Of a stretch of DNA of 36,073 nt, positions 1 through 36,073 are shown piece after piece; position 1 is the first letter of the stretch, and each line of letters opens with the position of its first letter. The notes under the pieces were generated by a model, which had not been told where the DNA came from, did no database searches, and saw only the letters and a program-made list of their open reading frames with translations. Both the position numbers and the translations under genes were made by a program. This stretch comes from Lachnospiraceae bacterium. Lineage in GTDB: Bacteria; Bacillota; Clostridia; Lachnospirales; Lachnospiraceae. The stretch covers positions 1-36,073 of the forward strand of contig SVFB01000110.1 in assembly GCA_015057085.1 (NCBI GenBank). Reading direction: 5' to 3'.

Positions 1-45
1 ATGATGATTTATGAAAAGCACATGGCAGATTGTAATCTTGCTGAT

Positions 46-188
46 GTGCTTTTTTGTATAATAGGAAATTCCTTCGAATTTCCTATTATACAAAAGCACT
101 CCGTGCAGGATGCGACTGGTGCGCAGATGAATATGCAAGCTAATGCTTGCGCGCACCAGCGCGCAAAGAGTTGCTGTGCAACTCTTTG
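46..188. repeat. Cluster of three palindromic stem-loops (intergenic element, copy 1)
   Basis: Three structures lie one after another ahead of the first gene. The first pairs 56-70 with 77-91 over 15 perfect bases around the loop CCTTCG, and extends outward to about 46-99 with a small bulge. The second pairs CTGGTGCGC (116-124) with GCGCACCAG (151-159) and holds an inner hairpin GCAAGC/GCTTGC (135-150). The third pairs 164-174 with 178-188 over 11 perfect bases around TGT. A related but degraded version of the first element lies at 4995-5045. There is no protein evidence here. The open frames on both strands follow the palindromes and mirror each other. The element looks like a dispersed repetitive unit of the host genome. 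Confidence 0.7.
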
Positions 189-200
189 TTCTTGTATAAG
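171..200 (+). promoter_or_regulatory. Possible sigma-A promoter for the GNAT gene
   Basis: TTGCTG (171-176) and TATAAG (195-200) are separated by 18 bases, about 40 bases before the ATG at 242. The -35 box lies inside the third palindrome of the upstream element, so that element may supply part of the promoter. The match is moderate only. Confidence 0.35.
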
Positions 201-241
201 ACCGGCAAGAAAACGGATGCTTGCAAAATGGAGGATTTGTA

Positions 242-745
242 ATGGAACTAGTAAGAGTACAGGATTCCGACTATCGAAAAACATATGAACTTTATATGAC
301 TTTTCCGGAAAATGAAAACGGGTATATAAATAGTGTATACGGCTACAACTATGAACAGTTTCTTGAGTGGATTGAAAAAAAGAGAAACTGGTCACTGGGA
401 AAAGAACTTCCGGAGGGATTTGTTCCGGATACTACCTATGTGCTCGTAGATGAAGGTGTTTATGTCGGGGTCTTTAATTTAAGACATTATTTGAATGATG
501 CCTTAAGAGAAGGCGCCGGTCATATCGGCTATTGTATGTCAAAAGAATATCGTGGAAAGGGATATGCAACGAAAGGACTTGAGCTTACTCTTATAAAGGC
601 AAGACAAATGGGCATTCATGAAGTGTATATGTCTGTAAACAAGAATAATCCGGCAAGTCTTCGCGTGCAGATAAAAAACGGTGCCTACATTCATCATGAA
701 AATGAAAAAGAGTATTTCACGAGGATAAATGAAAAGGGCGTATAG
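242..745 (+). CDS. GNAT-family N-acetyltransferase
   Basis: This is a 167-residue Gcn5-related acetyltransferase, which would transfer an acetyl group from acetyl-CoA to an amine; the substrate is not identifiable. The acetyl-CoA loop is visible as YRGKGYATKGLE after the strand HIGYCMS, followed by a helix and the late motif NKNNPASLRV, the usual family order. I chose the ATG at 242 because GGAGG lies at 230-234 with seven bases between. The frame could extend to a TTG at 221, but that start has no ribosome site. It is followed 21 bases later by the AlkD-like gene and probably heads that short operon. Confidence 0.85.
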   Translation: MELVRVQDSDYRKTYELYMTFPENENGYINSVYGYNYEQFLEWIEKKRNWSLGKELPEGFVPDTTYVLVDEGVYVGVFNLRHYLNDALREGAGHIGYCMSKEYRGKGYATKGLELTLIKARQMGIHEVYMSVNKNNPASLRVQIKNGAYIHHENEKEYFTRINEKGV

Positions 746-766
746 AGTGAAAGGTAATATTGAAAT

Positions 767-1456
767 ATGACTCAAACAGAATTAATTACGAAACTATATA
801 GCTTTCAGGATTTGAAGTATCGCAAGATGCAGATTAGAATTATTCCGTCCATAGATTCTGAGTCAATTATCGGAGTGAGAACCCCAGAACTAAAAAGTAT
901 GGCAAAGAATCTTTTGAAAACCGGTGAATATAAAAGGTTTCTTGAAGAATTGCCTCATACATATTTTGAAGAAAACCAGTTACATGCTTTTATTATCTCA
1001 GGGATGAAAGATTTAGGTGAATGTTTAGAGGCGTTGGAAAAGTTTCTTCCGTATGTAGATAACTGGGCTACGTGTGATCAAATGTCTCCCAAAATCTTTA
1101 AAAAGAACAAAGCGGTGCTCCTTACGTATATCAAAAAATGGATTGAATCGAATCATCCTTATACCATAAGATTTGGAGTAGAAATGCTGATGGCACATTT
1201 TTTGGATGATGATTATGATCCCGTTTATCCTGAAATGGTTTCTAAGATAAGAAGTGAAGAGTATTATGTCAATATGATGATTGCGTGGTATTTTGCAACT
1301 GCTCTCGCAAAGCAGTATGAAAGTGTTATACCATTTATTGAGAAAAAAAGGCTTGATGATTGGACACATAACAAGGCGATTCAGAAGTGTGTGGAGAGCA
1401 GACGAATTACAGAAGAACATAAAATCTATTTGAAGTCATTGAAAGTGAGGAATTGA
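767..1456 (+). CDS. DNA alkylation repair protein, AlkD-like
   Basis: This 229-residue all-helical HEAT-repeat-like protein belongs to the AlkD family of DNA glycosylases, which remove positively charged alkylated bases such as N3- or N7-alkylpurines. The motif VDNWATCD places Trp100 and Asp104 with the W-x3-D spacing of the Trp109/Asp113 pair of Bacillus cereus AlkD. A third aromatic, Trp199 in LDDWTHNKAI, sits near the expected C-terminal position. IRFGVEMLM and WYFATALAK are also typical of the family. Length is normal. It sits between the acetyltransferase and larE, with larE starting two bases after its stop, which implies co-transcription. Confidence 0.87.
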   Translation: MTQTELITKLYSFQDLKYRKMQIRIIPSIDSESIIGVRTPELKSMAKNLLKTGEYKRFLEELPHTYFEENQLHAFIISGMKDLGECLEALEKFLPYVDNWATCDQMSPKIFKKNKAVLLTYIKKWIESNHPYTIRFGVEMLMAHFLDDDYDPVYPEMVSKIRSEEYYVNMMIAWYFATALAKQYESVIPFIEKKRLDDWTHNKAIQKCVESRRITEEHKIYLKSLKVRN

Positions 1457-1458
1457 TA

Positions 1459-2286
1459 ATGGAAAATATGGCAAGTCCATCGAAGACTTTATTGGAAAAA
1501 TATGAACATCTAAAAGATTACTTAAAATCTTTGGAAAGTGTTGCAGTTGCCTTTTCAAGCGGTGTTGATTCAACATTCTTATTGTTTGCAGCAAAGGAAG
1601 CTCTTAATGACAAAGTGATAGCTGTAACTGCCAGTTCGTGCTCATTCCCCAAAAGGGAGTTGAATGAAGCTACAAAATTTTGTGAAGAGAATGGAATTCG
1701 TCACGAAATATGTCTCTCGGAAGAATTAGAGATAGAAGGTTTTTCGCATAACCCTAAGAACAGATGCTATCTCTGTAAACATGAATTGTTTGAAAAAATA
1801 TTAAAAATTGCAGAGCGTGAAGGGATTCAAACTGTTGCAGAAGGATCAAATCTAGATGATAATGGAGATTATAGACCGGGGCTTCAAGCAGTAGCTGAAC
1901 TTGGTATAAAGAGCCCGTTAAGGCATATTGGTTTTACCAAGGAGGAAATCCGAATTCTGTCTAAATATTTCCATCTACCTACGTGGAATAAACAGTCCTT
2001 TGCATGTCTTTCTTCAAGATTTGTTTATGGAGAAACAATTTCAGAAGAAAAACTAGCTATGGTAGATAAAGCCGAGCAGCTGTTATTGGATTTAGGCTTC
2101 CATCAAGTTCGTGTAAGAATTCATAATATGATGGCCAGAATTGAAATTATGCCGGAAGAATTTGAAAGATTAATTTCAGAAAATGTGCGAAAAGAAATTA
2201 CACAAAAATTTAGGGAGTATGGATTTGATTATGTTACAATGGATTTGATAGGATATAGAACAGGAAGCATGAATGAGGTCCTTTAG
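1459..2286 (+). CDS. larE: ATP-dependent sacrificial sulfur transferase LarE
   Basis: This 275-residue PP-loop ATPase is LarE-like. In lactate racemase maturation LarE adenylates the carboxylates of the pyridinium precursor and inserts sulfur for the nickel-pincer cofactor. The PP-loop is FSSGVDSTF (Gly35 onward). The signature EGSNLDDNGDYRPG is clear, and Cys183 in FACLSSR occupies the place of the sacrificial cysteine. A further CxxC pair, Cys103 and Cys106 in NRCYLCK, suggests the type in which three cysteines hold an iron-sulfur cluster that carries the sulfur. The ATG at 1459 follows GAGG at 1447-1450; an upstream TTG at 1453 overlaps the previous stop codon. No larA, larB or larC is present in the window. 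Confidence 0.85.
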   Translation: MENMASPSKTLLEKYEHLKDYLKSLESVAVAFSSGVDSTFLLFAAKEALNDKVIAVTASSCSFPKRELNEATKFCEENGIRHEICLSEELEIEGFSHNPKNRCYLCKHELFEKILKIAEREGIQTVAEGSNLDDNGDYRPGLQAVAELGIKSPLRHIGFTKEEIRILSKYFHLPTWNKQSFACLSSRFVYGETISEEKLAMVDKAEQLLLDLGFHQVRVRIHNMMARIEIMPEEFERLISENVRKEITQKFREYGFDYVTMDLIGYRTGSMNEVL

Positions 2287-2340
2287 TTTTTTGCTCTTGT
2301 GTTATAGGGTTTTTATGTAGCTATTTAGGAGGATGGGAAA

Positions 2341-3810
2341 TTGAGTGAGAAGGCAAAACTAAATAAAATCTTGATTGTATGTTATGAAACGATGGTAGTT
2401 ATATTAGCGCTTGCTTACATTTTGGAATTTTTTAAGGGCGCTCGTACCGTACCATATATTATTGCATTTCTGATCATCGATTTGGTCCCGGGATGTATTT
2501 CCATGCTGTTATATAAGAAAAATCGTGCAAATGAACAATTGGCAGCAGTGATTGCATACGGATTTCTGATTCTATATGCATTTGTAATCTTTACAACCAC
2601 ATCACCATTGGCTTTTATTTATGCGATTGTTCTATTGCCTGCTATTTTGATTACGAATAATCATGTTGTATTGCGCAATTATTCTGCACTGATTGTGATT
2701 GCCAATGTGGTATTGGTGGTGTATCGCATTATTCAGAACAAAGAAGCGGCTTTGGCAAATAGCGCCAATTATGAGATTCAAGTATTGGCTGTTCTTTTAA
2801 CAGGTTTGTTTGCATTCTTTGGAAGTCGTGTTTCTACTCGGATTAGCGAAGAAAAAATTGAGGAGATTCAGCAAAAAGAAGAAAGCGAAAAGCAGTTGCT
2901 GGATAATGCAATCAATGTCGTGACTGAAATTATCAATGTTTCAGGGGAAATCGGTGTGCAGATTGACCAGCTTGCGGATGCGGTATCTAATACAAAAGAT
3001 TCCATGGAGGATGTCAGCTCGGGTACCACAAATACAGCAGAATCTCTACAGGGGCAAATCGAGAAAACCACTCGCATTCAGGAAATCATCGAGAAAGCAA
3101 CCGCGCTTTCAAGCGAGATTCATACGCTTTCCCAGTCTGCATCCGAAAAGGTTTCGGAGGGCATTGAGGGTGTCAATGAGTTGATGGAAAGCGCAGATAC
3201 CTCAAGGACGAATAGTGAACTTGTGATAAAGGAAATGTCTCTTCTCAATCAGCGAACAGATGAGGCAATTAATATTATTTCTTTGATCAATGGAATTGCC
3301 AGTCAAACCAATCTTTTAGCGCTGAACGCATCCATAGAGGCGGCCAGAGCCGGCGAAGCAGGAAAGGGCTTTGCGGTAGTTGCAACTGAGATTAATGAGC
3401 TTGCCGGGCAAACAAAGAATGCCACGGAAGATATTGAGAAAATTATCAATGATTTGCGTTCCTCCTCAGCAAAAGCATCTGATGCAGTTGGTATAATGGC
3501 GCAGTTGTCTGATAAGCAGGCGACTTTGATTGCACAGATGAAGGATGAGTTTGCAGATATCAGCGAAAGTGTAAATGGGGTGAATTCTAATGCCATGAAT
3601 CAGGCTGAAGAGATGACCATGCTTGAGCAAAACAATCAGGCCATCGTAGATGGCATTACGAATATTTCTGCAGTTTCTCAGGCTGTGACTTCAAGTGCAG
3701 ACCAAACAAAGGAATTCACATTGAAAAACAGTGAGACCACGCAGGATATTCGAAGCAATATGCAAACAATTCTGGATGTGCTGAATGCATTCAAAGAGAA
3801 ATATATGTAA
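2341..3810 (+). CDS. Methyl-accepting chemotaxis protein with a membrane-embedded N-terminus
   Basis: This 489-residue receptor starts at a TTG, supported by AGGAGG at 2327-2332 with an eight-base spacer; no in-frame ATG is better placed. Residues about 8-165 form roughly six hydrophobic segments with very short loops, so there is no extracellular ligand domain and no clear HAMP domain. A long coiled coil follows. The signalling tip is near residues 315-350, with [20 protein letters not shown] and then [11 protein letters not shown], the site that contacts CheA and CheW. Such receptors may sense a membrane-borne or energy-related signal. No other chemotaxis gene is nearby. Its stop directly abuts the stop of the convergent AraC gene. 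Confidence 0.92.
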
Positions 3811-4665
3811 TCATCGTTCTCTTTTTTGATGCGCATAATAATCAATATCCAATTCATTTTTGATTTGATTGCGATAGACGCGCGGAGACATATGCATTCG
3901 TTCCGAAAAGAAACGATTGAAGGTACGTTGACTTTCAAATCCGGCATTTTCGTAAACTTCTGTAATCGTTTGATCCGTATAGCGAAGTAGATTCAGTGCA
4001 TATTCTAAGCGTGTTTCGTTGAGGTAACGGTTGAAATTTGTATGGAAAGTCCCTGAAAAAATGCGTGAGAGCGCATAGGGACTGACATACATATCTTTTG
4101 CCATACTATTTAATGTCACAGGTTCAGTGAAATGTTTGGCAATATAAGTGACAGTTCGATAAATCAAATCTCCGTCATCTTTATTATTACGTTCTTTTAA
4201 TGAGAGCAATGGCAAAATGCGTGCCAAAATCAATTGAATATAAGATTGATATATGGCATGCGTTCTAAAATCGAAATCCGGTTGTTCGGATTTGATTTCC
4301 TCATAGATTCCATTCATACAGTAATATACATCCTTATGAAGTTTATCCGCCGAGATAATTGGCTGCTCCGGAATATAATTTAAGAGAAGATTCCTGTAGA
4401 GTTCTGCATAATTTGGCGAGGCAATCAGATACATGCTCTGTCCGCGCTCAGCATCAAATACTTGAGAATGATGAATTTGGCCGGGGAACATAATCGCAAA
4501 ATCGCCTTTTTCCATATGATATAGCTCTTGTCCGACGCCCAGTTCTAAGGTCCCGCTTAAAATATATACACATTCAATAAAATTATGCATATGTGGAGGT
4601 GTATGTTCTGATTTCTTTCTGTAAAATTCAATATCATCTTCAAATGATTCATATAATGGCTTCAT
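3811..4665 (-). CDS. AraC-family transcriptional regulator with cupin sensor domain
   Basis: This 284-residue regulator has an N-terminal cupin-like sugar-sensor fold (HTPPHMHNFIECVYILSG and then GDFAIMFPGQIHH, residues about 20-70) and a C-terminal pair of helix-turn-helix motifs (LNSMAKDMYVSPYALSRIF and ITEVYENAGFESQRTFNRFF). The domain order matches AraC/XylS regulators of carbohydrate genes. The start at 4665 has an AGGAG site just upstream on the minus strand. An inverted repeat at 4694-4719 overlaps its likely promoter, suggesting autoregulation. It is divergent from the 25-codon ORF at 4859 and the ECF gene, which are plausible targets. Confidence 0.9.
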   Translation of the reverse strand: MKPLYESFEDDIEFYRKKSEHTPPHMHNFIECVYILSGTLELGVGQELYHMEKGDFAIMFPGQIHHSQVFDAERGQSMYLIASPNYAELYRNLLLNYIPEQPIISADKLHKDVYYCMNGIYEEIKSEQPDFDFRTHAIYQSYIQLILARILPLLSLKERNNKDDGDLIYRTVTYIAKHFTEPVTLNSMAKDMYVSPYALSRIFSGTFHTNFNRYLNETRLEYALNLLRYTDQTITEVYENAGFESQRTFNRFFSERMHMSPRVYRNQIKNELDIDYYAHQKRER

Positions 4666-4693
4666 GATATCTCCTGTTTATGGCTAGTCTAAA

Positions 4694-4719
4694 CACTGTA
4701 AAATCGCAAAAATACAGTG
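4694..4719. promoter_or_regulatory. Inverted-repeat operator candidate upstream of the AraC gene
   Basis: CACTGTA (4694-4700) and TACAGTG (4713-4719) are perfect 7-base inverted arms separated by 12 bases. The repeat lies 29 bases upstream of the AraC start codon and spans the predicted start site and -10 box on the minus strand. The spacing fits binding by a dimer on successive turns. Assignment to the adjacent regulator is inference. Confidence 0.5.
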
Positions 4720-4738
4720 AAATAATAAAATTTTGCAA
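4709..4738 (-). promoter_or_regulatory. Possible promoter of the AraC gene
   Basis: On the minus strand, TTGCAA (4733-4738) and TATTTT (4709-4714) are 18 bases apart, placing the transcript start near 4702 and leaving a leader of about 37 bases. The -10 box overlaps one arm of the inverted repeat. Confidence 0.4.
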
Positions 4739-4858
4739 GATTTGGCTACTTTTATGCACCTTATGACAAGTATTTTAATCTATTTGGGGTTATGATACAA
4801 CCGTAAACAAGATAAAGAGATTGATACGGCGAATGAAGTCGCCGGGAAGGAGATTAAA

Positions 4859-4936
4859 ATGAAGAAATTATTGAAAAACTTATGGAAAGAATATGTAAAG
4901 CTTTGTGCAATGGAGTACGGACGTTTTTACAGATAA
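4859..4936 (+). CDS. Small 25-residue basic peptide, function unknown
   Basis: A 25-codon frame begins with MKKLLKNLWKEYVK and ends EYGRFYR. It has a strong ribosome site, AAGGAG at 4847-4852 with a six-base spacer, and is followed 24 bases after its stop by an intrinsic terminator at 4961-4995. A small hairpin (CGGCGA 4827-4832 with TCGCCG 4839-4844) sits just before the ribosome site. The peptide is rich in Lys and aromatic residues with one cysteine, and could form a short amphipathic helix. I do not recognise it. The gene is divergent from the AraC regulator and may be its target. It could also be a leader peptide, although there is no gene between it and the terminator. Confidence 0.5.
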   Translation: MKKLLKNLWKEYVKLCAMEYGRFYR

Positions 4937-4960
4937 AACGAACAAGCGAGACTTGAACTG

Positions 4961-4995
4961 AAGTCGTATGGCAATCCTGCCTTACGGCTTTTTTT
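4961..4995 (+). terminator. Intrinsic terminator after the 25-codon ORF
   Basis: AAGTCGTATGGCA (4961-4973) pairs with TGCCTTACGGCTT (4978-4990) with one mismatch and one G-T pair, around the loop ATCC. A run of seven T residues follows (4989-4995). It closes the small transcription unit before the ECF gene. Confidence 0.8.
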
Positions 4996-5045
4996 ATAGG
5001 TAATTTCTCCGAAATTCCCATATCATAAAAAAAGTGCTCCGCTGG
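4995..5045. repeat. Degraded copy of the palindromic intergenic element
   Basis: TATAGG, AATTTC, TCC and GAAATT form an imperfect hairpin, followed by AAAAAAAGTGCTCCGCTGG. The same order occurs at 57-108: a GGAAATT/AATTTCC hairpin followed by AAAAGCACTCCGTGCAGG. The two stretches look like diverged copies of one element. The rest of 5046-5111 holds only the inverted repeat before the ECF gene. Confidence 0.45.
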
Positions 5046-5078
5046 TTCTTGAAATGAGAGCGATTGTGCTATAAGATA

Positions 5079-5096
5079 CTATCAAATTATTGATAG
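5079..5096. promoter_or_regulatory. Inverted repeat just before the ECF gene ribosome site
   Basis: CTATCAA (5079-5085), spacer ATTA and TTGATAG (5090-5096) form a perfect 7-base inverted repeat ending at the AGGGAG ribosome site (5095-5100). It could be a repressor operator, or an RNA hairpin that affects translation of the S component. No known riboswitch consensus was recognised around it. Confidence 0.35.
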
Positions 5097-5111
5097 GGAG
5101 TACTGGAAAAA

Positions 5112-5645
5112 ATGAAAAGCAAGAAGATGATTTTGGCTGCCTTGTTTGCAGCGTTAACTTGTGTTGGCACTATGATTATAAAGGTGCCAACTCCAACCGG
5201 AGGATATGTGCATCCGGGAGATGGTTTTGTATTATTGGCAGGATTGCTCCTCGGGCCACTGTGGGGCGGGCTGGCGGCCGGCGTCGGATCGGCGTTGGGC
5301 GATGTGCTGGGCGGATATTTTATTTACGTTCCGGGAACATTTGTGATTAAGATGCTGACAGCGATGGTGGCATATTATATGTTTAAAGCGATATCAAAGG
5401 AATCCCATGAGCATACCCACAGGAACATTCTTTCTACAATTGTTGCCGGAATCGTTGGGGAGGTGGTTATGATTGCAGGATATTTCCTTTACGAAATTTT
5501 TATACTTTCTGTCGTAAGCCATGGAACATTTTCGGCAGGGTTTGCTGCAGCATTAGTTGGAATACTGCCTAATTTGGTACAAGCAATTTTTGGTGTAGGA
5601 ATCGCCACCGTGCTGTATCCATTGTTGAGGAGAATTACCGCATAA
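5112..5645 (+). CDS. ECF transporter S component (vitamin uptake)
   Basis: This 177-residue integral membrane protein has about six hydrophobic segments. It resembles substrate-binding S components of energy-coupling-factor transporters, which bind a vitamin or related small molecule and dock to a shared EcfA-A'-T module. The early stretch VPTPTGGYVHPGDGFVLLAG and then GLAAGVGSALGDVLGG is typical of the S-component group around the riboflavin/HmpT type. The substrate cannot be read from the sequence. No EcfA or EcfT gene is nearby, so it would use a shared module encoded elsewhere. It is followed by a hairpin and T-run at 5737-5769, which may also terminate its transcript. Confidence 0.82.
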   Translation: MKSKKMILAALFAALTCVGTMIIKVPTPTGGYVHPGDGFVLLAGLLLGPLWGGLAAGVGSALGDVLGGYFIYVPGTFVIKMLTAMVAYYMFKAISKESHEHTHRNILSTIVAGIVGEVVMIAGYFLYEIFILSVVSHGTFSAGFAAALVGILPNLVQAIFGVGIATVLYPLLRRITA

Positions 5646-5684
5646 TCATTTAGAATTCTGCAACAAACAAGCCTACAAATGTTG

Positions 5685-5713
5685 TTGACGAGCATAAAAA
5701 ATAGTGCTAATAT
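5685..5713 (+). promoter_or_regulatory. Near-consensus sigma-A promoter for the giant adhesin
   Basis: TTGACG (5685-5690) and TAATAT (5708-5713) are exactly 17 bases apart. The predicted start near 5720 lies 97 bases before the adhesin ATG and about 17 bases before a terminator-like hairpin. Confidence 0.75.
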
Positions 5714-5736
5714 ACTATTTGTTTGAAAAGAGTTAT

Positions 5737-5769
5737 ACAGTCGCGCTAAACATGCGTGGCTGTTTTTTT
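5737..5769 (+). terminator. Terminator-like hairpin in the adhesin leader (possible attenuator)
   Basis: ACAGTCGCG (5737-5745) pairs with CGTGGCTGT (5755-5763), with two G-T pairs, and is followed by a run of T to 5769. It lies between the promoter at 5685-5713 and the adhesin start at 5817, so transcripts from that promoter must pass it. It could end ECF-gene transcripts, attenuate adhesin expression, or do both. Confidence 0.6.
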
Positions 5770-5816
5770 GCGGCCTATAGAAATGAAAAAATGCTATGAA
5801 AAGAGGTTTTATTTTA

Positions 5817-8800
5817 ATGAAGAAGAGATTACTAGCTAGTTTATTAACTGCGACGATGATTGTGCAGGCATTTCCAAATGTGTCTGTTTCTGCAGAAAAT
5901 GCCGGAAATATCATCGCAATCGAAACGTCAAATGAGTTGGCGTTTTCTTTTAGTACTCTTTATTATACTGTGGATGACACTCAGATTGATTGCCAATTGA
6001 ATGAGAATCAATATACGATTGATTCTGATACTTATTCTATCTTAGATGTTACAAAAATCGGTGGAGAGTTTGATATTGCATTATCAGATCCCCATACGGA
6101 TATCGAAAGCGGAGATTATCTGACATTTTCTTTTCCTGATGTACTTTCAGTAGAAGATACGGAAGGAACCATCGAGGATTCAAACTTAGATATTTCCATC
6201 GCAACTTATACAATTGAAGATAATGTTTTAACTGTGACATGGAATGAAGCAGTTGAGACGGAAGGTGTATATGATATCAATGTAGCTGTGGCTTTTGAAG
6301 GAACCGTTAATTATGATCAAATCGGTACAGAGGATTTGAATGAATATGTGATGGCTCCGGCTACAGGTTCGTCTTCTGCAATCACATTGGCTTTGCCAAA
6401 GGTGCCGACGGAAGTATCCGGATTTACAAAAGAAGGCGGGGATGTGTTAGTAGAAGCATCTACAGGTCGTTCATATATTGATTGGACAATTTCTGTTGGT
6501 ACAGAAAGCTCAAGCTCCGGAATGGATCTTGGCGGCCTTGTTGTGACAGATACCTTACCGGAAAGTGGATTATCCTTCGCCGGAGCTTATCTTGGCGAAA
6601 CCTATGGAAGCGGAACTGCGTTAACATCGGAAAGTGATGATGAAGGAAGCTTCGTGGTAACTTTAGCTGAGGGTGTGAAAGCACCGGCCACAATCGTAGT
6701 TCGTACTTATGTGGATGAGTCACTTTTGGAGAAAGCTTATCAGAATGCATATGAAAATAATGAAACAGAGACTACAGTAGGAAATACTGCGACTCTTGAT
6801 CCGGGAACATCCGACTTAACAATCGCAGAGGGCAGCACAGTATCGGATTCCACTGTTGTCGTACCTTATACACATATCGAAAAGTCCGGAGTTCAGGTAA
6901 ATGGAAATTCAATGGACTGGACGATTGTTGTCAATGAAGAAAAGACTGCTTTTTATCAATGTATTGTCAGTGATATTTTGTCATCCGGATTGACGGTTGA
7001 TGAGGAACATGGCATTTCCATCCTGCCGGAAGGAGAATCGGAAATTGTATTGACATCATCAAATACATCAGATTCTGCAACCGGTATTTCTTATACAATA
7101 GAAGAGGATGCAAATGGGCAGCAAACTTTAGCTGTTAATTTTGGTGATAGTAGTCATGCCGGTTATACCAATCAATATACGATTGTGTTCCGTACGAATA
7201 TTGCGGTAGATTATAGCACAGCAGAAGATGTTACCTTGGATTCATCCGTTAGCAACCGCGCATATATCCAGGCGCTTTATCCAACCTCAGGAGGATCAGG
7301 AACCGGTGCAGGCACAATCTGGGGTGCTCCAAGTGTGACAACAGAGTTCCTTGCGACCTATATCGAAAAGAATGCGGTTGAAGCAAATAAGCAGACCGGA
7401 TTAATCACCTGGGAAATTATTCCGGGAACGAAAATTACAGATTATGATACTGCTGTTGTGACAGATGTTCTGCCGGAAAATGATTTGGAATTATCCGGAA
7501 CACCGGAGGTTACATATGCAGATGGTACAGCTGTCTCTGAACAGGTATATACATTTGAGCAAGTAGGTACAACACTTACCTTTACGTTCTCACGCGAGGC
7601 CTTAGAGGCGGATCAAAAGACGCTGGATGATATCAGAATCTCTATAAAGACAAAGGCGTTGGAATATTTCCGTTCCAATAACAATAAGAAATATACCAAT
7701 ACAGCAACTGTTTCAATTGAATACGGCAATCACACCTATACTGATTCTGACAGTGATTCCATTGAGATGAAAAACAATCTTTTGAGCAAGAGTGTAGAAG
7801 TGGTACATGATGATGCAAATAGTGTCAGCTATTTCCATTTCACGATTCCAATGAACAAAAATGGCATGACTTTAGAAGGCGTTTCATTGACAGATGCACT
7901 TTCTTCTGTATTCAAGACTGAGAGCGGAGCGAGTATTCCTGCGGAATATTATACGATTGCAGCAGCCGGAAGCGGCGATTATGAAACCCATGTCGAGACT
8001 GCAACCGGTGAAGTTGATACTGACGCAGTTGTGAATGTGGATAATACAAATAAAGCGGTTACCATAACCTGGCCGGATGATGTGACAGAGGCGAAAACAG
8101 CACATATTTATGTGTCATTTATTCCGGAATATTTAAGTCCGGGAACTGACTTAAGTCAAGCAATCATTGGTGCAGATAATACGGTTGTCTTAAGTTCCGA
8201 AACACTTGTCAGTACAAATCATGAATTATCTGCAAGTGTGGAAAGTGATGAGGAAGATACAAAGCTTGACAACCATGTATTGGCAAAGAGTGGAACTTTT
8301 GTAAGTGATGACGATTCTATTCAGTGGACTTTAACTGTCAATCGTGCACATGCCGATATTTCGAATTATCTGGAAATCACGGATGTTCTTGGTGCGGGTC
8401 AGGCATTTGATCAAAGCACTTTTACGGTCAAAACGAATGGCGTTGATGTGACTAATCAGGTATCAGTGACTGCTTCACCGAAGTTGGATGGCACAACAGT
8501 GCTTCAGATTGAGCTGCCAAGCACAACACAAAATGAATGTTATGTGATTAGTTATAGCACTGCAATTACTACAACCAATGCGACTGAACGTACATCAGGT
8601 CTTGTGAATACAGCTTATTTATCTGATGAATCTGTCAAGTCAGATAGTAGCGTGACAGTGACTGTACAAGCCAGTGCAAAAAGCTCCGGAAGTGCAAAGG
8701 CGCGTGTGGTATTAAACTTTACCAAAGTGGATGCTTCCAGTGTGGCAACGGATCCGATTCCGGTTGCAGGTGCTTTGTACGGTATCTATTCAGATGCAAA

Positions 8801-11800
8801 TTGCACAAAATTAATTTATTCCGCTTACACGGATGAAAATGGTGTATGTAGTCTTTTGGCTCCATATTCCACTAGCAATCATATTTATTATGTAAAAGAA
8901 ATCAGCACAGAATATGCAACATCATCCGTTAGTACAAACTATGGCGGCTACACATTAGATGATACTGTTTATGGCGCATATGATTTCAACAGTCCCGGAA
9001 CAAAAGCAATTGTTCCGCTTTCAAACGGACAGGCATTAACCGGTCTTCAGGCTTCCTATTTCACGGATGCACGTACCACAGAAGTGCTGGGCGAAATTAC
9101 AATTCATAAGCATTATCAGATTGCAACCTCAAGCCTTAGCAATGTGGAAAATGGTGCAGCTACAACAGGTGCAAGTTCTACTTTTAAGTTGTACCTTTAT
9201 CCGAATGGAGTAGAAGGAAGCGCGAGAAAAGAAATCGGCACTTATACATGTTCAGACAGCGATGCGGATGGAAATGCTTCATTTACAATTTCTGATTTGA
9301 CATTCGGTCTTTACGGAGTTGTGGAGAGCACTACGGAAGCAGGATATGTTTTAGATTCCAAAGTTCATTATTTTGCAGTGGATACTTCGTCTGCTACGGC
9401 AGAGATTACACCGGGAAGCAATTTTGATGATACTTTTACGATTTTAAATACAACCAATGATATTAAGTTGTATGTGTTAAATTCTGATTCTGCGGAATTG
9501 ACGGATGATTCAACATATACTTTGACCGGAGATATGATTCTTGACGGTGAAGATACTGCAACATCCGATACTTTAACTTTCACCGGAAGTGAATTGGCAA
9601 GCGGTGTGGAATTACTTGGTGTATTAAAGCCCGGAAAGAGTTATCAGCTTGCACCGACTTCGGTTCAAGCCGGATATGTGACACCACCGGCAACTGTATT
9701 TACAGTTTTAGCAAATGGAAATCTTAAGCTAACAACGGCAGGAAATGCGACTGTAAGTGGCACTGCCTTAACCTTAAAGCAGAAGCCGACTACATTTTCA
9801 TTTACATTAAAGGATGAAAATGGTGTGGCTGTTGAAGGCGCTCAGATTCAGATTTCTGATGCCGAGACAGGTGATGTGGTTGCGGAATATACGACAGATG
9901 GTACAACCAAGACTTATTCTGCAATCTTTGAATCAGGCAAAACATATGAGATTACAGAAGTAAGCCCGGAAGGAATTGTTTCTACCGAAAACTCTCTGTT
10001 GACATTTACTGTAGCAACAGGCGGTGCAAAGGCCATCGATGTTACAAATGCGGATACAGCACTGAAAGCTACAATTTCTTCCAATACGACGATTGCAATG
10101 ACAAACCGTCGTGTGATGGCGCAGTTAAAGGTGGAAAAATATGACACCTATAACAATGCTCTCATCACAAATAACGAAGCAACTTTTGAAATTCATATAT
10201 ATACCGGTTCCATCGACAATCCTACCACCGATGTGGTTGTAGGAACCATTTCACTTGATGAGAATGGATATGCGAAGACGGAAGATGCAACCGGAAAAAA
10301 TGCGGCTTATGAAAATGTTGCACTTTCAAAGGGATTGTCAATTGGAACTTATTATGTGATTGAAACAGAAGCTCCGGTTGGATATGAACTTTCATCAGAG
10401 AAGGTTGCATTTGAGGTTACTGACCAGGATGCGGATAAGACCAAAAGCGTAACACTTTCCAACGAGAGAAGAACCGGCTCCATGAAGCTGAATGTGACAA
10501 CAGAAGGCACAGCAAGCATTGATGGTGCCAGCTTTGGTATCTATACCTATGATGAATCAACAGGAACCTACGAAGAAGTCGATACCATTACGGTATCGCA
10601 GAATGGAGTGGGAACTGCGGTTGGTACAGCGACTGATTTGATTTGGGGCGTGGATTATTATGTAAAAGCATTGGATATCCCATCCGGATATCGTTATGAC
10701 GGAAATTATCACGGACCATATGTGATTACAGCTGAATGCACCGATGCCACCGTTAATGTGAATCTTTCAAAGACGGTTACATCAATTACACTTGTAAAGC
10801 AAGGGCAAAAGAGTGATGGTTCTGCTTCTACAGTATTGCCAGATGCGACATTTACAGTAACGGGAATCTTTGCGGGTGATGCAGAAGCTTCGACTAGAAC
10901 CTTTACAACAGATGACGAGGGAAAGATTGTCCTTTCAAATCTGATTGTGGCAGGTAACCGCTATATTGTAGAGGAAACACAGGCACCTTCAGGTTATGGA
11001 ACCATTTCATCTTTCGCATTCTCAGTAGATGAGGAAGGAAAGGTAACGCAGATTACAGCACCGGATGGCAGTGATGTGATCAACGAAAATGAAGTGGATT
11101 GGACCACAACAAATGGTGAAATCACAACCATTACCATGACGGATTGGATGACAGGATTTACTGTAAAATCCACAGCCGATGGGAATACAAAAACAGTTGC
11201 AGGTGCAGAGTTTGAAATTACTTCTGAAGACGGAAGCGTTTTGTATCAAACTGTAACAGTATCTGAAAATGGAACCGTATGGGTTGAAGGACTTGTGCCT
11301 GGAGCCTATAAGATTACGGAAACCTCAGTGAGTGCAGGATATAACCAGACAAAGCCGGTGGTATTTACCATCGCAAAAGACAATACATTAACAATTGATG
11401 AAACAGATGGAAATGCTGCAGATTATTCCTTTACCGGAACCTCATACAGCCTTTCAGAAAATGATGCTCCGGTCATTGTAATGGATCATCAGACAAATCA
11501 ATTGAAGTTTACAACATCCCTTCGTTGCTATAATGGAACAGCAGACGATGAGGTCGGAAGAATTGATGGTACAATTGCGCTTGCCGGTGTTACTTATGGT
11601 GTTTACTCCGATTTGGATTGTACCGTACCGGTTGAAGACGAAAATGGTGATCCGCTTACCATTACGAGTGAGATGGTAGAAGATGAGGCAGTGGTTTCGA
11701 TTGCAGCCTTAAATATGGGAGAAACCTATTATCTGAGAGCAGAAAGCATTGAGAATCAGGGCTTGATTGTCATGGATGATACCGTATATAGTGCGACTGT

Positions 11801-12887
11801 AAATGGAGAGAATTTTGCAGGCCTGGTTTCAACTGAAACAGGAGAAGTACTCACAGATGTGGTATTTGAAGTACAACGCGGAACTGTTTCCTTTATGACT
11901 GTATCTCAGCAGGATGATTCGGATGTGATTGATGCCAGTGCAATCGGAGTCGGAGGAGTCGTATACGGCTTGTATCAGCTGGATGAGACCATTGAAGATA
12001 ATACAGAAGAACAGTCCATCCTTGAAATCATAAAGACAAAGGCGGCGGATTTTATTCAGCGCATTTTGTCCTTCCTGTTTGGTGATGATGTAAGCGAGGA
12101 AGAAACTGAAGAGGCAGGACAGTATTCTGCGACAATTACCGAAAACGGACAGACTTATACTTTGGTTACAACTGCGGTATCAGATGAAACCGGTGCTGTC
12201 AGCTTCCCGGATGTGGTTGCCGGAAAGGTATATCTGTTGAAAGAGATTCTTCCGCCGGAAGGTTATACAACTTCATCGGAAACAGTAGAAGTACAAGTGG
12301 TTTATGATGAGAATACGGATGAAACCAATACCATAATCGGAGATTCAGATGTCTGGATTTATGATGAGAATACAGATACCTATTATTGGAACGTTCCGGT
12401 TGTAACCGTTGAGGTTTATCTGATGGATACCGCATCAAATTATTTGGCCGGTGGTGTGTTGAAATTGGTGGATTCTGATGGAAATGTAGTAAAGACTGCA
12501 AGCGGAGAAGATACCTGGGTAACAGATGTGAATGAACATCAGACCTTTGAAGGAACGCTTAGCATGGGAAGTACCTATACGGTACAACAGCTTGCTGCTC
12601 CGAACGGATATGAAATTTCCGAAACAACATTTACGGTAGATTCCACACCGAGAGATGCATCGGAAAATTATGTACAGGAAGTTGTCGTTATAGATAAAAA
12701 GACAAAGGATAATGGTTCATCAACCAATACTCCTTCAGCCGGCAATAAGACCACCCATACAACAACACTTGATAATGGAGTTGCTACAGGTGATCGGGCA
12801 AAGGAATTACCTTATGTGATTTTATTGGCGCTTGGTGTGCTGCTTGTTAGTACAGGATTGTTATTCTTAAAGAAAAAAGAATCATAA
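5817..12887 (+). CDS. Giant secreted Cna-B-repeat surface adhesin, 2356 residues
   Basis: The protein starts with a signal peptide (KKRLLASLLTATMIVQAF, cleavage near SVSAEN). Five modules of roughly 150 residues follow, each opening with a Lys-containing strand and a W-x-I-x-V core: YIDWTISV, MDWTIVVN, ITWEIIPG, YFHFTIPM and IQWTLTVN. From about residue 960 there are around ten Cna-B/SpaA-like beta-sandwich modules, for example GALYGIYSD, YVIETEAPVGYE, YIVEETQAPSGYG and LKEILPPEGYT, whose Glu could join isopeptide cross-links. The C-terminus is a TGD motif (GVATGDRAKE, near residue 2322), a hydrophobic stretch and KKKES, a sortase-like tail without LPXTG. The ATG at 5817 follows AAGAGG; an in-frame ATG at 5796 lacks a ribosome site. 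It probably mediates host or glycan attachment; the ligand is unknown. Confidence 0.9.
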   Translation: MKKRLLASLLTATMIVQAFPNVSVSAENAGNIIAIETSNELAFSFSTLYYTVDDTQIDCQLNENQYTIDSDTYSILDVTKIGGEFDIALSDPHTDIESGDYLTFSFPDVLSVEDTEGTIEDSNLDISIATYTIEDNVLTVTWNEAVETEGVYDINVAVAFEGTVNYDQIGTEDLNEYVMAPATGSSSAITLALPKVPTEVSGFTKEGGDVLVEASTGRSYIDWTISVGTESSSSGMDLGGLVVTDTLPESGLSFAGAYLGETYGSGTALTSESDDEGSFVVTLAEGVKAPATIVVRTYVDESLLEKAYQNAYENNETETTVGNTATLDPGTSDLTIAEGSTVSDSTVVVPYTHIEKSGVQVNGNSMDWTIVVNEEKTAFYQCIVSDILSSGLTVDEEHGISILPEGESEIVLTSSNTSDSATGISYTIEEDANGQQTLAVNFGDSSHAGYTNQYTIVFRTNIAVDYSTAEDVTLDSSVSNRAYIQALYPTSGGSGTGAGTIWGAPSVTTEFLATYIEKNAVEANKQTGLITWEIIPGTKITDYDTAVVTDVLPENDLELSGTPEVTYADGTAVSEQVYTFEQVGTTLTFTFSREALEADQKTLDDIRISIKTKALEYFRSNNNKKYTNTATVSIEYGNHTYTDSDSDSIEMKNNLLSKSVEVVHDDANSVSYFHFTIPMNKNGMTLEGVSLTDALSSVFKTESGASIPAEYYTIAAAGSGDYETHVETATGEVDTDAVVNVDNTNKAVTITWPDDVTEAKTAHIYVSFIPEYLSPGTDLSQAIIGADNTVVLSSETLVSTNHELSASVESDEEDTKLDNHVLAKSGTFVSDDDSIQWTLTVNRAHADISNYLEITDVLGAGQAFDQSTFTVKTNGVDVTNQVSVTASPKLDGTTVLQIELPSTTQNECYVISYSTAITTTNATERTSGLVNTAYLSDESVKSDSSVTVTVQASAKSSGSAKARVVLNFTKVDASSVATDPIPVAGALYGIYSDANCTKLIYSAYTDENGVCSLLAPYSTSNHIYYVKEISTEYATSSVSTNYGGYTLDDTVYGAYDFNSPGTKAIVPLSNGQALTGLQASYFTDARTTEVLGEITIHKHYQIATSSLSNVENGAATTGASSTFKLYLYPNGVEGSARKEIGTYTCSDSDADGNASFTISDLTFGLYGVVESTTEAGYVLDSKVHYFAVDTSSATAEITPGSNFDDTFTILNTTNDIKLYVLNSDSAELTDDSTYTLTGDMILDGEDTATSDTLTFTGSELASGVELLGVLKPGKSYQLAPTSVQAGYVTPPATVFTVLANGNLKLTTAGNATVSGTALTLKQKPTTFSFTLKDENGVAVEGAQIQISDAETGDVVAEYTTDGTTKTYSAIFESGKTYEITEVSPEGIVSTENSLLTFTVATGGAKAIDVTNADTALKATISSNTTIAMTNRRVMAQLKVEKYDTYNNALITNNEATFEIHIYTGSIDNPTTDVVVGTISLDENGYAKTEDATGKNAAYENVALSKGLSIGTYYVIETEAPVGYELSSEKVAFEVTDQDADKTKSVTLSNERRTGSMKLNVTTEGTASIDGASFGIYTYDESTGTYEEVDTITVSQNGVGTAVGTATDLIWGVDYYVKALDIPSGYRYDGNYHGPYVITAECTDATVNVNLSKTVTSITLVKQGQKSDGSASTVLPDATFTVTGIFAGDAEASTRTFTTDDEGKIVLSNLIVAGNRYIVEETQAPSGYGTISSFAFSVDEEGKVTQITAPDGSDVINENEVDWTTTNGEITTITMTDWMTGFTVKSTADGNTKTVAGAEFEITSEDGSVLYQTVTVSENGTVWVEGLVPGAYKITETSVSAGYNQTKPVVFTIAKDNTLTIDETDGNAADYSFTGTSYSLSENDAPVIVMDHQTNQLKFTTSLRCYNGTADDEVGRIDGTIALAGVTYGVYSDLDCTVPVEDENGDPLTITSEMVEDEAVVSIAALNMGETYYLRAESIENQGLIVMDDTVYSATVNGENFAGLVSTETGEVLTDVVFEVQRGTVSFMTVSQQDDSDVIDASAIGVGGVVYGLYQLDETIEDNTEEQSILEIIKTKAADFIQRILSFLFGDDVSEEETEEAGQYSATITENGQTYTLVTTAVSDETGAVSFPDVVAGKVYLLKEILPPEGYTTSSETVEVQVVYDENTDETNTIIGDSDVWIYDENTDTYYWNVPVVTVEVYLMDTASNYLAGGVLKLVDSDGNVVKTASGEDTWVTDVNEHQTFEGTLSMGSTYTVQQLAAPNGYEISETTFTVDSTPRDASENYVQEVVVIDKKTKDNGSSTNTPSAGNKTTHTTTLDNGVATGDRAKELPYVILLALGVLLVSTGLLFLKKKES

Positions 12888-12899
12888 AAAGCAAAAATG

Positions 12900-12934
12900 A
12901 GCAACTGTAGACTTTGGTTTACAGTTGCTTTTTT
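12900..12934 (+). terminator. Intrinsic terminator of the adhesin gene
   Basis: AGCAACTGTA (12900-12909) pairs with TACAGTTGCT (12920-12929) and is followed by TTTTT. It sits 13 bases after the adhesin stop codon, making the adhesin a monocistronic unit. Confidence 0.85.
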
Positions 12935-12966
12935 GTGACGAAAATTTGTAGCTTTTTACATATGAA

Positions 12967-12995
12967 TTGATTTCAAATCCGGATTGAAGGATAAT
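12967..12995 (+). promoter_or_regulatory. Possible promoter for the YhhN-kinase-regulator operon
   Basis: TTGATT (12967-12972) and GATAAT (12990-12995) are 17 bases apart, giving a leader of about 35 bases before the TTG start at 13037. Confidence 0.5.
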
Positions 12996-13036
12996 AATTA
13001 TGGAGAACAGTTTATAAATTCAAAAGGGGGAGCTAT

Positions 13037-13696
13037 TTGATTTCGCATTTGATACTTTTATTATTTATAATTGCGGCTTCAATTCATTTATATTACAGCT
13101 GGAAGGATGAGGAAAAAGGTCGCGCCGTGACGAAACCTTTTTTGCTCATCCTTTTGGTGCTTTATTATGTACTTTCAGCGAATCCAATCTTTTGGCTTTT
13201 GTTTACAGCCCTGATTACCAGCTGGCTGGGGGATGTGCTTTTAATTCCAAAGGGAAATGGCTGGTTTTTTGCCGGAGGCATTTTCTTTATGGTAAGCCAT
13301 ATTTGCTTTATTTTGATTTATGTTCGCAAAATTAATTGGAATGATGTGGTATGGCCAATCATCATAATTTTGGCGCTGATTTATTTGGGAGCAGCATGCA
13401 TCATTGTAAAGCAGATTTGGGATTATGTTCCGAATTTGTTAATCTTTCCGATGCTGTTTTATATGATTGCAAACAGCATCATGAATTTATTTGCAATGAT
13501 GCAATTTATGACCTTGAAAAATCCGGGCGCAATGGTGGCATATCTGGGGGCGATGCTGTTCTTTATCTCAGATTGTAGCCTGTATCTGGTGCGATATCAT
13601 CATAATCCGGATTTGATTTTTAAGCGACATTTTACGGTGATGCTGACTTATCTTCTGGGAGAATTTTTGATTACGCAGGGAATTTTGATGCTTTGA
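13037..13696 (+). CDS. YhhN/TMEM86-family membrane protein (lysoplasmalogenase-like)
   Basis: This 219-residue protein has about eight hydrophobic helices. It carries the pattern of the YhhN/TMEM86 family: an early TKPFLL, then SWLGDVLL with a membrane Asp, GGIFFMVSH, and a late GAMLFFISD. Characterised members hydrolyse the vinyl-ether bond of lysoplasmalogens, and plasmalogens do occur in anaerobic clostridia; that activity is inferred here. The start is a TTG with AAGGGGG at 13024-13030 and a six-base spacer; the next in-frame ATG would remove several helices. It lies 32 bases before the sensor kinase, so the two may be co-transcribed. Confidence 0.75.
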   Translation: MISHLILLLFIIAASIHLYYSWKDEEKGRAVTKPFLLILLVLYYVLSANPIFWLLFTALITSWLGDVLLIPKGNGWFFAGGIFFMVSHICFILIYVRKINWNDVVWPIIIILALIYLGAACIIVKQIWDYVPNLLIFPMLFYMIANSIMNLFAMMQFMTLKNPGAMVAYLGAMLFFISDCSLYLVRYHHNPDLIFKRHFTVMLTYLLGEFLITQGILML

Positions 13697-13728
13697 GAAA
13701 TGTATAAACAATAAGAAATATCAAGAAG

Positions 13729-15474
13729 ATGATGAAAAAGACGATTAATAAGAATACGAAGAAGACAAATACGAAGAAGACAAAGTCTTTGAGAAAGGTA
13801 ATACTCTGGGGGCTGGCAATTTTATATTCGGCAATTTTGATCTTGCTTTTGATTATGGATGTCAGCGTAATCTATCAACACAGGCAAAGTGTATTTCGGA
13901 ATTGGGACAGCAGAAATACAGCCTATACAGATGCTGTCGCAACAGTGATCGAGGAAGTGAATCGCAATATGTATGCGACCTATGCCTACGATCAAAACTA
14001 TAATGAACTCAAAACCGCAGTGGGGGTGGATTCCTATGTGGATGCCTATGAATTGACGGAGAAATTAAAAGGCTATATCAATGAGACTGCTGATTTGACA
14101 GGATATGTGCTTTATTATGACGGATTTGAGCGTCGTGATTACAAATTTGCATCAAATTATACCGGTGTAAAATTGCAGGAAGAAATCAAAGAGATTACAG
14201 AGCTTTTGATTAATGGACAGGAAGTGCGCAATAGCTGGTATTTTGTTCATGGAAATCTTGATTCCTACGCGATTTGTGTCTATAAGGAAGTCGGAGTGGC
14301 ACTTTGCGAATTTATCAGTCTCGGACAAATCAAGGAGAATTTTAGAAAGTATCCGGAGAACGAGAATGTAACTCCGTTTTTTATCTATAACGGGAATGTG
14401 CTTGGATTAGAAGAAGAAAAAGAAGCATTTGAACCTTATGTTGACCAAATATTATCAGGAGACTTTAAGATTAGTGAAGACGGCTATTATATCAGCGGAT
14501 ATCAGGTCAATGATACAGACTTTTATGTATGCACTGCAATTAAGGTGAATCGATTTGTGTTTTTCAGCGAATATGGTGTGATACTGGTTTTGATTACGAT
14601 GGTTGCAATTGCGACTGTCATCATCTTGTATGTGAAAATGAAAAACCAATTATTGCGTCCGCTTCGCAATTTGACAGATCAGATGAATCAGATGAGTCTT
14701 GGAAGTACAATTCCTTTTGACAGTGGTTCAACTCTTGAGGAGTTGCAACAGGTGTCGGATACATTAAATAGCATGCTGCTTCGTTTGCATGAACAGGAAA
14801 AGCGCACATACGAGGAAACCATTGAGCGCCAGAAATCTCAAATGCAATATTTGTCGATGCAGCTTAAGCCTCACTTTTATCTGAATGGATTAAAGGCCCT
14901 GAATGCGGTGGCAATCAATGGAGATACCGAGAAAATTCAGGATATTGTTTTGCAATTGTCGGAGCATTTAAGAGGCAAGCTACATGTGGAACAAGAACTT
15001 GTAACGCTTGAATCAGAAAAAAATTATACAAATAATTATATCAGCCTGCAGAAGAATATTACGGATCGTTCCATTGTCGTTGATTGGAAAATTCAGGAAG
15101 GAATCAAGGAATGGTGGGTGCCAAATCTGTGCATTCAGACTTTTGCGGAAAATAGTGTGAAGTATGCGAAGCTGGGCAATATTATGTCGGAGCTTCATAT
15201 CGCAATCTCAGTTACGGAACTCAATACGGAGGATGGAGAATATTTGGATATTTCCATTTCGGATAACGGTGCCGGTTATTCGGAGGAACTTTTATCCGAA
15301 TTAAACGATGGCATAAAGGATGGCGCTGCCGGAATCGGAATTGATAATTTGATGAGACGCTGTCGATTATTGTATGATGATAGGGCACAGTTCGTGTTTT
15401 ATAATGATGGTGGAGCTGTCAGTGAGTTAATTATCCCTTGGAAGAAAAACGGGGAAGGAAGAGAAGAAGTTTGA
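13729..15474 (+). CDS. YesM-family sensor histidine kinase
   Basis: This 581-residue membrane kinase pairs with the regulator that starts five bases after its stop. After a Lys-rich N-terminus there is one membrane segment (about 24-42), an extracytoplasmic sensor of about 240 residues, a second segment (about 283-307) and a HAMP-like linker. The kinase core has QLKPHFYLNGLKAL with phospho-acceptor His382, in place of the usual Q-x-NPHFLYN. It also has an N box around Asn475 (AENSVKYA), DNGAGYS and GIGIDNLMRRC. Kinases of this type usually sense sugars or surface stress and control ABC importers. The position upstream of the 16860-20374 importer suggests that target. The ribosome site is weak. 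Confidence 0.92.
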   Translation: MMKKTINKNTKKTNTKKTKSLRKVILWGLAILYSAILILLLIMDVSVIYQHRQSVFRNWDSRNTAYTDAVATVIEEVNRNMYATYAYDQNYNELKTAVGVDSYVDAYELTEKLKGYINETADLTGYVLYYDGFERRDYKFASNYTGVKLQEEIKEITELLINGQEVRNSWYFVHGNLDSYAICVYKEVGVALCEFISLGQIKENFRKYPENENVTPFFIYNGNVLGLEEEKEAFEPYVDQILSGDFKISEDGYYISGYQVNDTDFYVCTAIKVNRFVFFSEYGVILVLITMVAIATVIILYVKMKNQLLRPLRNLTDQMNQMSLGSTIPFDSGSTLEELQQVSDTLNSMLLRLHEQEKRTYEETIERQKSQMQYLSMQLKPHFYLNGLKALNAVAINGDTEKIQDIVLQLSEHLRGKLHVEQELVTLESEKNYTNNYISLQKNITDRSIVVDWKIQEGIKEWWVPNLCIQTFAENSVKYAKLGNIMSELHIAISVTELNTEDGEYLDISISDNGAGYSEELLSELNDGIKDGAAGIGIDNLMRRCRLLYDDRAQFVFYNDGGAVSELIIPWKKNGEGREEV

Positions 15475-15478
15475 ATAT

Positions 15479-16741
15479 ATGAATATCTTGATTGTAGATG
15501 ATTTAAAAGCCGTTTTAGACAGCCTTCAAAATGGAGTGAACTGGACTGCAGCTGGAATTGATGAAGTCTATACTGCCGGAAGTGCAAAGGAAGCAAAGCT
15601 TGTCATGATGAATTTTGACATTGATATATTGCTTACGGATATAGAGATGCCGGAAGAAGATGGGATTTCACTATTTCAGTGGACAAAGAAAATGCAGCCC
15701 GGAATCGTGGGAATCTTTTTGACCAGTCATGCGGAATTTGAATATGCAAGAGAGGCAATTCGCTTGGGGGGATTCGATTATATATTGCAGCCTGCGAGAA
15801 TGGCGGATGTGGAATCCTGTGTGAAGCGTGCTGTGGATGAGGCGCAGCAGAATAAAAAAATCAAGCGCTTGGAAAAGTCCACAGAGGCCTTGTTTGATCA
15901 AAGAGATGGAATGCTTGAACTCCTTTGTGAGAGAGGGCGGGAAAATCGCTTAAAAGATTGCGAAAGCCTGTTTAAAAGTTTGAAAGAAAGCTATTTGACA
16001 GATTTTGAAAATGCTTCTTTTCATGGAATACGAATACAATTGGTGCGTTTTGATACGAAGAAGAATCGCTGGGACAGTGGTTTGATGAAGCTGGTATTTC
16101 GAAATGTGCTAGAAGAATTGTTTGGAGAAGTATATGCCAAAGCAACCATTGCTTGCATGGATATTATGAATTATGTCATTTTTATCGCTGCAGAAAAAGG
16201 CGCAATCAGCGAAGAACAATGGAAAACCGGGGTAGAAGCTTTTGCGGGATTTTTCAATAATCGTATGGAATTTAGGGTTGCTGTATATCCGGATTTGTAT
16301 GAAATGACAGAGTATCGCGATGAGCGGACTCAGGCAATCAGAAGCAGTTGCCTGGAAAATCAACAGAACAAGCCGGGGATTTATTGGGTTGGATTGCAGA
16401 CTGATGTTGTCACGGATGAAAATGCGCAACGCATTCGAATGGCGGAGGATTATATAAAAGCAAACGTGAACCGTGCAATCAGCAGAACGGAAGTGGCAGA
16501 TTATCTGCACTTAAACGAAGAATACTTTTCACGTGTCTTCAAAAAATATACGGGGCGAACCTTTAAGGATTACGATATTGGATATCGCATGGAGTTGGCG
16601 AAAAAACTGCTGGAACAGACAAAGCTTCCAATCAGCATCGTAGCATCGAAAGTGGGATACGATAACTTTTCCCACTTCTCAAAATTGATGAAGAAATACA
16701 CAGGCTTTAGTCCGCAGGAGTACCGAAAATCAAAGTCATAA
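15479..16741 (+). CDS. YesN-family response regulator, receiver plus AraC DNA-binding domain
   Basis: This 420-residue regulator has an N-terminal receiver domain (MNILIVDD, then LLTDIEMPEEDG with phospho-acceptor Asp54, then LTSHAEF and a Lys-less FDYILQPAR end). A middle region of about 180 residues follows, then a C-terminal AraC-type double helix-turn-helix (ISRTEVADYLHLNEEYFSRV and ISIVASKVGYDNFSHFSKL). The usual Lys of the receiver, in the K-P pair after DYI, appears replaced (LQPAR), which could change phosphorylation-dependent switching. It is translationally close to the kinase and most likely activates the importer genes that follow the terminator at 16786-16817. Confidence 0.92.
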   Translation: MNILIVDDLKAVLDSLQNGVNWTAAGIDEVYTAGSAKEAKLVMMNFDIDILLTDIEMPEEDGISLFQWTKKMQPGIVGIFLTSHAEFEYAREAIRLGGFDYILQPARMADVESCVKRAVDEAQQNKKIKRLEKSTEALFDQRDGMLELLCERGRENRLKDCESLFKSLKESYLTDFENASFHGIRIQLVRFDTKKNRWDSGLMKLVFRNVLEELFGEVYAKATIACMDIMNYVIFIAAEKGAISEEQWKTGVEAFAGFFNNRMEFRVAVYPDLYEMTEYRDERTQAIRSSCLENQQNKPGIYWVGLQTDVVTDENAQRIRMAEDYIKANVNRAISRTEVADYLHLNEEYFSRVFKKYTGRTFKDYDIGYRMELAKKLLEQTKLPISIVASKVGYDNFSHFSKLMKKYTGFSPQEYRKSKS

Positions 16742-16785
16742 AACAAAAAATATGTAATGTCACAAAATGGAAAATCGGAATCACG

Positions 16786-16817
16786 AAAAGAGTAGATGAG
16801 AAATCTACTCTTTTTTT
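16786..16817 (+). terminator. Intrinsic terminator between regulator and importer operon
   Basis: AAAAGAGTAGAT (16786-16797) pairs perfectly over 12 bases with ATCTACTCTTTT (16803-16814), followed by T to 16817. It separates the regulator gene from the permeases. No clear promoter is visible in the 42 bases after it, so partial readthrough or an activator-dependent promoter is likely. Confidence 0.85.
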
Positions 16818-16859
16818 ATGATGAATATATCAAAAGAAGTTCTAAACGGAGGGGATTAC

Positions 16860-17777
16860 ATGAAAAAGAAAAAAATCGGATTGAAACGGTTCTGGCCGCT
16901 GTATCTGATGTTTTTGCCGGGCGGTTTGTATTTGTTAATCAATAATTATATACCGATGGCAGGATTGGTGGTCGCTTTTAAAAGCTATAAAGTCAGAGAT
17001 GGACTTTTTGGCAGCCAATTCAACGGACTTAAGAATTTTAAATTTCTGTTCGCAACGCCGGATGCCTGGACCATCACCAGAAATACCATTTTGTACAATG
17101 TGGTATTCATTATTTTAAATACTTTGTTGGGGATTATTTTTGCAATCTTCATTTGCGATGCGGTCAACAAGCGATTAAAGAAAACGTATCAGAGTGCCAT
17201 TTTGTTCCCGTACCTGATGAGTGCGGTTATCATCGGCTATATCGTATTTGCTTTTTGCAGCACGCAAAACGGAATTTTAAATAATACAATTCTTCCATTT
17301 TTTGGAAAGGATGCAGTCAGTTGGTATCAGGAAGCAAAGTATTGGCCATTCATCATTATCTTCGTAAACACCTGGAAAGGCGTAGGATACGGATGCTTGA
17401 TTTACATATCGGCCATCAATGGAATTGATCCATCACTTTATGAGGCGGCAGCCTTGGATGGAGCTTCGAAATGGAAGCAGATTAAGCATATCACACTTCC
17501 TTCTTTGGTTCCTACGATTATTACACTGACATTAATGAGCATCGGCCGTATCTTTTATTCAGATTTTGGACTGTTTTATCAAGTGCCGAGAAATGCAGGA
17601 GCGTTGTATTCCACAACCAATGTTATCGACACTTATGTATATCGAGGCTTGATGGAACAGGGAAATATCGGAATGTCAGCTGCGGCAGGATTTTATCAGT
17701 CCATTGTAGGATTTGTGCTGGTATTGGCAGCGAACCTTGTGGTCCGCAAAATCAGTAGAGAAAACGCATTGTTCTAG
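16860..17777 (+). CDS. Carbohydrate ABC transporter permease, LplB type
   Basis: This 305-residue permease has six hydrophobic segments and the cytoplasmic EAA loop YEAAALDGASKWKQI, which docks the ATPase. The opening (FWPLYLMFLPGGLYLL, then MAGLVVAFKSYK and GLFGSQFNGLKNF) is the LplB/YtcP group used for complex oligosaccharides. I chose the ATG at 16860 because GGAGGGG (16848-16854) precedes it by five bases; an in-frame ATG at 16818 lies at the end of the terminator and has no ribosome site. It forms one importer with the next two genes. The ATPase must come from elsewhere. Confidence 0.92.
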   Translation: MKKKKIGLKRFWPLYLMFLPGGLYLLINNYIPMAGLVVAFKSYKVRDGLFGSQFNGLKNFKFLFATPDAWTITRNTILYNVVFIILNTLLGIIFAIFICDAVNKRLKKTYQSAILFPYLMSAVIIGYIVFAFCSTQNGILNNTILPFFGKDAVSWYQEAKYWPFIIIFVNTWKGVGYGCLIYISAINGIDPSLYEAAALDGASKWKQIKHITLPSLVPTIITLTLMSIGRIFYSDFGLFYQVPRNAGALYSTTNVIDTYVYRGLMEQGNIGMSAAAGFYQSIVGFVLVLAANLVVRKISRENALF

Positions 17778-17786
17778 GAGGAAGAT

Positions 17787-18674
17787 ATGAAAGAGAAGAC
17801 ATTTTCAGGTTATCAAATTCTGTCCAATGCCGTTATGATCATTTGGACATTGTTAATCATCTTACCATTTTTACTTTTGTTTATGTCATCCATTACGGAT
17901 GAAAATGTGTTGGTTGCTTATGGATATTCGTTCTTTCCGAGAAAGTTTTCTGTTGCATCCTATGCCTATATCATTCGTTCGGGCATAAAGATTTTAAAAG
18001 CTTACGGAGTCAGTATTGGAGTGACAGCGGTGGGCGTATTCTTCCACGTATTTCTGGCGGCTATGATGGCATATCCGCTGTCCTGTAAGAATTTGCCGGG
18101 TAGAAAAGTTCTAAACTTTTATGTGTTTTTCACCATGTTATTCAATGGCGGAATTGTACCAAGTTATTTGATGTGGTCTGCGTTTGGTGTCAAAGATACA
18201 ATCCTTGCGCAATTGCTTCCAAATTTTTTGGTCAGCGCATGGAATGTAATGATGATTCGCACCTATTTCACCACCAGCATTCCGGATTCGCTTTATGAAG
18301 CGGCAGAAATAGATGGAGCATCTCAATTCCAGATATTCAGAAAAATCGTGCTACCGCTTGGTAAGCCGATTCTGGTTACCATAGGAACCTTTGCGGGCTT
18401 AACATATTGGAATGATTGGACCAACGGATTGTATTATTTGCAGAAAAACAAAGAATTATATAATGTGCAGAATTTACTGAATCAAATGGTTTCCAATATT
18501 CAGTTTTTGGCATCCAGCGCAAATTCTAATGTGACAAGTGCTTCTGCGCAGATTCCGTCCACCGGAATCCAGATGGCGATTGCCTTTGTTGCAATTTTGC
18601 CGATTATGCTGATATTCCCATTCTTCCAGAAATATTATTCAAAGGGATTAACCCTCGGTGGAGTAAAGGGATAA
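17787..18674 (+). CDS. Carbohydrate ABC transporter permease, LplC/YtcP type
   Basis: This 295-residue second permease of the importer has six hydrophobic segments and the EAA loop YEAAEIDGASQFQIFRKI. Its C-terminus, FPFFQKYYSKGLTLGGVKG, is the near-invariant end of this permease group. AGGAGG at 17776-17781 begins in the stop codon of the first permease, so the two are tightly coupled. Confidence 0.93.
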   Translation: MKEKTFSGYQILSNAVMIIWTLLIILPFLLLFMSSITDENVLVAYGYSFFPRKFSVASYAYIIRSGIKILKAYGVSIGVTAVGVFFHVFLAAMMAYPLSCKNLPGRKVLNFYVFFTMLFNGGIVPSYLMWSAFGVKDTILAQLLPNFLVSAWNVMMIRTYFTTSIPDSLYEAAEIDGASQFQIFRKIVLPLGKPILVTIGTFAGLTYWNDWTNGLYYLQKNKELYNVQNLLNQMVSNIQFLASSANSNVTSASAQIPSTGIQMAIAFVAILPIMLIFPFFQKYYSKGLTLGGVKG

Positions 18675-18696
18675 AGGATAAATCGTCTTAGATATT

Positions 18697-18725
18697 TTGA
18701 CAGCGAAAGCTGTTTGAAATATAAA
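18697..18725 (+). promoter_or_regulatory. Strong internal promoter for the binding-protein gene
   Basis: TTGACA (18697-18702) and TATAAA (18720-18725) are 17 bases apart, in the 89-base gap between the second permease and the lipoprotein gene. It would let the binding protein be made in excess over the permeases. Confidence 0.7.
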
Positions 18726-18763
18726 TGTAATGTATTGCAAAATTTTAAGGAGGGTAAAGCAAT

Positions 18764-20374
18764 ATGAAAAAGAAAGTAGTGAGTGCACTTTTGGTTGCTG
18801 CTATGGCCATGGGAACATTGGCAGGATGCGGCGGCAAGGATGACAGCAGCCAGGGAAATGCAACCGGAGCTGTATCGGAGAACGGAACCACAAAGACCTC
18901 TGTTGGAGAGTATACTGCAGAGAATCCTTATCATCTGGTATTTGAGTATATCGAATTCTATGAGCAGGATGAAACTGCGCGTCAAGCTGTTGAAGATGAA
19001 ATCAACAAGTATATGACAGAGAATTATCAGATCGAAGTAGAACTTCTTCCGGTATCCTTTGCAGATTATGCAACCAATACCCAGTTAATGTTAACCGGTG
19101 GTGACGAACTCGATGTCATTCCGATTATGTACAATTATGCAGCAAGCTGGATCAACATGGATGGAATTTATGATATGTCATCAATGATGGATTCAGAAGA
19201 TGGACAAAAGATTGTTGAGGCACTCGGTGGGGAAGAGACTGCTTATGTAGGTCAGATGAACGGAATCTTATTTGGATTCCCGGCAAACAAGGAATCTGTA
19301 GAATTGGGCGGCCTTTGCATGAGAGCCGATGTCTGTGATGAACTTGGATTGACCGAGAAATATAATTTGGATAAAGAAAATTCTGATACCTATGATGGCA
19401 CTTCCATCACATGGGAAGAGGCAGAAGAAATCTTTGCAGCAGTAAAGGCGGCAAAACCGAACATGACACCATTATATTTGTACAATACAAGTCAGAATGC
19501 ACGTTTTGTATCTTTTGATACATTAGTTGACAGTTTTGGTGGCCTTGATCTTGCAGAAGATAAGGAATCTACTACTGTTGTGAATTTGTTTGAGACAGAT
19601 ACATACAAGGATTATGTATATATGATGGCTGATTGGTATGATAAGGGATATATTTATCCGGATGCAGCCACCGATACACAGGGAACAGCTGCTATGATGC
19701 AGGCCGGAAATACCTTCTCATATGCAACCGCGATTAAGCCGGGATTTTTATCAGAGGCTGAATCTGCAAACGGATGTGAGTGCTATGTTATCTATGTGGA
19801 GCCAAAGAATGATAAGTATATCGGAACCATGAACGTTTCCTTCATCGACACCGGTATTGCAAACAACTCTAAAGATCCGGAAATGGCATTTAAGTTTATT
19901 TCTGCATTATATAGTGATGCAACACTTTATAACTTATGGCAGTATGGAATCGAGAACGTGAACTATCAGATTCTCGAGGATGGCACCGCTTATTTTGTAG
20001 ATGGTGAGGATGGAACTAATTACAAGTATCATCAAAATACAGGATGGGCAATGGGTAACCAGTTCCAGTCACTTGTATGGAATGACGGAACAAAGAATGC
20101 CGATTACTGGGATCTTTTGAAGTCACACAATGATAATGCATATTATACTGCAGCTTATGGATTTATGTGGGATAGTTCAGAATATCAAAATGAGATGTCT
20201 GCGCTGTCTACCGCACTTAGTACCTATCAGGCAACACTTGAGACCGGTACATGCGGAACCGCAAAAGTACAGGAAACATTGGATGCTTTAAATGAAGCTT
20301 TAAATGCAGCAGGTTTACAGACTGTTATCGAAGAAAAGCAAAATCAGTTAAATGATTGGCTGAAAGAACAATAA
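18764..20374 (+). CDS. Extracellular sugar-binding lipoprotein, LplA/YtcQ type
   Basis: This 536-residue solute-binding protein has a lipoprotein signal ending LAGC, with Cys22 as the lipid-anchored residue, followed by a flexible Gly/Ser/Asp linker. The body has features of large family-1 binding proteins. The late region (GIANNSKDPEMAFKFISALY, then LWQYGIENVNYQI) matches the DUF3502-type end of LplA-like proteins that pair with LplB/LplC permeases. The ligand is probably an oligosaccharide, but its identity is unknown. A ribosome site, AGGAGGG, precedes the ATG. It has its own promoter and is followed by palindromic elements. Confidence 0.9.
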   Translation: MKKKVVSALLVAAMAMGTLAGCGGKDDSSQGNATGAVSENGTTKTSVGEYTAENPYHLVFEYIEFYEQDETARQAVEDEINKYMTENYQIEVELLPVSFADYATNTQLMLTGGDELDVIPIMYNYAASWINMDGIYDMSSMMDSEDGQKIVEALGGEETAYVGQMNGILFGFPANKESVELGGLCMRADVCDELGLTEKYNLDKENSDTYDGTSITWEEAEEIFAAVKAAKPNMTPLYLYNTSQNARFVSFDTLVDSFGGLDLAEDKESTTVVNLFETDTYKDYVYMMADWYDKGYIYPDAATDTQGTAAMMQAGNTFSYATAIKPGFLSEAESANGCECYVIYVEPKNDKYIGTMNVSFIDTGIANNSKDPEMAFKFISALYSDATLYNLWQYGIENVNYQILEDGTAYFVDGEDGTNYKYHQNTGWAMGNQFQSLVWNDGTKNADYWDLLKSHNDNAYYTAAYGFMWDSSEYQNEMSALSTALSTYQATLETGTCGTAKVQETLDALNEALNAAGLQTVIEEKQNQLNDWLKEQ

Positions 20375-20377
20375 ATT

Positions 20378-20504
20378 CAAGTCTCGCTCGCGAGACTTGG
20401 CGCGAGATTTGCGTCAGCGTAGCTGACATATTTCATATGCAAATCTCTGCGCATCCTCGCGGAGCGTTTATCTCAGTCGGAGATTGTAACTCCGACTGAG
20501 ATAA
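20378..20504. repeat. Cluster of palindromic elements including a three-way junction
   Basis: Three structures follow the lipoprotein gene. CAAGTCTCGC (20378-20387) pairs with GCGAGACTTG (20390-20399). Next, 20400-20452 folds as a branched structure: outer stem GCGC plus GAGATTTGC (20400-20412) with GCAAATCTC, a bulged T and GCGC (20439-20452), enclosing hairpins GTCAGC/GCTGAC (20413-20427) and ATAT/ATAT (20428-20438). Last, 20468-20482 pairs with 20490-20504 over 15 perfect bases and lacks a T-run. The bases TTCAAGTCTCGCT also occur inverted near 4942-4955. No protein frame is supported. This looks like a host repetitive element of the REP/BIME kind. Confidence 0.65.
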
Positions 20505-20527
20505 TTACCTAAACGAATCTACAGCAG

Positions 20528-20560
20528 ATCCCGGCGGAATCTTCCGCCGGGATTTGTGTT
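20528..20560 (+). terminator. Intrinsic terminator downstream of the first importer operon
   Basis: ATCCCGGCGGAA (20528-20539) and TTCCGCCGGGAT (20542-20553) are perfect inverted arms, realistically a 10-bp stem with a six-base loop, followed by the T-rich TTGTGTTTTATTTG. It overlaps the next promoter. Confidence 0.75.
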
Positions 20561-20582
20561 TTATTTGTAACATCGATATAAT
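20554..20582 (+). promoter_or_regulatory. Promoter for the 20615-24588 operon
   Basis: TTGTGT (20554-20559) and TATAAT (20577-20582) are 17 bases apart, giving a leader of about 26 bases. The -35 box directly abuts the terminator stem. Confidence 0.6.
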
Positions 20583-20614
20583 AATATTAATCAATAAAAG
20601 GAGATTTTGAAACG

Positions 20615-21388
20615 ATGTGGCTTAGCCGATATTTGGTTTATTTTACAATTTATAGTGTAGTAGGATGGGTATATGAATGCATCTTTGCAATATGTACGCG
20701 AAAGCATTGGGAAAATCGAGGCTTTTTGTATGGCCCGGTCATCCCAATCTACGGCGTAGGCGGAACTGCGCTGATGATTTTAACTGAGAGTTTGGCACTG
20801 TTTGGAATCCATTTGAACTGGTGGCAACTGTTTTTGGTTGGAAGTGTGGGAAGCTTTATTTTGGAATTCGGAACACACTGGACACTGGAGAAACTGTTTC
20901 ATGCATATTGGTGGGACTATTCCAATATGCCACTCAATATTCAGGGAAGAGTTTGCCTTCCATATACACTTTGTTTTGGTTTGGCTGCGCTACTGGCTAA
21001 TTATGCAATCATCCCGTTTTTTGTGAAGATCACTTCCTGGATGACGCCGTTGTGCTATGAAATATTCGCATTGATTTTTGTGGCATTTATTGCGGCAGAT
21101 ACCACGCTTACCATATCGGCGCTCACAGATTTCAGCCGAAAGGTTGCATCGGTTGACAAAGCCTTTAATGACCGGATGCAAAAGGTGGTGGACAACGTAC
21201 AGGATAATTTCGAAGAAGGCAAAGCAAAATTCAGCAAAGAACAGTTTGCAAATTATATTTCCGGATTGGATGCGTTGAAAAAGTCAGCATTGAAGCGTGT
21301 AAAAGGCTATCGAAATCCGAAGATTGAAAAGGCAAATGTGGAAGAAATCTTCGAAATATTAAAAAAGAAAATCAAGATAAAAAAGTAA
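20615..21388 (+). CDS. CmpB-like membrane protein (putative ABC transporter permease family)
   Basis: This 257-residue protein has about five hydrophobic segments in the first 165 residues, then a charged soluble tail of about 90 residues that is probably helical. The motifs GFLYGPVIPIYGVGG, WDYSNMPLNIQGRVCLPY and an early VGWVYE are those of the CmpB-type family annotated as putative ABC transporter permeases (PF06541). The biological role of that family is not established. AAAAGGAG lies 11 bases before the ATG. It is the first gene of an operon with a phosphatase, a glycosyltransferase and a repair fusion. Confidence 0.78.
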   Translation: MWLSRYLVYFTIYSVVGWVYECIFAICTRKHWENRGFLYGPVIPIYGVGGTALMILTESLALFGIHLNWWQLFLVGSVGSFILEFGTHWTLEKLFHAYWWDYSNMPLNIQGRVCLPYTLCFGLAALLANYAIIPFFVKITSWMTPLCYEIFALIFVAFIAADTTLTISALTDFSRKVASVDKAFNDRMQKVVDNVQDNFEEGKAKFSKEQFANYISGLDALKKSALKRVKGYRNPKIEKANVEEIFEILKKKIKIKK

Positions 21389-21409
21389 TGGATTGGAGTC
21401 ATTCGTTTT

Positions 21410-21967
21410 ATGTTATATATTATGAGACATGGTCGTACGGACTGGAATGTTGATTATAAAGTCCAGGGGCGTACGGATATTCCTCTGAATGAGGAAGGAA
21501 TTCAGATGGCGCAAAAGGCGCGTGGAAAGATTCAAAAGATTCCTTTTGATATTTGCTATTCTTCACCACTTATTCGTGCAAAGAAGACAGCAGAAATCGT
21601 GTTGGAAGGAACTGATTGCCCGATTGTGGAGGATGAACGCTTGATGGAGATGAGCTTTGGCATCTGTGAGGGAGATAGTCATATCTTTCGCAATCCAAAT
21701 CATCCTCTGTTTAAGTTATTTAAAGATCCTGTCAATTATATTACAGTTGAGGGAGGAGAAAGCTTTGATGATGTGTCTAATCGATGTAAGTCCTTCTTAA
21801 AAGAAGTGATTGCGCCGGAGTTGGCAGTAGATAAGAATATATTAATCGTAGCGCATGGAGCATTAAATTGCTGTATGATTGGTCAAATAAGGCGTACGCC
21901 TTTGGAGCATTTCTGGGACAATATGACAGAGAATTGCGAATTGGTGGAACTGGGCAATCGGATTTAA
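21410..21967 (+). CDS. Histidine phosphatase family protein (phosphoglycerate-mutase-like)
   Basis: This 185-residue enzyme belongs to the histidine phosphatase superfamily. The catalytic motif MRHGRTDWN gives phospho-accepting His7. The paired residues appear as SSPLIRAKKTAEIV, the acidic EMSFGICEGDS and the second histidine in VAHGALNC. The substrate could be a sugar phosphate, a cofactor phosphate or a phosphoglycerate; the sequence does not decide. The start has GGAG 11 bases upstream; a second ATG four codons on would drop part of the first strand and is less likely. Confidence 0.88.
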   Translation: MLYIMRHGRTDWNVDYKVQGRTDIPLNEEGIQMAQKARGKIQKIPFDICYSSPLIRAKKTAEIVLEGTDCPIVEDERLMEMSFGICEGDSHIFRNPNHPLFKLFKDPVNYITVEGGESFDDVSNRCKSFLKEVIAPELAVDKNILIVAHGALNCCMIGQIRRTPLEHFWDNMTENCELVELGNRI

Positions 21968-21989
21968 GACAAAGGGGGTTGGAGGCACT

Positions 21990-23216
21990 ATGGACAAGTT
22001 GAAATATGCAGGAAAGAGAGTTTTGGTAGTATGTTCAAGACAAATCTGCTATTTCAGCGGTAATTTCTTTGCTGCGCAGATGGCTGATGCATTTGAGCGT
22101 CTTGGATGTGAAGTGACAAGGCTTGAATTTACCCTAGACGATGATTTGGATCGGATTCTTGTGCCTTTTCATTATTCCAACTTCGATCTGATTATTGATG
22201 TGAATACGCAGATGTGCCATTTGGAGGATGATGATGGAATGGTCTTGGATTTAATCGGAGGACCGTTCTATGATTATATTGTGGACCATCCTTTATTTCA
22301 CTATAACAGTTTGAACTCGCCGATTAAGGATTTACATGCAATTACCCTTGATCGAGGACAAAAGGAATATATAGATCGCTATTACAAAAATGTAAAATCA
22401 TCACTGTTCATGCCACTGTCAGGAAACGAGGCTGTGGAGCAGACGAAATTGACGGCCAAGCCGGAGCGTATTCTTTTGATGAGTACTTATGTGCCGCCGC
22501 AGAAGTCCTATGAGGTGGTGGAATCATCTCCGGAGCTTTTGATGAAATTGCAAAAGGGCATCATTGATATCAGAACCCAGGATCCGTATGTTACGAATGA
22601 AGCAGTTTTAGAGACTGTTTTAAAAGATATTGGATTTGGAGTACAATCCTGGGAAGAAATCGATGATCAGCAGTTTGCTCATTTGTTAAATGCATGCTAT
22701 CCGGCTGATGTTTATATCCGCAATTATTTCAGAGATAAGACTACCAGAGCGTTGCTTGCTGCCGGAATCCCAATTGTGGTTGTGGGAGAGGGTTGGTATG
22801 AATTTAAGCATTCAAAAGAATATTTATTGCAAATACAAAAACCTTGTGACTTCTCTTTGTCCTATGAGAGGATTGCAAAGGAACATATTATCTTAAATAA
22901 TGCACCGATGTTTCCGGATGGAATGCATGACCGTGTTATTGGTGGAATGGCAAACCATTGTGCTGTTCTGACGGAGCGGACCGCCTATTTGGAAGAGACC
23001 TTTAAGGAGGGAAAAAATATTGCTTTTTATGATGCTAGAAAACTCTCTACTTTGGGGGATGTGGCAACAGCTCTTTTGACCAGGCCATCCGCAGTTATGG
23101 ATTTGCAGGAAGAGGGGTATATTGCCTACAAAAAGCATCATACCTGGGATCATCGCGCATTGCAATTATTGGAGGAAGTTTATGGCCATTCGCCATCCGA
23201 TAGAACCAATTTATGA
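21990..23216 (+). CDS. CgeB-like glycosyltransferase family protein
   Basis: This 408-residue protein looks like a GT-B type glycosyltransferase of the CgeB/Glyco_trans_1_2 group. The first half shows Rossmann-like strands (RVLVVCSRQICYFSG and FDLIIDVNTQ). The second half has IVVVGEGWYEF and a C-terminal block NNAPMFPDGMHDRVIGGMA then LTERTAYLEETFKEG, typical of the donor-binding end of this group. Donor and acceptor are unknown. GGAGG precedes the ATG by five bases. Its last 35 bases overlap the start of the repair fusion, indicating translational coupling. Confidence 0.72.
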   Translation: MDKLKYAGKRVLVVCSRQICYFSGNFFAAQMADAFERLGCEVTRLEFTLDDDLDRILVPFHYSNFDLIIDVNTQMCHLEDDDGMVLDLIGGPFYDYIVDHPLFHYNSLNSPIKDLHAITLDRGQKEYIDRYYKNVKSSLFMPLSGNEAVEQTKLTAKPERILLMSTYVPPQKSYEVVESSPELLMKLQKGIIDIRTQDPYVTNEAVLETVLKDIGFGVQSWEEIDDQQFAHLLNACYPADVYIRNYFRDKTTRALLAAGIPIVVVGEGWYEFKHSKEYLLQIQKPCDFSLSYERIAKEHIILNNAPMFPDGMHDRVIGGMANHCAVLTERTAYLEETFKEGKNIAFYDARKLSTLGDVATALLTRPSAVMDLQEEGYIAYKKHHTWDHRALQLLEEVYGHSPSDRTNL

Positions 23217-24588
23217 TGAACAGACAAAAGTCTTGATTTTAGGATCTTTTCCATCAGTGAAATCAAGAGAACAGGGATTTTTCTATGGGCACCCGCAGAA
23301 TCGCTTTTGGAGGGTGCTTTCAGCTGTATTGGGCTGTGCCTGCCCAAATACAATTGAGGAAAAGACTAAGATGTTGAAAGCCCACGGAATCGCAGTATGG
23401 GATGTGATTGCATCTTGCAATATCAAAGGAAGTTCTGACGCATCCATCAAGGATGTAGTGCCGAATGATTTAGAACGGATTCGAACCACCGGACAAATCC
23501 GGGCAGTATATTGCAACGGAAGCGCTGCTTTTTCGCTGTATGAGAAATATATTTTGCCGAAATACAAAAAGATGAAGGGTTGCGCCTTTGCAACGCCGAT
23601 CAAATTGCCGTCCACAAGCCCTGCCAATGCGATTTGGAAAGAGCGCGCATTGATTGGAGCATGGAGCAGAATTATGACGGCATGCCGGCGGAAGAATATA
23701 GAAAATGATTATTATTCCTTGAGCGATTATGCAATGGATGCTTATGGGAAAAAGCTATATCGCCTTTCATTAGATGGTGGATTTACCTGTCCAAACCGGG
23801 ATGGCAAGATTGATACCCATGGCTGTATTTTCTGTGATGCAGGTGGTGCAGGCGATTTTGGAGGAGGAGGCAAGGAGCGTAGGCTGCCAATCGCCGAACA
23901 GTTAGAGAATCAAAAGCAGTTGATTGCACCGAAACTTCCGAAGACAAAGCCCGTAGGCTATATTGCATATTTTCAGTCTTTTACCGGAACCTATGCGCCA
24001 ATCGAATATTTACGAAAGCAGTACGAGGAAGCAATCAAGGATCCGCAGGTGAAAGTGCTTTCCATTGCAACCCGTCCGGATTGCCTTGGAGAGGATGTGC
24101 TTGTATTATTGCAGGAAATGAATCAAAAGATACCTGTATGGATAGAACTTGGTCTTCAGACATCAAACGAAAAGACTGCCAGATATATCAGGCGCGGATA
24201 CGACAGAAAAGTATATGAGACTGCCGTGCGTCATTTAAACGAAATCGGGATTTCACAGATTATCACGCATATCATTTTAGGGCTTCCGGGAGAGCGGGAA
24301 GAGGATATGAAAAAGTCCGTATCTTATGCGATATCCTGCGGCACCACAGGCCTGAAACTTCAATTATTACATGTGTTGGAAAATACAGATTTGGCTTGCG
24401 ATTACGAAAATGGATTGTTTGAAGTGCTTTCTTTTGAAGATTATATTCGAATTACGAAGGAATGCGTCGCTTTGATTCCGCCGGATGTGGTGGCACATCG
24501 TTTGACCGGAGACGGGAATAAGCGCCATCTGATTGCTCCATTGTGGAGCGCAGACAAAAAGCGAGTCAATAATGCAATGAAAAAATAA
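23182..24588 (+). CDS. Fusion: DNA-deoxyinosine glycosylase plus TIGR01212-type radical SAM protein
   Basis: One uninterrupted frame of 468 residues joins two domains. Residues about 1-165 resemble family-6 uracil-DNA-glycosylase-like hypoxanthine glycosylases: LILGSFPSVKSREQGFFYGH, then PQNRFW with the likely catalytic Asn, and a late LPSTSPANA. Residues about 175-468 resemble YhcC/TIGR01212 radical SAM proteins: YRLSLDGGFTCPNRDGK, GCIFC supplying two of the three cluster cysteines, then ELGLQTSNEKTARYI and HIILGLPGEREEDM. The ATG at 23182 has GGAGG six bases upstream; the longer frame to 23122 lacks such a site. The radical SAM family's role is unsettled, and coupling to inosine repair is unexplained. 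Confidence 0.85.
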   Translation: MAIRHPIEPIYDEQTKVLILGSFPSVKSREQGFFYGHPQNRFWRVLSAVLGCACPNTIEEKTKMLKAHGIAVWDVIASCNIKGSSDASIKDVVPNDLERIRTTGQIRAVYCNGSAAFSLYEKYILPKYKKMKGCAFATPIKLPSTSPANAIWKERALIGAWSRIMTACRRKNIENDYYSLSDYAMDAYGKKLYRLSLDGGFTCPNRDGKIDTHGCIFCDAGGAGDFGGGGKERRLPIAEQLENQKQLIAPKLPKTKPVGYIAYFQSFTGTYAPIEYLRKQYEEAIKDPQVKVLSIATRPDCLGEDVLVLLQEMNQKIPVWIELGLQTSNEKTARYIRRGYDRKVYETAVRHLNEIGISQIITHIILGLPGEREEDMKKSVSYAISCGTTGLKLQLLHVLENTDLACDYENGLFEVLSFEDYIRITKECVALIPPDVVAHRLTGDGNKRHLIAPLWSADKKRVNNAMKK

Positions 24589-24605
24589 CACCTTTATGAA
24601 AAATG

Positions 24606-24634
24606 GACCCTTAAAAGCGAAGGGTCTTTTTTTT
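24606..24634 (+). terminator. Intrinsic terminator after the repair fusion gene
   Basis: GACCCTT (24606-24612) pairs with AAGGGTC (24620-24626), followed by eight T residues to 24634. It marks the border between the 20615-24588 operon and the glycan locus. No convincing promoter is visible in the 40 bases between it and the next gene. Confidence 0.85.
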
Positions 24635-24673
24635 ATGCTTATAAACATAGGGAAGAAAGGATGCAAAGGAACG

Positions 24674-26470
24674 ATGAAAAATCAAACGAAAAAAATCATC
24701 ATCGGCTGCAGTCTTTGGATTGCAGCAGTGATATCTATTATTTGTGTGGTGGTGATTAAAAACATGAAAACAAACAATTACACAATTAATCGGGAATTTC
24801 ATTCGAGCGCATTCGGAGAACAAGTTTATATCTTTCAGGAATCGGATGATCATCAGGAAATTCAAAAAACGATTGATTTGATTTATGAGAAACAAGAGAC
24901 AAATCAGTTCGGAAATGAGCGTTATACCTTTTATTTTATGCCGGGAAATTATGATGATATCGATGTGAATGTAGGATTTTATACCACGATAGCAGGTCTT
25001 GGAGCATTGCCTACAGATGTCAAGCTGGGAAGCCTAAATTGCTATGCAAGATGGCTGGGGACAGATGAGAGCAATCATAATGCATGCTGCAATTTCTGGC
25101 GCAGCGCCGAGAATCTGGAGGTGCTGGGGAATGTTACCTGGGCAGTCTCTCAGGCCACTGATATGAGAAGAATGCAAATCGATGGCGCACTTTATCTTCA
25201 TGATGATTACGGATGGGCCAGCGGTGGTTTTTTGGCGGATTCAAGAGTTGAGAAAATGATTGACTCCGGTTCTCAGCAGCAGTGGTTGTCCAGAAACAAT
25301 TCATACAAGGTTTGGATGGGCGAGAATTGGAATATTGTTTTCGCAGGAGATGAAGAGGAAGGGCTGCCACATGGAACTTGGCCCCTTTATTCCTATACGA
25401 GAGCAGAAGCGCCGGAGTCCATGAGAGAGAAACCGTATCTGACATGGGATGAAGAAGCCGGATATGGAATCTTTTTGCCGGATGTAAGAGAAGATGCTGT
25501 AGGAACTTCTTGGTCAAAAGAAGAAAACTGCCCGGGGCAGTTAATCCCAATGTCAAAAATTTATGTGGTTACGGAAGCAAATTTTGATGCTGCTAAGCTA
25601 CAAAAGCAGCTGGATGCCGGCAAGCATATTTTGTTTACATCGGGAATCTATGAAATCGATCAAACACTGACTGTGACAAAGGATGACACTGTGATATTGG
25701 GAACCGGTCTGGCGACCTTGCGCAGTGTGGATGGAAATTGCTGTCTTATGACTGATGGCGCAAAAGGCTGTGTGATTGCCGGATTACTGTTTGATGCAGG
25801 AACCACGGAATCAAAGACTTTGATGCAAATCGGTGAGACGGAAGAAGAGGATTCCGAAATCTATTTGAGTGATTTGTTCTTCCGTGTGGGCGGATGTGCT
25901 ACGAATCGCCCAACCACAACAAAGTCCTGTGTCATCATCGATGCAGATCATGTAGTAGGAGATAACTTCTGGGTGTGGAGAGCAGACCATGGAGACCAGG
26001 TGGGCTGGGATTTGAATACAGCACAAAACGGTATCATCATCAACGGAGATCATGTTTCGATGTATGGCTTGATGGTGGAACATTTCTTGGAATATCAGAC
26101 TATCTGGAATGGTGAAAACGGAAAAATCGTGATGTATCAAAGCGAGATTCCTTATGATGTGCCATCGCAGGATGTTTGGATGGCGCCGGATGGAAGAAAC
26201 GGATATGCATCCATATATGTCAACGAAAATATAAAACAGTTTCATGGCATTGGAATCGGTATATATCTTTATAACCGGGATGCGCAGGTGGATTTGGATA
26301 CTGCAATGGTAATGCCGGATGCACCGGAGGTATCTGCCTATCATATTATCACGGTGATGCTAAACGGCTATCCGGGTATGAATCATGTATTGAATGATGC
26401 AGGAAATAGTGTGAGAAGCATAACTGCGGAAGCATATGTTCTCGAGTATTGTAATGGAGAGTGGAAGTAA
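24674..26470 (+). CDS. Membrane-anchored predicted beta-helix protein, uncharacterised family
   Basis: The protein has 598 residues. A single N-terminal membrane segment after KNQTKK (about residues 8-28) puts the rest outside the cell. The body reads as a repetitive beta-helix of the pectate-lyase superfamily type: YFMPGNYDDIDVNVGFY, NFWRSAENLEV, GSQQQWLSRN and VILGTGLATL. A conserved-looking cluster with acidic residues, WRADHGDQVGW (Asp438, His439, Asp441) and then VEHFLEYQTIW (Glu469, Glu473), is a candidate active site. From memory it resembles actinobacterial secreted proteins annotated as coagulation factor 5/8-type or adenylyl cyclase, and may be distantly related to GH55. Next to two phosphorylases, a cell-surface glucan hydrolase or lyase is likely. 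The ATG at 24674 is chosen for its membrane anchor; its ribosome site is close and modest. Confidence 0.7.
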   Translation: MKNQTKKIIIGCSLWIAAVISIICVVVIKNMKTNNYTINREFHSSAFGEQVYIFQESDDHQEIQKTIDLIYEKQETNQFGNERYTFYFMPGNYDDIDVNVGFYTTIAGLGALPTDVKLGSLNCYARWLGTDESNHNACCNFWRSAENLEVLGNVTWAVSQATDMRRMQIDGALYLHDDYGWASGGFLADSRVEKMIDSGSQQQWLSRNNSYKVWMGENWNIVFAGDEEEGLPHGTWPLYSYTRAEAPESMREKPYLTWDEEAGYGIFLPDVREDAVGTSWSKEENCPGQLIPMSKIYVVTEANFDAAKLQKQLDAGKHILFTSGIYEIDQTLTVTKDDTVILGTGLATLRSVDGNCCLMTDGAKGCVIAGLLFDAGTTESKTLMQIGETEEEDSEIYLSDLFFRVGGCATNRPTTTKSCVIIDADHVVGDNFWVWRADHGDQVGWDLNTAQNGIIINGDHVSMYGLMVEHFLEYQTIWNGENGKIVMYQSEIPYDVPSQDVWMAPDGRNGYASIYVNENIKQFHGIGIGIYLYNRDAQVDLDTAMVMPDAPEVSAYHIITVMLNGYPGMNHVLNDAGNSVRSITAEAYVLEYCNGEWK

Positions 26471-26471
26471 T

Positions 26472-29162
26472 ATGACAGGATGTGAATTTATAGAATCAGG
26501 AGAAGTATTTCAGTTACATGGGGCGCAGCGCTATCGCGAATTATATTTCCCGATTGCAAATGAATACGGATTAAAATCAGCGGTTACTCCGAATATGGCA
26601 GGAGATGCGAAATTGGATCAAAACCATTTTCTCTATGAACCGGTAAGCGCGGCGGATCCGGTGAATCGCAGATTTGCAAGAAACTTTTGGGTTGTGTCAA
26701 AGACCGGAGAAATCTGGTCAGCTGTGGGAAGTTCAGCAACACAGCGGGCGGCACTTTATACGGATCAGGAAGAAGAAATTACAATTACGGCCGGATACAT
26801 GTGGCACAAAATGAGCCTTTCCGGGAAATTGATGCCAATTCTATCGGAGGTGACGATCTTTGCACCGGTGGATAAGAATATGGAAGTGATGAAGGTGGAA
26901 TTGACGAATCAGTCAAATGAACCAATTCACTTTCAGCCATGTGTGGCAATTCCATTATTTGGAAGAAGCGCAGATAATATTCGAGACCATCGACATGTGA
27001 CAGGACTTCTTCACAGGGTATCTGTAGAACATAACATCATAGAAGTCAATCCTACATTATCCTTTGATGAGAGAGGCCATAAGCAAAATGATACCAGATA
27101 TTTTGCTTATGCAATGAAGTCAGATCATACCATGCCGAAACAGTTTTATGTCAATCAAAATGATTTCATCGGAGAAGGCGGAGACTTTGAGCGCCCGATG
27201 GCGCTTTTGATGAGACAGGAAGGCGTGGCAAACGGCTATCGGGAAGACGGCCAAGAAGCGATGGGTGGTTTCTTATTTGAGGAAGAGACCCTGATGCCAC
27301 AAGAGACGGTATCCTACATCATTTATGTAGGAACAGCATATACCGAAAATGAGATTGAAAGCATGATTGGGCAATTGCCGGATCAAAATGCAGTGGACTT
27401 AGAACTTGAGCGCACGAAGCAGTATTGGCAAAACAAGGTAAATGTGAGATGTGCCACAGGAGATGTGAAGTTTGATCGATACATGGATTGGGTCAGCTTC
27501 CAGCCGGAGCTTCGTCGTTTGTACGGATGTTCCTTCCTGCCGCATCATGATTATGGCAAAGGCGGAAGAGGATGGCGGGATTTGTGGCAGGATTGTCTGG
27601 CACTACTTTTGATGAACCCTTCCGGCGTTCGTCAGATGCTTTTGTCCAATTTCGCCGGCGTTCGTATTGACGGAACCAATGCCACCATTATCGGGGAACA
27701 TCAAGGATCCTTTATTGCCGATCGCAATTCCATTACCCGTGTGTGGATGGATCACGGTGTATGGCCGCTTAAGACGACCAAACTCTATATTGACCAGACC
27801 GGTGATCTGGAAATCCTAAATCAGGAAGTAAACTATTTCAAAGACCGTCAGGTGATGCGCGGAACAGATATAGATTCTATGTGGGATCCAAACTGCACCT
27901 GGCTTAAGGATACCAGAGAAAAAGAATACAAAGGCAGCGTTCTCGAACATTTGATTTTGCAAAACCTGACCGCCTTTTGGGAAGTGGGAAAGCATAATCA
28001 TATCAAATTGCGTGATGCGGATTGGAATGATGCATTGGATATGGCCGGAGAAAAGGGTGAAAGTGTTGCTTTTTCAAATGCCTATGCCCAAAACCTGTTA
28101 GAACTTGCGGAATTGGTAAAGGCGCTTGGTGAGATTTCGCCGGAGGTAATGTTGCTTCAGGAAATGCAGGAGCTGTTACAAGATGACTGTGACTTATACG
28201 AAAATCCGGAGGAAAAGAATCGCCTGCTGAATGAGTACAGCCAAAATGTAAAGCATCATGTAAGCGGTATTCGCGTTATGGTCTCAACGGATGCTCTTGC
28301 AGAATCTCTAAAGGCGAAGGGCCGGTGGATGCTTGAACATATCCGAAAGATGCAGTGGGTGATTGATCCACAGGGAGGAGGATTCTTCCGCGGTTACTAT
28401 GACAATGACGGCCAGCCACTTGATGGAATCGTAAATCAGTCGGCACAGTTGATGTTGACCGGTCAGGTATTTTCGATTATGGGCGGTACTGCAACAGATG
28501 AGATGGTATCTCATATCTGTGAATCCGTAGACCGGTATTTATTCGACCAGGATTGCGGAGGATATCGATTAAATACAGATTTCAAAGAAATCAAAACCAA
28601 TATGGGACGCATGTTCGGATTTGCATATGGGGAAAAAGAGAATGGAGCTGTTTTTTCTCATATGGCAGTCATGTATGCAAATGCATTATATAGCAGAGGA
28701 TTCGTCAAAGAAGGTTATCGTGCATTAAAAGCATTATATGACCAGTCTATGAATTTTGAAACGAGTCATATATATCCGGGAATTCCGGAATATTTTGGAA
28801 GAGGCGGAAGAGGACTCTATGCTTATTTAACAGGAGCAGCAAGTTGGTATTTGTTGACTGTAATGAATCAGATGTTTGGTATCAGAGGATTGCTTGGAGA
28901 TCTGGTCATTGAGCCGAAATTGTTAAAAGAGCAGTTTGATCAAAAGCAAGAGGTGGGAATGAACCTTCGCTTTGCAGGTTACGACTGGCAGATTCTATAC
29001 GAAAATCCGGGAAATGCGGAATATGGCAATTATCGAATCCATGCAGCTTTTTTGGATGGCAAACCAATTGAGATAAGAGAAAAACAATGTGTATTGCCAT
29101 TAACAGAAATCAAAAAGCTAGATGAAAATCAAGTACACAAAATAAAAATTGTATTGCAATAA
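26472..29162 (+). CDS. GH94-type glycoside phosphorylase (disaccharide phosphorylase)
   Basis: This 896-residue cytoplasmic enzyme has no signal peptide and belongs to GH94. The family splits a beta-glycosidic bond with phosphate to give an alpha-sugar-1-phosphate. The N-terminal beta-sandwich spans about 1-270 and the (alpha/alpha)6 barrel follows. GGRGWRDLWQD (residues 364-374) is the sugar-binding block. DADWNDALDM carries Asp520, which aligns with the general acid of characterised GH94 enzymes. The C-terminus has SHIYPGIPEYFGRGGRG. Length is closer to laminaribiose phosphorylases (about 900 residues) than to cellobiose phosphorylases (about 810), so laminaribiose is the preferred guess and cellobiose a real alternative. 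The ATG at 26472 follows the previous stop by one base. Confidence 0.88.
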   Translation: MTGCEFIESGEVFQLHGAQRYRELYFPIANEYGLKSAVTPNMAGDAKLDQNHFLYEPVSAADPVNRRFARNFWVVSKTGEIWSAVGSSATQRAALYTDQEEEITITAGYMWHKMSLSGKLMPILSEVTIFAPVDKNMEVMKVELTNQSNEPIHFQPCVAIPLFGRSADNIRDHRHVTGLLHRVSVEHNIIEVNPTLSFDERGHKQNDTRYFAYAMKSDHTMPKQFYVNQNDFIGEGGDFERPMALLMRQEGVANGYREDGQEAMGGFLFEEETLMPQETVSYIIYVGTAYTENEIESMIGQLPDQNAVDLELERTKQYWQNKVNVRCATGDVKFDRYMDWVSFQPELRRLYGCSFLPHHDYGKGGRGWRDLWQDCLALLLMNPSGVRQMLLSNFAGVRIDGTNATIIGEHQGSFIADRNSITRVWMDHGVWPLKTTKLYIDQTGDLEILNQEVNYFKDRQVMRGTDIDSMWDPNCTWLKDTREKEYKGSVLEHLILQNLTAFWEVGKHNHIKLRDADWNDALDMAGEKGESVAFSNAYAQNLLELAELVKALGEISPEVMLLQEMQELLQDDCDLYENPEEKNRLLNEYSQNVKHHVSGIRVMVSTDALAESLKAKGRWMLEHIRKMQWVIDPQGGGFFRGYYDNDGQPLDGIVNQSAQLMLTGQVFSIMGGTATDEMVSHICESVDRYLFDQDCGGYRLNTDFKEIKTNMGRMFGFAYGEKENGAVFSHMAVMYANALYSRGFVKEGYRALKALYDQSMNFETSHIYPGIPEYFGRGGRGLYAYLTGAASWYLLTVMNQMFGIRGLLGDLVIEPKLLKEQFDQKQEVGMNLRFAGYDWQILYENPGNAEYGNYRIHAAFLDGKPIEIREKQCVLPLTEIKKLDENQVHKIKIVLQ

Positions 29163-29173
29163 GGGAGGAAATT

Positions 29174-32100
29174 ATGACAGAACAAATAAAGGACTACGGA
29201 AGAAAATCAGAGTTTTCGGGTTTCCTTCCGGGAATTGCAGGTATCAAAGGAATTCCAATCTGGTGCTATTATGTGAATCGCGGTCAGGCAGTCTGCAGCT
29301 TCGGTGTAGACAATAAGGATGGCGCAATCATGGAATTCTTTCCGGCACATACTGCTTATGAGCGTGTAAAAATCAATGGATTTCGTACTTTGATTCGAAA
29401 GAATGATACATTTACAGAACCTTTTTTCGATGAAGAAAAGCAACCGATAATGGAAATTGAAAAGAATTGTCTTTCTTTGACCGAACGTGATGAAAATAAT
29501 CAAATTGAAACATGTGTCAGCTATTTTATATTGCCGGAAGAACCAATTGGCGCTCTGGTAAGAAAAGTGACCGTAAAGAATCTGGGAGAGAAGGCACACT
29601 TTGAAATCATTGACGGAATGCCTGCAATTATATGCTATGGCGTGGGAAATGATTCTATGAAAAATATGCTTCAGACGACAAAAGCCTGGATGCAGGTGGA
29701 GGATTTGGATGCGCGTATTCCGTTTTATCGTGTGAGAGCCAGTATGGATGATTCCGCGCAGGTTACAGAAGTAAAGGGCGGTAATTTCGCAATGGCGATG
29801 GATGCAGAGGGCAATTTGATGCAACCAATCGTGGATGCTGAGGCTGTATTCGATTATGATAAATCTCTATTTCGTCCTGTACGATTCGAGAAAGAAGGAT
29901 TGGCAGCAGTATGCAATTATCCGCAGATTACTTCAAATCTGATGCCGATGGCAATGTTTGCAAAGGATGTCAAATTAGAGAAGGATGAGACTTTAACGAT
30001 TTATGAAATCATAGGAAGAGTTGACAAAAAGTCTCTTTTGGAAGAATTCTTAAAAGATAAAAAGAATGGCGCATATTTTGAGGAAAAGCTTGTGCGCGCA
30101 AAAGAAATCGTAGAATCCTTATGCTCTGCAATTGAAACAAAGACGGCAAATCCGAGATTTGATGAATATTGCAAATATACATTTATGGATAATGTGCTTC
30201 GCGGCGGTCATCCGATGAAGCTGGGAAATAATAAGATTTTTTATGTATATTCCAGAAAACATGGAGATTTGGAGAGAGATTACAATTATTTTTCAATGCT
30301 TCCAGAATATTATTCTCAGGGAAACGGAAATTTCAGAGATGTGAATCAAAACCGTAGATGTGATACATTCTTTCATCCTTATGTAGGAAGAGAAAATATG
30401 CATATGTTCTACAGCTTGATTCAATTGGATGGCTATAATCCGCTCTCAATCGAGAAGTTGACCTACGAAATTGAGATTTCCAAGGCGAAACAGCTGCTGG
30501 CAGCAGTGGAGCAACAGGAGAATCTGATCAGGGAATTAGAGCAGGGCTTTACGCCGGGACATTTATATCAGCTGTTGCAAGAACACGTAGATCCTGCACA
30601 GCTTGAGGAAGAGTTCGTTTCGATTATGGATTTTGCCGAGGTGAAAAATCGAGCATCCTTTGGAGAAGGATATTGGTGTGATCACTGGACATACAATCTG
30701 GATTTGGTGGAAGAATATCTTTCCCTGTTTCCGGAAAAAGAAGAGGAAATGCTCTTCGAAAAAGCATATACCTTCTTTGTGTCTCAGGCGAATATCAACG
30801 AACGGCGCAAGCGTTATGAAATCACAGATCATGGTGTACGACAGTATTATGCATTAGACAAAGACAGCTTGCGAAATACAAAGGATAAGCGTCTACGTTC
30901 TAATTTCGGAACAGGTGAAATTATCTATACAGATTTAATGGAAAAGCTTGTATTGCTCAGCACTCTAAAGTTTGCCACTCTTGATGCTTACGGAATGGGA
31001 ATTGAAATGGAGGGCGGAAAACCGGGCTGGTATGATGCATTAAACGGCGCTCCGGGTATGTTGGGCTCTTCTATGGCAGAAACCTATGAACTTGCAAGAA
31101 TGCTTGATTATACCATCAGTGCGCTGAAGAAGTATCCAAAGCAGCTAAGCTTGCTGAAAGAAACTGCAGCAATATTAAAAGAGATTGCACTCATCAATGA
31201 AATGGAAAAAGAGTCAATTGAAAGCGCAAAAGAGGTTTTGGCATTCTGGAACAAAATCAATGATGCAAAAGAAGATTATCGAAGACGTACTTATGAGGGA
31301 ATTTCCGGAGAAACAGTGGAAGTATCAAGTGAAGATATCTTACGCGCGTTAGAAGGTTTTCGCGAGACAGTTGCCATCGGTATCAAAAAGGCAATTGGAT
31401 ACGGAAATGGAATTTGCCCAACTTATTTTACCTATGATGTGACCAAGTATGAGAAAAACGAAGATGGAATCTTCCCTCTTTCATTTATGGTACAAACGGT
31501 TCCGTATTTCTTAGAGGGACCGGTGCGCTATATGAAGCTGCAAAATGATGGCAGTGTATTATCAAAAGAGCAGCTATATCAACATGTGAAAGCATCTGAT
31601 ATCTTCGATCAGAAGCTTCACATGTATAAGGTAAATGCATCTTTGGAGAATGCTTCTTATGAACTCGGAAGAACCCGTGCATTCACGCCAGGATGGCTCG
31701 AGAATGAATCCGTATTTCTTCATATGGAATACAAGTATTTGCTTGAAATATTAAAAAGCGGACTTTATGAGGAATTTTTTGATGACTTTTCACATATGGC
31801 AATCCCGTTTTTGGATCCTGAAATGTATGGAAGAAGCACCCTGGAAAATTCATCATTCCTTGCAGGCAGCAAGAATCCAAATGAGAAAATACATGGAAAA
31901 GGCTTTGTGGCAAGATTATCCGGTTCCACTGTGGAATTTATCAGCATGTGGAAGCGTATGATGTTTGGAGAAAAGCCCTTTGGATTAAGGGATGGAAAAT
32001 TATATGCACAACTGAATCCTGCCATTCCCGCATATTTGATCGGCGAAGATTGTCAGGTGCAAGCAACCTTGCTCGGACATGTAAAAGTAGTTTACAGCTT

Positions 32101-32266
32101 TGAAACTCAAAGGGATTATTTCCCGGGAAATTATGAAATTGTCGAGACTGTTTTGGAGTATTCAGACGGTCGCAAGCAGACAATCTCCGGCGGATTGTTA
32201 GAAGAACAGGAGGCAAAAGCATTAAGAGAGGGCAAGATTGGTAAAATCTTCCAAAAATTAAAATAG
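29174..32266 (+). CDS. GH149/GH161-type oligosaccharide phosphorylase
   Basis: This 1030-residue cytoplasmic protein belongs to the inverting phosphorylase clan around GH94 but lacks the short GH94 architecture. The block GNFRDVNQNRR (Asp389) corresponds to the GH94 sugar-binding block. PGWYDALNGAPGMLGSSM carries Asp621 in the general-acid position. Between them, EGYWCDHWTYNLDL and ANINERRKRYEI are typical of the longer enzymes that act on beta-1,3-gluco-oligosaccharides. I favour GH161, then GH149; the assignment rests on remembered motifs and length. It would shorten imported oligosaccharides and pass the disaccharide to the GH94 enzyme. GGGAGG lies before the ATG, 11 bases after the GH94 stop. 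Confidence 0.78.
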   Translation: MTEQIKDYGRKSEFSGFLPGIAGIKGIPIWCYYVNRGQAVCSFGVDNKDGAIMEFFPAHTAYERVKINGFRTLIRKNDTFTEPFFDEEKQPIMEIEKNCLSLTERDENNQIETCVSYFILPEEPIGALVRKVTVKNLGEKAHFEIIDGMPAIICYGVGNDSMKNMLQTTKAWMQVEDLDARIPFYRVRASMDDSAQVTEVKGGNFAMAMDAEGNLMQPIVDAEAVFDYDKSLFRPVRFEKEGLAAVCNYPQITSNLMPMAMFAKDVKLEKDETLTIYEIIGRVDKKSLLEEFLKDKKNGAYFEEKLVRAKEIVESLCSAIETKTANPRFDEYCKYTFMDNVLRGGHPMKLGNNKIFYVYSRKHGDLERDYNYFSMLPEYYSQGNGNFRDVNQNRRCDTFFHPYVGRENMHMFYSLIQLDGYNPLSIEKLTYEIEISKAKQLLAAVEQQENLIRELEQGFTPGHLYQLLQEHVDPAQLEEEFVSIMDFAEVKNRASFGEGYWCDHWTYNLDLVEEYLSLFPEKEEEMLFEKAYTFFVSQANINERRKRYEITDHGVRQYYALDKDSLRNTKDKRLRSNFGTGEIIYTDLMEKLVLLSTLKFATLDAYGMGIEMEGGKPGWYDALNGAPGMLGSSMAETYELARMLDYTISALKKYPKQLSLLKETAAILKEIALINEMEKESIESAKEVLAFWNKINDAKEDYRRRTYEGISGETVEVSSEDILRALEGFRETVAIGIKKAIGYGNGICPTYFTYDVTKYEKNEDGIFPLSFMVQTVPYFLEGPVRYMKLQNDGSVLSKEQLYQHVKASDIFDQKLHMYKVNASLENASYELGRTRAFTPGWLENESVFLHMEYKYLLEILKSGLYEEFFDDFSHMAIPFLDPEMYGRSTLENSSFLAGSKNPNEKIHGKGFVARLSGSTVEFISMWKRMMFGEKPFGLRDGKLYAQLNPAIPAYLIGEDCQVQATLLGHVKVVYSFETQRDYFPGNYEIVETVLEYSDGRKQTISGGLLEEQEAKALREGKIGKIFQKLK

Positions 32267-32274
32267 ACACCACT

Positions 32275-32313
32275 AAAAAAATGACACCAAATTAAAATTT
32301 GGGTCATTTTTTT
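32275..32313. terminator. Terminator after the phosphorylase genes
   Basis: AAAAAATGAC and CCAAAT on the left pair with ATTTGG and GTCATTTTTT on the right, with one bulged A. The A-run on one side and T-run on the other make it able to act in both directions. It lies eight bases after the GH161-type stop codon. Confidence 0.75.
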
Positions 32314-32329
32314 AGGTTATTGGGATTTT

Positions 32330-32335
32330 TATAAT
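32330..32335 (+). promoter_or_regulatory. Possible -10 box for the second binding-protein gene
   Basis: A perfect TATAAT lies 53 bases before the ATG, but the -35 region is only a T-run belonging to the terminator. A separate promoter is expected here because of the terminator; the -35 evidence is weak. Confidence 0.3.
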
Positions 32336-32387
32336 TGACTTATCAACAAGAACAGAAACGTTGAAAACATAAAGGAGGATAAGTTCT

Positions 32388-33788
32388 ATGAAATTAAAAA
32401 AGTTAGTTTCTGTAATCCTTGTGGGCACAATGCTTGCATCTCTCGGTGCATGTGGAAGCTCAGGGGACAAAAACACCCAGACAAGCAATGCAACAAGTGA
32501 AGGCACTGAGCAGGAAATGGTATCTGCAGGCGAGGATGGTATCACAGTTTGGACCTTCACAGAGGATTTGAAGACTATGGCTGAGAAGTATACCGAAGAG
32601 ACCGGTGTAGAAGTTGTAGTTAATATCATTCCAACTGCTGATTATCCGACTAAGCTTACAACAGCAATGCTTGGAAGCTCATGTGATGCAGACATTATCG
32701 TTGGAGAGCCACAGATGTTAGATGACTTCTTCGATAATGGATTCTTTGCAAACCTGGATGAGATGGGTGCACAGGATTATGAAGGACAGATCGTAGACTA
32801 TGTTTGGGAGCGTGGAAAAGATGCTGAAGGAATTCAAAGAGCAATCTCTTATCAGATTACTCCGGCAGGATTCTTCTATCGTCGCGATATCGCAAAAGAA
32901 GTATTCGGTTCAGAAGATCCTGAAGAAATTGGAAAGCTTTTCGCAGATTACGATAGCATCGTAGAAGCTGGAGAGAAGTTAAAAGAAAGCGGATATAGAA
33001 TCTTTGCTTCTGATTCAGAAGTAAGCTATTTCTCAGGAAATGAAGCATGGGTTGTAGATGGTAAGTTAAATGTGGCTGATTGCCGTACTGAATATATGGA
33101 TCTTGTAGTAGATCTTTATCAGAAAGATTTAACTGCTTATGCAAACCAGTGGTCAACACCTTGGTATCAGGCAATGGCTGGAGAGGTTCCAATCTTAACA
33201 GCTGATATCCAGAACTATCAGGATGATTCCGTAAACGTTTGGGATGCTGATCAGTTTGCTGAAGCAACCAAAGATCTTGATACCACTCAGGTATTCGCAT
33301 TCGGACTTCCTTCATGGGGCGTACTTACTATGAGAGATCATGTAGGCGATACAGCAGGTTCATGGGGATTCTGTGCAGGACCTGCACCTGGATTCGGTGG
33401 CGGTACTTATGTAGGTATTGCTGAGACATCTGAGAAGAAGGAAGCTGCTTGGAAGTTCCTTCAGTGGTGCACATTAAACGAAGATACTGCGAACTGGTGG
33501 ATTGAGAAGTCTCAGGGTGATGCTGTTTCTTTGGTCTCTGTATTGGAGGCACATGCATCTGATGAGAACCCAATTTACGGAAATCAGCATATGTATGAAT
33601 TGTTCTTAGAGCTTGCTGAGAAGATTGATTACTCTAAGGTTACCCGTTACGATCAGACAATCGGCGACCTTTGGGGCAAGGCAATCTCCAACATCAAGAC
33701 CGGAGCAATGACAAAGGAAGAAGCAATCGATGACTTCTACGATCAGGTAGAATCAACCTACGCAGGAGAAATCCAGGTAGAACGCTAA
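32388..33788 (+). CDS. Extracellular oligosaccharide-binding lipoprotein
   Basis: This 466-residue family-1 solute-binding protein has a lipoprotein signal ending LGAC with Cys22 as the anchor, then a Ser/Thr/Gly-rich linker. The body opens with ITVWTFTEDLKTMAEKYTEE, DADIIVGEPQMLDDFF and GFFYRRDIAKEVFG, typical of CUT1 sugar importers, and ends with a helical region and VESTYAGE. AGGAGG lies before the ATG. It follows the two phosphorylase genes and precedes two permeases, so it probably captures the oligosaccharides those enzymes use. The ligand is inferred from context. Confidence 0.9.
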   Translation: MKLKKLVSVILVGTMLASLGACGSSGDKNTQTSNATSEGTEQEMVSAGEDGITVWTFTEDLKTMAEKYTEETGVEVVVNIIPTADYPTKLTTAMLGSSCDADIIVGEPQMLDDFFDNGFFANLDEMGAQDYEGQIVDYVWERGKDAEGIQRAISYQITPAGFFYRRDIAKEVFGSEDPEEIGKLFADYDSIVEAGEKLKESGYRIFASDSEVSYFSGNEAWVVDGKLNVADCRTEYMDLVVDLYQKDLTAYANQWSTPWYQAMAGEVPILTADIQNYQDDSVNVWDADQFAEATKDLDTTQVFAFGLPSWGVLTMRDHVGDTAGSWGFCAGPAPGFGGGTYVGIAETSEKKEAAWKFLQWCTLNEDTANWWIEKSQGDAVSLVSVLEAHASDENPIYGNQHMYELFLELAEKIDYSKVTRYDQTIGDLWGKAISNIKTGAMTKEEAIDDFYDQVESTYAGEIQVER

Positions 33789-33796
33789 TTAAATAT

Positions 33797-33836
33797 GGGC
33801 CCGTCTGAGGGCGGGCCCGTGTTTCTATATTTTTTA
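33797..33836 (+). terminator. GC-rich intercistronic stem-loop after the binding-protein gene
   Basis: GGGCCCG (33797-33803) pairs with CGGGCCC (33812-33818), followed by a T-rich but interrupted tract. It lies between the binding-protein gene and the first permease. It is likely a partial terminator or mRNA 3' protector that raises binding-protein level relative to permeases. Confidence 0.6.
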
Positions 33837-33860
33837 TCATTTTCAAATTGAGGATTTGTT

Positions 33861-34790
33861 ATGGCAAAGACAACAAAAAAACATTCCAAAATGACTGCTT
33901 ATAACAACTGGGGCTATGTATTTGTAATTCCATTTGTTGTGGTATTTTGTATTTTTAGTATTTATCCGGTTCTCAGAACACTTTGGCTTAGTTTTACAAA
34001 CTTAAAGGTGATGGGAACTTCAAAATTTATTGGCTTAGATAATTATATCCGTGTGGCAACCGACAAATTCTTCTGGAGAGCTGTCTGGAATACGGTTCGC
34101 ATCTGGATTGTAAATATTGTATTACAGTTAGGTCTCGCCTTCCTGTTGATGATGGTATTCTCCGATGTGAAATACAAATTCAAAGGTTTGCGCGTTTTTC
34201 GATTGGTATATTACCTTCCGAATTTAATTGCAGCAACTTCAATTGCTTTCCTCTTCCAGACACTTTTGGATTGGAAATTTGGTTCTTTTAACCAGTTGAT
34301 TGCCTTGATTTACAAGCTCTTCGGTCAGACCTATCACTATGTGAACTGGATAGGAGATCCGAAGTATGCGGGAAATACCATTGCAGTGATTCAGGCATGG
34401 GTTTGGTTTGGTAATTCATTCCTGATGTTGATGGCAGGTGTGCAGGGAATCAACCGTGATTACTATGAGGCAGCAGCCATTGATGGAGCAGGAAGATGGA
34501 CCGTGTTTGCAAAGATTACGCTTCCGTTGATTCGCCCAATTATGATGTATGTTGCGATCACTTCATTGATTGGTGGTTTACAGATGTTTGATCTTCCATA
34601 TTTGATGGTTCAGGCGTCTAGTTCATCCTACGATTCAGTTCAGACTGCTATGATGTATCTGTATCGATTCGGATTCCACCAGGGTACGATTCAGACAGGA
34701 TATGCTTCATCTGTGGCATACATGCTATTCCTCATTATTTTGTCGGTATCTTTGATCCAGCTGAAGCTTTTCAAGAGAAAGGAGAATTAG
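33861..34790 (+). CDS. Carbohydrate ABC transporter permease, MalF type
   Basis: This 309-residue permease has six hydrophobic segments (the first is VFVIPFVVVFCIFSIYPVL) and the EAA loop YYEAAAIDGAGRWTVFAKI. It forms the first half of the second importer. GAGG about seven bases before the ATG supports the start. The second permease follows four bases after its stop. Confidence 0.93.
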   Translation: MAKTTKKHSKMTAYNNWGYVFVIPFVVVFCIFSIYPVLRTLWLSFTNLKVMGTSKFIGLDNYIRVATDKFFWRAVWNTVRIWIVNIVLQLGLAFLLMMVFSDVKYKFKGLRVFRLVYYLPNLIAATSIAFLFQTLLDWKFGSFNQLIALIYKLFGQTYHYVNWIGDPKYAGNTIAVIQAWVWFGNSFLMLMAGVQGINRDYYEAAAIDGAGRWTVFAKITLPLIRPIMMYVAITSLIGGLQMFDLPYLMVQASSSSYDSVQTAMMYLYRFGFHQGTIQTGYASSVAYMLFLIILSVSLIQLKLFKRKEN

Positions 34791-34794
34791 GAAG

Positions 34795-35667
34795 ATGGAC
34801 GGTACTAGAACTTTGAAATTAAAAAAGGTCCGTAAGCCTACAAGCTTTTATGTTTGGTCTACTATCATCTATATCTTTTTGATTGCTTTGGCTGTCATTT
34901 GTATCATTCCGTTTTGGATGATGATAGTGAATGCAACCAGATCGGGTGATCAGATTATCAAGGGATTTACTTTGCTTCCGAGCGATCAGCTTGCGAATAA
35001 CTGGAAGACAGTATTTGGTCATTTCAACTTATTCCGCGGTATGTTAAATTCCCTTATGATTGCTGTACCTGCAACTGTGCTTTCAATTTATTTTTCGACA
35101 TTGACTGCATTTGCACTTGCATTTTACAAGTTTAAGGGCAATAAGGTTATCTTCATGACCATATTGATTTTCATGATGATTCCGGGACAGCTTTCATTGA
35201 TTGGTTTCTACCAGTTATGTGCGAAGATGCATTTGATTGACAGTTACATTCCTTTGATTGTGCCTGCAATTGCATCTCCGGGAACAGTATTCTTCCTCAG
35301 ACAATATATTTTGGCTTCTATGCCTCCGTCATTGTTGGAAGCAGCGCGTATTGATGGCGCATCGGAGTTGTTTAGTTTTCATCGCATTGTTTTTCCGATT
35401 GTGCTTCCGGCGATTGCGACAATGGGTATTATGGGATTCATCGGTAACTGGAATTCATATTTGCTTCCGATGATTTTGATTAATACCAATGAGAAGATGC
35501 CACTCACCGTAATGATGACTACGTTGAATGCATCGATTGACATTACCAAGAATCAGGGTGCAACTTATCTTTGTGTGGCGATTTCGGTTGTCCCGATTTT
35601 GCTGGTATTCTTCTCATTCTCTAAATACATAATCAGCAGCGTCTCCGCAGGTGCGGTGAAAGAGTAA
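34795..35667 (+). CDS. Carbohydrate ABC transporter permease, MalG type
   Basis: This 290-residue partner permease has six hydrophobic segments, FFLRQYILASMPPSLLEAAR leading into the EAA loop EAARIDGASELFSFHRIV, and the late GFIGNWNSYLLPMILI. With the upstream permease and lipoprotein it makes a CUT1-type importer without its own ATPase. A strong terminator follows at 35704. Confidence 0.93.
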   Translation: MDGTRTLKLKKVRKPTSFYVWSTIIYIFLIALAVICIIPFWMMIVNATRSGDQIIKGFTLLPSDQLANNWKTVFGHFNLFRGMLNSLMIAVPATVLSIYFSTLTAFALAFYKFKGNKVIFMTILIFMMIPGQLSLIGFYQLCAKMHLIDSYIPLIVPAIASPGTVFFLRQYILASMPPSLLEAARIDGASELFSFHRIVFPIVLPAIATMGIMGFIGNWNSYLLPMILINTNEKMPLTVMMTTLNASIDITKNQGATYLCVAISVVPILLVFFSFSKYIISSVSAGAVKE

Positions 35668-35703
35668 TCGCTGATTTATTTTCTAAACTTTTTTAATCCC
35701 CTC

Positions 35704-35731
35704 AAGGGCTCCGCATTGCGGAGCCCTTTTT
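35704..35731 (+). terminator. Strong intrinsic terminator closing the glycan locus
   Basis: AAGGGCTCCGC (35704-35714) pairs perfectly over 11 bases with GCGGAGCCCTT (35718-35728) around ATT, followed by TTT. Confidence 0.9.
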
Positions 35732-36073
35732 CCCTTCCCGCCATCCCAACCGCCGCCGCCCCTCGCCGCCTCCTTCCCCACGGAAAGTGCTATTTGGAAT
35801 CTGCCACGCCAGCAAGTTTTCTCTCCCCACACAAATGCTCGCTAGCGCAAAAATGCGCCAAAGTGTTTCGCTTCTAACACCGAATTTTCCCCGGTGCACG
35901 AGGGCACTATTTCTCCGCCTCACAGGCAAAAGTCCACGTCCAAACACTATCATTAGCAACAGGTCTTCGAACTTCTTCGCTTGTGCAGGCTCCGCCACTT
36001 ACTCAGTACGGATTTTGGCAACCACAGCCACATCCCTCTTCCCGCACAAAATCGGGGCTCGCTGCGCAAAAAT
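35732..36073. repeat. GC-rich intergenic element with internal direct repeat
   Basis: This stretch is much richer in C and G than the surrounding genes, especially 35732-35785, which is nearly all C, G and T on this strand. GCTCGCTAGCGCAAAAAT (35837-35854) recurs as GCTCGCTGCGCAAAAAT at 36057-36073, with CACAAA just before each, suggesting a repeat unit of about 220 bases cut by the window edge. A 98-codon frame on the minus strand (35702-35998) is probably not a gene: it has no visible ribosome site and reads through the terminator. The element resembles recurrent noncoding sequence in Lachnospiraceae genomes, from memory only. Confidence 0.5.

Follow-up and report, generated by a model that had tools for sequence, protein, structure and literature searches.

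How a bacterium could attack beta-1,3-glucan outside the cell, import the products, split them by phosphorolysis and switch on the genes involved is the question raised by a six-gene locus in a gut-type Lachnospiraceae bacterium close to Agathobacter ruminis. Fungal, yeast and algal beta-1,3-glucans are common fibres in food and feed, and the Lachnospiraceae rank among the major producers of butyrate. The locus lies on a contig of 36,073 nucleotides, the whole of which is called the window here. It very probably belongs to a beta-1,3-glucan utilisation regulon comprising a GH55 enzyme, an importer, phosphorolysis by GH161 and GH94 enzymes, two promoters that share a motif, and a remote trio of genes as the likely activator.

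Locus layout

A beta-glucan locus running in one direction had been predicted from the window, and all six of its genes were confirmed as collinear on the + strand:

24674..26470, +, GH55 beta-1,3-glucanase with N-terminal membrane anchor (phmmer to solved chains, alignment; anchor by inspection)
26472..29162, +, laminaribiose-phosphorylase-like GH94 enzyme (ORF open from 26436; profile and solved-chain matches)
29174..32266, +, GH161 beta-1,3-oligoglucan phosphorylase (match to solved GH161 chains)
32388..33788, +, importer sugar-binding lipoprotein (profile search, solved-chain search)
33861..34790, +, ABC permease A (profile searches)
34795..35667, +, ABC permease B (profile searches)

The contig ends 406 nt past the last permease gene. 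Nothing in the window matched Rfam at gathering scores, so a known RNA near the end of the contig was rejected. Carriage by a virus was rejected as well: viral contigs searched with GH94 and with the GH161 alignment gave no confirmed match.

Related loci were taken from public contigs (the best 80 of at least 553 confirmed relatives, a set that leans to close relatives) and from other genomes of the family with a strong GH161 match (the locus of 13 of 19). Those sharing an identical GH161 ORF were merged, which left 106 distinct loci; the window is not among them, and MAG copies whose ORFs differ may remain. In 78 of the 106 listed loci the GH94 gene begins upstream of GH161, no more than 4.5 kb away.

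Phosphorylases

The GH94 ORF spans 26436-29162, with a probable start at 26472. Its product matched PF17167 at 109 bits (cut-off 27) and the laminaribiose phosphorylase PsLBP (6ggy) at 872 bits over residues 9-894 of 896, with all other chains at 100 bits or less. By sequence it is laminaribiose-phosphorylase-like, its nearest solved GH94 being this enzyme. The 1030-residue protein matched two chains named GH161A, 9h8v at 1320 bits and 9qqk at 1319 bits, over its full length (residues 5-1025). Originally termed a GH149/GH161-type enzyme, it is GH161 by the match to 9h8v, and GH149 membership was rejected at 80.7 bits against the cut-off of 1150 of the NCBIfam GH149 equivalog model. The proposed pairing of a short-substrate and a long-substrate phosphorylase is thus borne out. 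Moreover, the nearest solved relatives (GH55, laminaribiose phosphorylase and GH161) argue for a beta-1,3 rather than a beta-1,4 linkage, and neither phosphorylase is placed by its solved relatives in a clade of other specificity.

With a laminaribiose phosphorylase, one glucose of each chain ends as free sugar. The complete conversion to glucose-1-phosphate that had been proposed fails for this reason, and PapP stops short as well: this GH161 enzyme is described in PMC6484121 as acting on DP 3 and longer and halting at laminaribiose.

Importer

The importer set was described originally as complete. The binding protein and both permeases are present; the locus has no ATPase gene, and a single MalK-type ATPase match lies elsewhere in the genome, on contig G000:C85. 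The arrangement is that of a tandem importer locus, in which GH94 adjoins GH161, a binding protein and permeases are present, and the ATPase is encoded elsewhere. Among solved chains the binding protein comes closest to 5ysb (Lin1841), a beta-1,2-glucan binder; the match, weak at 52 bits, counts against the proposed import, and laminari-oligosaccharides are thus a putative ligand.

GH55 surface enzyme

The first gene had been predicted to encode an uncharacterised surface enzyme. No Pfam or NCBIfam model matched the protein in profile searches, but it belongs to the known family GH55: its closest solved structure is SacteLam55A (4pew; 386.8 bits, E 1.9e-114 by phmmer), and the match spans most of its length (query 47-581 of 598). 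A two-domain beta-helix is expected from the family. Of the two candidate starts, 24674 is preferred to 24596, which would give a longer ORF, since the predicted -10 box (24634-24639) falls downstream of 24596.

The catalytic, proton-relay and aromatic residues of SacteLam55A, as given in PMC10637969, were located by realignment. The general acid E502, the helper Y505, E480, H481 and D449 are retained in the window GH55, and so are W446, W444, F152, Q174 and S198. The exception is proton-relay residue T149, which is Cys in the window protein, C, T or L in aligned relatives, and Glu in the fungal MnLam55A as given in PMC10637969. The alignment covers 15 of the 16 GH55-bearing loci (L072, with a split gene, was omitted), and the aromatic block F152, W444 and W446 is preserved in all 15 and in the window.

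The beta-helix protein had been proposed as the missing extracellular step. A surface beta-helix enzyme is indeed predicted; its role as that step is uncertain, as the solved bacterial GH55 enzyme acts exo according to PMC10637969. An exo-acting GH55 would yield glucose and gentiobiose or gentio-oligosaccharides, not importable laminari-oligosaccharides, and may therefore not supply the importer. The doubt grows because no GH16 was found in the bacterium's own genome by a search in which the controls matched; a GH30 query had no match there either, in a search lacking a positive control. It is a distinct possibility, then, that phosphorolysis uses laminari-oligosaccharides freed by other microbes, and that GH55 only trims ends to glucose and gentiobiose taken up by other transporters. 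Such scavenging agrees with the absence of GH16, with the preserved exo-type aromatic block (though endo-type GH55s keep the block too, as stated in PMC10637969), and with the lack of a GH55 over about 9 kb in 90 of the 106 listed GH161 loci, in some of them owing to a contig end. On the other hand, 5 additional residues lengthen the loop beside subsite -1 relative to SacteLam55A, and of the three residues credited with blocking subsite -2 in that enzyme two are changed in the window GH55, so that it may release products besides glucose. Scavenging is also disfavoured by the operator-like motif described below, since one of its only two matches in the genome precedes GH55.

The distribution of GH55 in the genus counts against it as well. 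GH55 occurs in 12 of 62 genus genomes, the present one included, and all 12 are among the 25 with a strong GH161 match (Fisher p 2.4e-6, a statistic that ignores phylogeny and partly reflects linkage). These 25 are the strong matches (at least 386 bits) among 35 at E 1e-3, the other 10 being weak and probably GH94. By coordinates, GH55 lies inside the GH161 locus in 11 of the 12. The distances of GH55 and GH161 across 14 loci give a Spearman coefficient of 0.44, reached in 17 of 2000 permutations, which lends moderate support to co-inheritance of the two.

Operator-like motif and promoters

The pattern AAAAAWRAYACC-N6-AAA has exactly two matches in the 2.79-Mb assembly, one 5' of GH55 and the other 5' of the binding-protein gene. 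The elements around them, with the hairpins further downstream, are:

24581..24601, +, operator-like motif before the GH55 gene (exact match; one of two in the assembly)
24605..24627, +, hairpin resembling an intrinsic terminator, 3' of the operator core and 5' of the -10 box (fold z -4.3 for 24578-24640)
24634..24639, +, predicted -10 box TATGCT, 53 nt after motif start
32277..32297, +, operator-like motif 5' of the binding-protein gene (exact match, PWM; overlaps an inverted repeat)
32330..32335, +, predicted -10 box TATAAT, 53 nt after motif start
33791..33824, +, strong hairpin in the gap between the binding-protein and permease genes (hairpin prediction)
35704..35728, +, intrinsic terminator following permease B (hairpin and fold prediction)

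The 24581 site ranks second among all window positions by a PWM built from loci with GH161 less than 57% identical. At both promoters the motif ends just 5' of the expected position of the -35 box. The hairpin at 24605..24627 probably ends the upstream gene, and that at 33791..33824 possibly serves attenuation or mRNA stabilisation. Likeness to A. ruminis fades at the terminator at 35704..35728.

The motif core has 102 + strand matches in the 106 listed loci against 1.7 expected, a count made in the same loci in which the motif was discovered; 6 of the 102 fall within ORFs, and 12 more matches lie on the minus strand. TATAAT follows 49 of the 53 sites 5' of a binding-protein gene in the listed loci, always at +52 to +54 and 46 times at +53. 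The exact core is missing at 13 of 66 listed binding-protein genes, 9 of which have a near variant, and it lies within 250 nt of only 20 of 73 GH94 and 4 of 16 GH55 genes. Seven of the 102 core sites precede a chemoreceptor gene. Four whole genomes chosen from the 62 (the present one, A. ruminis, and two assembled in one or two contigs) hold nine matches, eight of them in the locus, and none to the reversed control pattern. The ninth, the sole off-locus site in A. ruminis, stands 5' of a GH16 gene and has TATAGT at +53; the GH55 gene of A. ruminis carries only a variant of the motif.

These observations suggest that the motif is an activator site. Some sites fall within inverted repeats that bear A and T runs and resemble bidirectional terminators, and the motif might instead be a bidirectional intrinsic terminator or an inter-gene attenuator. 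The 32277 site and many GH94 sites have such an A-run, stem and T-run, and the RNA of 32272-32320 folds with a z of -7.9; the inverted repeat here may also terminate the GH161 transcript. A terminator or attenuator in place of an activator site is nevertheless unlikely, in view of the conservation of the sequence itself and not of structure alone, and of the fixed spacing to the -10 box wherever TATAAT is present. In addition, the A. ruminis GH16 site has, by inspection, no matching right arm, and at the GH55 promoter the predicted hairpin leaves out the core (24581-24592), though its stem takes in the last motif bases.

Candidate regulators

The likely regulator is encoded remotely. The prediction that no regulator lies inside the locus is correct for this contig, which breaks off soon after the permeases; regulator orthologues are found on another contig, at G000:C30:14224-19179. 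Relatives with the same importer carry a trio of genes, usually 3' of the permeases, for a binding lipoprotein, a YesM-type kinase and a YesN-type regulator. The lipoprotein gene is within the next two genes in 54 of the 60 listed loci that have a gene past permease B. The C30 proteins, which include a His_kinase (PF06580) sensor and an AraC-type response regulator, are 65/57/48% identical to trio partners of related loci and 75/75/65% identical to an identically ordered set in A. ruminis. Across the 62 genus genomes the lipoprotein occurs in 25, GH161 in 25 and both in 24, counts that likewise ignore phylogeny and in part reflect linkage. With the trio scored by its lipoprotein alone, the motif is present in 49 of 60 listed loci with the lipoprotein nearby and in 16 of 46 without it; it is missing in 11 of the 60, and contig ends confuse positive and negative counts. 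Synteny in relatives, co-occurrence and the motif point to control of the locus by the trio, and the C30 trio is the likely activator at both motif promoters.

A second YesM/YesN pair, at 13729-16741, has the advantage of lying on the same contig and the same strand and being of the same type. Compared with the best-matching trio partners from five related loci, its kinase reaches 22-24% identity and the C30 kinase 55-57%, while its regulator reaches 32-41% over 105-185 residues and the C30 regulator 47-48%. This pair also directly precedes permeases and a DUF3502 binding protein of its own. It was rejected as the cognate regulator on its lower identity to the trio partners, and its control of the locus in place of the C30 trio is very improbable.

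Proposed pathway

The membrane-anchored GH55, recognised by family and by most catalytic residues, would trim beta-1,3-glucan outside the cell to products that are presumed. The binding protein and two permeases, with a shared MalK-type ATPase encoded elsewhere, would take up laminari-oligosaccharides. By analogy with the nearest characterised relatives, GH161 inside the cell would remove glucose as glucose-1-phosphate down to laminaribiose, which GH94 would cleave to glucose-1-phosphate and glucose. The GH55 and binding-protein promoters share one operator-like motif with a putative activator function, and the candidate activator trio (binding lipoprotein, YesM-type histidine kinase and YesN-type AraC response regulator) adjoins the locus in many relatives.

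On a wider scale, a beta-1,3-glucan regulon common to the Lachnospiraceae is probable, although less firmly so. A single operator (TAAAAAAATGACACC-N5-AAAA), its start some 53 nt 5' of the -10 box, would define this regulon and be read by the lipoprotein/YesM/YesN trio. It would link the phosphorylases and the importer with GH55 or GH16 glucanases and, in certain species, with a chemoreceptor gene. The trio would have split off from the locus in the ancestor of the present species and A. ruminis and would still work in trans. As the A. ruminis GH16 match suggests, a near-unique operator offers a simple route to listing the beta-1,3-glucan genes of a bacterium, and it makes the regulation of GH94-GH161 loci directly testable. 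Whether GH55 yields importable oligosaccharides decides if the pathway truly saves energy on the polymer.

Comparison with known systems

The combination of GH55 with GH94 and GH161 had no description in the literature searched at the level of titles and abstract openings. The GH94-GH161 core with its importer is an already known kind of locus, published in 2019 (Kuhaudomlarp et al. 2019, PMC6484121): the tandem genes and the importers mostly without an ATPase gene are alike, and sequential phosphorolysis by GH94 and GH161 was proposed there. In contrast, the surface GH55, the operator-like motif and the remote sensor trio are additions of the present locus; the main text of PMC6484121 contains none of the terms GH55, regulator, two-component, histidine kinase, Roseburia and Butyrivibrio.

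SacteLam55A, a Streptomyces GH55 exo-beta-1,3-glucosidase (4pew, 4tz1; PMC10637969), has in common with the window GH55 the acid, the water network except T149, and the aromatic block. The window enzyme differs in its membrane anchor, its longer loop, and T149C, F144L and Q150C. PsLBP, a Paenibacillus GH94, is close to the window GH94 in sequence and differs in organism and locus, and the GH161A chains 9h8v and 9qqk align with the window GH161 from end to end. PapP of Paenibacillus polymyxa is likened to the latter by family only. Blautia producta is likewise a member of the Lachnospiraceae. Its mixed-linkage glucan locus, as described in PMC10318527, also combines a glucanase, an importer and a GH94 phosphorylase, but the glucanase is a GH16 and the GH94, which performs no phosphorolysis of laminaribiose or laminaritriose, acts on beta-1,4 linkages.

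Locus organization and conservation

Six collinear genes run on the plus strand from 24674 to 35667 in the order GH55, GH94, GH161, binding protein, permease A, and permease B; ORF calling and profile searches of the window thus bear out the one-direction locus of the original prediction. The window is an entire contig (G000:C124, 36,073 bases) of an assembly of 2.79 Mb in 128 contigs with a completeness of 96.7%. The last permease gene is followed by a terminator and lies 406 nt from the contig end. In Agathobacter ruminis JK623, the closest named relative among the matches listed (GH161 identity 74%), the gene order is identical, the permeases are 96% and 92% identical, and the contig likewise stops ~300 nt past its permease gene.

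Other features of the window are as follows:
5796-12887: probable surface protein of 2363 residues, carrying a collagen-binding-type domain and seven SpaA prealbumin-like stretches
13729-20374: second, separate uptake locus, in which the genes for two permeases and a DUF3502 binding protein come after a YesM/YesN pair
23122-24588: single ORF fusing a deoxyinosine/uracil DNA glycosylase-like domain (TIGR04274) with the tRNA-modifying radical SAM protein MnmL (TIGR01212); a 496-residue A. ruminis relative (66% identity) occupies the same position

GH161 loci were taken from the 24 other genus genomes that match GH161 strongly, from 13 out of 19 additional genomes of the family, and from public contigs (the best 80 of at least 553 confirmed GH161 relatives), and were collapsed into 106 distinct loci. 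Owing to contig ends, the counts of genes near GH161 are lower bounds: GH94 within 4.5 kb upstream in at least 78 loci, the importer binding protein in at least 65, each permease in at least 64, a second binding lipoprotein in at least 59, GH30 in at least 35, a chemoreceptor in at least 19, GH55 in at least 16, GH3 in at least 11, and GH16 in at least 2 (GH30, GH16, and chemoreceptor identities by Pfam check on representatives). A frequent order is (chemoreceptor)-(GH55)-GH94-GH161-(GH30)-binding protein-permeases-lipoprotein-kinase-regulator. Permease B is present in 67 loci, seven of which end there, and the lipoprotein is among the next two genes in 54 of the other 60.

GH55 surface enzyme

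Profile searches with Pfam and NCBIfam give no match for the surface protein, which for this reason had appeared uncharacterised. A phmmer search against PDB sequences assigns it to GH55 through the Streptomyces exo-enzyme SacteLam55A (E 1.9e-114). According to a residue list in PMC10637969 and realignment to SacteLam55A, it retains the general acid E502, the helper Y505, E480, H481, D449, W446, W444, F152, Q174, and S198. The T149 position is Cys. Two of the three residues said to block subsite -2 in SacteLam55A are also changed, F144L and Q150C (the SacteLam55A chain as aligned reads W143, F144), and five residues are added to the loop at subsite -1, changes that may open subsite -2. This long loop (4-5 extra residues) is common to the 15 other locus-linked GH55s aligned and also occurs in two encoded away from GH161 (L043, L005); it is absent from four more distant unlinked GH55s (L006, L007, L009, L011).

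GH55 is found in 7 of 200 sampled family genomes, own genome counted, and in 12 of 62 genomes of the genus, all 12 among the 25 that bear GH161 (p 2.4e-6, a statistic that ignores phylogeny). It lies inside the GH161 locus in 11 of these 12, the copy of G209 being elsewhere. At L072 (G205) the GH55 gene is broken into two ORFs; the G205 lipoprotein gene carries one in-frame TAG.

A genome search found no GH16 in the own genome, which leaves GH55, within the families searched, as the sole beta-1,3-glucanase recognised in the proposed regulon of this genome; eight GH3 matches lie elsewhere in the genome. If GH55 releases glucose and gentiobiose only, the importer must depend on oligosaccharides made by others.

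Operator-like motif

Reading of upstream regions revealed a recurrent AAAAAAATGACACC element. Its core, AAAAAWRAYACC, gives 102 plus-strand hits in the 106 loci (2.03 Mb) vs 1.7 in dinucleotide shuffles: 53 precede a binding-protein gene, 21 GH94, 7 a chemoreceptor, 6 GH161, 5 GH55, and 4 other genes, and 6 lie inside ORFs. The minus strand holds 12 further cores. TATAAT accompanies 49 of the 53 binding-protein sites, always 52-54 nt after the core start and 46 times at 53. The extended pattern AAAAAWRAYACC-N6-AAA has exactly two matches in the window, listed here with the off-locus site of A. ruminis:
24581, plus strand: exact match, TATGCT at +53
32277, plus strand: exact match, TATAAT at +53
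L197:653-4885 (A. ruminis, G208 contig 134): off-locus GH16 gene, motif starting 109 nt before the start codon, TATAGT at +53

A PWM derived from 50 core sites, all in loci whose GH161 is less than 57% identical, also places 32277 first and 24581 second among window positions (36.4 and 35.1 bits), the next-ranked position reaching 14.8 bits. Genome-wide, the extended pattern has two matches each in the own genome, A. ruminis, and G202 and three in G209, where two of the three form a single palindromic site; the reversed-pattern control gives 0 matches in all four. Eight of the nine matches are inside the locus. The ninth precedes the A. ruminis gene whose 1410-residue product contains a GH16 domain (E 1.4e-17); this site played no part in the motif definition and offers the strongest independent evidence for the motif.

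The exact core is missing at 13 of 66 binding-protein genes, with near variants at 9 of these 13, and lies within 250 nt of only 20 of 73 GH94 and 4 of 16 GH55 genes; at the GH55 promoter of A. ruminis the motif is present only as a variant. The 32277 site folds into a strong hairpin and so may also terminate the GH161 transcript.

A core upstream of the chemoreceptor gene near GH161 (L066, L095, L096, L098, L105, L125, L128) suggests chemotaxis towards beta-glucan breakdown products. The small contig G000:C128, which has a GH3 match, encodes a 683-residue chemoreceptor-like protein (L185:2454-4502) 51% identical to one beside the G233 locus; a genome-wide scan gave no operator-like match there.

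Probable remote sensor trio

No regulator had been predicted inside the locus, and none is there; the orthologues of the regulator trio are encoded in trans, on G000:C30. With a relative's lipoprotein as query, C30 gave the single match in the own genome; 3' of it are encoded a kinase of the YesM type (57%) and a response regulator of the AraC type (48%). The YesM/YesN pair of the 13729-20374 uptake locus in the window is unrelated to this trio by sequence comparison. Three genes precede the C30 lipoprotein, for an MFS transporter and an alpha/beta hydrolase (Pfam) with a phosphodiesterase-like gene between them (inspection). A. ruminis has orthologues of all six on its contig C23, with unchanged order and 65-81% identity, and the split between trio and locus is therefore common to both species. 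In G242, the importer and trio genes form one group ~55 kb from GH161, and their products are 50-71% identical to the own proteins.

The lipoprotein (at E <= 1e-60) is present in 25 of the 62 genus genomes, GH161 in 25, and both in 24, the exceptions G223 and G256 being 75% and 82% complete; this co-occurrence is partly linkage, as the genes are adjacent in many of these genomes. With the trio scored by its lipoprotein, the motif is found in 49 of 60 loci with the trio vs 16 of 46 without it (22 of 27 vs 7 of 16 among long-flank loci only, p 0.018). The association is present but imperfect, and we infer that the C30 regulator binds the operator-like motif.

Phosphorylases and comparison with known systems

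GH94 matches the Paenibacillus laminaribiose phosphorylase 6ggy with 872 bits, and every other solved GH94 with at most 100 bits. The 1030-residue protein is GH161 by sequence match, and a GH149 identity was ruled out by profile search. By the known activities, all glucose units but one of each chain would become glucose-1-phosphate and one would remain glucose, so the "complete" conversion originally proposed is slightly wrong. PMC6484121, which founded family GH161, reports that the GH161 enzyme PapP stops at laminaribiose, proposes sequential phosphorolysis, and describes GH94-GH161 tandems with importers mostly without ATPase genes; the core of the present finding is thus of a known kind.
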